The position numbers and the translations under genes were made by a program. From Antedon mediterranea (lineage: Eukaryota > Echinodermata > Crinoidea > Comatulida > Antedonidae), in assembly GCF_964355755.1 (NCBI RefSeq), contig NC_092673.1, forward strand, positions 15,567,001 to 15,631,000: a stretch of DNA of 64,000 bases. Direction: 5' to 3'. Position 1 is the first letter of the stretch, and every line of letters starts with the position of its first letter. A model generated the notes under the pieces. That model did no database searches. It saw only the letters and a list, made by a program, of their open reading frames with translations, and had not been told where the DNA came from. Shown here piece by piece: positions 1 to 64,000 of this stretch.

Positions 1-127
1 AGAAGGACAAACTGTATTTATATGATTTGCCTAATTAAATTTAATTATAAGTTATTAATATGATCAATATAATTAATTTACTTTATATTTTGATATTAGA
101 TAAGATTTGTAGTTTATTTTTAGAGTA

Positions 128-1436
128 TTATTTGTTTTGTTTTTTTAGGGGACCGGTATGTAGTATAGAGTTAAGTATTTGCTTACTGTTATAGTTTTTG
201 GAAATGTAGTTGTTTGCGTTCCTAGTGTTATATTTGTGTAGTTCGTTATTTTTAGTGAAGAAACCGTTAAAAGTGGATGGTAGTTTGTTATTTGAGTACC
301 TAAACATGAAGAAGGCAGTTTGCAATTTATTAATGTCAAAAATGTTTAGGGTATTTAGGGTGTGAAAAAGAGGTTTAGAGCGGGAGAGGTATTTTGAGAG
401 AGTGCAAATGCGAAGGGCCTTTTTTTGGAGTTTGAAAAGTTTGTCTATTTTGGTTGTTTCCGTGCTGGTCCATGGACAGAGAGTTCGATGTTTTGAGTTA
501 GTGGCTGCCCATGCAATGTTGCAGTAGGAGAGATGTGGAAGTATTAGAGTATTATATAAAGAAAAAAGGATGTTAGACGGAAGAGTGAATTTAAGTTTAT
601 TTAGTATGCCAATAGTTCTTGAAATTTTGTTTGATATGTTATTAATATGGAGATTCCAGTTCAGTTTATTATCAATAATTACACCAAGAAAATGGGTGTG
701 GTCGACTGGTTTGATGGGTATATTATCGATATAGATATTTGTATTTGTAGCATTATTATTGTTTTTATTTTCGGAAAAGTGAATGTAATTTGTTTTGCTG
801 ATGTTTAGTGAAAGCTTGTTGATTTTAAACCAGTTTGAAACGTTTCGGATTTCTCGGTTGAAAGTTTAAATTAAAGTGTTAGGATCTGGGCTGGAGAGAA
901 AGATATTAGTGTCATCTGCAAATAGAACATAAGAGAAATAGTTTGAGGCATAAATCAGATCATTTATGTAGATTAGAAAGGGGACCAAGAATAGAACCTT
1001 GAGGAACGCCACATTTAACAGGAAGGATGTCAGAGGAGTGAGAATTAAAAAAAGTGAATTGCATTCTGTCTTGAAGGTAGTTAGTAATTAGGGATAATGG
1101 AATTCCACGGATGCCATAGTGGTTAAGTTTAGATAAGAGGATTGAATGGTCAATAGTGTCAACAGCTTTGGATAGGTCGAGGAATAGGCCAATGGTGTGA
1201 TGTTTTTTTGATAGTGCGACAGAAATTTTATTTTGGATGTCAAGAAGTGCGAGATCAGTGGAGTGTTGTAAGCGGAAGCCATACTGGTTGTTTTGAAGAA
1301 TGTTATGGGTAGAGAAGAAATGATAAAGTCTGTCATAGATAATGCGTTCTAGTATTTTAGAAAAGCAGGGTAGGAGAGAGATAGGTCGATAGTTAATTAA
1401 AGAAGTCCGCAACAAATTCGAAAGCTCCTCGCACAA
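128..1436 (-). mobile_element. Non-LTR retrotransposon (LINE) fragment, reverse transcriptase
   Basis: On the minus strand 1436-960 reads as a reverse transcriptase core with NYRPISLLP, YGFR, FLDLSKAVDTIDH and GVPQGSILGP. In another frame at about 900-960 the LFADDTN catalytic motif follows, and 128-325 encodes the usual LINE C-terminal stretch (FRYSNNKLPSTF ... HKYNTRNA). The pieces are in the right order but in different frames, so the copy is frameshifted and dead. In FLDLSKAVD the usual Phe after KA is Val. The 5' part is missing: homology stops where a 40-bp tandem repeat begins. The motif set fits the CR1/Jockey/L2 group; I cannot place the clade more finely. Confidence 0.85.
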
Positions 1437-1607
1437 TTAAAGAAGTTCGCAACAAAATCAAAAGCTCCTCGCACAATTAAAGAAGTCCGCAACAAATTCG
1501 AAAGTACACCTCGTACAATTAAAGAAGTTCGCAACAAATTCGAAAGCTCCTCGCACAATTAAAGAAGTCCGCAACAAATTCGAAAGTACCTCGCACAATT
1601 AAAGTAC
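1395..1607. repeat. 40-bp tandem repeat, about 5.3 copies
   Basis: Units begin at 1395, 1435, 1475, 1517 and 1557, followed by an 11-bp partial unit. Each starts with aattaaagaagtccgcaaca and ends with cctcgcac; the third is 42 bp. The array abuts the truncated 5' edge of the LINE and the LINE reading frame runs a few codons into it. Confidence 0.9.
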
Positions 1608-1749
1608 AGTAGTCTGTATGGAACGCCATCGCTGCCTCCGGCAGCAAACTTTAATTCTATTCGGCTCTTTAAGATCAATCTCTCTTCCTATGTTTTGAAG
1701 TTCAGCGTAATTATAACTTAAGGTGTAGGTGTCAAGATATAGGTGTGGT

Positions 1750-2035
1750 TGTTTAGAGGGTGTTGTTGTCCTAGGGGCATAGCAGTTGGACTAGAGGGTA
1801 GTTGTCCTGGGAGGGTAGTTGTCCAAGAGGGTAGTTGTCCTAGGGGGTAGTTGTCCGGATGGGAATTGTCCTAAAGGGGTAGTTGTCCCAGAGGGTAGTT
1901 GTCCTAGGGGGTAATTGTCCGGGAGGTAGTTGTCCTAGAGGGATCATTGTCCGGGTGGTTGTTGTCCAGAGGGGTCATTGTCCGGGTGGTAGTTGTCCGG
2001 GTGGTAATTGTCCAGGGGGTAGTTGTCCGGATACG
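1750..2035. repeat. G-rich minisatellite
   Basis: Irregular repetition of a 15-18 bp unit around gggtagttgtccgg. It is translatable as CPGG-rich peptide on one strand and a TTTR-rich peptide on the other, which is a product of repetition and not evidence of a gene. Confidence 0.8.
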
Positions 2036-2919
2036 TCTGGAGACCGGTATATATTTTGTTTTATGTTTCGAAGTAAATACTGTATAATAAGTCCAATTTC
2101 CGGGAACTAGCAACTCTATTTTTCAAAATGTTCTTAGCTCCACCCTAAACAGGGTTGGTCGAATTTGGGACGATTCGGCCCGGAAACGATTCGGCCCACT
2201 TTTGGGTGGAAACATCCAACTTTGTTGGCCGAAACGTCTCACTTTAGACCAAATTCATATTCATTTTTGTTGGTACTTATCACGTTTTTAAAGGTGTTTA
2301 ACAATCCGTATTTTATTGATATTGACAATGTTGATATAATATATAAATAAATTACTCTAAAAAACGTAATTTTATATTCAATTTATTACTTCGAAAACGT
2401 TGTTTATTTCGTGCATTCGACAAGCGGCCATCGTTCGCGTGACTAAAAAAATGTTTGCTTTATTGCATATTTATCCCTAGTAGAACTACCCCATAGTCTA
2501 TCTGAAAATAAAGTTTGGGGGAAAATTATTAGTATCTTATTTTATGCTTATAATATCATAATGCATATCAAAGCCGATAAATGTAAGTGTGCCGAATGTC
2601 TCATACCCCTTTTACACTATCACCGCAACGCCGGTGTTGTAGTTTTTATTGACTGGTGTAAATGGGAAAATCGAACCACCCCGGTGTGCTCTCCGCGGGG
2701 AGAAACGAAGCTGAATGTTTTCCGGTGTACCTCTCCGGTGTAGTCAAGTCGACACAGGAGACACGAAAGTATAAACGGTTTTTGCGATCCAACACCTGGC
2801 TGGTAAAGGTTATTGACATGAAAAGGTCATCTATCATTAAAATTGTTATGTATTTGTGCAAAAAATACCTGTTTCTATATTTTAATTTTTGCATCTTAAA
2901 ATAATAATTATATTGTATT
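2036..2919. other. Intergenic stretch, no gene recognised
   Basis: It holds a short duplicated cgattcggccc motif near 2170-2200, an AT-rich stretch, and a GC-richer patch at 2620-2780 with repeated ccggtgt motifs. Nothing in it reads as a convincing exon. Confidence 0.5.
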
Positions 2920-3189
2920 TCAAAGTCTATCAAATGTTGCGCGACACATTCGGAAATGTGACCGAAATGTTTCATCGCTGTAATGTTCCACATTGACAGC
3001 CCAAAACAGGCGACCATGGGCACGGTTTTGCATCCAGATTCTGTGATCAACAAGGTTCGCTTCAAGCGTTGCGGCTGCCAAATCTTCGACGACTAGACCC
3101 AGTTGACGTCGGGATAGGGCTAAACGCTTTCGCCGTCTACTCCGTAAATTTGCTCTCCTTTTCCTCCTTTGCAGATTCATTAAAAAACG
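2920..3189 (-). pseudogene. PIF/Harbinger-like transposase, N-terminal fragment
   Basis: The minus-strand peptide contains an Arg-rich stretch (RRKRRANLRSRRRKR) and then HRIWMQNRAHGRLFWAVNVE and FRSHFRMCRATFDRL. This resembles the N-terminal region of Harbinger/HARBI1-like transposases, where a basic segment leads into the F-x-x-x-F-R-M/L-x-x-x-x-F-D helix. The frame stops right after FDRL, and no DDE catalytic core follows. The open frame continues upstream to 3249 only by reading into the terminal repeat of the neighbouring inverted-repeat element, so that extension is not transposase. Family assignment rests on motif recognition only. Confidence 0.6.
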
Positions 3190-3190
3190 T

Positions 3191-3814
3191 TCGCACCTGC
3201 CTTGTATTTTAACTCTAAATTTGTTACCCAACTTTATCCTGAATACCACACCTTAAAATTAGATGAAGAAGAATCAATAAATAACAATAAATTCTTTAAA
3301 TAAATTAATGATTTTACAGACGTTTTTCTCATGCTAATTTCGCATACTCTATGTTCAATATTTTGTTTCTATGGAACGTCAAAAGAACAATATTAATAGA
3401 GGGCTAAAAACTATGTGGAATCCATCTATTTAACTAATTTTTTGGTGAAAGTCATGTAAAATAAGTCATATGAAAATAGAAAAGTATCAGCAGTAACATA
3501 TTACAGCATTTTTATTGACAAATTGAACAAATTAAACGTGAATTTCACCAATAAATGCATTAAATGTAGACGAATTCAATTATTGTTGCCCTTTTGGCGC
3601 TCCATAGAAACGAAAATATTGAAAGTTGAGTATGCAAAAGTGTTCAAGAAACACGTCTGTAAAATCAGCAATTTTTATTTTCAAATAATACCAAGTATTT
3701 ACTTTTACTTTTTTATGTGAATTTCTTTCATAAAAGTACTTATGAGGCCTAATTCTAAGGTGTGGTATTCAGAATAAAGTTGGTTGAATTAATTTGGAGT
3801 CAATACAGGTGCGA
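3191..3814. mobile_element. Inverted-repeat (MITE-like) element, copy 1
   Basis: The left end (tcgcacctgccttgtatttt ... ctgaataccacacctta) is the reverse complement of the right end (taaggtgtggtattcagaat ... ggagtcaatacaggtgcga). Arms are at least 60 bp, with further weaker symmetry inside, such as acagacgttttt against a matching acacgtctgt. A second copy with the same ends and shared internal blocks lies at 18491-19112. No transposase is encoded. Both copies are followed by accaacacaatggagtaaat, so the true right boundary may lie slightly further out. Confidence 0.8.
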
Positions 3815-4019
3815 AACCAACACAATGGAGTAAATATAATATCAAAACACAAACACAAATGTGGTCGATGTTTGTTCGTTATACAATTTTCTGTTTCTGC
3901 ACTTAACCATTCATATGGTGTATCAAACACACGTACAAACTCTCTCACTTATAATATAGATTTTAATTATCTCTGGGAAGGGGCTGGGAGTTTGGGGTGG
4001 GGTCGTAAGCCTTTCAACA

Positions 4020-4850
4020 TTTGATTAGAGTAAAACACAATGATAAAGAATAGGAAACATTTAATAATAATTATGATAAATTACATTTACATAGCAATTT
4101 AGTATTGTGTTTTACTATAACCAATTTGGTTAGAGTAAAACACAATGATTATGAATTATTATATGATGTTATTTACATAACAAAATATTATATTAATAAG
4201 TATATCTTATTATCTAGACGTTATGATAAAGAATAGGATACATAATAAGTACAAGTACATAGTTTATCATTGTGTTTTACAGAACCAATTTGGTTACACG
4301 ACAGTTAAACACAGTGATAAAGAATAGATACTGTTTTAGGTTATTTAAACCTCACCCTAGTTTGAAGCGATATAAAAAAAAATTCCGAAACTTTTTAAAT
4401 TTGGTAGATATGTTAGGTTCTTACGTCTATAAAACAAAAACAAAAATATAAGTTTCAAAACCAATTCGTGATTTTGATAATTTGCATTTCAAAACATTTA
4501 CACTTATGAAAGACCATACATTTTCAACACATTTTTACTTCATTCAGAAATCAAAATAAAACAATTAGAATGTTTCTTTTGCATTATAGGTGTAAGAACC
4601 CATATCTACCAAATTTCAAACGTTTTTTAAGACGATATGACGTATTTTTAGCGATTAATTATGTATGTGATAACAATTCAAACTAAGGTAGGGTAAAATA
4701 AACCAAAACTGTTCTATTCTTTATCACTGTGTTTAACGTTAACCAAATTGTTTATATTAAAACACAGCGCTAAATTGCTATGTAAATGTCATTTATCATA
4801 TTATTAAATGTTTCCTTTTTTTTTTCATTGTGTTTTACTCTAACCAAATT
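4020..4850 (+). repeat. Left arm of the foldback element
   Basis: Subrepeats of aaccaatttggtt and agtaaaacacaatgataaag recur at about 4020, 4120, 4280 and 4730. The part 4300-4760 is an imperfect palindrome: the block gtgataaagaatagatactg near 4315 recurs inverted near 4710. Confidence 0.75.
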
Positions 4851-4904
4851 GATTTTTCTTTTCTTTCTTTTTTTTTCTTTTCTTTTTTTTATTTTCATGT
4901 AAAC

Positions 4905-5111
4905 AAACTCTGTTCCAAACTGAGCTTGTCCATCTTCATTTTATCGCGTGCCCGTCATTTCAATAATAAACACACATTCATACTCCTCTATAAAATTATA
5001 ATCCTCTCACACATTGACTATTGCTGTAGTGTTTGGGGAATCAGATCGAATATTGACCGAATACAGACCATGCAAAATAGAGCATTTCGCTTTATGCTTA
5101 AAGCTCATTTA
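4905..5111 (+). mobile_element. LINE reverse transcriptase C-terminal scrap
   Basis: The plus-strand peptide ILLYKIIILSHIDYCCSVWG followed by IQTMQNRAFRFML matches the region after the RT thumb in CR1/Jockey-type LINEs (L..LY..li..h..Y...vWg ... iq..qnra). Only about 65 codons remain, inside the foldback element. Confidence 0.65.
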
Positions 5112-5186
5112 CAGGCATAAATTATAAATGTAATATCTTGTTAATTGTACATAAATCAAATATTTGTAACAGAAATCAAAAAAATT

Positions 5187-5230
5187 CTTCCTGATTTTTA
5201 TGGCAGAATTTTGCCATAAAAATCAGGAAG
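5187..5230. repeat. Perfect hairpin, 19-bp arms, 6-nt loop
   Basis: The arm cttcctgatttttatggca (5187-5205) is followed by loop gaattt and by the exact reverse complement at 5212-5230. Confidence 0.9.
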
Positions 5231-5239
5231 ACTTTTTTT

Positions 5240-6470
5240 CAGTAGTTAGGTAGTTTAACCTAATGTAAGAACATCTTTGGTGACTCCCTAGAAGGTTTAA
5301 AAAAGATGGTGGATATACGGTGGATAATTTTGCTATAGCATACAAATAAAAATCTGAAGTTGAATAAAATACCAGAAATGTAAAATTCTATTTGTACATC
5401 TGATAAAATTTTTTACCAAACCGTTTATTTTTCATAGCTTTTGATAAAAGATATTTACATAGTTACTGTATTTATTTTCTATAGCACACAAGTTGTATGA
5501 TATGATACAATATGATTTTCTCCCAATTAGTGAAGACATTTGCGATAATGCGTGCGTAAATAGTGCACCTAACAAGATCATTTTTGCTATTTAAAACTCA
5601 CATTTTAAAACCGTAAACGCATAAATTTGCGGGCATACTCATGAAACACACTTCCAGATATTTCATAATTGTAACAGTAGGCCTACTAGGCCTACGCTAT
5701 TCATAACATACGGTACAATAGTATAGATTTGTACAAAAGGAGCAGAACAATTAAATGTAACTGTCCCATTACATCTACTGAAAAAAATTATCGCGAAGAA
5801 TTTATTTATAATAATACACCAATCAGATCACATGCAATTAGTGACGAATCGCATCGACGTTTATTGTTGAGGCGCGTAAACAGTGTACCTATGCACGTTT
5901 TCCTCCCACACGACGACGAAGAGACGAATCGATATTCGCCAAAGTATAATTAGAATAATTAATTAATGAAATAAGATACACAGTTGATGTTGTTTATTGT
6001 TTTTTAATTATTCTTTAGAATAAATACTTTCGAAATACAAAACAAAAAATGTGTGGCGAGTGACGATATGTTCAATCATGGACCTATAATTACTAATTTA
6101 TAGGTCCATGATCGATTCAATATCTGTAGCTTTAATTCAAACATAATGTAACAGAAAATTTGATACACATTTGCTAATTAGTGTAATAAACGTTCGTTTA
6201 CACAACACTTTTTTATATTTTATTATTATTGATGAAAACAGGAATACTATTTTCTCATTTCTACCAAGAATGAAAACTTTTTGAATACAAAACTTTGTGC
6301 ATGTGAATTAAATTACAAAAATATTAAAATAAGGATAATTCACGAAGAAACATCGCGTAAAAATACTCGTATTCAAAAGTTTCTGAAATTTGTAGATAAT
6401 GATGTCCTGAAAAAAGAAATTTGACATTCATAATATTTTTTTGTGCAAAAATGTAATATGAAACCTACAA
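5240..6470. other. Interior of the foldback element, no recognised gene
   Basis: AT-rich. A second perfect hairpin (15-bp arms atcatggacctataa, 6075-6089 and 6098-6112, 8-nt loop) lies here. A 74-codon plus-strand frame at 5729-5953 has no recognisable family. Confidence 0.5.
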
Positions 6471-7150
6471 TTTACATTGTTTATCATTGTTTTTACTATA
6501 ACCAATTTGGTTAAAAGTTAACACAGTGATAAAGAATAGAACTGTTTTAGTTTATTTAACACCTAACCTTAGTTTGAAGCCATCAAATACTTTATTCATC
6601 ACTAAAAATACGTATCGTCTTGAAAAACGTTTGAAATTTGGTAGATATGTTCAATATAGGTTCTTAAATAACCTATAACAGTATCTATTCTTTATCACCG
6701 TGTTTAACTGTGTAACCAAATTGGTTCTGTAAAACACAATAATAAACTATGTAACTTGTATTTATTATATTACATTATAATGTATCCTATTCTTTATCAT
6801 AACGTTTAGATAATAAGATACACTTAAAATAATATTTTGCTATGTAAATAACATCATATAATAATTCATAATCATTGTGTTTTACTGTATGTAACCAACT
6901 TGGTTATAGTAAAACACAATACAGTATTAAATTTGCTTGTAAATGTAATTATATTAATATTTTATTATAATCGTATTATTAAATGTTTCCTATTCCTTAT
7001 CATTGTGTTTTACTGTATCAAACACAGTGCTAATGTCTATGTAAACATCATTTATCATAGTTATATATTTCCTATCCTTTATCATTCTGTGTTTAACTGT
7101 AACCAAATTGGTTAAAGTAAAACACAGTGCTAAATTGCATGTAAATATAA
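6470..7150 (-). repeat. Right arm of the foldback element
   Basis: The reverse complement of this stretch lines up with 4020-4850 block by block. It contains the same palindromic aaccaatttggtt subrepeats at about 6500, 6710, 6890 and 7100. Confidence 0.75.
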
Positions 7151-7154
7151 TTAT

Positions 7155-7345
7155 TTACCTCCGCCAGGGAGGTATATGTAGTCAATCTCGTTTGTCTGTT
7201 TGTTTGTTAGCAGGAATACTCAAAAAGTAATTATAAGATCTTTACCAAAATGAAAATACAAATAGATATGTGGTCAACGGACCACTCCGTTAAATTTTGG
7301 AGGCAATCCGGATCACGGTCCTAATTCTGGACCACTTTTTAGTAT
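7155..7345. repeat. Dispersed-repeat-like sequence beginning cctccgccagggagg
   Basis: It starts acctccgccagggaggtat, followed by repeated tttgtctgtttgtttgtt and agcaggaatactcaaaaagt. I recall this combination from dispersed repeats in marine invertebrate genomes, but no second copy was seen in this window. Confidence 0.4.
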
Positions 7346-7635
7346 AATTTTCAGACCTGCTAGTGTTAAAAAATAGGACAGCATTTTCAAAAGCCGGCGA
7401 TCAGTTTTAAATATAAACTGAAATTGCATTTTCTCGAGAAATACTTGTCCAAAAAACTTTGTTTTAGTGTGTGATTAGGCTAATTTCACTACAAGCATGT
7501 GTATGCTAGTTTGCTGTAATGGTTATGTAACCAGCCTTTTAACTAAGAATAGTTTCAATGGACTAACAATAGAACAGCAACTCCAAAAACAAACAGGTTA
7601 ATTGAAAAAGCTTGTTAACCTATCAACAAACCCTA

Positions 7636-7862
7636 GGCCCGTTGCCACCCAGCACATTGCCACCCAAACTTTTGCCACCCGGTCTGTTGACACCCGGCAT
7701 TTGCCACCTGGCCATAAGCCACCCGGTCTCTTGCCACCCGACCTGTTGGCACCCAGCCTGTTGCCACCCGGTCTCTTGCCACCCGGCCATTTGCCACCCG
7801 GCCTGTTGCCACCCAGTCTGTTGCCAACCAGCCTGTTGCCACCCAGTCTGTTGCCACCAGCC
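7636..7862. repeat. 15-bp minisatellite (ttgccacccggcctg)
   Basis: About 15 units of ttgccacccggyctg with substitutions. Because 15 is a multiple of 3, open frames appear on both strands; these are artefacts of the repeat. Confidence 0.9.
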
Positions 7863-8370
7863 TGGGACAGGTTGTATGTAAATGAGGAAGTAATTAGCAT
7901 GATAAAACAACAAGGAACTTATGTAACAAACAATAATAATATGGCAAGCGTGATGCCTAAGTAATAGATTTGTTTGTTAATAATTACCACGTTATTGTAC
8001 ACAACTCTACCAGCTAAAGTTGTTCAACTTTAATAAGTGATTCGTAATTAATAAGCCTACATACTTTCAGGAAATTGTTCGCATTAGGTCTATCTTTCAT
8101 CCTTCGTCAGTAGTATAATCTGATAAAATAAGGCAGGTAACAAAGGTGCCGGTGACATTAACACTACAAAGTTACATAAGATACAGTTCAAATCCATCGT
8201 ACTGGTAATATTGTACATTTTATGTTTTATTTGTTAGATTCGTTAAAAGCATGAATTCAAGTAATGTTCCTAAGTATGAAATACAACATTATTAGTAACA
8301 AATGTATATTTAATTAGCACAGGGTTTTTGGGTCTCAGTTTTCATCAAGGGTATGTTCTTTTTTAGTACC

Positions 8371-9707
8371 ATGGCTCATTGGACTAAAGAACATATACTG
8401 GCGCATTTATCAACTCTAAAAGATAGAAATACACAAGAAAAACTAGAACAATTTTTTGACGATTTGGCACCAAACTATGATAAAGTGAGTTGTTTGATAT
8501 AAGCTAAAACCATATTAAATGTGTTATTTCTAATTGTTTTCATTGACAGTGTAAAGTTAGAAAGTATACTGAGTTTCTATAAGTTTATAGATCTGGCTAT
8601 AATACACCATTATCACCCACAGAGTCTCAATACCAAATGTTTTATTTGTCATGTGAAGGAGTAATCTGTTATGAAAAATATTAACTGAAAATAATGACGT
8701 TTACGAAAATCTCAAATTTAAAGTAAATTTAATCTGAATAGATGGCAGTAACCTCTGGATATGTTGGTCCTTCTGTCACTTCAACATTGCTTCAGAAATA
8801 TGTTACTTCTAAAGAAGCGTGGATAATGGATATTGCATCAGGAACTGGTCTTGTGGGAGAGTGTGTAAGTATGTTTGTTGTACTGCAATGCGAGGAAGGA
8901 GAGACGGGTTTTCCATTAATTTCTCTTATAATCTTTTAAATAGAAAAACGTATCTTCTGACTTTGTCTTTATCAGCTGGCTAATTCTGGTTACACTAACA
9001 TTGATGCAGTTGATGGCAGTGCATCAAGTATAGAGGAAGCTCTTAAAAAGAACGTCTACACAAATCTATATGTTCAATGGCTTGGAGGTGACAACAAACT
9101 AAATATTGAGAATGGTAAATACCAGGTTACTAATAGAATAAAAAATAAGCCGAAGAATTCATTGAGCTTTAAAAAATACTAAATTAACATTTTGAATTTT
9201 GTTTTTTGAAATAAAATAAATTGGTTTTGCATACCTTAATATTTCAGACACATATGATGCTATTGTGTGCACCGGTGCCTTTGCTGCTAATCAACTAAAA
9301 TCAGACGTATTTCCAGATTTTATTCGAATTACTAAACCAGGTATACGTCACTGACTTAAGTATAGCTTCTGATTAAATAAGTACAAACTCTTTGTGAAAT
9401 ATACATTTTTATTATTATTAAAGTTCACTGTGTCATATTGACTTATGAATATTTATTAGTTATATTATTTTCTACTGGTGATTAGAATACTAATCTTTAT
9501 TATGTATTAAATAAATCAGGAGGATATATTTTGATAAACATGCGAACACAGTGGTTGGAGCTTGAGGCAAGCTACGCTGAGGGAAAGTTAGAAGGGGACA
9601 TGGTAAAACTAGAAAATGACGGGAAATGGAAACTGGTTGAGAAACACAATTATGATGGAGATGAAAGTGCTTTGAACTTGGTAACATTCATTCACAAAGT
9701 TTGCTGA
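8371..9707 (+). CDS. METTL27: METTL27-like (WBSCR27-like) class I methyltransferase, 5 exons
   Basis: Five exons join without frame breaks: 8371-8484, 8742-8864, 8976-9114, 9248-9340 and 9520-9707, each with GT/AG borders. They give 218 residues ending at TGA. The N-terminal helix ends in FFDDLAPNYDK, typical of small SAM methyltransferases. Motif I is IMDIASGTGLVGE (D-x-A-x-G-T-G), the second-strand acidic motif is IDAVDGS, and the later core reads YDAIVCTGAF and RITKPGGYILI. Human METTL27 is about 245 residues, so length and layout fit. The start was chosen because taccATGG follows a ttcttttttag acceptor-like site, suggesting a separate 5' UTR exon upstream. The exact substrate of this family is not established. 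A methyltransferase is well supported; the METTL27 subfamily call comes from the overall pattern. attaaa near 9762 may be the polyadenylation signal. Confidence 0.85.
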
Positions 9708-10080
9708 ATATCCTCGTTTTGTTTAATTAACAAATCTATGATTTTTAACTGATACAATATTAAAGTATTTTTTCCAGATAGTTATAATATTGAAATAGTG
9801 CAACTGTTTAAGTTAGACGTAATTCAATCAATTATTATTACAATAGAAATTTAGAAATTACAATTAAGTATTAAAACATTTAATATGATTGAGTTGAGAT
9901 ATTAGGTAGGCATATTGATGATTAAAATGAATGTGGTTAAATGATTTACCTCGGTAGCTTTCTAGTTTTCACACTTTCTTTTGTTGTTGCTTAAATCGTT
10001 TTTCATAAAAACCGTATGTTATATTTGACATTTGGATCCAATTTCTTTCGAGAGGGGTTGGTGAATTTTGTCAAAAAGGG
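9708..10080. other. Methyltransferase 3' flank
   Basis: Presumed 3' UTR and AT-rich spacer. No further exon or element was recognised before the LINE fragment. Confidence 0.5.
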
Positions 10081-11010
10081 ACAATTTCTGTGCAGAATGT
10101 GGAAGTTTTGGGAATATTTGCTGAAGTTGCCTCATGTATTGCATCTATAAAAAAAAACTCCATGCTGTGTTTACATCTTTATCCTTCATTTCAGTCCAGT
10201 TGACTTCCTTTAAATCATTTCTTAAATTGTGATAGTTTCCATTACAAAAGTTAAATCTACTTGGTTGATAATCATCAATCTTACAATAACAGTTTAAATA
10301 AAATTCAAGAATTACATGATCACTTTTTTAAAGTGGGCTGTATTCATATACTTCATCAATTAGTAGTTCATCGTTTACAATGATTAAATCTAACAGACTT
10401 GGTCTATTACCATCTCTATATCTTGTATTTCGGTTAGATACTTTGTAAAGGAAGTTGTCCTGAAGACAATCAACAAGCTTGCTACTACCATGATTCCCAC
10501 TAGCTCTCGAAATCCACGATGTCCAGTCTATCCCTCTATAATTGAAATCACCAGTTATCCAAAGATAATGGTACTTCCTTCCACAGGCTGTTGATATCAA
10601 ATCTAACAATGCATCATTATTCTCTTTGGAAGAGTTTGGACTTCTATATATGCATCCCACTAATATATTTTCTTCATTTTCAAGTCTGATCTCGCACAAG
10701 ACACTTTCATTAAAGTTGTTTACTTGTGTGTCGAAGTTTACACTTGTTGCTTTTAGCGCCTTATTTGTATATATACAAACTCCTCTGCCCTGCTGGTCTG
10801 TTATAAACATGTCATACCCATTTAGCTGTTGTTGTTTTTAGGACTGTTGTATCGATATCACTACTTCGTCGCTTATGAAATACTTCTGTAATTGCTAGAA
10901 AATCCGGTGCATCAGTTTTGCCGCTTAAGTAGCTCTCTAGTTCTGCTTTTTTGTTGATTACACCATCTACATTTGTATACACACAATATAGTTTCTTTTT
11001 ACTATTGAGG
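10080..11010 (-). mobile_element. CR1-type LINE fragment, endonuclease domain
   Basis: Reading the minus strand, 11010-10840 gives YTNVDGVINKKAELESYL and FLAITEV, the N and E motifs of an apurinic-type (EEP) endonuclease. After a frameshift near 10820, 10810-10328 gives GCIYRSPNS, ITGDFNYRGIDW and LLDLIIVNDE. Beyond 10328 the KSDHVILEF motif and FNFCNGNYHNLRNDLKEVNW follow, which are the linker to the RT in CR1 elements. The RT itself is absent. The same endonuclease type occurs in the LINE at 62.9-63.7 kb. Confidence 0.85.
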
Positions 11011-11139
11011 TCCTTTTTATTGGCTCGTAAGATATCTTCTGTATCATTACTCCACTTGTATCATTGAAACTATTGTGGTCTTCCAATATAACATAATTTC
11101 TTGAATCAGAATCGGAACATAAATAGTTATTTTCTTTAT

Positions 11140-12085
11140 TATTATTATTATTTTTATTATTATTTATTGCCAAAAACCAGTTACAAACAAACAAAAACAC
11201 AGAAACTAAGGGAACCTAAAAGTGAACCTAATCACTATAACAAGAGTTCAGGTTCCGTACTCCCAAAGTAACAACAATGATATAAAATAAACTATATAAA
11301 AATATTTAAATAACAAATAGACGAGTCAACAAAGTCAATATAAAACATGTGATTTAAGTGAATTTAAAAATGTTGGAAAACTGTCTAAAATTAAAGAATT
11401 TTTAATCATTTCCGGTAATTCTTCCCACAACCTAGGGAATATATTAATAGCGGAATGACAATTGGTTCGAGCATAGTGATGAATGAACTTAAGTGTATCA
11501 AGGTGACGGCCATTAACAACTATAGATTGACGAACACTACTACAATCAACCGTTCCAATAAGTGATTAACAAACAAAGGATAACAGAAGATAATTTCTTC
11601 GATTAGATAGTGTAGGCCAATTTAGCTTAGTGAGACGTTCCTCGTATTCCATTACACCTCTTGTTTGTTTAAAGACAAGCCTAGTAGCCCTTCGCTGGAC
11701 TGCCTCGATACGTTCTGTAAGTTTTTTGGTTCGAAGCAACCACGCTGGGACACCATATTCAAGGATGGGGACAATGAGAGCTTTATAGAGTGAGAAAATA
11801 GCTGAAGGGGATGATCCTCCTGCAATACTAGTAATAAAACCCAACATTCGATTTGAACGAGAAATAATTAAGTTTACATGGTCATCCCAAGTAAGTTTAA
11901 TCACTATTAATCGTGACCCCCAGATGACAATGACTAGATACGGATTTAATAGGCAAGTCATTTATACGATAAACAGGTCTATACTCTTTCCTTGATCTTG
12001 TAATGTGGAGAACCTTGGTTTTATTTAAGTTAAGCTCCATTTCATTTAGATCACACCAAGAGGAAAGCCTGATCAGATCGCACTA
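11140..12085 (-). mobile_element. LINE 3' end with ATT-rich tail
   Basis: The minus strand encodes the RT thumb and C-terminal region: ELNLNKTKVLHITRSR near 12040, then TWDDHVNLIISRSNRMLGFI, PILEYGVPAW and IEAVQRRATR (11961-11566). From 11566 to 11330 it continues as FIHHYARTNCHSAINIFPRLW. An (ATT)n tract at about 11140-11170 marks the tail. On this strand it lies upstream of the endonuclease fragment at 10.1-11.0 kb, so the two are separate insertions and not one element. Confidence 0.8.
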
Positions 12086-12106
12086 GGTTTGAATAATGAA
12101 ACTCTC

Positions 12107-12330
12107 TTATGGTGCTCTTTTAACCATCATCACTGTCTTCTTAAAACTGGCGCGATTATTATGGAAATCATACCAGATGATGCCTGTCAAATCATATGTA
12201 CCTGGTGTAAAGTAACGCACGAATAACACTTTGCTCACAGTGTGCGCCGGACAATTCGTGAGGAATCGGCCATGAGGAAAATATCTATCGTGTTTAATAT
12301 TTTTTGTCACACGTGTCATTTTCCTCAAGT
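12107..12330 (-). pseudogene. Fibrinogen-domain last exon, decayed copy
   Basis: The end reads TPGTYDLTGIIWYDFHNN and KKTVMMVKRAP, closely matching the last exon of the PAN-fibrinogen gene at 20.5 kb (GTKDSSGITWLRFHNNNNHY, KKTVMMIKRTP). Similarity continues past the stop into the 3' flank (tggtgctcttttaaccatca against tggtgttcttttaatcatca). The Ca-binding DRDND and WWYNNCH segments of the intact gene are not recognisable here. Together with the PAN exon copy at 15.8-16.0 kb it appears to be a remnant of a second, broken gene in the same orientation. Confidence 0.75.
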
Positions 12331-13180
12331 GTGCGCCGAATGTAAGCTAATAGCTCATTAAAAATTTCCACTGCGCATAGCATGTTCTAATTTATTATAT
12401 TATTATTATTTATTATGCTCGGAATGAATTTCTGACTGGATATTGCTTGTGTGCGTCATGAGAAGTCGTGAAAGGCCACTACACACTGTGTTCGTGACAA
12501 ACCCCGTCACATAGGTCATTGATTTGTCCATAATTATTGCATTTTTTCCGGAGAATCCCATCATTTAAGTATTTCCGTAGTACCCTACTTATCTTCATTT
12601 TATGTCCGTAATATTCGGCCAAATTTGTACATTTCGATCATAGTCATAGTATTGCTGTTTGGTAGCCCGATATAGAGTGTCATTTCCGGCGAAATAATAG
12701 GTGCCATTTATCGTGAATTTTACGTGCAAAGGTACGAATTCCGGCCATCTGGGGGTGTCATTTAATAAAATTCGCTTCGCCAAAAACTCGTTATCTACGG
12801 TCCTGGACTCGTGGGCAATCCCCTTAAAATAGTTCTGCGACCGCCCCTGGGTAAATACTCACGGTAGTAACCTGGTACGTACGGCGCGCTGAATATCCGG
12901 TGATTCAGCTCGAAGAGAAGACGAATTATTATTTATTCGGCCTACCTGATAATTATTATTATTAATGTAGGCTTATTGATGGAAATTCTTCTGTTAATTT
13001 AAACGACCAAGGCCTAAGTGAATATTTTATTGCCAAGGAACCATATTAGTAATTATCTGTATATCTGTATAAGGTAAGGTGTCTAGGCAGGCTTATTTAC
13101 ATACAATACAAAAAAGGAGGCCTAGCCTAGCTACCCGACCCAGCAGATATTATACTTAATGATATTTTATTCGAGGGAAA
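12331..13180. other. Unassigned stretch with one unrecognised frame
   Basis: On the minus strand 12840-12595 is an open frame of about 80 codons containing WPEFVPLHVKFTINGTYYFA and TKQQYYDYDRNVQIWPNI. The composition looks protein-like rather than random, but I do not recognise the family and no clear splice sites frame it. The rest shows nothing. Confidence 0.3.
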
Positions 13181-13189
13181 TATATTCCA

Positions 13190-13330
13190 TCGAACAAAAT
13201 ATCATTCCCTGGGGATGTCAAAAGCGACCATCCTCATTAGCAACCACCTCTCTTAAGGGACCGCTTCTCATAAACAAACACCTCGTAACGACCACCTCTC
13301 TTAAACGACCATTAATTAGTAATTATCTGC
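13190..13330. repeat. gaccacctctcttaagg repeat, short copy
   Basis: Motifs such as gaccacctctcttaaacgac and aagggaccgcttctcataaa recur; the same motifs form a larger inverted array at 19590-19830. Confidence 0.6.
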
Positions 13331-13449
13331 GTACTGAAGGCGTTTAGTATGCGTTCGATAGAACGCGATCACAGTTTGCCGCAATTTTTTTGTGTGAGCA
13401 AAGTATTTTTCGTGCCAGTTGGCTCAGCCAATAGCTACAGTAACAATGT

Positions 13450-14000
13450 GTGCCTGGCTTAATCGGTACTCTTAGTCTACGTCCGGTTTGATTAAGCATG
13501 AACGAGGGCCTGAGTGGGTGGGTATCGTTCTATTATTGCCTTTTTTAACCAAACGATCTTCATACAATTTGGAGATGGTAGTCAAATCGTTGTTGTTACT
13601 AATGCGTTTATTGGCCTTATTGACTACACGCTTGTATTTCTTTTTATTGTAATCAAAAGTGTTCCCATAGTAACAGATTATGAACACTTTCTATAACAGC
13701 TTTAAACAGTATTTTACTAGGCCTATCCATATTAAAAGATTTAAGTTTCCTTAAAAAGTGCAGATGTTGGTTAGCTTTCTTTACGGTTACCACAGCTTGC
13801 TCAACTCAAGTGAGTTTCTTGTCAATTATGTATGGTTCCTTAATATTTGTATTTGTTCACTCATTCAACAACTTCACCATATAAATAAGGAGAGGTTCAA
13901 TTCGAGGTTATTTCTTTAGTCTTCGTAATGTTGAGCTCTAAAAATTATCTCTATATCTGACATAAAACCTGTTATAACAGTGTCGTCAGCATAATTTATA
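13450..14000 (-). mobile_element. LINE 3' fragment with YADD motif
   Basis: The minus strand reads FINYADDTVITGFMSDIE near 13985-13930, then LNITKTKEI, then VTVKKANQHLHFLRKL near 13800-13740, and finally CYYGNTFDYNKKKYKRVVNK (13680-13620) and LTTISKLYEDRLVKKGNN. This order is the end of an RT and the C-terminal tail of a LINE. Several frameshifts separate the pieces. Confidence 0.75.
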
Positions 14001-15767
14001 AAATTAGCAATACCAATATGGCTTTGATGAAATCATGATAAATGTAAATCTACCCATATTTGCCTGTATAAAGTTATATACAGGCATATATAAAGTTTGT
14101 GTTTGTGCCAACCCAAGGCTGACTTCCTACTCAGATGTATTTTCTTGTATGTCAAGATGAATAGATACAGGCCTACACATTTTCATTGTAATTATTTATC
14201 TATTTTTAAACTATTCAAAACAAGAGAAATTATTCTAAACATCAATAATGACAGCACAATCTACTATGAAAAATAAACAGGTGCAGTAACTGTAGATACT
14301 GTTGAAACAGTAAAATTAGTATAATAATTAATGATTTAATAATATTATAACTTGGCTGAGAAGCTATGTTACAAAAAAATGTGATGTGCGTGCCTATATA
14401 TGAATATGATGTCACTACCATATTTTGGAATATCACTACCATTAAACAAATCATACGTAGGCCTATTGTATGTAGGATAAATAATATTTTATTCAAATTC
14501 AGATTCATTTTGGTAAAACATTTATAAAACATATATATAATATTATATATAATTTGTTTTCTAGAAACAAAAACTTTACATCAAATTCTAGTTTTCATTA
14601 TTAATTCAAAATAAACATAACAATATAATTGCCAAATAGGATTGTTGACCACATTACATTTTGGAAATAATTAAATATTTTGCAAAGTCAAATTAATAAA
14701 GTTAACACCATTGTGATGGTGATTTGATTTTTTTATTTTACACAAACAAAATATTATACACCTTCTTCAGTTTACTGTATACAAACAGTTTTTAGGTGAT
14801 CATTTAGAATAAAATGATCACATTTTGTTTGTTTTCCTTTTTTTTTCTGTACAGATGTTTGTGTACCAATTATCTCAAAATTTATCTCAATGATTTTCAA
14901 ATTGATACAATATCTGTATCAATACAATTTAGCCATGATGAGCTTGTCAGCGTGATCACTCTAATGAGACGTCCTCGGGCTGCCATTTTGTGAATTCACC
15001 ATATATTTTCATAACTGCCTTTCAGATCAATTAAATTCACTACACATAAACTTCAGGTCAAGGGTCAACATATAAGCACAAAAACGTAAGCGTACGTAAA
15101 TTAGAGCATCATTCATTTTAAGAGTTTCAAAATTGTTCAATGTATTCACGTCACGCGCCCATAGTGCGTCTATAGCATGTGAGTAACGCAAAAACTTCAT
15201 TTTTACAGTCAATATTTGTTCTTCATACCCTACATAAAAAATTGCTTTCATTTCCATGAACACTAAATGTCAAATAACGACACACGTGCATGTGTAAATT
15301 AAATAATCATGTGCTCTCCAATGTGAAATTTAATACAAATTTGTGTCATAACACCGTATATTTGGATATCTCCCAGTTCTTCAGAATTAAAGGTGACCTA
15401 GATGTTTATAACTTATTATGAAAGCTGCTGAAATGTAGATATGAATTCATATACAAACTGTGCCTGTCGGATGTTGTGATGTTATTAGGTTGAAGTTAAA
15501 AAGTAATGTTTTCATTTCTTTCATCAGGCATCACATGTGATATGAATCAGATGCGGTATTACCAATTTGCTTTGATACTTTGGAAATATATAGTATGTAG
15601 AGATACAGCACTGTGAATCGAGTGCGCAGAAACTAAATAATAAACCCTGGGCATCATAATTCAATGGTTATCTAATAAACCTCACAAACATAACTCATTA
15701 TCCTATAGCACCACGACACAACATGCTCACAACCAATCACATTATAAACTTATTTATTTATATACAG
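14001..15767. other. Intergenic, no gene seen
   Basis: AT-rich. A block at 14382-14420 (gatgtgcgtgcctatatatg ... gatgtcactaccatattttgg) resembles part of the palindromic element at 52085-52275. A 78-codon minus-strand frame at 15027-15263 has no recognisable family. Confidence 0.5.
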
Positions 15768-16021
15768 GTAATGTTGTTTTCAACTGATGTTTCTTCCAAT
15801 ATTTGTTTACTGATTTGACAAACACGATCTTTCTGGTTATAGTTGACCGACAAGCAATATGATTTATCGGAACATTCCAGCAAACAATTTACACGGCTTA
15901 TATTCTTCAACTCATAACTTCAACCCTCAAGAGCCTGGCCTTGGATAACTGTATAAAATGAATTGGTCAAAAAAACACTGACGACAAAGAGCAGAAGAAA
16001 GACAACCAAAATAGTATGCAT
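15768..16021 (-). pseudogene. PAN/Apple exon with nonsense codon
   Basis: From ATG at 16021 the minus strand encodes a hydrophobic signal-like start and then YTVIQGQALEG. A TGA at 15922-15920 sits where the intact paralogue at 26.8-27.1 kb has Trp (EGWSYELKN). Beyond it the frame continues as VNCLLECSDKSYCLSVNYNQ and DRVCQISKQILEE, keeping the PAN cysteines. Similarity to the paralogue stops abruptly after ENNI. It pairs with the fibrinogen exon remnant at 12.1 kb as the other end of a dead gene copy. Confidence 0.85.
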
Positions 16022-16450
16022 TGCGACGTTTTAGAAATGTGTTTGTGTACAGTTTTGGCAATCTACAATCGCCTTCCAACTCGACAAATACCTGTATGAG
16101 TTTCTATACTGGTATTTTTTATACTGGTATGAACCATTGTAGATGTTCCATCATCCAATGACTTCAATAGACACCTCAGTGCACCAATCAATACGATGAT
16201 AGTAATATATGATTTACATAATAATGTATGAACAAAAATTAAGCATACAAAAGATGCATTCATTGCATTTAAAAAAAATAAATTTAGTGATATCGGGTTT
16301 CACGTGTCTTGGTAGGCTTCAACTTCATCGTTATGAGTTCTCACAATCATCATGTAGATTATTACGGAAATAATTCAGCAACAATGTCGTGTGAATGAAA
16401 TATTGTCCCTGTAGTGAAGTATACTTGTTTATACATTCTTCTCTTTTTTT
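16022..16450 (-). repeat. Duplicated 5' flank of the PAN gene
   Basis: Several blocks match the flank upstream of the intact PAN gene at 27058-27440, for example catccaatgacttcaataga against tatccaatcacttcaataga, and gatgatagtaatatatgatt against gatgatagtaaaatgtgatt. The duplication therefore included the presumed promoter. Confidence 0.7.
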
Positions 16451-18203
16451 AAAAAAGTTATTGGGAATAATGTATGTTTATGTGGTTATTACTTAATGTA
16501 GATCGCATTTAGGTATCGATAATAATAATAATATGGCTTTTGAATATTTAATTACTGTCTGTGTCACACGAGATGACTCATTTATTAGATGAAATCAAGC
16601 AGCAGTTATAGTACTACTCTTTGACATTTTTGCTATGGAAACTCGACTATAATTTATAGGTACCAGCTGCATTTCTGGTATTTATGAGTCCCATAACAAT
16701 ACTGTATTTCGCTGTCAGATAATCATTGAATTATTATCAAAACAGTCCATGAAAGCTTTTGTTTGTAATATGATACTTCACACTTGAAGTATCTAAGGTG
16801 TGATGAAGTGACCCCCAGACTTGACCTTAGCAATAAAATAAACTAAATTGTTAGTCTGTTTCATATCAAAGTTATTCACTTCTGTTAACAAAATTCACAT
16901 TATAAAAAGAGAAAAGAAACGTTTAATTATAACTAAAAAAACACATTGTCTTACAGACAATTGAAGTATTTTTTGCTTTTAATTTTATTTTTTCAGGTAA
17001 AATAACTATTATGTGACAATAAAATGACACATTCAAAAACAAATTTGAAATAAAAAATATTTTTTAAAGGAACAATATATCTTTAAAACTGTTACGTCAA
17101 TAAGCGAGCAGCGTTTTTTGTAAGAAATATTTCTTGTTTAAAGTACTGTATAATGTATTTAATTTACCGTTTAATGTGTACCTCTACTGTAATAAAATCA
17201 CAGCCATGCTTTAAAGCTAACAAATAATGTACAATTAAAACAATAATGAAAATATTAACAATCATTTATTAACAAAACGATTTTTACAGAATGATCCACA
17301 AAGATATTCGGGACTTATCCATGTTGAACACCCTTTAATGACCTAATATATGAACGTTATACATTATATTTGTTGTCGTTCTCCAGCTCTGTAATTTTGA
17401 TTCCATTTGTTATTGTTAAACAATATTTACAGTTACATTTTCTGCGGTTACATCGTTATTGTACAAATCTAATAATTTATTTTCAAAGAAAAATAAAGGA
17501 ATTATCATGTCATGTAGGCCTATAATAAAAATAATAATCAAACACCTTCTGAAAATGATTAATACGGCGCTTTATTAAAAGTGTTCATTGTATCAATAAC
17601 TCAATATAATATCATTGTTGAATATGTATTATAGTTATGTATTCTGAGATCGTACAAGGTCGCAAAATATAATACTGTATTTGAGTGTTTTATGCGGTGG
17701 AAAGTACTGCAATTGTGTAATTCTAATCAAAATTAACTTAATTATTGAAAAACATACCTTTTGCATAGAATAATAGCATTTGTAAATTTAGTGTCTTTGA
17801 GTAAATAAATTTGATGGTATCGCAATAATTCATTTTTCATAATTATTTTGTTTGTATGCATCATTAAAACACACTTTTTAAAATAAATACTATAGATATT
17901 ACTAACTTTTTATATTTTACTGCACAGTAAATAATAAATAATACAATTCATGTTTGAAGACCAAAAAAAAGTTTTAGACATATTTGCGATAATTTGTAGA
18001 AGGTTTCACTTTTTGTCAACGAAATAACCCATACAAATTCACCAGTACAACTAGGTAATCCAGGTCTTTCTTTCTTCTGTTTGATTTTACTGCATGCAAT
18101 TTCATGGCATAGATGGATTTGAGGATTAATAAATGGGGAAGGTGGGCTTAAAAATTGTGAAATTAAAGGATTAACTTAACAATACTATACTTTTGCATTG
18201 TAG
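16451..18203. other. Intergenic, no gene seen
   Basis: AT-rich, with no convincing exon and no element recognised on either strand. Confidence 0.5.
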
Positions 18204-18347
18204 AAGGGGGGGGGGGGCGGCCAGACGGACGAGGAACAATTTAAAAGAAGAAAATGTCAGTTGAACTCTGGACGAATGCAATATTTGGTGGTGGGAAGTG
18301 CAAACGAGTCTCCACAACATCAAGCACACTTCATGGTTGGAGCTGAG
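18204..18347 (+). CDS. Possible isolated exon, unknown protein
   Basis: A 144-nt frame lies between an acceptor-like cttttgcattgtag and a donor-like gtatga, with phase 0 at both ends. It starts KGGGGG, encoded by a run of 12 G, then QTDEEQFKRRKCQLNSG, MQYLVVGSANES and HFMVGAE. The C-x-L-x-x-G ... YLVVG pattern faintly recalls netrin-like domains, but this is weak. No neighbouring exon was found on the plus strand before the foldback element, so it may belong to a gene broken by insertion or to an unrecognised element. Confidence 0.3.
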
Positions 18348-18393
18348 GTATGAAAATTATGAAAATATAAACCTAGAATTGCTCCCTACAAAC

Positions 18394-19438
18394 GGGTGTC
18401 ACGAAACCTAAGACCACAAAAGCTAAGACCCCCTAAGACCTAAGATCACGAAAGCTAAGACCCAACACTAAGATTACAAATATTTATCTTTCGCACCTGC
18501 CTTGTATTTTAACTCCAAACATTTATTCTGAATACCACACCTTAGAATTGGCACTTTCATGAAAAAGAATCACATAAAAAGTAACAAATACATTTTTAAA
18601 TTGATGATTTTACAGACGTTTTTCTCGCACACAAAATGACTAGCCTACAGTACAGTAGGCCTACCCCATGTTCAAAAGAGCAAACATTATATAGAGGGCT
18701 GAAAACTCTGTGGAGTCCATCTACAGTGTGGATGGAACAATGTAAAATTAAAATTGTAATGATAATAGTATAATCATGCAAGTACGAAGAAATAAATACT
18801 GGCAAATAAATTTTAATTTAAAAATCATGATAAGTTTTTTTGTTTTGTTTTCTTTCTGTTTTTATACTTGTACTATTATTGTTGCTCTTTTGGCGCTCCA
18901 TAGAAACAAAAACATTGAGCATGGAGCTCGAGGAGTTACATTACAGTATACAAAAAAACACATCTGTAAAATCATCAATTTAAAGGATTTATTTATTTGT
19001 TATTATGTGTTTCTCCTTCTGAAAGTACTTATAAGTCCTAATTTTAAAGTGTGGTGTTCAGGATAAAGTTAGTCAACAAATTTGGAGTCAAAAAACAAGA
19101 AAGGCAGGTGCGTAAGAAAAACATCCTCTGAACCAACACAATGGAGTAAATATATACCAACAAACAACCCGTCAAGTTTGTTTGTTGTAAAGAAAAAATA
19201 TACATTTACTCAACGGGCGAAAATAATGTGAGTTTATCTATGTTTTGCGGTAGTATTAAATTATATTTATGGTAATAAATGAAACCTACTGTGTTTAAAA
19301 TTATGTATGGATAAACAAGTATTGTTTTTAAGCTGTAGTATATCTTAGTATTTGTAATCTTAGGTGTTGGGTCTTAGCTTTCGTGATCTTAGGTCTTAGG
19401 GGGTCTGAGCTTTGGTGTTCTTAGGTTTCGTGACACCC
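18394..19438. mobile_element. Foldback DNA transposon, 10-bp target duplication
   Basis: The left end (18394-18480) begins gggtgtcacgaaacctaaga and contains ctaagaccccctaagacc. The right end (about 19355-19438) is its reverse complement, ending cttaggtttcgtgacaccc. The flanks carry the direct repeat ccctacaaac at 18384-18393 and 19439-19448. There is no transposase. A duplication of about 9-10 bp would fit a Mutator-like element, which is inference. Confidence 0.85.
18491..19112. mobile_element. Inverted-repeat element, copy 2, nested
   Basis: It has the same ends as 3191-3814: tcgcacctgccttgtatttt on the left and ggcaggtgcg on the right. Shared internal blocks include cgctccatagaaac and ttttacagacgtttttctc. 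It lies wholly between the terminal repeats of the 18394-19438 element. Confidence 0.8.
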
Positions 19439-19589
19439 CCCTACAAACGTATGGATACTATACAAATTGCAGAAAACAATTCAGTTTACTTTAGCTGGTC
19501 GCGTTTTCTGTCCCTTTTAAAATAACAAACTGATGGTCTATCGAAAATCTTGTACATATTTGTAAACACTGCGCAAGATCCTTCTGCAA

Positions 19590-19830
19590 CATAAAAGGGA
19601 CCGCCTTTTATAATCGACCACCTCTCGTAAGTGACCAGCTCCTCTTGTAAGGGACCGCTTCTCATAATCAACCACCTCTGGTAAGTGGCAACCACCATAT
19701 ATGGTCTATTACGAGAGGTGGTGGTCCTTTGGAAGAGGTGGTCGCTTACGAGTTGGTTGGTCATGAAAATCTTTCCCTAATGAGAAGATATGGTCGCTTA
19801 CGGGAAGTGGTCCTTTAAAAGAGGTGGTCA
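19590..19830. repeat. Palindromic array of the gaccacctctcgtaagtgac motif
   Basis: The first half repeats gaccacctctcgtaagtgac and agggaccgcttctcataatc. The second half carries the reverse complement (agaggtggtcgcttacgag, aagtggtcctttaaaagagg), so the stretch can fold on itself. The shorter copy is at 13190-13330. Confidence 0.75.
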
Positions 19831-19999
19831 CTGATTTATGATTAAATATCAATTTTATTTTATTAAAAAAAAACGATAAATAAAACGATTAATAATAATA
19901 ATGTTAATTTTATATATGTATGAGCATAACATTTTTATGTGATATATTATTGTAAACACAGTTGATATAAACTTGAACGTATATTTTCCTCGTGTATAA

Positions 20000-20500
20000 T
20001 CCCATCCCTACTTTATGTGTGATTTTACAAACAGGCATATCCCCGGGTATAATCCCAGTATTGACTATTGGCAACTTCAGATGAGTTTTTACAATAAATG
20101 CTTACCGGTTATTTTTTTTTTCATAAACCATTGTTTACCCGAGTATAGTCCTATCACCCAAAGTCGGCCCAACTTCGTGTTTTAGCGGGATGAAATTATA
20201 ACAGAGGATATACGGTAATAATAAAAAATGTTCATTGTTAAAAGTACTATAACAATTAAAATAATAGTACTGTAAATCAATACAATTAAATACATCACAG
20301 TTTTTTTGATGGGACAATAGTTTGTTATTCATTTTATAACATTTGGATTAATTAACTACGGTAGCATTTATTATAATTTAATGATAAGGCCATAATGTAT
20401 AATAGCTATAAGAAACAAAATAGGAATCTATCCTTATTCCTATTATTCATAAGTCAAATTATCTAATAATAATTATTACCTGTGCCATCATGTGAACCTG
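20000..20500. other. 3' flank of the PAN-fibrinogen gene
   Basis: AT-rich. It contains related motifs cctcgtgtataatcccatcc, ccccgggtataatcccagta and an inverted-looking acccgagtatagtcctatca, perhaps a small degenerate inverted repeat. No gene was seen. Confidence 0.4.
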
Positions 20501-20524
20501 GTGTAAGGTTTGAATCATGAACAC

Positions 20525-23500
20525 TTATGGTGTTCTTTTAATCATCATTACTGTCTTCTTGAGACTGTAGTGATTATTATTATTATGGAAACGTAACCAG
20601 GTGATGCCTGACGAATCTTTTGTACCTGGTGTAAGGTAAAGGCCATTCAAGTTCGACTTATGACAGTTATTGTACCACCAAGCACCTTTGTATTCCTCAG
20701 CACAGTTACTACTGCTTTTCTTATCATTGTCTCTATCATACGTTGTAAATTGTTGACCATTGTGTTGTGCCAAAGAATCACCTAAACAAACAAAATCTTT
20801 AGTTTACTTCATAAATATTTAATTTTTTGTTTTTATTTGTATTATAAAATAAAAAAAATTCTAAACCGCCCGGTGATATACTGAAATTTAATTAATTAAT
20901 TTGAAACGACAAAATAGATATATTAAAGGGAATATAATAACACATAACCTACATAAAATAATATAACCTACAAAACCAACTTTTTTCCCTCAAAATATCA
21001 GTATCATCACCTAGAAATGTGTTTATAACATCATGAAGGTATGATTTTATTTGATTAGGTAAAGAAGTCTATAATACTGTGTTGATCTATAAATTTCAAA
21101 ATATTCTACTGCAGTTACGAGGTATGTGCATGCCATCAGACCTCGTGCAATGATTTCGTTCGTCGGCTTTTGTACCTGATTTTGAATTTTCTCACTTTCT
21201 TACTAGATAAGTTCTTTCACTATGTATATATTTTATTACATAACCACGATAAATATTGGCATATATATTGAACTTTAAAGGTCACTTAATTTTTACAATT
21301 GAAAGAATGGATTGGATGAACCACATAAAAAAATGACAGAAGTCGCCTCCCCTAAATTTGATTAAAACAGCCTCAGCTTACATCTTGGCACCACCGCTAC
21401 TTGGTTACAGTACATGTTTCAAGTTCTGTCCTTATGATATAACTGTGTTTAAGCAGTCGTAATTCTACAATTATATATACTTAAGGCTTAATAAATGTGA
21501 CAAATGCAACAGAAACCCTACAGTATGTGAGTAGTACATGACTATTTTACTGCAAGATACAAAGGCCTACAAAAAAGTAAATTCTTTGTTCAATTGAAAT
21601 GTGCTATTTTAGTGTAAATATTGATAGAAAGATATACTAACCTGCCGTTCCTGTGTATTCACTGATTGTCAAAGTATAGTTAGACTCTTCCGTACCAACA
21701 CGAAAGTGAGAATATTTTGCGATCTTCGTTACATTCAAGTGGTCAGTCAATTCTACCAATAGCTCAAAATGGCCATCAGATGTTATACGGTTGATCTTTT
21801 CGTTCCCAAGCCAGAACTCTCTGTCTACGTTTCCAAAACCCTCTTTGTATTCTGTCCAGTCACGATAGAAATCAACTGATCCATCTTGTCTTCTCTGTAT
21901 CACCTGAATGATAATAATGATAAAAGTAATGAGAACCTGACCAGTAATACTACGACTAAATGTCAATCAATTTTACAAATTGATTACTGTACACTCATTT
22001 TACAATAATTTGCTTCTTGGTTCTTAGTATGCACATTTTTTAACATTATATAATACTTGGCCTTTCTGGCAACACTTCACCATAATTTTCAGCCTGTAAC
22101 GTTCCACTGCTGGGCAACGCTTCTCTGCTAAATCATGATGTTATTTTCTATAATAAATGTTTTCTGTCCATGCTGATCCCTGGCAGTACTTACAGTAATG
22201 ATTATGCACACATTTCGTTTGTTTTTAGAATGAATTAATAATTAAGGATTGATTTACACGTGATATCTTTGAATATTGCCTACAGTTGTATACTTCTTAC
22301 CGTCCAATTGCCACTGTCCCTAATGTCACAGTACACAGTAAACTCTGGTCCTCCATCACCTGGCTGCATCACATATTCACCACTCACAGCAGAAGGATAA
22401 CATTGTAAAATGTCACCACAGTCTCTTATAAAACACTCTAAAATGTACAAAGTTTGATGTGTTTAACACATCAAACTTTGTATATTTTATTAATTTTAGT
22501 AATTTACTTAATTTTGTATTTAAACTTTGTACTTTCAGAGAAGAGGACCAGTAAGGCAGGATACGAATCATCGGAACCGAAGAGGACCAGTACGGAAGGA
22601 TACGAATCATTGGGACCGAAGAGGACCAGTAAGGCAGGATTACGAATCATCGGGACTGAAGAGGACCAATAAGGCAGGATACGAATCATCGGGACCGAAG
22701 AGGACCAGTAAGGCAGGATACAAATCATCGGGACCGAAGAGGACCATTAGGACAGTATACGAATCATCGGGACTGAAGAGGACCATTAGGGCAGGATACG
22801 AATAATCGGGACAGAAGAGGACCAATAAGGCAGGATACGAATCATCGGGATTGAATAGGACCTTAAGGGCAGGATACGAATAATCGGGACTGAAGAGGGC
22901 CAGTAAGGCAGGATACGGATCATCGAGACTGAAGAGGACTAGTAAGGCAGGATACGAATCATCAGGATCGAAGAGAACCAGTAAGGCAGGATACGAATCA
23001 TCGGGACCGAAGAGGACCATTAGGACAGTATACGAATCATCGGGACTGAAAAGGACCATTAAGGCAGGATACGAATAATCAGGACTGAAGAAGACCAGTA
23101 AGGCAGGATACGGAACATCGGGACCGAAGAGGACCAGTAAGGAAGGATACGAATCATCGTGACCGAGGAGGACCAGTAAGGCAGGATACGAATCATCGGG
23201 ACCGAAGAGGACCAGTAAGGCAGGATACGAATCATCGGGACCGAATAGGACCAGTACGACAGGATACGAATCATCGGGACTGAATAGGAACCAGTAAGGC
23301 AGGATACGAATAATTGGGACTGAAGAGGACCAGTAAGGCAGGATACGAATCATCGGGACCGAAGAGGACCAGTAAGGCAGGATACGAATCATCGGGACCG
23401 AAGAGGACCATTAGGACAGGATACGAATCATCGGAATGAAGAGGACCATTAAGGCAGAATACGAATAATCGGGACTGAAGAGGACCATTAAGGCAGGATA

Positions 23501-26500
23501 CGAATCATCGGGACCGAAGAGGACCAGTAAGGCAGGATACAAATCATCGGGACCGAAGAGGACCATTAGGACAGTATACGAATCATCGGGACTGAAGAGG
23601 ACCATTAGGGCAGGATACGAATAATCGGGACAGAAGAGGACCAATAAGGCAGGATACGAATCATCGGGATTGAATAGGACCTTAAGGGCAGGATACGAAT
23701 AATCGGGACTGAAGAGGGCCAGTAAGGCAGGATACGGATCATCGAGACTGAAGAGGACTAGTAAGGCAGGATACGAATCATCAGGATCGAAGAGAACCAG
23801 TAAGGCAGGATACGAATCATCGGGACCGAAGAGGACCATTAGGACAGTATATACGAATCATCGGGACTGAAAGGGACCATTAAGGCAGGATACGAATAAT
23901 CAGGACTGAAGAAGACCAGTAAGGCAGGATACGGAACATCGGGACCGAAGAGGACCAGTAAGGAAGGATACGAATCATCGTGACTGAGGAGGACCAGTAA
24001 GGCAGGATACGAATCATCGGGACCGAAGAGGACCAGTAAGGCAGGATACGAATCATCGGGACCGAATAGGACCAGTACGACAGGATACGAATCATCGGGA
24101 CTGAATAGGAACCAGTAAGGCAGGATACGAATAATCGGGACTGAAGAGGACCAGTAAGGCAGGATACGAATCATCGGGACCGAAGAGGACCAGTAAGGCA
24201 GGATACGAATCATCGGGACCGAAGAGGACCATTAGGACAGGATACGAATCATCGGGATGAAGAGGGCCATTAAGGCAGAATACGAATAATCGGGACTGAA
24301 GAGGACCAATAAGGCAGGATACGAATCATCGGGACCGAAGAGGACCAGTAAGGCAGGATACAAATCATCGGGACCGAAGAGGACCATTAGGACAGTATAC
24401 GAATCATCGGGACTGAAGAGGACCATTAGGGCAGGATACGAATAATCGGAACAGAAGAGGACCAATAAGGCAGGATACGAATCATCGGGATTGAATAGGA
24501 CCTTAAGGGCAGGATACGAATAATCGGGACTGAAGAGGGCCAGTAAGGCAGGATACGGATCATCGAGACTGAAGAGGACCAGTAAGGCAGGATACGAATA
24601 ATCGGGACTGAAGAGGACCAGTTACCAGAAGTTCGCAAGTTATGAAATGCAGATAAGAACATTGATATCATAATATTGATGTAGCATCAGTTTTCCTTTG
24701 CTAGTTGCCCTTTCTTTTTTTATACCAAGCGTTTGTTTACCCTTTTTAAAAATGTTAACCGTTTTTTATTCATAACCTTTGTCCTTCTGCCTGTTGCTTT
24801 CGTCTTCTTGTTGTTGTTGTTTATGTGTTATATGGCTCAACGATATTAAGATATATTGTACACATTATTATTTAGATCTAGATGTAAAGTATGATGCCAT
24901 ATTAAGTCATTTGGGGATCAGCTAAGGACTAGGTACATTACCAAATGTCCATATTGGGTAAAAGCAAAATGCCAGAAAGGCCATTCAAGTATTACAAACT
25001 TTTTTACCGTTCTGGGGGACAATTACATCTTTAAGCGTGCGGTTAGTTAAACACCCGTAAAAAGAAGAGCATTCATTCATGTCTGACAAATTAATAAATA
25101 ACAATTTGAATTAAACTAAATATATACAGTAGAATGGCCAGAAAAAGGGAAAGAAATACTATAAAAAAAAGCAAAGAAGAAACTTCGTCAGTTAATGTAA
25201 TGAATTGGAATAGTTGTGTATTGAGGGCGCTGCGTTGTCATTCTGCATATTACAGGTGATTGTGTGTGATATAATGCCGTGCGTAAGCAGAGCGGGTCTT
25301 TTGTTCGTTATGTTACAGTTGTTATTTTGCATTTGCAGTTGCTAGCATATGTAAGTTATCGTATTTTATACTGTATTTAGCAACTGAATTACATGTAATT
25401 TATAATTTATAATACCATTACAGTTCTTGTTCATATCGTAGGCCTATGTAGGCCTATAAGCAATTTACCAAATGTTAACAATCATGCTTTGCTTAGTAAT
25501 AAATGAGACTTACATTTACAATATTTATCTTAGTTTTGATACGTTTCGAATGATTCTCGGGCGACTATTGTATGTAGTCAATGTGCTCGATCAGAAGTAA
25601 TGCGTTCACACATAATGTGTTTAGTGCGAGTTTCCGTGTCATGGTGTCACGAACACCAAAGAAATTAGAAACCCTGTCTAATGAGGAAAATGTTAAAAGA
25701 TACTAACATCAATACACTGTCTTTTTAAGGAAAGGCAAAAATGTATAGTCTGAAATGCTCTATATAATTATAAAGCAGAGCCTATCGGGACAGTTTTCCT
25801 TCCGTAGTTAAATTAATTAAATCCGCAATCAACTTGCATTTCAGAAAAAAGTCCGTGGCCTACTGATGTATATAATTTATATAATTTAACAAAAATATAA
25901 TCCTAAACTAAACTATAGTACAGTACGGTGGTACTGTGCATATTCCGGGGTAGGGGGTTACTCCCTAAGGTCCCGATATTCCTGTACAAACAATTTTCCA
26001 GAACCTTCGTCGTACAGTCGTCGCTAATCAAACAATGCCATCTATACACACACCAGGGAAGAGTGGTTCACACCATCCGCTAAAATGATTTACCATAGAA
26101 GAAGGATTTGACCATTATTCAATAAACAATGTTTTTGTTTTGGCTGTTAACCGAGTCATTTAAATCAACATCCAAAACCGGTTCATACACGCTAGCACAC
26201 ATTCTATTTCCATGTTTCTTTTCACACTTACTTTAAATAGGTTAAAATACAGTTGGTCTTCTGGTTAAAATTAGTGTATTTAATGCATCAAAAACTTCAG
26301 ATACCAAAACATATATTAAGATTGCTTAAAATTAAATCGCTGATTTCCAGAAAAATTGAACTTTTTCACAATCTTAAAAGAAATGTGACATGGTCACAAT
26401 TTCTTGGTTGCAAAAATGACATGTATGTTAATCTATTTTGTGTATTTTAAGGAAATAATTGTTGCTATACCCTTCTATGAATAAATTTAAACGGGAAATT

Positions 26501-27057
26501 CTTTAAATTTATAACAATTTATAGTACAACTATGCCATTCAACTTGTAATATTTGGGCTCTCTTCCCATTTTTGCATACCTATAGGTATACAAATGTTCA
26601 ATTCCTTTTCCATCGTCTATTGTAGTTTATTTAAAGTCCTGAAACCAATAATTGTTAAAGTGGCAAATTCAACAGTAACAAAATATCACTACCCATAAAC
26701 AATGATGTGAACCTCCATATAAAGAATCAATTTATTTAATATAGAAAGTTGCAAAAATCTATACTTACTCCTTTCAATGTAACAAAATTCAGGCGTTTGA
26801 ATTATGTTGTTTTCAACTGATGCTTTTTCCAGTATTTTCTTACCGATTTGACAAACACGATCTTTCTGGTTATAGTTAACAGACAGGCAATCAGATTGCT
26901 TGGAACATTCCAGCAAACAATTTAGTTTGTGAATATTCTTCAACTCGTAACTCCAACCTTCAAGAGCATGCCCTTGGAGAATAACAGTATACTTATATGT
27001 ATTGATCGAATCATCACTGATGACAAATGGCAGAAGTAAGACAATTAAAGTTAGCAT
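20525..27057 (-). CDS. Secreted PAN/Apple plus fibrinogen-domain protein, 4 exons
   Basis: Exons, 5' to 3': 27057-26769, 22437-22301, 21903-21642 and 20781-20525, with GT/AG borders and matching phases (1, 0, 1). Total 945 nt, 314 residues. Exon 1 gives a signal peptide (MLTLIVLLLPFVIS) and a PAN/Apple domain with LNCLLECSKQSDCLSVNYNQ and VCQIGKK. Exons 2-4 give a fibrinogen C-terminal domain: DCGDILQCYPS, GPEFTVYCDI, IQRRQDGSVDFYRDW, EFWLGNEKI, the calcium-site-like DRDND, and WWYNNCHKSNLNG with the usual second disulfide pair. Proteins with this domain pair are expected to be extracellular, often lectin-like with carbohydrate or acetyl-group binding; immune recognition is inference. Intron 1 is 4.3 kb and contains a 2.1 kb minisatellite. 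A broken relative lies downstream at 12.1-16.0 kb. Confidence 0.88.
22446..22482. repeat. Perfect hairpin beside the splice acceptor of exon 2
   Basis: Arm tacaaagtttgatgtg (22446-22461), loop tttaa, and exact inverse arm at 22467-22482. On the gene strand it ends about 9 nt upstream of the exon at 22437-22301, spanning the branch-point and polypyrimidine region. Confidence 0.85.
22541..24623. repeat. 39-bp minisatellite with 819-bp higher-order repeat
   Basis: About 53 units of 39 bp, with plus-strand core gaggaccagtaaggcaggat followed by acgaatcatcgggaccgaa. Variant units recur in the same order: the caaatcatcg variant at 22721, 23540 and 24361, and the catcgagact variant at 22921, 23740 and 24561. 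The spacing is 819 then 821 bp, so 21 units form a higher-order block present about 2.5 times. Because 39 is a multiple of 3, minus-strand frames stay open for up to 250 codons as a 13-residue repeat (ALLVLFGPDDSYP). It lies inside intron 1 of the PAN-fibrinogen gene. Confidence 0.92.
24624..26768 (-). other. Rest of intron 1 of the PAN-fibrinogen gene
   Basis: AT-rich with one taggcctatgtaggcctata motif at 25440. No extra exon or element was recognised. Confidence 0.5.
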
Positions 27058-29208
27058 TTCGACGTTTTTAAAATTATGTATTGGCGAATGAAACGGTTAT
27101 TGTGCCAATACAATTTACAATTCGCCTTAAAATACTCAATGATACTGTATGAGTTACTTAATGTGGTACGAACTATATTTTATCTTAAGAAGTTACATTC
27201 CATTATCCAATCACTTCAATAGATAACCCAGTGTGCACCAATCAAAATGATGATAGTAAAATGTGATTTACATAAACAAAGTTAAACATGAGGATATGCA
27301 TGATCTGTTTTTTAGACGCATTTATTTTTATATATTGGGCAATATTATGCTTCACGTATCTTGATAGGCTCATGAAGTAATTAACACAGAAACAGTATTG
27401 GGTGCATGACGTATTGTCCCTGTTTAATGTGATGATCTCTTCATACCTCCACCTCCCACATAAAAACAGTGATAATTATATTAACAAAATTGGCAGATTA
27501 TCCTCCACAGAGATATATTGGGAAAATGGTGTGATGTTTATGAGACAATAAACGTCATCCGATACGATTCAGTATATAAGTACGAAGACATCTTCCAGAA
27601 TTCAGAGTATTACATTTAAAGTTTCTTATTTTTTTATTCACATTTCACTAAATAAATGTGTGACGTTTAAGATTTTTAAAACGTGATGTATTGAATACAG
27701 TATTCTAATTTAAAGTTTTTTTGGAGAGTAGTCCTACAATGATTGGACATTTGTATACACAATCGGTTCACCTCAACGGCGGTGCAATAAGAAGAGTTTC
27801 TGAAAGTTGGGACGAGAAAGTGAATCGGGAAAAAATAATATTTCATATGCATTTTCAAATATTGTTTGTTATCCGAGTAAGATTCTTTGGGGGCGTGAGA
27901 ACATTTTCCGAAACTCGAAATTGTCTCACACATACGATTAAAAATGATTGATTGTTACTCTAAATCTGCTCCGGTGAGTGTAATTTCATAAATGTTGTTA
28001 AAATGTTAAAAATGTTTTAAATACAAAATTACAATATTTAGAATAGAGATTAATTTCTACAACTTTGGTTTGCTATTCGTCTTTTATTTTGTTTAATTAT
28101 TTCTTTTTATTCAGATGGACCTGATTTTCAAAATCTTAGCTGTCCAGTAATATTTAATTTGCATGTTGTATACGTATTCCAATTGAATCGTGTGGTCGTA
28201 CGCAAACATCGGCAAAACCCTCTACGAGTTTAGTTATTTCTTCATTTATTCAATTTGTTAATTTTCTGTATGCATCAATAAACATAATAATCATTCATTC
28301 ATTAACATACTTACAAAATCAATTGCATCACATAAGACATTTTAACTAGAAAAGGCAAACACACACACGCGCGCGCACACAAAAGATACCTGTATCAGAT
28401 TATCTCAGGATCTCCATCATTTTGTTATGGAGCCTGGATGATTCAAATGATGATACCATAACACATTAATTATTATAAACCCTTAAAATAATAGAAAATA
28501 CATTTTATGCGTCAATCGACTATGTTTCAAATTTAGTGCGGACTGAAAAGTCCTACGTTTGCTGTAAATATTAATGGTAGTAATAATCATGAATTTCTGT
28601 GTAATTTCTTTAAAAGGCTGACCAGTTAAAATGATAAACAAGCATCTGTAATGACGTCATAAGACGGGATGACGTCACATACAAATCAAAATCAGCTACC
28701 AAATACGGCTATACGGTACCATCTTCGAGACGTGATATGGCTGTATCCTGTTTGAAATTTAAAAATGCGGCTCTATAGCTTTGAGGACATGTTCCTGTAG
28801 TATATTCATGCCAAATCCCAGCTCAATACTACAACGAATATGGGAAGAGTAGTACTTTATAAATCGCACTTTTTACTCGATAGTTTCCAGATGGAGGAAA
28901 TGGAAGAGGAGAAGATCAGAGAGTCCTAGACTCGGGTACCCTGAGTAAAAAGATTTATTTTATATTTGCCTTCATTGTTCGTTTGAAGCGTGGTTCCGAC
29001 TAGCGACGCAACGTAACAAAATGCCCTTCCATTAATTGGGTTTGCCCCCGTCTGCATGAAATCAAACCTGCTGGTCCTGCTAACCAGTTGGTTTATCCTG
29101 AAATAGTAAGTTGAAATCGTCTTTGTGCCGATTTCTCAACTTACTATTATTAATGTCTTAGCCTGGATACTAAACAAGTCTGCAGTAAACGCAGAATTTA
29201 ATCAATTT
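27058..29208. other. 5' flank of the PAN gene and intergenic DNA
   Basis: 27058-27440 matches the flank of the broken copy (16022-16450) and should contain the promoter. A (CA)n/(CG)n microsatellite lies at about 28360-28382. An imperfect hairpin at about 29102-29150 pairs atagtaagttgaaatcg with cgatttctcaacttactat. No gene was supported. Confidence 0.5.
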
Positions 29209-29540
29209 CACCACTGCAATCAATACGTTGTTCAGTATTCCAATATTGAATCACCTCGATTCTTTGAATCTTCTTTTTTTTCTTTATAAGAAATTTCATA
29301 TATATGTATATTTCTATTACAGACTGCATAATGTTATGAAGGTGTCTTATAAAATTAAACAAATAAATTATTAATATTCCTATATTTAATTAATACTTTC
29401 AATATATTTTTATGACTGTTTATACAATACAAAACAGCTACAATTACGATTCTCGAGCAACAATATTTAACATTGCTTTCAAGAATCATAATGGTATCAC
29501 AATTTTCAAAATCGGAGGGGAAATCATATAAAAAATAGAT
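29209..29540. repeat. Left flanking repeat of the 124-bp array
   Basis: It matches 32862-33160 in the same orientation: ccactgcaatcaatacgttg against ccactgccatcaataagttg, attacagactgcata in both, and agaatcataatggtatcaca in both. Confidence 0.75.
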
Positions 29541-29547
29541 GTGTGCT

Positions 29548-29647
29548 TGTCACTTAAGTTAAGTTATCCACGCGCACAACAAAAACAACAGCAACAATCA
29601 TGTTAACGTGTGTGCACGTTGTGTTTGTGTGGATAACCTAAGTGACA
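29548..29647. repeat. Inverted repeat flanking a short spacer
   Basis: tgtcacttaagttaagttat at 29548 pairs with gtgtggataacctaagtgaca ending at 29647; the arms are about 33-37 bp with mismatches. It looks like a small foldback element. Confidence 0.6.
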
Positions 29648-29660
29648 GATTCAACTCAAA

Positions 29661-30343
29661 TAATGGAATGCAACGCAAGAATGTGAGCGCAATACAAGCA
29701 GTTGACCAATATCAAGAGATTATAATAATCCATTGCTTGCGTTGCATTTACGTCCTTGCGTTACGTTCTAGTGGGAACCACGATTAATGGAATGCAACGC
29801 AAGAATGTAAGCGCAATACAAGCAGTTGACCAATATCAAGAGATTATAATAATCCATTGCTTGCGTTGCATTTACGTCCTTTCGTTACGTTCTAGTGGGA
29901 ACCACGTTTAATGGAATGCAACGCAAGAACGTAAGCGCAATACAAGCAGTTGACCAATACCAAGAGATTATAATAATCCATTGCTTGCGTTGCATTTACG
30001 TGCTTGCGTTACGTTCTAGTGGGAACCACGCCTAATGGAATGCAACGCAAGAACGTAAGCGCAATACAAGCAGTTGACCAATACCAAGAAATTTTAATAA
30101 TCCATTGCTTGCGTTGCGTTTACGTCCTTGCGTTACGTTCTAGTGGGAACCACGCTTAATGGAATGCAACGCAAGAACGTAAGCGCAATACAAGCAGTTG
30201 ACCAATATCAAGAGATTATAATAATCCATTGCTTGCGTTGCATTTACGTCCTTGCGTTACGTTCTAGTGGAAACCACGCTTAATGGAATGCAACGCAAGA
30301 ACGTAAGCGCAATACAAGCAGTTGACCAATATCAAAAGATTAT
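29661..30343. repeat. 124-bp tandem array, left part
   Basis: Unit starts (taatggaatgcaacgcaaga) fall at 29661, 29785, 29909, 30033, 30157 and 30281, an exact 124-bp period. Each unit is itself partly palindromic: gcaacgcaagaacgtaagcg near the start against cgtccttgcgttacgttc near the end. The sixth unit is cut after gattataataat by a LINE. Confidence 0.92.
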
Positions 30344-32445
30344 AATAATAATAATAATAATCTTTATTGTCTTTCTTTCTTGTTAGTTCTTTTTCACATA
30401 CATAAAATCAAACTAAAGACAAAAGACCAAAAAAAAAAGCTTTCGCTTATCGAGTTTTGGCCTTTTAAAATAAATAAACTTAAACTAGAACGTATATCAT
30501 TTCTGAGAAAGAAAAATCTGAAGAAAATTAATTACATAAATGAAAATTAATAACTCACTGGCATTATCAATATGAATATGAAATAAGTAATAGAAGAGTA
30601 TTATACACATTTGTTTGTTTTTTAAATAGAAAAAACTAGAAAAAAAACTAAGCATCATATAAGGTTATTAAATGTTCTTTGACTTTGATGGCAAATTGTG
30701 TTCTAAATGAAATTGACTTAATATTTACTGGGAGTTTATTCCAGAGTTTAGGACCTTGGTATGTTATATTGGTTTGAGATAGAGTCGTACGGCAAAAGGG
30801 GATCGAGAGATTAAACGGGTCATTAAATCGGGTGTTAAATGGATGGTTTACATAGTTAAAGTATAGTATAATATGATGAGGTAATCTAGAATAAAATATA
30901 TCGGAAATAAATTTAAGCACATGCAACTCATACAATTTAAACACATCTAAAATCAACAATTGCTTAAACAAAGGTATAGAATGTGCTCTAAAATCAGAAA
31001 ACGTAACACAGCGAACGAACATCTTTTGAATAAGTAGAACTTGGTTTAAGTAACTTAAATGTGTACTTCCCCATACTTCAATACCATAGGTAATTAGTGG
31101 TAAAATAAATGATTTATAAATTAACATTAATATACTTTGAGGAAGAAAATACCTTAACTTATAAAAAATACCTATTTTCGTACGTAATGTTTTACATAAA
31201 TTGTTGAGATGAGTTTTCCACGTAAGATTCTTATCAAGTGATACTCCAACAAACGACAGTCTCGGCCTCATTAATTACTTTATCGTTAACAAAAAGTGAG
31301 CCTATCTTATTAATAATTTTGCCCTTATTGTGAAATAAAATATAATTAGTTTTGTTATAGTTGATTGTTAATTTATTTACAATACACCATTCACATACTT
31401 TATATAAATGTTCATTTGCTATATTAAGGTCTATTTTATCTGATGAAAATGAATGAAATAGGTTGGAGTCATCGGCAAATAAACAAAAATCAAAATAATC
31501 TGTTGAATTTGGCATATCATTAATATAAATTTAAAAAAGTATAGGTCCTAGCACCGAGCCTTGTGGGACTCCATGAGGTATTTCCCTAGTTTGAGAATGG
31601 CTATTAGGAAATGATACATATTGAGATCTATTCTTTAAATAATCGGTTATCCATGACAATGCTTTTCCTTGAATACCATAATTAAATAATTTTGAAATTA
31701 AAATTTTGTGATTAATATTATCAAACGCTTTGCTAAATTTATTAATGATAATTTAGTACTATGACGTTTTCGAAACCCATATTGATGAAAATAAAATAAA
31801 TTAAATTTCTCAAAAAATCTTGTTAACCTGTCACAAAACAACCTTTCAAGTATTTTGCTGAGAACTGGTAAAATTGAGATAGGACGGAAATTTCCAGGTA
31901 TTTCTTTTGACCCCTTTTTAAAGACTGGTTGAACTTGAGCACACTTTAAAAGATTTGGAAATATACAGTTATTAAATGATAAATTAAATATACAACACAA
32001 GGGATTTGAAATATGTAATGCTGCAATTGAAATTAATTTTGCTGGTAGATCATCTGATCCAGTTGCTTTATTTTGGTCGATTTTACAAATTAAATTAAAT
32101 ACCTCATTAACAGTGATAGGTTCAAGAAAAAAAAGAATTAATTGGTAAGGAATTGGCCAGATACTGAGAAAAACATTTTTGTGAGGGGGGAATTTCGTTT
32201 GCAAGTTGATCGGCTACGCCAACAAAATAATCATTAAATACATTAGCAATTTCGTCCGGATTATCTACTATTGATGTTGTCCTATCATTATTATTACGAA
32301 TTAGTTTTTCAGGAATAGCAGCATTAACAGATTTTAATTTATTTTTATCAAGTACATCATTTATTATCTTCCACGTTTTTACTGAATTTGTTGCGTTAGC
32401 TGAAAACATATGTGAATAATAATTTCTTTTTGCAGTTCTTAACAC
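30344..32445 (-). mobile_element. 5'-truncated LINE inserted in the 124-bp array
   Basis: Minus-strand pieces in order: YYSHMFSANATNSVKTWKII (32445-32122), DQNKATGSDDLPAKLI and GNFRPISILPVLSKILERLF and YGFRKRHSTK (32204-31698), ITDYLKNRSQYVSFPNS and [14 protein letters not shown] (31690-31550), LFADDSNLF (31515-31234), and SLDKNLTWKTHL through QGPKLWNKLPVNIKS (31271-30648). Frameshifts and a stop after GPILF break the ORF. The 3' end carries an (AAT)n tail read on the plus strand at 30333-30360. CR1/Jockey-group LINE. Confidence 0.9.
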
Positions 32446-32683
32446 CTTTGCTTGCGTTGCGTTTACGTCCTTGCGTTACGTTCTAGTGGGAACCACGCTT
32501 AATGGAATGCAACGCAAGAACGTAAGCGCAATACAAGCAGTTGACCAATATCAAGAGATTATAATAATCCATTGCTTGCGTTGCATTTACGTCCTTGCGT
32601 TACGTTCTAGTGGGAACCACGCTTAATGGAATGCAACGCAAGAACGTAAGGGCAATACAAGCAGTTGACCAATATCAAGAGAT
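32446..32683. repeat. 124-bp tandem array, right part
   Basis: It resumes as tttgcttgcgttgcgtttac. Unit starts at 32500 and 32624 keep the 124-bp period, and it ends again at gattataataat followed by a LINE tail. Confidence 0.9.
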
Positions 32684-32860
32684 TATAATAATAATAATAA
32701 TCTTTATTGTCTTTCTTTCTTGTTAGTTCTTTTTCACATACATAAAATCAAACTAAAGACAAAAGACCAAAAAAAAAGCTTTCGCTTATCGAGTTTTGGC
32801 CTTTTAAAATAAATAAACTTAAACTAGAACGTATATCATTTCTGAGAAAGAAAAATCTGC
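32684..32860 (-). mobile_element. Second LINE 3' end, about 180 bp
   Basis: The sequence ctttattgtctttctttctt through tttctgagaaagaaaaatctg is nearly identical to 30360-30520, the 3' UTR of the LINE at 30344-32445. It begins at the same position of the 124-bp unit. Confidence 0.85.
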
Positions 32861-32861
32861 C

Positions 32862-33160
32862 ACTGCCATCAATAAGTTGTTCAATATTCCAATATTAGAC
32901 TCTTTAAACAAAACATGAGAAAACCATGTGATTTCCAAGAAATGTCATATATAATAATGTATCTATTACAGACTGCATATTTTTAATATATATGATGATG
33001 TGTAATAAATTAAACAAATACATTATTGTCAAATTGCTTTTTCAATCTCTTTTGATGATTGTTTACACACCACTAATATATTTAACCAGCTAGAACGATT
33101 CTCAAGCAAGTCAAGTCAAGAATCATAATGGTATCACAAAATTGGAGGGTAAATCATTAG
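32862..33160. repeat. Right flanking repeat of the 124-bp array
   Basis: Same orientation and block order as 29209-29540, with many substitutions and small deletions. Confidence 0.7.
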
Positions 33161-33169
33161 GACTCAAAT

Positions 33170-33300
33170 CCCAGTAGGACGTACGCGCAACGCAAATAAT
33201 TTGACCAATCAACGGATTATTCGAACTGTCGCTTGTCATTGGTCAACTTGCGTTGTGTTTGCGCTTACGTCATTGCGTTGCATCCTAGTGGGAACCATGC
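33170..33300. repeat. Diverged single unit related to the 124-bp repeat
   Basis: It ends gcgttgcatcctagtgggaa, matching the gcgttacgttctagtgggaa end of the array units, and has the same inverted layout (gtacgcgcaacgcaaat against tgcgttgtgtttgcgcttac). Confidence 0.65.
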
Positions 33301-33729
33301 TTTCGGCCTAATCCTAACTCGATTTGAACTTCCGCGCAAACACAGCGTGCACGTTAAAAATATGAACGCAGAGAAAATTGATTATACCATCCCATGACCA
33401 TTAATAAATATATTAAACGTGTTGAATTGTCATGGAAAGCAACCCTTTCAGTTTTTACAATAAAACGATTTACTGTAGGCCTACCAATAGTGTCTAAACG
33501 AACAACAAACACATTTTAGGTATCATTTTGTTAGTAAAGTTTCACCAAAATATTTATTTGCCATAAAAATATATATACCGTATTGTTTTAATACAGCAGT
33601 TTGTATAAAAATCTATAAATAATTATTACAATCCAAATATTGCACATTTTGAAAGTTGCAAATATGATTAAAACAGAGATTCAGTATAAAATGTAATATT
33701 GATTATTGAATTTGAACATATTTATTTTT

Positions 33730-36700
33730 TTAGATATTAAGTTTGGATAGAAGAGAGATCAGATCAGCAATCGGTGGTCGAGTTTTTTTGCATCTCACGG
33801 CCAACTCATTAAGTTGCTGCCAATGGCATGCCTGGGCTACGTCACACATAACAAAGCAGAGGGCGAAGATGTCGCTTGATGTTACTTCAGCAGCAGGTGG
33901 TTCCACAAGTGGTGATGTTATTCCACCCATGTCAATAATCTTGCCCATCCATTCTTCACTTTCATGTGAAAGTAGAATGTTTTCTGCCTTTATGTCATTA
34001 TGTGCAATTTTGTTCTGGTGGAGAAACTTCACACCATCAGATACTGTCAATAGAATGTTAAGAATTGACGTCCTGTTTATGTTGACGAATTTACTCTTTA
34101 TTGCTTTTCTAAGAGTAAGAGATGAACTGTCAACTCCAATAAATGAAGAGACAATTTGGATGATGTTATTATCATCTCTTACTACGCCAAACATGAACGG
34201 AAATGATGGGTGAGCAGAACATAGTTGCATTGTGCGAGCCTCTAGGTTGATGTTATCTGCACTGCCATTTAAGATGGTTTTGACAGCAACCAATGAGTTG
34301 GTCGGAGTGTGTCTCATCAGAGAAACTTCCCCGAAAGCGCCTTGACCGATGACCACTGGTGTTTTCATCTCGTCGACTGGTTTTAGATCCTTCTGGTTGA
34401 TCACGTTCACGGTTGGCAGGAGACTCAGTAATACATCTGTCTTGCCTTTTCCTTGATTTAAATCTGTTGGAGCCGATAGCTGAAATCTATTTTTTTTTTT
34501 AAGTAAAGAAGTTATATGATTTACCATTTTGTTTACAGAAATATCAGATAATATATTGCCTGCTTATATAATTTGTTAGGCCTACAATAAAAAATAATTA
34601 TCTGTTAATGAGGAGACTCTTTAATAACACTTGAGGAAGTCGAACAATGACATTCTCAGTCTCAGAAGTCAACATCAGAATCCTATTTATAGACTTAATT
34701 GTGATGATATCATATAATCCTACCTTTGAACTTCTTCAAACAATTCCATAACCTTATTCTCTTCATTCTTTAAAAGTTTCTTGAGATTGTCTAGTTTTCT
34801 TTCTTTTTGATCACAATCAACACAGCTAAAAAAATAAACAATACCTGAAGAATTTGCTTTGAATTAGCTTGCAATTAACGTGTAATTGTTATTATTGTAA
34901 TTTCCTTTGCATTTTATCTATAGTTTTTTTTCAAACTTAAGCTTATCACTATAAATATAATATTTTAAATTCATTAGATCTATTTTGGTTATTATTGTAC
35001 GGATCCTACACATACCCTTGTTTTCTTGCACTATCTGAACGTTGTTTACTCTTTAACATCTTCTTGGCTTCATTCAGTTGTTCCTTTGCTTCCTTATATT
35101 TACTTTCATATCTGTTTGAATTATATTTTAATAAGTTATAAGATATATTTTTAATTTTTCAAAGACTTTGAGAAAAAGGTGTCAATAATATTGTTGTATT
35201 TATGATTATTATTGAATGTTGATAATGAAGACTATGATGAGAAGATGATGATGAAATTGTTGGTGTTGAAGATAATCATAATGATAATAGTGGAAACAAG
35301 TTGTGATAATAATGATATAATCAATAAATACCAGGTTAGCTTTTTATTCAATGGTATCAATTGATTTAGCTAACAAATCCTTTCATGATGGATGTAGTGA
35401 ATTATCACAACATTGAAAATGGGGTTAGCTTTTTCAATATAAACATTATACTTACTTAGTGTTTGTAGCATTAAGTAATTCTGTTCTCTTTTTCAAAACT
35501 TTCTTCAACTGCTCATTTTTTTTCTCCAACTCTTCTACAAGCTTTTCAATTCCTTTCTTCTCTTTGCTCTGTTGGCAATATTTCTCATTCAGCCTGAATT
35601 GGCAATTGAACATAATGTTAGATGTGTTGAAAATAGCATTAGCACAGATGGTTACTGTAGCTCCTAGTATTTAACTTTTGAATATTTACTTGGCATTTAC
35701 AGCTTCTAGACATTCTAACTCTTTCTGTAACTCATTTCTTTCATTTCCAACTTTCTTTATTTCATCACCTTTGTTTTTAAACTCTTCCATCATTCTGAAA
35801 TGAAAATGTTTGAAGTATTGAAAAATGATATAGGGTTAGCTTAATAAATTATTATTGTAGCTCCATTACTATTCAAATAATTATGTTACAAAGATGAACT
35901 GATCAATACTTACTTGGCATTTACAGCTTCTAACTCTTTCTTTTCATTTCCAACTTTCTTTACTTCATCATCTTTATTTTTCAACTCTTTCATCATTCTG
36001 AAATAAACATGTTTGAAGTATTGAAAATGATAGAGGGTGAGCTTAATAAATGGCTATTGTAGCTCCATTACTATTCAAATAATTATGTTACAAAGATGAA
36101 CTGATCAATACTTACTGGGCATTTACAGCTTCCAACTCTTTCTTTTCATTTCCAACTTTCTTTACTTCATCATCTTTATTTTTCAACTCTTTCATCATTC
36201 TGAAATAGAAATGTTTGAGGTATTGAAAATGATAGAGGGTGAGCTTAATAAATGGCTATTGTAGCTCCATTATTATATAAATTTGTTACAAAGGTAAATT
36301 GATCAATATTTACTTGGTATTTACAGCTTCTAACTCTTTTTTTTCATTTGACAATATCTTTATTTCCTCACTATTGATACTAGAATCTTCCATCATTCTA
36401 AAATTAAGATTAAAAAGGTTTGAATGTCTTGGCAAATTATCAAATAACAAATAAGGTTAGCTTAATAAATAATTGCAAAAGTTAAGATAAAACTGTTCAA
36501 TACTTACTTTGTATTTACAGCTTCTAACTCTTTCTGTACTTTTTTCTTGTCATTTGACAATTTCTTTATTTCCTCCCTACTGTTTCTAGAATCTTTTATC
36601 ATTCTAAAATTACAATTAACATTTTAGATGTGTTGCATAGGGTTAGCTTAATAAACTGTAGCTCCATTAATATTAAACCTAGATACAAAAATAAACACTT

Positions 36701-39700
36701 CAATAATATTTACATGGCATTTACAGCTTCCAAATCTTTCTTTTCACTTAATACTTTGTTTACTTCATCATCTTTGTTTTTCAACTCTTCCATCATTCTG
36801 AAATTATAATAAAATGTTCTTAGTGTAGTATTGAAAAATGATATAGGGTGAACTTAATAAATTGTTATTGTAGCTTCATTACTATTCAAATAAATATGTT
36901 ACAAAGAACTGATCAATACTTACTTGGCATTTACAGCTTCCAACTCTTTCTGTAAATCTTTCTTTTCACTTAACAAACTTTTTATTTCATCGTCTTTGTT
37001 TTTAAACTCTTCCATCATTCTAAAAAATAAAAATCAACGAAGTGTTGACAAATTATCAAATCAAAAATATAGGTTAACTGTAGCTCCATTTTTAGACTCT
37101 ATAGTTCACTATGTCGGTCGGTTGGTCGGTCTGTCTGTCTGTCGGTCTGTCTGTCGGTCTGTCGGTCCGGTATCACTATGCGTTTTATCGCTTTCTGACC
37201 TTATCTTGATATCAGTTTAATCTAGCTAGGTCAATTTTTCACAGTTTTTCACGGTGCGCAATAAAAAATTACGCGGTCTACGCAAGATTTAACAAAATCA
37301 CGTTTGTAATCATATCTTCACAACCATGAATCACAATTAAATAAAATTTGGTACTCATAAATTTCAGGGCATAAATCATCATATGGCAATACAATTACGT
37401 GCGTAGCGCATGTAACGCATGCGTACGCGCGCTTAAAATTTTCAAAAGTTATTTTCGATGAAATAAGAGTACGTTTCAGGCAATTTTAATCGTTTACAAA
37501 ATTGCCATGAGTGCGCATATTTTTGCGCGCGCACTGCGCGTTAAATGTTATTGCGCACTCTTTTTGCCCGATTTCTGTTTTCTTGACTTACTTTTCAACT
37601 TGAAATTACGTTATACGAGCATGTCAAAAGTGACAGGCTACGCACGTGTAAATTAAAAAAATATAAATGTTTTTAAACATTTCAACATTTTTAAACATGT
37701 TCAGTAATTTCGGTCAGTATAGTTCACTATGTCGGTCGGTCTGTCATCACTATGCATTGTAGCACACGACTTAATGGCTGTTGGCCTTGTTTTATTTGCA
37801 TTTCATGGTTGATTGTTTATATAATTATCTATTTTTAATCGGAAATGTTTATTTACTTTCATTTTCAATCATATTTATGACAAGAAAATGTTGTTTTTAG
37901 TCGCGTGGACGCGACTCTATAGCTCACTATGTCGGTCGGTCGGTCTGTCAGTCGGTCTGTCTACTGTCGGTCCGGTATCACTATGCGTTTTATTGCTTTT
38001 CTGTACTTTTTGAACTGTTTTGATGTCAACATGTGGGCATTTACTTGAAATTGTGGACCTCCTATTGTGAATGAAGTTAGAGTTGCGCAACGTGATCTAC
38101 GCGCGATTTAACGATTTTCTCGTATTTAACATAGGTCAAAAACCAAATAACATTTTAATTGAAACTTTGCAAAAGTTTAATTTATTTCAGGCGCTAACTT
38201 TCTGTTGAAAAAAAAATGTGTTTTACACAAAGTTACGCGCGCACGCGCATTTAAAATTTTAAAATGCGCAAAATTAATTTTTAATCAACTTTCTACCTGT
38301 TTTTTGTCATTTTGAGCATGTCAAAAATTCCCATACGAGCGCAAATTTTTACGCGCGCGGTGCGCACGTAGCGTTAAATACATACTTTTTTCGCGTGATT
38401 TGTATTTTTGCAGCCTTTTCTAATAATTTTACCAACTTTTAAAAAATTTCGACTTAAAATTACGTCATACGAGCACGTCGAATTGGATAATTTGCGCACG
38501 TTTTTGATGAAAAAGTCCAAAAATTCATCAAAATTATGCCTTTTTAGTAGTGTGGACGCGACTCTATAGTTCACTATGCCGGTCGGTCTGTCTGTCGGTC
38601 TGTCTGTCGGTCCGGTATCACTATGCATTGTAGCACGCGACTTAATGGCTGTTGGCCTTGTTACTATTCAAATTTGTTACAAAGATGAACTTTTCAATAT
38701 TTACTTGGAATTTACAGCTTCCAACTCTTTCTGTAAATCTTTCTTTTCATTTCCAACTTTCTTTATTTCCTCATCTTTGTTTGTAAACACTTCCATCATT
38801 CTGGCTTTCTTCTCATTTAATACTTTCTTCAGCTCTCCGTTTCTTTTCTTAAACTCTTTTACTAGCCTTTCACTTGCTTTTTTTCTATAAACATAATAAT
38901 AATATAAATTGTGTAGATACTTGGGTAAATTTTATTTCTGGTGACCTATCTATTAAGGTTCAATATGTCCTAGGAAGCACGTTATTCCATAAAAATAACT
39001 CTCACGACATTTATGCTGTATTTGACAGTTATTGTAAAATGTACACAAGCCGTGCTTGGAAATTAAGAAATGCAATTGTATTACAACTTTGAACTGTTTT
39101 ATTTTTAAAAAAAGTGTTTTCTTTTCCATTGCTGTTGCAAAATTAGTAGTTGTATATTAGTGTAGTTTTAGTTTGTAAATAAGTTTTGTAATAGCGTCGA
39201 GTCAAATTTTATGTCATTATCTCAAATATGTTTTATTTTCGTTTCAGTTTTAATTTTCATTGTTTTTGTATTGAATTTTGTAATTGGTATGGACGCACCA
39301 TCTACGCATGTGTGCCACTGTTAAAAAAGTGTTGTTCCAAATAAATATTATTATTATTATTATAAAACATTCAGGTATATAACAATTAACACATTACATT
39401 TTGATACTATTATAAAAATAAGGACACAATATTGTATAATATAATTGTTCCTTTTATCTGTTTTTATTTTGTTCATACTTTTCTCTTAATTTCTCTGCTT
39501 CCATTTCAATAGCTTCCATATCGTTTCTCTTAGTTGAAGCACATTCAACTTGACACAGGAATGTACTTATGATCTTAAAACAATTATTTAATAAGAAATT
39601 GAATTAATATGTGTTAGATAAAATGAAATGTTGTTGAATGAAAGTTAATTAATAGTGATAATAATAATGTGAAACTTGCAAGACAGGTTACATAGGAGTC

Positions 39701-40792
39701 TTTTCTTACCTTGTTGCCTTCCATTGTCCGCATAAATACCAAATCACCTGGATTAACAGTATTTCTTTTTGATGCTGAAAGTGGATCGGCATCTGGTTGG
39801 AATGATCCTGTTACTGGCTTCTTCTTCAACAGATTCATTCCTGTTGTATGCAGTTGCGGATCAAAGCTACAGTACAAATAGAATAAATCCAGACATTGTT
39901 TTATTTGATCAAATTCAAAAAATGTGAAAATAAATTACATGGGCTGATATTACTATTAGTAATTTCTATAATCTTAAGTAGGCCTATGGTCTAGCAGAGC
40001 CTACTAGATAAATAATAAAAATAACCCAGGGCTATGCTGGTGGGTCAGGAAAGGCATGTGTAAAAAGAGCAGAAAATAGGCCTAGCTAGGCCCTAGTAGA
40101 AGCCCTAATTAATATATAGGCCTATGCTAGGTAGGCCTACCTAGTCCTAGAGGTAGGCTTAGTACAGCAAACCAGGCAAGGCCTGGGCCTAGTCTAGCTA
40201 CATACATACAGGCAGTAGGCCTAGGCCTACCTAGGCCATATTCATACATAGGGTAATACTTTTTTATTTAGTTAGGCCTAGGCCCTAGCCTAGTAGGCTA
40301 AGCCTGTAATAAACCAAGCCTAGCCTATCTAGAGGCCCTTATTAGCCATAGTTAGTTAGGCCTACTACTACAGGCTAGCTAGGCCTTAATTAAGAAGGCT
40401 AACCTCTACTAGGGCCTAGCTAGGCCTAGGCTAGGCGCGGCCTAGCTATGCTTACCTTACTAGGTCTAGGCTAGGCCTAGGCTAGGCCTAGTTAGGCATA
40501 GGCTAGGCCTAGATAGGCTAGGCAGTTAGCCTCATACTAGGCGCTAGCCTAGGCCTACCTATACTATAGGCCTACTACTAGGCCTAGGGTAGGCTAGGTA
40601 GGCCTAGGCTAGGTAGGCCTAGCCTAGTTAGGTCTACCTAGGCCTAGGCTAGCTAGGCCTACTATTAGGCTACCTAGGCCTAGGCCTAGTACTAGCCTAG
40701 TAGGCCTAGAGCTAGAGGCTGGTTTTGGTTAAAAAATCTTACCGTCGTCGTGAACGACGCCAAAAAGGAAGTAGATTGATGCTAGAATTCAT
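33730..40792 (-). CDS. Coiled-coil protein kinase-like gene, copy 1, 15 exons
   Basis: Exons, 5' to 3': 40792-40743, 39866-39710, 39573-39479, 38884-38705, 37019-36924, 36797-36714, 36603-36508, 36397-36314, 36199-36116, 35997-35914, 35794-35690, 35593-35456, 35111-35016, 34825-34724, 34486-33730. Frames join into 2208 nt, 735 residues. The first exons give MNSSINLLPFWRRSRR and KKKPVTGSFQPDADPLSA. Exons 3-14 encode a long charged coiled coil (e.g. MMEEFKNKDDEIKSLLSEKK); exons 4-14 are multiples of 3 and phase 2-2. The last exon is a compact kinase-like domain: glycine loop IGQGAFGEV, VAVKTI with the ATP lysine, LEARTM, catalytic loop AHNDIKAENIL (HND for HRD, with Asp, Lys and Asn kept), DMG for DFG, and SDIFAL. 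Key residues suggest possible activity. I do not recognise the family; function unknown. No signal peptide or membrane segment was seen. Confidence 0.85.
37095..38660. mobile_element. Insertion in intron 4 of kinase copy 1, composite repeat
   Basis: Copy 2 reads straight through (cattttta then ctattcaaattt, near 58388). Copy 1 has about 1.57 kb between these, flanked by tta at 37092-37094 and 38661-38663. Inside, gactctatagttcactatg-like starts followed by (gtcggtcggtctgtctgtc)n occur near 37095, 37717, 37911 and 38560, and cttaatggctgttggccttg ends two of the subunits (37771-37790, 38640-38660). Confidence 0.85.
38909..39360 (+). mobile_element. Retroelement 3' end in intron 3 of kinase copy 1
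   Basis: It ends in (att)n at 39346-39360 and is flanked by the direct repeat tataaa (38903-38908, 39361-39366); copy 2 has a single tataaa there (about 58630). A short frame ending in SRAWKLRNAIVLQL precedes the presumed 3' UTR. The (ATT)n tail fits a LINE or a LINE-mobilised element. The family is not recognised. Confidence 0.8.
39980..40710. repeat. TAGGCCTA-rich tract in intron 1 of kinase copy 1
   Basis: A dense, irregular mix of taggcctaggctaggcc-type palindromic words over about 700 bp, just downstream of exon 1. Copy 2 has only about 300 bp of this tract (59240-59540). Confidence 0.9.
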
Positions 40793-40908
40793 ATTGCTAG
40801 CTTTAGACGTATAAATACAAATATTTAGGATGCGTAAAGGTAAATTAATTCGTTGTATAAAAACAATTCTGACGACTGATGATGAGGAGCTTTCGCTGTT
40901 TTCGGTGC

Positions 40909-40916
40909 CTTTTATA
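40909..40916 (-). promoter_or_regulatory. TATA box of kinase gene copy 1
   Basis: tataaaag on the minus strand, about 117 bp upstream of the ATG at 40792, within gtataaaaggcaccgaaaac. CRE-like tgacgt half-sites lie further upstream near 40945 and 41000. The same box occurs before copy 2. Confidence 0.65.
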
Positions 40917-41439
40917 CATTTTAATGTGCGTGCCACCTTGTACGTCATAAAAACAATTTCGCGTGTCCGGATTTATGTTCTAAATACGCGCTACTGTCGA
41001 CGTCATAAAACCATTGTTTGCTTTACAAAAAAACTATATTGATTATCTTATTAATCACCTAATTCAAATTCTGTAGTATTAGTATATATCATAAGTATAA
41101 CTCATTCTTTTAATTTTAGTAATTTTTACTATTGTAATTAATTTATATTATTGAGGCTGTTATCAAATTGAATGTGCTACTGGAATGATCCGGTGACAGA
41201 GGACGTAAAACCAAGTAGTAGATACGCGCCCATTACGAAATTGTTGCCATGAAACATAAACAAAGACTGTACTGGTGGTAGAGTAGTGTACGTGTGAATA
41301 TGTGATTTAAAAAAACCCGTAGAAAATGGCAGAAAAGCAAAGATTAGCGCCGCTACGCGGTGCAAGAAGGATTAATTGGGGCCATTCGGGCGGACAAAAT
41401 TATTATGATTGTGGCTAATGTCCGCTCGAATGGCGTCCA

Positions 41440-44168
41440 CGGGATTACAGGCAGGGAGCGTAGTGTTGTAGCAACAGTTAGGCCTATCTATCTTGCTTAG
41501 CGTAGCTCCGCTATCGTTGAGAAAAAATCTTTGAGAAAAATGGCTTGTCGGTCAATGTCTGTCGGCAAAATTTCAAGTCAATACTTGCTACTTGCTTGAT
41601 ACTTGCTTGATGTTATGGGTCGGTTAGAAAGCTAAATATAGCTTATATGACCCTTCCTGTCTTCTTATGACCAAAATATAGGTGCTTAGGGTGTACACAT
41701 AATATAATATTCCAAAGTGTTTATAAATGTGAAAAAGTAAACTTTCAGTCAAGGGACTTCCAATGATCATTGAGGAGTGACTTGAATAGATTTAAATTTG
41801 GAGCTTTTACAACATTAGATGGTAAGCTATTCCACGAGTCCACAACTCTACAACTGAAGGAAAACTTCCTGGAACTAAGCCTAAACTTGTTTTTATATAA
41901 CTTGTATTCATGACCTCTAGTTCCATGACAATCAACAAATGTAAAAAAACCTTCTGCATTCTATAACGTCAAGACCATTTATAATTCTGAAGATTTGGAT
42001 CATATCCGCTCTTAATCGTCTGTACTCCAGTGTAGGTAAACCCAAAAACTTAAATCTATACGGATAAGCCAAATGTTTTATTTCTGACAATTTTATTTTT
42101 TTATTTCTTTATTCTGATATAAAATCAATAGGATAAAAACACAAAAAAGTACCGAGACTGCAAACTTATGACTTGGTAGCTCTTCGTTGAACCGACTCGA
42201 TTTTCTTAATCAGTCCAATTTGATGAGGTGCCCAGACACAACAGTTAAATTCCAAGATAGGGCGGACTAAAGATTTGTATAGACTAAGAAACATATCCTT
42301 ATCGTTGTATCGTTGTATCGTTTACAAAATACTTATTCTTCTCATTTGTTTTACCCATATACAACATCTTGCACTTGTTGGCATTGAAAGGTAGTTGCCA
42401 TCTGGTCGCGACAAATTAAACATTATTATCAAGTGAGATCTGCAATTTTTCTTTGGATTCCCCATAATCATAAACTTTAGTATCATCAGCGAACATCTTA
42501 ACTTCTGATAATGCAACTTCAGGCAAGTCATTGATAAAGAGTAAGAATAAAATCGGACCAAGCACACTTCCTTGCGGAACACCACTTATTATTACTTATT
42601 TCGACAGAGTCCCATTTAACATTACTCATTGTCTTCTTTCTACCTTTTAAGAAGTCTTGAATCCAATTATAGACGTCGTTACCGGAGATACCATAAGCTT
42701 CAACCTTCCTTAACAGTCTCATATGAGGTACAGAATGAAGGCCTTTTGGAAGTCCAAATATGCCACATCAATATCACGCCCATCATCTAAAAGCTTAGAC
42801 CAATGTTCTACTATCTCTAATAGTTGCGTTGTTGTGGATCTAACGGACCTAAAGCCATGTTGATCTTCCGATAATAAGTCATTGTTGACAAAATGCTTAA
42901 TTAAAGAATCTCTGATATGCTTTCCATAACTTTACAACAAACAGCAGTCAAGCTAACGGGCCGATAATTATTACTTCCACCCTGCTTCCTTTTTTAAAAA
43001 TAGGTACAATATGAGCTTCTTTCCAATTCCGAGGAACAATACCTTCTTTCAATGAATTAGAAACAATTTTACTTAGCGGCTCAGAAATATAAGCTCTGCA
43101 CTCTCTTAAAATCATAGGGTGAATACCATCAGGTCCTAGACTCTTAGTCATATTTAAATTCTTTAAATATTTTTCAATTATTTGGGGTGATATTTCAACT
43201 TCAGAACAAACTGTATCAAAAACTCTTCTTTGAAACTCTGGTACGTTATCAATATTTACCCTTACAAAAACTGTAGAGAAAAAAGTATTAAGTATCTCAG
43301 TCTTGGACTGATCATCACTGTCTGTCACATTGTTCTCATCTTTCAGGGATGGTAGTCTCGCTTTAACCTTGGTTTTGGAGTTTACATATCGCCAGAATGA
43401 TTTGGGTTTCTGTTTTATTTCGGAAGCAATCATTTTTTCAAAGTTCCAAATGGCCTTCCTTTTCATGGATGTTACTTTATTTCTAGCATCTTTAAATTTA
43501 GCTTTATTAGATCTGCTTGGAAAATGGTTATACCTAAACCATGCTTTTTTTTTAAGCTTTATCATTTTTTCATACCCTTGTTTAACCAAAGAGGCTCTTT
43601 GACCTTACTGTTGTCCCCCTTTTTTGCCTTGGGAATGTGTCGTCCACTAGTTTCTGCAATAATTTCACTAAACAAATTCCAACACTCTTCTGTTCCACCA
43701 TTTTCAAATTTCCCCCTCCCAATCAATCTTTTTTAGTTCTTCATTTATTTGAACATAATCACCGTAATGATAATTTGGTTTTAACAAGTTATTGTCTTGC
43801 GACTCAATGTAACAATCAAATTTAAATGTTAATACTGCGTGATCGCTTTTTACCGAGTGGTGCACTTAACAAATGTCATCGATCATGTCCTCTTCATTTG
43901 TAAAAACCAAGTCTAAACGACTAGGATTCTGTCCATCTCTAAATCTAGTTGCTTGTGTTACATGTTGAAAATAAAAATGATCCTGAACCCAGTTCGTAAA
44001 ATATATACATTATTTTCCCATCCTTCTAATTTCTTAAGATTTTTAGCTCTCGATAGAATTTCTCTTTTAGTTGCTATTTCCTTACACAACACTCTTATCA
44101 TTCTTGACCTCCTGATATTTTTATTCTGACCAGACACGTCCTTGGGTGTTATCCTTGCAATATGCATT
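41440..44168 (-). mobile_element. CR1-type LINE, copy 1 of the duplication, internally deleted
   Basis: Minus-strand order: the ORF1 C-terminus starts at 44167 (REILSRAKNLKKLEGWENNV) and then jumps straight to endonuclease remnants near 43980, because about 0.8 kb present in copy 2 is missing. RT motifs follow: [55 protein letters not shown] and [12 protein letters not shown] in changing frames. A further ~140 bp of the thumb region is missing near 42310. The C-terminus ends LLNDHWKSLD with a 3' UTR ending in caagtatcaagcaagtagca-type repeats. It sits immediately upstream of the kinase gene. Confidence 0.9.
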
Positions 44169-45230
44169 TCGCTATATTTCTATATATTTTCGTTATATTA
44201 TAAACCAAAATAAGTCTGAAATGGTGGAAATCTAAAAATTGAGTCGGGTAAACCAATCCAGAACCCCCAAAACAACCCTAAAACAATCGCTTTTAACATG
44301 AAATGCCTACAGCATATGAAAATCTGGACTAGTCTATTAATTATTGCCAAAAGAGGATTTATTTGCTTTGCCTATTTTTTTTGCAAACAACTTGATGATA
44401 GGTGGCGCCATTGGTTTGTTTTAGAGTAGTAGCAGCATTATATTGACAGTGACTATAGAGTAACCAATCACCATAACATTTAGAGTCATCCTCAGCCTAG
44501 TCATATAAAAAGTTGCACACACATTAGAAGTTTTCTGGAACAAAATAAAAAAATAATTCAATTTTTTTTTCTCTTTCGTGGGGGTCACCCACATTTATTC
44601 ATTCCTTTTACAAATATATATTACATAACATACATACATTTTTATAAAATAAAGAACAATAAAATGCAATATAACAGCTAAAAAGGCACTATATCTATAC
44701 ATGTACATAAAATCGATGGAGTAAAAGTATGCTTTAAAAACGTACATTTTATGTTTATTGCAAGTTATAGTAAAAGTACAACTATTTATCATTTAAATTT
44801 ACTTTATATTAAGAAATGTATTAAAAAGTAGCTGTTTCTTTTATTATATCTTAAATCAGGACTCACAATTTGTTTCTTTATTTCTTTTGACCTTATATTA
44901 CATCCGTTACAAATATATACACACATACACACATTAATATACCTATTTACATTTACGAATCAGTTTAATATAGTTATTATAAACACATTATATGCTACTT
45001 TTTATGTTTTGGCCTTGTATAACATTTGTTTCATTCCACTATTTCTATTCCTTTAAAGTTCTTTTCTTACTATGTTGGCCCTTTACATTTACCAGTTTGT
45101 TTACTTATATGCTTGACCGTGTGTTTCAATCTATGTTTTACCCTAATACATTTTGTTCTATCATGTATTAGTTTTAGTATAAGTCTAGGTGTTAGTTTTA
45201 CACTACAGCTTGTACTAGTTTATATTTTTC
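44169..45230. other. AT-rich spacer, likely LINE 3' UTR in part
   Basis: No gene. The part next to 45231 is probably the 3' UTR of the Tx1-like LINE fragment. Confidence 0.45.
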
Positions 45231-46298
45231 TTATTTTATGAATTCTAATAATTTAATTTTAACATCATTCCATTTTATAACTGCTTTATACTGATTACAT
45301 GCGTATTCATTTTCTATAAGATTTTTTAATTCAAACTTAAACATATTCAAGATACTTTTTGATTCGTTACCCATCATGTTATCTAATAAACTAAGCCTTA
45401 TGCGGGATTTGTATATACAAAACGTAAAGATAGATGTTAGCTCATTTACAAGTTTATCTTTGGAACCAGTAACTATATCAAACCAATGTATTGGCGTTTC
45501 ATTGGGAAAACATTCAACAATAAGATTATTGAATTTTCTCCAAACTGGCTTAATCACTTTAAACTTAAGTAACATATGTTCTTCGTTTTCTATCACATTC
45601 TTACATCTATCGCAAATATTAGTTTTAGACAATTTCCAAATATGTAATCTTTTATTACAAACAAGTATGCGATGTAAAAGTTTAAAATTGAATTGCGCAA
45701 CTTTTACCATATGTTTCATATCTTTGACTTTATTATTCCATATTTTGTTCCATACCATAGTCTTATTTAAAAACTCTGCTTCCCATTTTACTTGGGAGAT
45801 TGGCACTGTCTTTAGTTCAAATATAAACTTATCATAAAAACCTGTTTTAACATTTGATTTGAATAATTCATTTTTAATATCAACATTAACTTGTTCTTTC
45901 TCTAATCTATGTCGTGCCAATACTTCCTTCCATTCAATAGGAATAGCATTCATGAGCTTGAAGTATTCTATTATCCCATTATGCTTTACTAATAACGTGG
46001 GAATTAAATCTCTAAGACTTACAATTGTGTTATTGACCAAAATGTCACCAATTGTTTTATAGCCCGACTTTAACCAATCTTTGAAGTATAAAGACTTTCC
46101 GTCTGACAGTATATGTTTATTTTCCCACAAGGTTTGAGATTTAATTTCCTGTACATTTTGAGGATCTAACATTTCAATATTATTTATTTTCACAATTGCA
46201 TTAATCATATTTAAATAAAATTCAGGCATAATTTGTAATTGTTTATGCTCTTCAAAATTAAGCCTACTTATCTCTAATGTACATTCTATAGGGTACAT
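45231..46298 (-). mobile_element. Tx1/L1-type LINE, ORF2 C-terminal third
   Basis: One uninterrupted frame of 355 codons on the minus strand. The second half reads VWNKIWNNKVKDMKHMVKVA, FNFKLLHRILVCNKRLHIWK and a zinc-knuckle-like CDRCKNVIENEEHMLL, as in the C-terminal domain of Tx1/L1 LINEs. The position where the fourth ligand (Cys) is expected reads Phe (HMLLKF), so the knuckle may be damaged. No RT domain precedes it, so the insertion is 5'-truncated. Confidence 0.75.
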
Positions 46299-47249
46299 GT
46301 AATATTTTAATTCAATTTTAATATTAATATCTTACTAGTAGTAGCGTCATACTGTACACATCGGTCCTGGAAATAATTTCTGGTAACTTGCTTGATTTCC
46401 TTACATCTGAAAACAATTCACCTTGCAATAAACACACAGAAAAGAGACATTTTTTCTATTTATAAAAGTACATTTATCTTAAATAATCAGAAAATATTTT
46501 CTAAATTACAAACACATACAAGCACCAATTAAAATAAATCTAGGTTTACTTTTATAGTTATTATTGTTATATGGTTACGTACGTAATCATACCTATGACG
46601 ATAAATTGATTTTTATCCATCATTGTTTTAGTGTTTATTGTGACAGAAAAGTTATTAACAGTATATTCTGCTAAGCCAAAAGTTATTCAGATATTTAATA
46701 TTCTGGCGCATACATTATCATTAAAACAATGGCATGTTGAAGGTCCTAGTGTCCGCCATACCTTTGTTCCATAATATTCAATTATCATATATTAATATTT
46801 AATATCTGATCATGCTGAAAAAACAAAAACAATTACCATGACAATTAACTAATATTTGTTAATTGCCTAAATAAATTACAGTAACTGATAATAATATTTC
46901 ATTTTTCAGAAAAGAGATTGCAAGCCTAATCTACTAAAAACCTTAGACACTGACACTAGACACTTACACATGCTATATTGTATGTTACTTCCATTTTCAT
47001 CTGCTCTAATTTGGTTCAATGGATTGTGTCAGTTATATTTGTTTACAACTAGCAAACGTAAATTTCTAGCCCTACTATTATTCGAGTTGAACTATGCGAC
47101 CGAGAAGGTAAGACGTACACATACGGAGCTCCGCCACAAATATTTTATACTTTGCCAACACCAATTACGCCTGGTCATTCTTTTGGATTTCATAAAGTAG
47201 TAAGTTATCTTACCTTTAATCACATCATTAACAGTATTTAATCATTAAA
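46299..47249. other. Spacer, may include 5' UTR of the next LINE
   Basis: AT-rich and without a gene. The part from about 46960 may be the 5' UTR of the LINE starting at 47250, but its 5' boundary could not be seen. Confidence 0.4.
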
Positions 47250-48039
47250 ATGAGTACTAGAAAGAGTAAAAAATCGGCCGATCCAACGCCTACAACCGAC
47301 TCAATTGAAACTGCCGCTACTACAAATGACACGTCAGCACAAATAAATGCCCTTCGAAGTGAGCTCCAGAAATTTGCAGCTGATATTAACTCAAAAATTG
47401 ACAATGGAATTAAATCAATTAAAGATAATCAACAGGTATTGATCAACAGAATGGAAGAAATAGAAAATAAACAATCTGTTATGGAAAAATCACTTGAATT
47501 TGTTTCGGAAAATACAACTGAAATAAAAACGGAAGTGACTGGACTGGAGGCTAGCGTCACTTCAATTGAAGCGGAACTGAAAGAAAAGGGTGACAGAATC
47601 AGCGTTATGGAAAAGGAATTACTCAAAATGGAAAGATATAGTAGGAGTTTCAATCTAAGATTTGGAGGCATGCCATCCCAGAAAAGGAAGGAGAAAATCC
47701 GATAGATGAAATATCAAATTTAATAGATAATGAACTTGACTTAGCAGGCGTTACCATTGAAAACGCACACAGAACGGGTAGGCCTAAAACCGGATCGCAA
47801 ACAACAGTTCCCAGACACATAATAGCGAAATTTCTATACAGACCGCAAAGGTTCTCTATCCTATCAAAGGCTAAAAAATAAAGAAAAAAAGCTTTTATGT
47901 CATGGAAGACCTACCCCTATCTGATGTGAAAAAAAAACATCAACTAAAGGATGTAATGTCGAAGGCATATCTAGCAGGCAAGCACCCGTCTTTTCGTAAC
48001 GGCACATTGTATATAGATGGAATGCCTTATCGTGAATAG
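47250..48039 (+). pseudogene. LINE ORF1 protein, two frameshifts
   Basis: From ATG 47250: a basic, Thr/Ser-rich start, a long coiled coil (SKIDNGIKSIKDNQQVLINR ... LKEKGDRISVMEKELLKMER), then an RRM-like segment YSRSFNLRFGGMP. A frameshift near 47670 moves on to EGENPIDEISNLIDNELDLA, TIENAHRTGRPKTG and RHIIAKFLYR. A second near 47880 leads to MEDLPLSDVKKKHQLKDVMS and GKHPSFRNGTLYIDGMPYRE, ending at TAG 48037-48039. This is the coiled-coil, RRM and C-terminal layout of L1-like ORF1 RNA-binding proteins. Confidence 0.85.
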
Positions 48040-48413
48040 TCCTAATGACGCAATCAGAATGTAACTTGAATAGCTATTCAAGTATTTATTGCACATTGAC
48101 ACGTAGGCCTATTTTATATAATCGTATATTTTACCTCTAGAAGGCCTAGTAGACGTGTGCATTGCGTTTTTTTATGTACATATACGAGAACCATTATGTT
48201 ATGTTGGACCATCATGGACCTGATTATTTGGCGGAGCAAAGAAGCAAAGAAATTGACTATTTATTTATAATACTTACTTTGTAATGAACTTGCATATATG
48301 TATTCATATTTTTATTAATTATGTATGTATATTTATTTATTTATGTTTTATTTATTTTACTTATCTTTTTGCGTCATGTACATTATATATAATATTAATT
48401 GTTCAACTGTATA

Positions 48414-51400
48414 ATGATTGATAGTGTAACTTCGAATCTACCTAACTTTAATCCGTTAACTCACAACCTTGATAATTTTGATGAGCAGTCAGCAGATTTA
48501 ATCGACCAATTAAACTCGAGATCAACTACTCTTGATAACTGCTCATATTATGATTGTGACAAGTTTAATTCAACCTTCACAAATGATTCCAATACTAGCC
48601 TTTCCCTTTTTCATCTGAACATTAGAAGTATTAAAACTAAAGTAGACCCACTCATACGTCTGTTAGACAATTTAAGCATTGATTTCTCAATAGTAGGTCT
48701 CTCAGAGACATGGCTACATGATAACTCGCCAACTCCCTCCTTACATAACTATACTTTTTTCTCTAAAAATAGGTCAACTAGAATTGGTGGTGGTGTTGCT
48801 TTATTTGTTCATAATGATATAAATGTTAAAATCAGACATGACATCTTGCTTCCTCTGCCTTATGAATCTCTATTCATTGAGCTTAGTAACCATAACAAAA
48901 AATCTACTGTTGTCGGTATAATATACCGTCCACCTGGAAGTTGTATTGACCATTTTTCTGAATCACTAGACAGTGTTCTAAGTAAAATTGATTCTGAAAA
49001 TAAGAAGTGTCACATTATGGGGGATATAAATATTGATCTAATTAAATATCATAATCATCCCAGCACTGGAAATTATCTTGATCTACTTCTTTCACATTCT
49101 TTTTATCCCACTATATCGAAACCTACCAGAATAACTACAACAACTGCCTCTCTAATTGATCACTTTTATACCAACCAAACTCATTCTAATATTTCCTCAG
49201 GTGTTCTTATTACAGATATTTCTGACCATCTTCCCATTTTTCAACTTATTCATGATGACCAATGCCATTATAACAAGCCTACTGATAGACAGTCGCCCCG
49301 CATACAGGATGTTAATGCCTTTTGTAATGACATCATAAACGAAGATTGGTCTGAAGTTTATAACGCCACACCTAATCTCGCTTTTGACACATTTTTATTA
49401 AAATTCTATAATATACATGATAAACATACCACCTATAAATCTGTACCCAAAACTAAAATGTCTAAACAACCATGGATGTCGCCTGGTCTTAGAAAATGTA
49501 GTCAAAAAAAGCAAAAATTATACAAAAAATTTATTTTATCACAAGATCCTAATCGCAAACTAACATACACAAAATATAACAATATGTTTAATAAGCTTTG
49601 CCGCACTGCAAAAAAGAATTATTTTTCTTTACAATTTGACACGGTCAAAGGCAATCTTAAAAAAACCTGGTCCATTACTAATTCTGTTTTATCCCCTAAT
49701 AAGTCAAGTCGAAACTATCCCAAACAACTTACAATAAATGACAATACCATTACATCTGAAATAGATATTTGTAATCAATTTAATAAATATTTTTCTCAAA
49801 TTGGCACTTCACTTAAAAATGCAATGCCGGATTCCTTAATTAATCCAAAATCATATCTTCCTGATCCCCTTCTCCATTCTTTCTTTATAAATCCTGTAAC
49901 TGAACATGAAGTGATGATAATTATAAATGATCTTGATCCAAAGAAAGGAGGTGGCGATGATAGAGTTACACCATACGTTATTAAATTGATTTCTCCATTC
50001 ATTATTAATCACCTTACGTTCTGTATTAATTCATCTTTTTCTTCAGGTAGTTTTCCCAATTATTTAAAGTTAGCAAAAGTTATTCCAATTTTCAAGAAAG
50101 GTAGACAAGATATACTTTCAAATTACAGACCCATTTCACTACTTAGTACCTTTTCCAAAATCATTGAAAAATTAATGTACTCCCGTCTCTATGAGTTCCT
50201 GGATTGCAATAACGTACTCTTTGCTCATCAATATGGTTTTCGTAAATCTCATTCCACTTCACATGCAATCCTTGATCTCATAAATAATGTAACAAACTCC
50301 TTTGAAAAAAGACAATTTTTGTTATCTGTCTTTGTCGACTTATCCAAGGCCTTCGATATTATAGATCACCGTATACTTATTAATAAACTTAACAATTATG
50401 GAATCAGGGGTATTACCTTAAACTGGTTTCGTAGTTACTTAAGTATGAGGAAGCAATATGTCTCGTTTGGTAATTGTATGTCACCAGAGGAGGAGATGAC
50501 ATGTGGGGTGCCACAAGGGTCGGTTCTTGGCCCTCTCCTTTTTTTAATTTACGTAAATGACTTATCCAGAGTCAGTGACACCCTCCATGTCATCTCCTTT
50601 GCTGATGACACTACTCTATTTTTTTCTCATTCAGATTTAAAAGTTTTATTTTCTATAGTTAATAATGAATTGTCAAAATATAATGACTGGTTCATCTCAA
50701 ATAAACTCCTTATAAACTCCATGAAAACCAATTACATTCTTTTTCATACACAACGTCAATCGTTAGACCTTACTGATTACAATATATTTATTAATGGAGA
50801 TAACATTAAACAAACGTCAGAGACTATGTTCCTTGGTGTTTTAATCCAGGAAAACTTGAGATGGACCAGTCATCAGAATCATATTGCAAATAAAATTTCT
50901 AAAACAATTGGGATTATAAATAATCTTAAGCACACTTTTCCCCGGCGTATCCTTCTTTCATTATATAATTCTTTAATTTTACCTCATCTTTATTATTGTA
51001 ACATTATTTGGGCTGCTGACTATTCATCACATCTCGATAAACTTTAATAAGCTGATTAAGCGTGCTATTAGAAATATTACTTGTACGTCTCGCATTACTC
51101 CATCTGAACCTTTATTTTATGAACTTAAGTTACTGAAGTTAGGTGATATACATAAATTGCAAAGTGCCTCTTTTGTCTTTCAATATTTTTCTAACAATCT
51201 TCCTTCTCCCATGATGAATTTATTTAACACTGCTGATTTCAACCATGGTCATAATTTAAGAAGTACTGTTCATAAGTTTCAGTTAACTATTCCTTTTGTA
51301 AGATTAACTAGTTCTTCTCACTTTATTTATGTTTCTGGCCCTTTAATTTGGAATCAATTAGATACTAGTATTGTTAACTCTTCCTCTCTCCCAACTTTTC

Positions 51401-51444
51401 GTAAAAAACTTAAAAGTAATTTGTTATCATTGTACTCAAACTAG
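48414..51444 (+). CDS. LINE ORF2: endonuclease and reverse transcriptase, one frameshift
   Basis: From ATG 48414 (MIDSVTSNLPNF) one frame runs to 51047 (877 codons), then continues in another frame to TAG 51442-51444. Endonuclease motifs: LFHLNIRSI, GLSETWLHD, IIYRPPGS, MGDINIDL and ITDISDHLPIF. RT motifs: IPIFKKGRQD, LSNYRPISLLSTFSKIIEKL, HQYGFRKSHST, FVDLSKAFDIIDH, GVPQGSVLGPLLF and SFADDTTLFF. The catalytic residues I can see are all present. After the break the C-terminus reads KRAIRNITCTSRIT and VSGPLIWNQLD. The frame break lies at about 51040 in a ctttaataag context and looks like one extra T. The element copies its own RNA into the genome by target-primed reverse transcription. Confidence 0.9.
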
Positions 51445-51801
51445 ACCTTCAAACTGTTTTTGTCATGACTTTTTTTTATTTTATTTAATAATTATATACA
51501 AATGTGCTTTTTTTCTTTTGTTTATGGGTCTTGCGTGACAAGTATTCTCTTCTTGCAAGATCCTCTATTAATGGTTTTTTTTGTATTTTCTCATTATAAA
51601 TTATCATTCTTTTTTATTGTATTGTTATACCATTGATAGAAACTAATAAATGTTGAATTATTATTATTCTTATACTTAAAAAACGAACATTTATTTTTAT
51701 AAAGGATAGGTGGAACTTAAACAAAATACAATACAACATTTGTAAATGATTTGTACAAAATAAAACAATTTTAAAAAATTAAACACACAGCATGACTATT
51801 G

Positions 51802-52474
51802 TCACCTTTTTGGGGTCGATACACACCATGGGGTGAGGTTCTCATCACATATTAATTTTACATGATATATTGTACATGAAGCGCCCTCTATTTTCAGCTT
51901 ATGCGTACGAATAAGTTCATATTGTAAGGTATCCAAACCAGTTAAACGGTCTCGCTTAAATGAGTCCTGTAAGAAAACAAAAAACAAGCAAATTTTAATA
52001 TATTTCTTAATATCTGCAGCTGGAAAGTTTGGCCAAGGTGGAGAATATTATTACGCTCTGCTTAGAGTAGTTTTATAAAAAAAAAAATGTGATTTGTCCA
52101 TATATGGTAGATGACATAATCGTGTCCATATATGGACACATCCCATTTTTTGTCACAACGTTTGATAGCTTAAAGCTCTGTCTACACTTTACGCGACAAC
52201 TAACTGTGATGTGCCCATATGGATATGATGATGTCATATCACTACCATATTTGGGCACATTACACTTTTTTTATCAAAATAGTATAGACGGATGTGAATG
52301 TGACATGCATTGCGTTAAATTAAGGATTTAGACAGAATAAATTAAAAAAACAATATTTATTTTTCAAACCTTTCTTTGTTCATGTGACCTTTCCATATCT
52401 CGAGGCCTTCGTACTTTATCATGCATATGATAGAAAGACTCGCGTCCCGTTGTTATTCCTTCCGGTCTAGAAAT
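51802..52474 (-). CDS. Two terminal exons of an unrecognised gene
   Basis: Exon 52474-52370 (105 nt, after ttttttttaaag) reads ISRPEGITTGRESFYHMHD and DMERSHEQRK. Exon 51966-51802 (165 nt, after ttgttttcttacag) reads DSFKRDRLTGLDTLQYELI, KLKIEGASCTIYHVKLICD and ends WCVSTPKR at TGA. Both are phase 0, so the junction RK-DSF is in frame. The donor after the first exon (gtttga) is weak. The composition is protein-like with no TE motif. The short Arg/Asp-rich style recalls small axonemal proteins, but I cannot name it. No convincing upstream exon was found; an ATG frame MGLYTNSHGM before gtaagt near 54105-54075 is only a possibility. Confidence 0.5.
52085..52275. mobile_element. Small palindromic MITE-like element in an intron
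   Basis: The left side aatgtgatttgtccatatatgg mirrors the right side ccatatttgggcacattaca. It includes the perfect 18-bp palindrome gtgtccatatatggacac at 52122-52139 and the phrase aaagctctgtctacacttta. It lies in the intron between the two exons of the gene above. A related block is at 14382-14420. Confidence 0.65.
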
Positions 52475-52479
52475 CTTTA

Positions 52480-54690
52480 AAAAAAAAAACATTTTTTTGT
52501 AATCAAACTAACAATTACAGATGACTTAATGCAAGTTCATATTAACTGACATGACACATCAATTTAATGCGTCATTAAATCTACTTGAGAAAGAAAATTA
52601 TAGCAGGATGACAGTGGCGAATTCAGGATTGTGAAATAGGGGAACCTAAAAATGGTGAAGAGCTGGGCTTAAATCAATGTTCTATTACATTACTTTTTGT
52701 GAAATTAATATTTATATTATTAAATCTATCCATCTATTAAATAGTACATGTCTATGTTTTATACCAAGCAATGCGTGAACTACCAATAATTAATTAATTG
52801 TCTCAACAATATTGTTATTAAATGTTATATCGGACAACAAAAAGGAGGTGAAAAGAAAAGGTAGAAAGAAAAGATAACTCAACCCATACTTCAATAATAT
52901 TATAACTATATACATAGATATTGTTTCAAGAAATAAACAGAAATTAATATCCTGCATTGTAAAACAAGGACTTGTCATCCCAACAACTGTTTAGGTTATT
53001 GGTTTCTGTTTGTTAACGAATTTTTAATTACAATTTGTTTTATGTACCGAAAAATATGGCCGATTCCACTGAACGGCGCAAAATTGTGTTCAATGTAACT
53101 ATCGGTATATTCATTTGACTGATTTTCATGGCTGTTTCGGCATTTTTATGCCTAATTAATTGGCTACAATTTTATGTAATTTTGAATTCCTAATTTTATG
53201 AATCTTCGTCGGCATTGAATTTTATAGCAAAAATGATCCAAAAATGTTAAAGTATAGACAAGTAGTCGTGGATTTTCAGTGACCAGCTACCAAAAATTGT
53301 GTATAGGTCGTGTTTTCGCAGATATGTATTTCTCATTCGATTTATGTCCATTTTTTTTTCTATCTATAGCTAAATGTGACTTGTTGCATACACATCACTA
53401 TTTCTGAAGACCATAATAACAAACAAAGCTCTCATAAAAACAAAACAAAATATCAAATAAAATACACCACGAAAAATATGTAGTTTGGTAATGTATACTT
53501 TAGGGTCTGCGTTCATCATCTAATTTCGACTACCACAACCATGTTCACATTTTTGTTGTTGATTTCAAGTCCGTAAGCAGCAGTCCTTTTTATTATTCCA
53601 ATACTTTACATCTTAATTCTATAAATTATTAATTCATATTTTATCATTGAAATGTTTTAAACTGCGACTGACGGACAGAGTCCCTCTCATGCAAGTTGTC
53701 ACTTTATAATGTACACTTTATAATGCAGACCCTAGAATATTCACATAGCACATTTTTTTTTAGCGTCTTTTATGTTCGTAAAGTCCCATATCCAGTATTG
53801 CTTTTATTTTTGGTCTTGCAGATTATTTTTTAAAGTGAAGGAATACTTTTTGTATAACAAAATCAATGATATACTGTTTAAAGGTTTGCATGGCGAAATC
53901 AAATTTTCATATAAAGTTTCTGAAAAGAACCGTTGAGTTTCTCAACGTTTCTATCAATATGCTTTGATCGAGAATTCTCACTCCTCAAATCATAACAAAA
54001 TCAATGATTTTATTCTTGACAATTTTGTTTTTTTAATAATTTGTACTTTTATCAAGAGTGTGCTTTTATTATACTTACTCATCCCATGCGAATTAGTATA
54101 TAACCCCATATTAAGGCGGAGCTCGGGTTACTGCTAGTACGTTCTTTTATTTAGTTTAGGTGTGCAAATAAAAGCGAATGTAGACAATCATTTTTTGAAT
54201 CAGTGCTTGGAAAATGTACTTAGACACTTAGACTAGGCAGAAGGGGCTTCATTTTATACGTCCTTCTACTTTATACTCCTTTGTTTTTTTTTTCATCGTA
54301 GGAAAAATATATATGTTTTTGCCACTCGAGCTCCCCTAGCCACCTGTGCTGACCATTGTTGGGCCTGAGGCAAGAACATTTTTGGAATATGAACATTTTA
54401 GATCAAAGTTCTGGCTTTTAATTATATGGTTAAAACTACTAATTTTCATTTGGCAAAAACTTGCTGTGTTTCAAATTAAGTTTCTATTTAATTAATTTAT
54501 TCTTTTCCTCTTCTAGCCAAGCGGAGCCTGCTGGTGTGATCTCTCAAATCTCTGTGTAGCATTCAGAGGTATATCCGATGTTAAGATATATCACACACTA
54601 TTGAGGGACACAATAGAAAAAAACAGCTTGCGTTATTAACACCATCACTGTCTCTGTATCAGGTTGCACAATAATTCGCGAGGATCCGTC
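52480..54690. other. Spacer before duplication copy 2
   Basis: No gene was supported. A weak inverted pair, ctttagggtctgcg (53500) and gcagaccctagaat (53726), may bound a small element. Confidence 0.45.
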
Positions 54691-54999
54691 ACAGAAAGCA
54701 ACCCTTTCAGTTTTTACAACAAAACGATTTACTGTAGGCCTACACCAATATTGTCTAAACGAACAACAAACACATTTTAGATATCATTTTGTTAGTAAAG
54801 TTTCACCAAAATATTTATTTGCCATAAAAATATATATACCATATTGTTTTAATACATTTCTTTGTATAAAAATCTATAAATAATTATTTAATCCAAATAT
54901 TGCACATTTTGAAAGTTGCAAATATGACAGAGATTCAGTATAAAATATAATATTGAATTTGAAAATAATGAATGTGTTATACTGGTAACAGTTTTTTTT

Positions 55000-57900
55000 T
55001 CAGATATTAAGTTTGGATAGAAGAGAGATGAGATCAGCAATCGGTGGTCGAGTTTTCTTGCATCTCACGGCCAACTCATTAAGTTGCTGCCAATGGCATG
55101 CCTGGGCTACGTCACACATAACAAAGCAGAGGGCGAAGATGTCGCTTGATGTTACTTCAGCAGCAGGTGGTTCCACAAGGGGTGATGTTATTCCACCCAT
55201 GTCAATAATCTTGCCCATCCATTCTTCACTTTCATGTGAAAGTAGAATGTTTTCTGCCTTTATGTCATTATGTGCCATTTTGTTCTGGTGGAGAAACTTC
55301 ACACCATCACATACTGTCAATAGAATGTTAAGAATTGACCTCCTGTTTATGTTGGCGAATTTACTCTTTATTGCTTTTCTAAGAGTAAGAGATGAACTGT
55401 CAACTCCAATAAATGAAGAGACAATTTGGATGATGTTATTATCATCTCTTACTACGCCAAACATGAACGGAAATGATGGGTGAGCAGAACATAGTTGCAT
55501 TGTGCGAGCCTCTAGGTTGATGTTATCTGCACTGCCATTTAAGATGGTTTTTACAGCAACCAATGAGTTGGTCGGAGTGTGCCTCATCAGAGAAACTTCC
55601 CCGAAAGCGCCTTGACCGATAACCACTGGTGTTTTCATCTCGTCAACTGGTTTTAGATCCTTCTGGTTGATCACGTTCACGGTTGGCAGAAGACTCAGTA
55701 ATACATCTGTCTTGTCTTTTCCTTGGTTTAAATCTGTTTGAGCCGATAGCTGAAATCTATTTTTTAAGTAAAGAAGTTATATGATTTACCATTTTGTTTA
55801 CAGAAATATCAGATAATATATTGCCTGCTTATATAATTTGTTAGGCCTACAATAAAAAATAATTATCTGTTAATGAGGAGACTCTTTAATAACACTTGAG
55901 GAAGTCGTACAATGACATTCTCAGTCTCAGAAGTCAACATCAGAATCCTATTTATAGACCTTATTGTGATGATATAAGACAATCCTACCTTTGAACTTCT
56001 TCAAACAATTCCATAACCTTATTCTCTTCATTCTTTAAAAGTTTCTTGAGATTGTCTAGTTCTCTTTCTTTTTGATCGCAATCAACACAGCTAAAAAAAT
56101 ATAAACAATACCTGAATAATTTGCTTTGAATTAGCTTGTAATTAACGTGTAATTGTTATTATTGTAATTTCCTTTGCATTTTATATATAGTTTTTTTTTT
56201 CAAACTTAAGCTTATCATTATAAATATAATATTTTAAATTCATTAGATCTATTTTGGTTATTATTGTACGGACCATACACATACCCTTGTTTTCTTGCAC
56301 TATCTGAACGTTGTTTACTCTTTAACATCTTCTTGGCTTCATTCAGTTGTTCCTTTGCTTCCTTATATTTACTTTCATATCTGTTTGAATTATATTTTAA
56401 TAAGTTATAAGATATATTTTTAATTTTTCAAAGACTTTGAGAAAAAGGTGTCAACAATATTGTTGTATTTATGATTATTATTGAATGTTGATAATAAAGA
56501 CTATGATGAGAAGATGATGATGAAATTGTTGAAGATAATCATAACGATGATAATAGTGGAAACAAGTTGTGATAATAATGATATAATCAATAAATACCAG
56601 GTTAGCTTTTTATTCAATGGTATCAATTGATTTAGCTAACAAATCCTTTCATGATGGATGTAGTGAATTATCACAGCATTGAAAATGGGGTTAGCTTTTT
56701 CAATATAAACATTATACTTACTTAGTGTTTGTAGCATTAAGTACTTCTGTTCTTTTTTTCAAAACTTTCTTCAACTGCTCATTTTTTTTCTCTAACTCTT
56801 CTACAAGCTTTTCAATTTCTTTCTTCTCTTTGCTCTGTTGGCAATATTTCTCATTCAGACTGAATTGGAAATTGAACATAATGTTAGAAGTGTTGAAAAT
56901 AGCTTTAGCTTAATTGATCGTTACTGTAGCTCCTAGTATTTAACTTTTAAATATTTACTTGGCATTTACAACTTCAAGACATTCAAACTCTTTCTGTAAA
57001 TCTTTCATTTCATTTGAAATTTTCTTTACTTCTTCCATCATTCTGAAATTATGATAAAAATGTTTTTAAAAATTATCTAATAACAATGATAGGTTAATAA
57101 ATAACTGTAAAAGTTGTTACAGATCAAACTGTTAAAATATTTACTTGGCATTTACAGCTTCTAGACATTCAAACTCTTTCTGCAAATCTTTCCTTTCACT
57201 TAACACTTTCTTTACTTCATCATCTTTGTTTTTAAGCTCTTCCATCATTCTGAATTAAAAATAAAAATGTGTGAATGTGTTTAAAAATTATCAAATAACA
57301 AATAGGGTTAGCTTAACAAGTAACTGTAAGTGTAAAAGATAAAAATGTTCAATACTTACTTGGCATTTACAGCTTTTAACTCTTTCTGTAGTTCCTTCTT
57401 TTCATTTGACAATTTCTTTATTTCCTTACTATTGTTTTTAGAATCTTCCATCATTCTGAAATTAAGATAACAATGTTGGTGTTGCAATATTATCAAATAA
57501 AAAATATGGTTAGCCTAATCAACTGTAGCTCCATTACAATTATACCTAGATACAAAAGTAAAAATGTCAATATTTACTTGGCATTTACAGCTTCTAGACA
57601 TTCTAACTCTTTCTGTAACTCTTTCCTTTCATTTCCAACTTTCTTTATTTCATCACTTTTGTTTTTAAACTCTTCCATCATTCTGAAATGAAAATGTTTG
57701 AAGTGTTGAAAAATGATATAGGGTTAGCTTAATAAATTATTATTGTAGCTCCATTACTATTCAAATAATTATGTTACAAAGATGAACTGATCAATACTTA
57801 CTGGGCATTTACAGCTTCCAACTCTTTCTTTTCATTTCCAACTTTCTTTACTTCATCATCTTTATTTTTTAACTCTTCCATCATTCTGAAATAAAAATGT

Positions 57901-59616
57901 TTGAGGTATTGAAAATGATAGAGGGTGAGCTTAATAAATGGTTATTGTAGCTACATTATTATTTAAATTTGTTACAAAGGTAAATTGATCAATGCTTACT
58001 TGGTATTTACAGCTTCTAACTCTTTCTGTACTTCTTTCTTTTCATTTGACAACTTCTTTTTTTCCTCACTATTGTTTCTAGAATCTTCCATCATTCTGAA
58101 ATTAAGATTAACATTTTAGATATGTTGCAATGTTATCAAACAAAGGGTTAGCTTAATCAACTGTAGCTCCATTAATTTACACTTAGATACAAAAATAAAC
58201 ATTTTAATAATATTTACTTGGCATTTAGAGCTTCCAACTCTTTCTGTAAATCTTTCTTTTCACTTAACAAACTTTTTATTTCATCGTCTTTGTTTTTAAA
58301 CTCTTCAATCATTCTAAAAAATAAAAATCAACGAAGTGTTCACAAATTATCAAATCAAAAATATAGGTTAACTGTAGCTCCATTTTTACTATTCAAATTT
58401 GTTACAAAGATGAACTTTTCAATATTTACTTGGAATTTACAGCTTCCAACTCTTTCTGTAAATCTTTATTTTCATTTCCAACTTTCTTTATTTCCTCATC
58501 TTTGTTTGTAAACACTTCCATCATTCTGGCTTTCTTCTCATTTAATACTTTCTTCAGCTCTCCGTTTCTTTTCTTAAACTCTTTTACTAGCCTTTCACTT
58601 GCTTTTTTTCTATAAACATAATAATAATATAAAACATTCAGGTATATAACAATTAATACATTACATTTTGATACTATTATAAAAATAAGGACACAATATT
58701 GTATAATATAATTGTTCCTTTTAGCTGTTTTTATTTTGTTCATACTTTTCTCTTAATTTCTCTGCTTCCATTTCAATAGCTTCCATATCGTTTCTCTTAG
58801 TTGAAGCACATTCAACTTGACACAGGAATGTACTTATGATCTTAAAACAATTATTTAATAAGAAATTGAATTACTATTTGTTAGATAAAATGAAATGTTG
58901 TTGAATGAAAGTTAATTAATAGTGATAATAATAATGTGAAACTTGCAAGACGTGTTAGGAGTCTTTTCCTACCTTGTTGTCTTCCATTGTCCGCATAAAT
59001 ACCAAATCACCTGGATTAACAGTATTTCTTTTTGATGCTGAAAGTGGATCGGCATCTGGTTGGAATGATCCAGTTACTGGCTTCTTCTTCAACAGATTCA
59101 TTCCTGTTGTATGCAGTTGTGGATCAAAGCTACAGTACAAATAGAACAAATCCAGACATTGTTTTATTTGATCAAATTCAACAAATTTGAAAATAAATTA
59201 CATGGGCTTATATTACTATTAATAATTACTATAATCTTAAGTAGGCCTATGGCCTAGCAGAGCCTACTACATAAATAATAACCCAGGGCTATACTGGTGG
59301 GTCAGGAAAGGCATGTGTAAAAAGAGCATAATATAGGCCTAGCTAGGCCCTAGTAGTAGCCCTAATTAATATCTAGGCCTAGGCTAGGTAGGTTTAGTAC
59401 AGCAAACCAGGCCAGGCCTGGGCCTAGTCTAGCTACATACAGGCCTACCTATACTATAGGCCTACTACTAGGCCTAGGGTAGGCTAGGTAGGTAGGCCTA
59501 GCCTAGTTAGGCCTAGGCTAGGCTAGGCCTACTAGCTAGAGGCTGGTTTTGGTTAAAAAATCTTACCGTCGTCGTGAACGACGCCAAAAAGGAAGTAGAT
59601 TGATGCTAGAATTCAT
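55000..59616 (-). CDS. Coiled-coil protein kinase-like gene, copy 2, 15 exons
   Basis: Exons, 5' to 3': 59616-59567, 59129-58973, 58840-58746, 58609-58430, 58313-58218, 58095-58000, 57885-57802, 57682-57578, 57455-57360, 57249-57145, 57042-56959, 56859-56722, 56380-56285, 56090-55989, 55756-55000. Total 2241 nt, 746 residues, no frame break. Exon lengths match copy 1 at both ends, but the seven middle exons (5-11) are 96-96-84-105-96-105-84, unlike copy 1. The kinase-like domain keeps IGQGAFGEV, VAVKTI, AHNDIKAENIL, DMG and SDIFAL, with few substitutions from copy 1 (e.g. NRRSI for NRTSI, KMAHND for KIAHND). An in-frame TAG just before the last exon supports the acceptor tag/ATTTCAG. The stop is TGA, where copy 1 has TAA. 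Function unknown. Confidence 0.85.
59240..59540. repeat. TAGGCCTA-rich tract in intron 1 of kinase copy 2
   Basis: The same words as in copy 1, about 300 bp long, ending ggctaggcctactagctaga just before the exon 1 donor. Confidence 0.85.
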
Positions 59617-59754
59617 ATTGCTAGCTTTAGACATATAAATACAAATATTTAGGATGCGTAAAGGTAAATTAATTCGTTGTATAAAAACAATTCTGACGAC
59701 TGATGATGAGGAGCTTTCGCTGTTGTGTTTATTTATCTTTATTATCTTTGCTTC

Positions 59755-59762
59755 CTTTTATA
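59755..59762 (-). promoter_or_regulatory. TATA box of kinase gene copy 2
   Basis: tataaaag on the minus strand, about 139 bp upstream of the ATG at 59616. Compared with copy 1, an AT-rich insertion (gtgtttatttatctttatta and following bases, about 59724-59750) separates the box from the shared gcgaaagctcctcatcatca block, which could shift the start site. Confidence 0.6.
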
Positions 59763-59904
59763 CATTTTAATGTGCGTGCCACCTTGTACGTCATAAAAAC
59801 AATGTCGCGTGTCCCGATTTATGTTCTAAATACGCGCTAGTCGACATCATAAAACCATTGTTTGCTTTACAAAAAAAAACTATATTGATTATCTTATTAA
59901 TCTA

Positions 59905-60435
59905 TTAGTGGGGTGCCTTAGGGTCAAAAACGTTACACGGATGACAAAGTTTTCAAATTTTGCACATATGTTCACTTGGACATACAGATTAAAAAAATTA
60001 CTGTAGCCAAGAAAAAAAATGTATTTTATGACCATATTTGGAGTATTTTCAAAATGGCCGCCATAACAAAATGATGGTCCATATCTTAGTAACCGGTAGG
60101 GGTACAGAGTTCATTTTAGTGTTAAATTGCTTAGAACACATATGTTTCTATTCACTCTAATACAACATTTTATTAATCATCATTTCCGGAATTGTGACCT
60201 TTGACCCTAGTATGGTCATATCTCGATAACTACTGACAGTAGAAACATGAGGTTGGTCTTAAAATATTCACAATATACATGTTAGTATTTGGTCTAACGA
60301 ACTATTTTTCCCAAAAGTGACTGGAAATCATAATATTGACCTTTGACCCGATAACCTCAAATTTCGTTACCGAATGCGCATAACATCAAAATATTGGGCT
60401 TAAATTGTCAAAAATGTATATTTTTGTATTAATTA
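59905..60435. other. Copy-2-specific segment upstream of the kinase gene
   Basis: About 530 bp beginning attagtggggtgccttaggg and ending near taattaaggtgatccggtga, replacing an unrelated ~140 bp in copy 1 (41055-41190). It contains repeated tttgacc/gtgacctttgaccc phrases. No coding potential was seen; perhaps an inserted element. Confidence 0.55.
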
Positions 60436-60699
60436 AGGTGATCCGGTGACAGAGGACGTAAAACCAAGTAGCAGATACGCGCCCATTACGGAATTGTTGC
60501 CATGAAACATAAACAAAGACTGGTGGTAGAGTACTGTACGTGTGAATATGTGATTAAAAAAAACCCGTAGAAAATGGCAGAAAAGCAAAGATTGTATAGC
60601 GCCGCTACGCGGTGCAAGAAGAATTAATTGGGGGCCATTCGGGCGGACAAAATTATTATGATTGTGGTAAATTGTGGCTAATGTCCGCTCGAATGGCGT

Positions 60700-63600
60700 C
60701 CAATGATCATTGAGGAGTGACTTGAATAGATTTAAATTTGGAGCTTTTACAACATTAGATGGTAAGCTATTCCACGAGTCCACAACTCTACAACTGAAGG
60801 AAAACTTCCTGGAATTAAGCCTAAACTTGTTTTTATATAACTTGTATTCATGACCTCTAGTTCCATGACAATCAACAAATGTAAAAAAACCTTCTGCATT
60901 CTATAACGTCAAGACCATTTATAATTCTGAAGATTTGGATCATATCCGCTCTTAATCGTCTGTACTCCAATGTAGGTAAACCCAAAAACTTCAATCTATA
61001 CGGATAAGCCAAATGTTTTATTTCTGACAATTTTATTTTTTTATTTCTTTATTCTGATATAAAATCAATAGGATAAAAACACAAAAAAGTACCGAGACTG
61101 CAAACTTATGACTTGGTAGCTCTTCGTTGAACCGACTCGATTTTCTTAATCAGTCCAATTTGATGAGGTGCCCAGACACAACAGTTAAATTCCAAGATAG
61201 GGCGGACTAAAGATTTGTATAGACTAACAAACATATCCTTATCGTTGTAACAAAAAGTCCTTTTGATGAGACCCACTATTTTATTTGCCTTAGCAACACA
61301 GCAATAATTTATATGATAATCAAAGTTCAATTTATGATCAAAGTATACTCCAAGATCCTTTTCTATAGCAGTCTCTTCAATTTTAACTTTACCTTGTACA
61401 TTTACAAAATACTTATTCTTCTCATTTGTTTTCCCCATATACAAAATCTTGCACTTGTTGGCATTGAACGGTAGTTGCCATCTGGTCGCGACCAATTAAA
61501 CATTATTATCAAGTGAGATCTGCAATTTTTCTTTGGATTCTCCATAGGCCTAATCATAAACTTTAGTATCATCAGCGAACATCTTAACTTCTGATAATGC
61601 AACTTCAGGCAAGTCATTGATAAAGAGTAAGAATAAAATCGGACCAAGCACACTTTCTTGCGGAACACCACTTATTATTACTTATTTCGACAGAGTCCCA
61701 TTTAACATTACTCATTGTCTTCTGCCTTTTAAGAAGTCTTGAATCCAATTATAGACGTCGTTACCGGAGATACCATAAGCTTCAACCTTCCTTAACAGTC
61801 TCATATGAGGTACAGAATGAAGGCCTTTTGGAAGTCCAAATATGCCACATCAATATCACGCCCATCATCTAAAAGCTTATGTTCTACTATCTCTAATAGT
61901 TGCGTTGTTGTGGATCTAACGGACCTAAAGCCATGTTGATGTTCCGATAATAAGTCATTGTTGACAAAATGCTTAATTAAAGAATCTCTGATATGCTTTC
62001 CATAACTTTACAACAAACAGCAGTCAAGCTAACAGGCCGATAATTATTTATTCCACCCTGCTTCCTTTTTTAAAAATAGGTAAAATATGAGCTTCTTTCC
62101 AATTCCGAGGAACAATACCTTCTTTCAATGAATTAGAAAAAATGTTACTTAGCGGCTCAGAAATATAAGCTCTGCACTCTCTTAAAATCATAGGGTGAAT
62201 ACCATCAGGTCCTAGACTCTTAGTCACATTTAAATTCTTTAAATATTTTTCAATTATTTGGGGTGATATTTCAACTTCAGAACAAACTGTATCAAAAACT
62301 CTTCTTTGAAACTCTGGTACGTTATCAATATCTTCCCTTACAAAAACTGTAGAGAAAAAAGTATTAAGTATCTCAGTCTTGGACTGATCATCACTGTGTG
62401 TCACATTTTCTCATCTTTCAGGGATGGTAGTCTCGCTTTAACCTTGGTTTTGGAGTTTTCATATTGCCAGAATGATTTGGGTTTCTGTTTTTTTTCGGAA
62501 GCAATCATTTTTTTTAAAGTTCCAAACTGCCTTCCTTTTCATGGATGTTACTTTATTTCTAGCATCTTTAAATTTAGCTTTATTAGATCTGCTTGGACAA
62601 TGGTTATACCTAAACCATGCTTTTCTTTTTAGTTTTATCATTTTCTGCATACCCTTGTTTAACCAAAGAGGCTCTTTGACCTTATACTGTTGTCCCCCTT
62701 TTTTTACCTTGGGAATGTGCCGTCCAATAGTTTCTGCAATAATTTCACTAAACAAATTCCAACACTCTTCTGTTCCACCATTTTCAAATTTCCCCTCCCA
62801 ATCAATCTTTTTTAGTTCTTCATTTATTTGAACATAATCACCGTAATGATAATTTGGTTTTAACAAGTTATTGTCTTGCGACTCAATGTAACAATCAAAT
62901 TTAAATGTTAATACTGCGTGATCGCTTTTTACCGAGTGGTGCACTGTAACAAATGTCATCGATCATGTCCTCTTCATTTGTAAAAACCAAGTCTAAACGA
63001 CTAGGATTCTGTCCATCTCTAAATTTAGTTGCTTGTGTTACATGTTGAAAATAAAAATGATCCTGAACCCAGTTCGTAAAATTTGTTCCATCATGATTAT
63101 CAGAGTATCCTGATGCTTGATTAATCCAATCAATACTACCAAAATTAAAATCACCAGTTATTAATAAATGTGAAAAGTTAGTGCAGCATATTTTACTCAA
63201 CTTAGCCAAAAATAAAACGTTCTGCTCCTGACTATTACTAGGGCTCCCTATACGCACAAACTAAAAGTAAGGAATCATTGTTTTTCAATGAAAGTTTCAC
63301 ATAAATAATATCTCCAATATCTCCACTGGATGATTCTGTCACATATCCACATAAATCTTCTTTTAAATAAACACCTCTACCGTCAAAATTTGTAGAAAAA
63401 AATACTTGATATCCATCCAATTTTAAATCAATCTCCTGTATTAAATTCTTCTTACTTGGATTCTTTGGGAATATCTCAGTCAACATAATTATACTTGGTT
63501 TATTAATTGAAATCAAAATCTCCCATCTCATTCTTTTTACTGAAAAACGAGTAAACGTTAGAATATACGACCTTAATAGAATTTTTTTCAAAACAGTTAG

Positions 63601-64000
63601 GCTCTCTTGCACCATCAAATAAATTACTTCTAAAATTAATGTTTTCTTCTTCAATTGTATTTGCATTTACAGGATCAGCGAACATTTTCTTGGGGTCTTT
63701 GTATAATTTTACCCCTGGAGATAAATAGATTAGGTTCACCTGCATTTATTCGCTCCTGCAACTCTACTCTCAGCTTTCTATTGGATTCTCTTTGTTGGAA
63801 TGTTAAATCCGGTGAAATATATACATTATTTTCCCATCCTTTTAATTTCTTAAGATTTTTAGCTCTCGATAGAATTTCTCTTTTAGTTGCTATTTCCTTA
63901 CACAACACTCTTATCATTCTTGACCTCCTGATATTTTTATTCTGACCGGACACGTCCTTGGGTGTTATCCTTGCAATATGCATTTCGCTATATTTCTATA
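60700..64000 (-). mobile_element. CR1-type LINE, copy 2 of the duplication, more complete
   Basis: Minus-strand order: ORF1 C-terminus 63983-63675 (REILSRAKNLKKLKGWENNV, QRESNRKLRVELQERINAGE); endonuclease 63666-62901 (IIMLTEIFPK, GVYLKEDLCGYV, LLITGDFNFGSIDW, RLDLVFTNEED); linker with HSVKSDHAVLTF; RT 62404-61600 (KSLGPDGIHPMIL, NWKEAHILPIFKKGSR, DVAYLDFQKAF); thumb and C-terminus 61495-61106 (ATRWQLPFNANKCKILYMG, VRPILEFNCCVWAPHQ, IESVQRRATK). Many frameshifts. The natural 3' UTR seen in copy 1 is missing: the end LLNDHW runs directly into other DNA at about 60700. Confidence 0.9.

Follow-up and report, generated by a model that had tools for sequence, protein, structure and literature searches.

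Gene organization in the window

The window analysed here is a 64,000-nt stretch of contig NC_092673.1 from the crinoid Antedon mediterranea. It contains two full genes that join an array of coiled-coil exons to a compact kinase domain (Table 1). Copy 1 was rebuilt independently from the sequence, which reproduced the 15-exon, 735-residue model of the initial annotation at 33730-40792 on the reverse strand, with GT-AG boundaries in all 14 introns. Both the second full copy (55000-59616) and the loss of the kinase activation segment were absent from that annotation. Its assignment of coil and kinase to a single gene is supported by the same order at five loci. Pfam families above cut-off were limited to generic kinase models, in agreement with its statement that the domain combination was not a recognised one, and exons 1-3 of copies 1 and 5 had no Pfam match at E ≤ 10. 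A search of open-licence PMC text returned nothing on a coiled-coil/compact-kinase gene family among the matches listed.

Table 1. Features of the two array genes in the window (copy 2 coordinates derived from its gene model).
Feature	Position	Strand	Evidence or remark
Copy 1 exon 1	40743-40792	-	start codon; begins MNSSINLLPFWRRSRR..; counterpart in copies 2-5
Copy 1 exon 2, conserved N-terminal module	39710-39866	-	gene model, dN/dS; no Pfam match
Copy 1 exon 3	39479-39573	-	gene model
Copy 1 exon 4, coiled-coil exon and cassette fused	38705-38884	-	fusion absent from copies 4 and 5
Copy 1 cassette 1 (exon 5), 32 aa	36924-37019	-	gene model, cassette search
Copy 1 cassette 2 (exon 6), 28 aa	36714-36797	-	gene model, cassette search
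Copy 1 cassette 3 (exon 7), 32 aa	36508-36603	-	gene model, cassette search
Copy 1 cassette 4 (exon 8), 28 aa	36314-36397	-	gene model, cassette search
Copy 1 cassette 5 (exon 9), 28 aa	36116-36199	-	gene model, cassette search, unit comparison
Copy 1 cassette 6 (exon 10), 28 aa	35914-35997	-	vs cassette 5: exon 98%, intron 94% identical
Copy 1 cassette 7 (exon 11), 35 aa	35690-35794	-	hybrid: exon resembles copy 3 unit 6, intron copy 3 unit 9
Copy 1 exon 12, coiled coil	35456-35593	-	resembles exon 4
Copy 1 exon 13, coiled coil	35016-35111	-	gene model
Copy 1 exon 14, coiled coil	34724-34825	-	gene model
Copy 1 exon 15, compact kinase domain	33730-34486	-	stop codon 33730-33732; profile, sequence and fold matches
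Copy 2, full 15-exon paralogue, 746 aa	55000-59616	-	7 stand-alone cassettes; kinase exon 55000-55756, exon 1 59567-59616

Paralogues and selection

At least five intact copies occur in the genome. Copies 1-5 encode 735, 746, 801, 767, and 852 aa in complete open frames (735-852 codons over 15-19 exons), and exon order and phases are common to the five loci. The kinase exon has diverged by up to about 0.30 at synonymous sites, and its dN/dS ranges from 0.19 to 0.325 in all ten pairs of copies (Nei-Gojobori counts). In addition, at least five loci carry broken or partial copies (C10:12.96, C4:19.73, C9:15.71, C7:10.12, and C5:15.28 Mb). Exon searches located cassette pieces at the C7 and C5 loci, where 8 kb read per locus revealed no kinase exon; we interpret these loci as decayed or partial copies.

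The cassette array

Exons 4-14 of copy 1 measure 180, 96, 84, 96, 84, 84, 84, 105, 138, 96, and 102 nt, and all have lengths divisible by three and enter and leave in phase 2, as annotated. The shared ends also hold among the seven stand-alone cassettes of this copy (exons 5-11), where the A-ATG-ATG-GAA start is exact in four and the GCT-GTA-AAT-GCC-AA end in three, the others being off by 1-2 bases. The claim that any subset or order of these exons would stay open was confirmed by stop-free junctions in 144/144 donor/acceptor pairings in copy 1 and in all 144, 196, 169, and 256 pairings in copies 2-5, respectively. Homologous exon-plus-intron units recur in the five loci, bearing out the cassette array itself. 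As homologous copies of a ~200-nt exon-plus-intron unit, the cassettes have inherited their equal phase, which does not represent eleven separate coincidences. To be accepted by the cassette finder, a candidate had to be phase 2-2 and have consensus-like splice sites; in an unrestricted tblastn search of copies 1-5, no array matches were seen outside phase 2-2 cassettes. The relationship appears to extend to exons 4 and 12: comparisons involving these exons and the 28-aa cassette consensus outscored every one of 2000 shuffles (3/3), and exon 12 against the 32-aa consensus was equalled by 1/2000 shuffles, although shuffling breaks heptads.

Alternative splicing could pick among such cassettes to give rods of many lengths from one gene, a possibility that fits the symmetric phases and the absence of stops at every junction pairing. 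These properties follow automatically from duplication of a symmetric exon, however, and the cassette splice sites are consensus-like, as in constitutive exons (the finder required this), so we consider such splicing unlikely.

Comparison of the copies points to ordinary tandem exon duplication as the origin of the array and to gain and loss of whole exon-plus-intron units as the way in which the copies differ. Copies 1-5 have 7, 7, 9, 8, and 11 stand-alone cassettes. Compared with the nine units of copy 3, copy 1 lacks three and has one duplicated, and copy 2 lacks two, at two places. A hybrid unit stands at each of the three inferred loss sites (c1.7, c2.1, and c2.2), with an exon that matches the unit preceding the gap and an intron that matches the last of the lost units; at all three sites, the two other copies keep the matching exon and intron. 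Three hybrid units left by losses are the pattern expected of unequal crossing over. Gains are seen as a 202-nt tandem repeat in copy 1, where neighbouring units are homologous in both exon and intron, and as a three-cassette block repeated at 97% in copy 5.

The coiled-coil rod

Stand-alone cassettes from the five copies (n = 42) encode 32 aa (24), 28 aa (9), 35 aa (8), or 31 aa (1). The three main length classes represent few independent events. Hydrophobic residues recur with a heptad-like period, as in coiled coils, that peaks at 3.50 in copies 1-3 and 3.55 (= 32/9) in copies 4-5, in a test that shuffles residues and thus overstates significance for repetitive sequence. Core positions within the 32-aa unit are 1/2, 5, 12, 15, 22, 26, and 29. 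Units of 28, 32, or 35 aa comprise either heptads alone or heptads and a single hendecad, so frame and coil register can both survive unit gain or loss; the single 31-aa cassette (1/42) fits no such sum.

Orthologous cassettes (13 pairs) diverge by 3.8% in exons (46/1215) and 3.7% in introns (41/1117), where the intron figure omits three intron pairs more than 15% apart, which are the three hybrid units, and both figures retain the pair c1.3/c3.3 (exon 12.5% diverged, intron 0.9%). Pooled pN/pS is 0.55, on few changes. Equal exon and intron divergence, together with this ratio, indicates that residue-level constraint on the rod is weak and that only frame and length class seem to be kept. Gaps between nearest partners are multiples of three in 8/12 cases in exons and 18/47 in introns, and the other four exon gaps (1, 1, 2, and 2) fall in exons that are each divisible by three in length.

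A kinase domain without an activation segment

The last exon matches Pfam kinase profiles PF00069 (76.2 bits, cut-off 31.7) and PF07714 (55.7 bits, cut-off 23.1), with Pkinase outscoring PK_Tyr_Ser-Thr; NCBIfam gave sub-cut-off matches only. Structure prediction, as proposed with the initial annotation, yielded a two-lobed kinase fold minus the activation segment (pLDDT 80.6, pTM 0.79). A model built from the two window sequences alone was discarded (pLDDT 37.9), and the alignment behind the final model was deepened with 26 of 71 bacterial HND-kinase loci, which at 21-31% identity add depth and are no evidence of close kinship. A search of viral contigs gave 44 pattern matches and no relatives. 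The best solved match to the predicted structure is TNNI3K (Z 23.0, 217 residues, rmsd 2.6, 23% identity), and TK/TKL kinases head the fold matches listed, those within Z 1 being tied; RIPK2 and IRAK4 are among the Foldseek matches listed. When solved chains are searched by sequence, Ser/Thr kinases (CDPK at 41.8 bits, IKK-alpha, MST) lead the best 60 of 639 matches. As the fold favours TK/TKL and the sequence favours Ser/Thr, the kinase was placed in no group.

The G-loop, beta-3 Lys, alpha-C Glu, HxD Asp, Asn, and DxG Asp are kept and invariant across ten aligned kinases of the genome (including K69, E82, D164, N169, D185, and G187), and the ATP-site residues are identical in all five copies. 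Since K69, D164, and D185 are kept, ordinary kinase activity may be retained. HND and DMG motifs are present as first described, but they are not what is unusual: the catalytic aspartates are kept, and HND occurs in 12 of 13 other kinase loci, chosen as matches to the copy 1 kinase (one reads YND). The unusual part is the deleted activation segment. The DxG Asp (D185) and alpha-F Asp (D205) are separated by 20 residues, compared with 46 in the nearest relative in the genome (L014), a difference of 26 residues, and with 50-52 in a further six kinases. What has been lost is the activation loop together with APE; in 5/5 copies both APE and the P+1 region are gone, judged from the sequences of all five, three of them in the alignment. 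When L014 was used as the query, the five intact copies matched no further than residue 199 of the query, which lies six residues beyond the DLG Asp, whereas 27/32 other kinase matches extend to residues 267-297; one further match is a broken copy. The array kinase also carries a 4-residue cut before the last helix.

These features bear on two alternatives. An active constitutive kinase would need no loop phosphorylation, with rod clustering driving phosphorylation of partners on the same rod. The retained invariant residues and the purifying selection on the kinase exon fit such an enzyme; the loss of APE and P+1 region, by which typical kinases position their substrates, argues against it and makes it doubtful. 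A dead pseudokinase that acts purely as a folded anchor between proteins, its ATP-site residues being a legacy of descent, would account for the lost segment, the cut before the last helix, and the change from DFG to DMG, but the ATP-site residues are unchanged in five copies despite their synonymous divergence, and we consider this reading quite improbable.

Interpretation

We favour, with a probability of about 0.62 based on sequence, a lineage-expanded family in which tandem exon duplication produced a variable-length coiled-coil rod linked to a trimmed, nucleotide-binding kinase that has lost loop regulation. The proteins, probably intracellular, would begin with a short N-terminal module that is conserved, continue as a rod some 380-500 residues long, and end in the compact kinase. 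Tandem duplication of a symmetric phase-2 exon plus intron would have built the rod, with all cassettes probably spliced in, and copies would continue to gain and lose whole units through unequal crossing over. Because the ATP site and catalytic residues are kept and the activation loop and APE are lost, the kinase would most likely serve as a scaffold or switch that binds nucleotide, or else phosphorylate constitutively or in cis. It would be held in an oligomer by the rod and would not act as a loop-regulated kinase for outside substrates.

An extension of this reading that we hold only speculatively is that one duplicable exon, quantised to both codon frame and coil register, lets evolution (perhaps splicing) set, in increments of roughly 4-5 nm, the distance from an N-terminal anchor to a loop-less, nucleotide-gated kinase. 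An ordinary repeat-rich relic, with tandem exon copies drifting within decaying duplicates, would agree with the broken loci and with cassette exons diverging as fast as introns, but is very improbable given five complete open frames and the low kinase dN/dS.

For the favoured rod-and-kinase family, five paralogues with 7-11 stand-alone units would be a tractable natural series for asking how a rod evolves in length while frame and coil register stay intact, and whether purifying selection can persist on a kinase after loss of the whole activation segment.

Comparison with known systems

The nearest non-array relative, L014 (C6:794433-795332), matches at 44% over query residues 33-217 and is sister to the array kinases in a midpoint-rooted tree (99/98). 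It shares an HND-x-K-x-x-N loop, a phase-2 intron before the kinase exon, and, judged by eye, a coiled-coil-like stretch ahead of the kinase. Unlike the array kinases, it has a full activation segment with APE, and no cassette match was found in the 12 kb read. Growth of the array from the L014 coiled-coil-like stretch was considered and dropped, as 380 of 2000 shuffles did equally well in comparison with the 32-aa cassette and 365 in comparison with exon 12.

RIO kinases are described as trimmed in the same segment, without an activation loop and substrate-recognition segment, and as acting as both kinase and ATPase (PMC5374425). The array kinase likewise lacks the activation loop and APE of typical kinases, but differs from these atypical kinases (PF01163) in its typical G-loop, VAVK motif, and attachment to a long coiled coil. 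The RIO1 profile gave no match to the 735-aa protein at E ≤ 0.1, and L014 matched a RIO profile at E 0.08, far below cut-off. The RIO fold was not among the structural matches listed.

Tetrahymena LRR genes carry tandem arrays of 90-bp exons between phase-2 introns, described as recent expansions of variable copy number for which unequal crossing over was proposed (PMC6564038). Short tandem exons, phase-2 introns, and varying unit count are thus shared with the array genes; the Tetrahymena units encode LRRs and not coiled coil, are exactly 90 bp, and occur in thousands of genes of a ciliate, and the parts of PMC6564038 consulted do not describe them as kinases.

TK/TKL-like kinases (TNNI3K, FES, CSK, SYK, RIPK2, and IRAK4) have a fold like that predicted for the array kinase, which differs in lacking the activation segment and in HND replacing HRD. 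ROCK/MRCK-type kinases also combine a long coiled coil with a kinase, but theirs is an AGC kinase at the N-terminus and that of the array genes sits C-terminally. Mutually exclusive tandem exons of the Dscam type are homologous and of equal phase, as are the cassettes, whereas the array is consistent with inclusion of all cassettes.

Gene structure and a phase-matched exon array

A gene model for the gene under study (copy 1) was rebuilt from sequence. It has 15 exons, GT-AG boundaries at all 14 introns, and a single open frame of 735 codons. Exons 4–14 are 180, 96, 84, 96, 84, 84, 84, 105, 138, 96, and 102 nt long, each with phase 2 at both ends, and no stop codon arises in any of 144 pairings between the donor ends of exons 3–14 and the acceptor starts of exons 4–15. 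The initial annotation was therefore right that these exons are divisible by 3 and phase 2-2, and that any subset or order would keep the frame open. Exons 5–11 are copies of one unit, a short coiled-coil exon (cassette) and its intron of 96–126 nt. Identity between adjacent units reaches 98% in the exon and 94% in the intron, and the array was also detected as a 202-nt tandem repeat. Because these exons are copied from one unit, their shared phase cannot count as separate evidence of design. In copy 1, intron 4 is ~1.57 kb longer than in copies 2 and 3 (1685 vs 116 nt) and contains repeated GTCGGTCTGTC-type tracts at several places; the extra length reads as a copy-1-specific insertion.

Five intact copies and probable unequal crossing over

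A search of the genome (354 Mb, 18 contigs) identified four further intact paralogues (copies 2–5) and at least five broken or partial loci. Gene models of copies 1–5 have 15, 15, 17, 16, and 19 exons and encode 735, 746, 801, 767, and 852 residues, with no internal stops. Coil and kinase occur together in identical order at five loci, which makes a chance run of two separate genes unlikely.

Features in the window and elsewhere in the genome (C, contig)
Feature	Location	Strand	Remarks
Copy 1	window 40792-33730	-	
Copy 1, intron 4	window 37100-38680		
Intron 1 tracts, copies 1 and 2	window 40460-40715; 59468-59539		CCTAGG-rich, self-complementary repeats
Copy 2	window 55000-59616	-	complete (gene model)
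Copy 3	C4:15640964		tandem, ~19 kb from copy 2
Copy 4	C4:24827422		
Copy 5	C2:19525873		
Broken/partial, kinase pieces	C10:12.96 Mb; C4:19.73; C9:15.71		
Broken/partial, cassettes	C7:10.12; C5:15.28		8 kb read per locus, kinase exon not detected
39-nt tandem array	window 22540-24622		~53 copies; opens minus-strand frames with 13-residue repeat
Open frame	window 26689-27096		signal-peptide-like start and cysteine pattern (by eye); perhaps a secreted PAN/apple-like exon
882-codon open frame	window 48399-51047		LINE endonuclease/reverse transcriptase-like (by eye)
Other reverse-transcriptase-like frames	window 31698-32213; 42948-43604		

Unit orthology among copies was assigned by best partners. 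Of the nine units of copy 3, three are absent from copy 1, which also has one duplicated unit, and two are absent from copy 2. Copy 5 contains a three-unit block repeated at 97% identity. Three units (numbered copy.unit) are hybrids. The exon of 1.7 resembles 2.4 and 3.6 (97% and 95%) and its intron 3.9 (100%); the exon of 2.1 resembles 1.1 and 3.1 (98% and 95%) and its intron 3.2 (95%); and 2.2 has 3.3 as its best exon partner (95%), with an intron resembling 3.4 and 1.4 (96% and 95%). Located at three loss sites, these hybrids are read as the direct mark of unequal crossing over. The hybrid state is probably derived, since the remaining two copies share unbroken exon/intron pairing each time. 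Copies 1–3 have exon 4 joined with a cassette into one exon, whereas copies 4 and 5 have the two apart.

Register and constraint in the rod

In the exon 4–14 stretch, hydrophobic periodicity is strongest at exactly 3.50 residues for copies 1–3 and at 3.55 (32/9) for copies 4 and 5, which consist mainly of 32-residue units. The 3.50 signal was matched by 0, 0, 0, 7, and 4 of 2000 shuffles, a test that is generous for repetitive sequence. Stand-alone cassettes across the five copies (n = 42) have 32 (n = 24), 28 (n = 9), 35 (n = 8), or 31 (n = 1) residues, with core positions 1/2, 5, 12, 15, 22, 26, and 29 in the 32-residue unit. Seven of nine 28-residue units lack a four-residue piece (QKEL in fuller units), register being regained in the following unit; relative to the 35-residue form, the remaining two are missing seven consecutive residues. 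Lengths of 28, 32, and 35 correspond to four heptads, three heptads plus a hendecad, and five heptads, sums satisfied by 41 of 42 units. With only three common length classes, this amounts to a pattern rather than a tested law. Shuffle tests suggest homology among exon 4, exon 12, and the 28-residue cassette, and a large part of the rod may therefore derive from one exon. A single continuous coil would be ~57–74 nm long at 0.1485 nm per residue.

Pairwise dN/dS among the five copies (Nei-Gojobori counts, 10 pairs) was 0.19–0.325 for the kinase exon in all pairs (dS 0.05–0.30). For exon 2 it was 0.14–0.35 in nine pairs, the remaining pair being identical, and for exons 12–14 (copy 1 numbering) nine pairs gave 0.20–0.50 and the tenth, having just one synonymous change, 1.2. 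Cassettes gave a pN/pS of 0.55 (13 orthologous pairs; 32 nonsynonymous and 11 synonymous changes), and their exons (3.8%) diverge about as much as their introns (3.7%, three intron pairs left out). These counts point to looser constraint on cassettes than on the kinase exon, exon 2, and exons 12–14, with frame and length class apparently preserved.

A kinase domain distinguished by deletion

Pfam matches above cut-off were limited to generic kinase families. An AlphaFold2 model (28 sequences; pLDDT 80.6, pTM 0.79) bears out the kinase-like domain proposed initially. The predicted fold, which is well supported, has the expected strands and helices through beta-8, a short link, and three C-terminal helices that we read as alpha-F, alpha-H, and alpha-I. 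Placement in a kinase group is not settled: among the matches listed, those by fold are led by TNNI3K, FES, CSK, and SYK (VIA-align Z-scores 23.0, 22.3, 22.1, and 22.0, tied within ~1), and those by sequence to solved chains are led by Ser/Thr kinases, CDPK among them (41.8 bits).

The HND motif noted as a catalytic variant is present, but it is ordinary in this genome, as it is invariant in an alignment of 10 kinases and occurs in 12 of 13 other loci read (YND in one), a set chosen for its similarity to this kinase. The catalytic Asp is kept. The invariant positions of the alignment are the G-loop glycines, K69, E82, H162, N163, D164, N169, D185, G187, D205, and R236. What distinguishes the array kinase is deletion. 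Its DxG and alpha-F Asp residues are 20 apart, compared with 46 in L014, the nearest non-array relative and itself an HND kinase (C6:794433-795332), and 50–52 in six others; the array kinase has therefore lost its activation loop, P+1 region, and APE. Shorter deletions precede alpha-C and the last helix in the 10-kinase alignment. With L014 as query (39 rows: five intact copies, 32 other kinases, L014 itself, and one broken copy), the intact copies align only to residue 199, which lies six past the DLG Asp. Of the 32 other kinases, 27 extend to 267–297. L014 is sister to the five copies (support 99/98; midpoint root; long branch), and it has a coiled-coil-like stretch upstream of the kinase (by eye) and a phase-2 intron preceding the kinase exon. 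Many related kinases of this genome (L016–L027 and further matches) have tyrosine-kinase-like HND-x-A-x-RN loops and appear to form a sizeable family expansion; in several, the open frame also encodes a long Ser-rich N-terminus.

Proposed working and known parallels

The best supported reading is a variable-length oligomerising rod joined to a nucleotide-binding kinase domain. The rod would oligomerise and set spacing; the kinase, still able to bind nucleotide, would lack a loop-regulated substrate site and could serve either as a switch or as an enzyme that is constitutive or acts in cis. The component parts and processes are already known. Their combination, an exon-array coil with a trimmed kinase, had no description among the matches listed from open-licence literature, Pfam, NCBIfam, and PDB. 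The closest working parallel is the RIO kinases, trimmed of the same parts yet active as kinase and ATPase according to excerpts of PMC5374425. A profile search of the array kinase protein found no RIO match, and we therefore do not class it as a RIO kinase. For the cassette array, the closest described parallel in the literature examined, from excerpts of PMC6564038, is the Tetrahymena LRR genes, with arrays of 90-bp exons and phase-2 introns.
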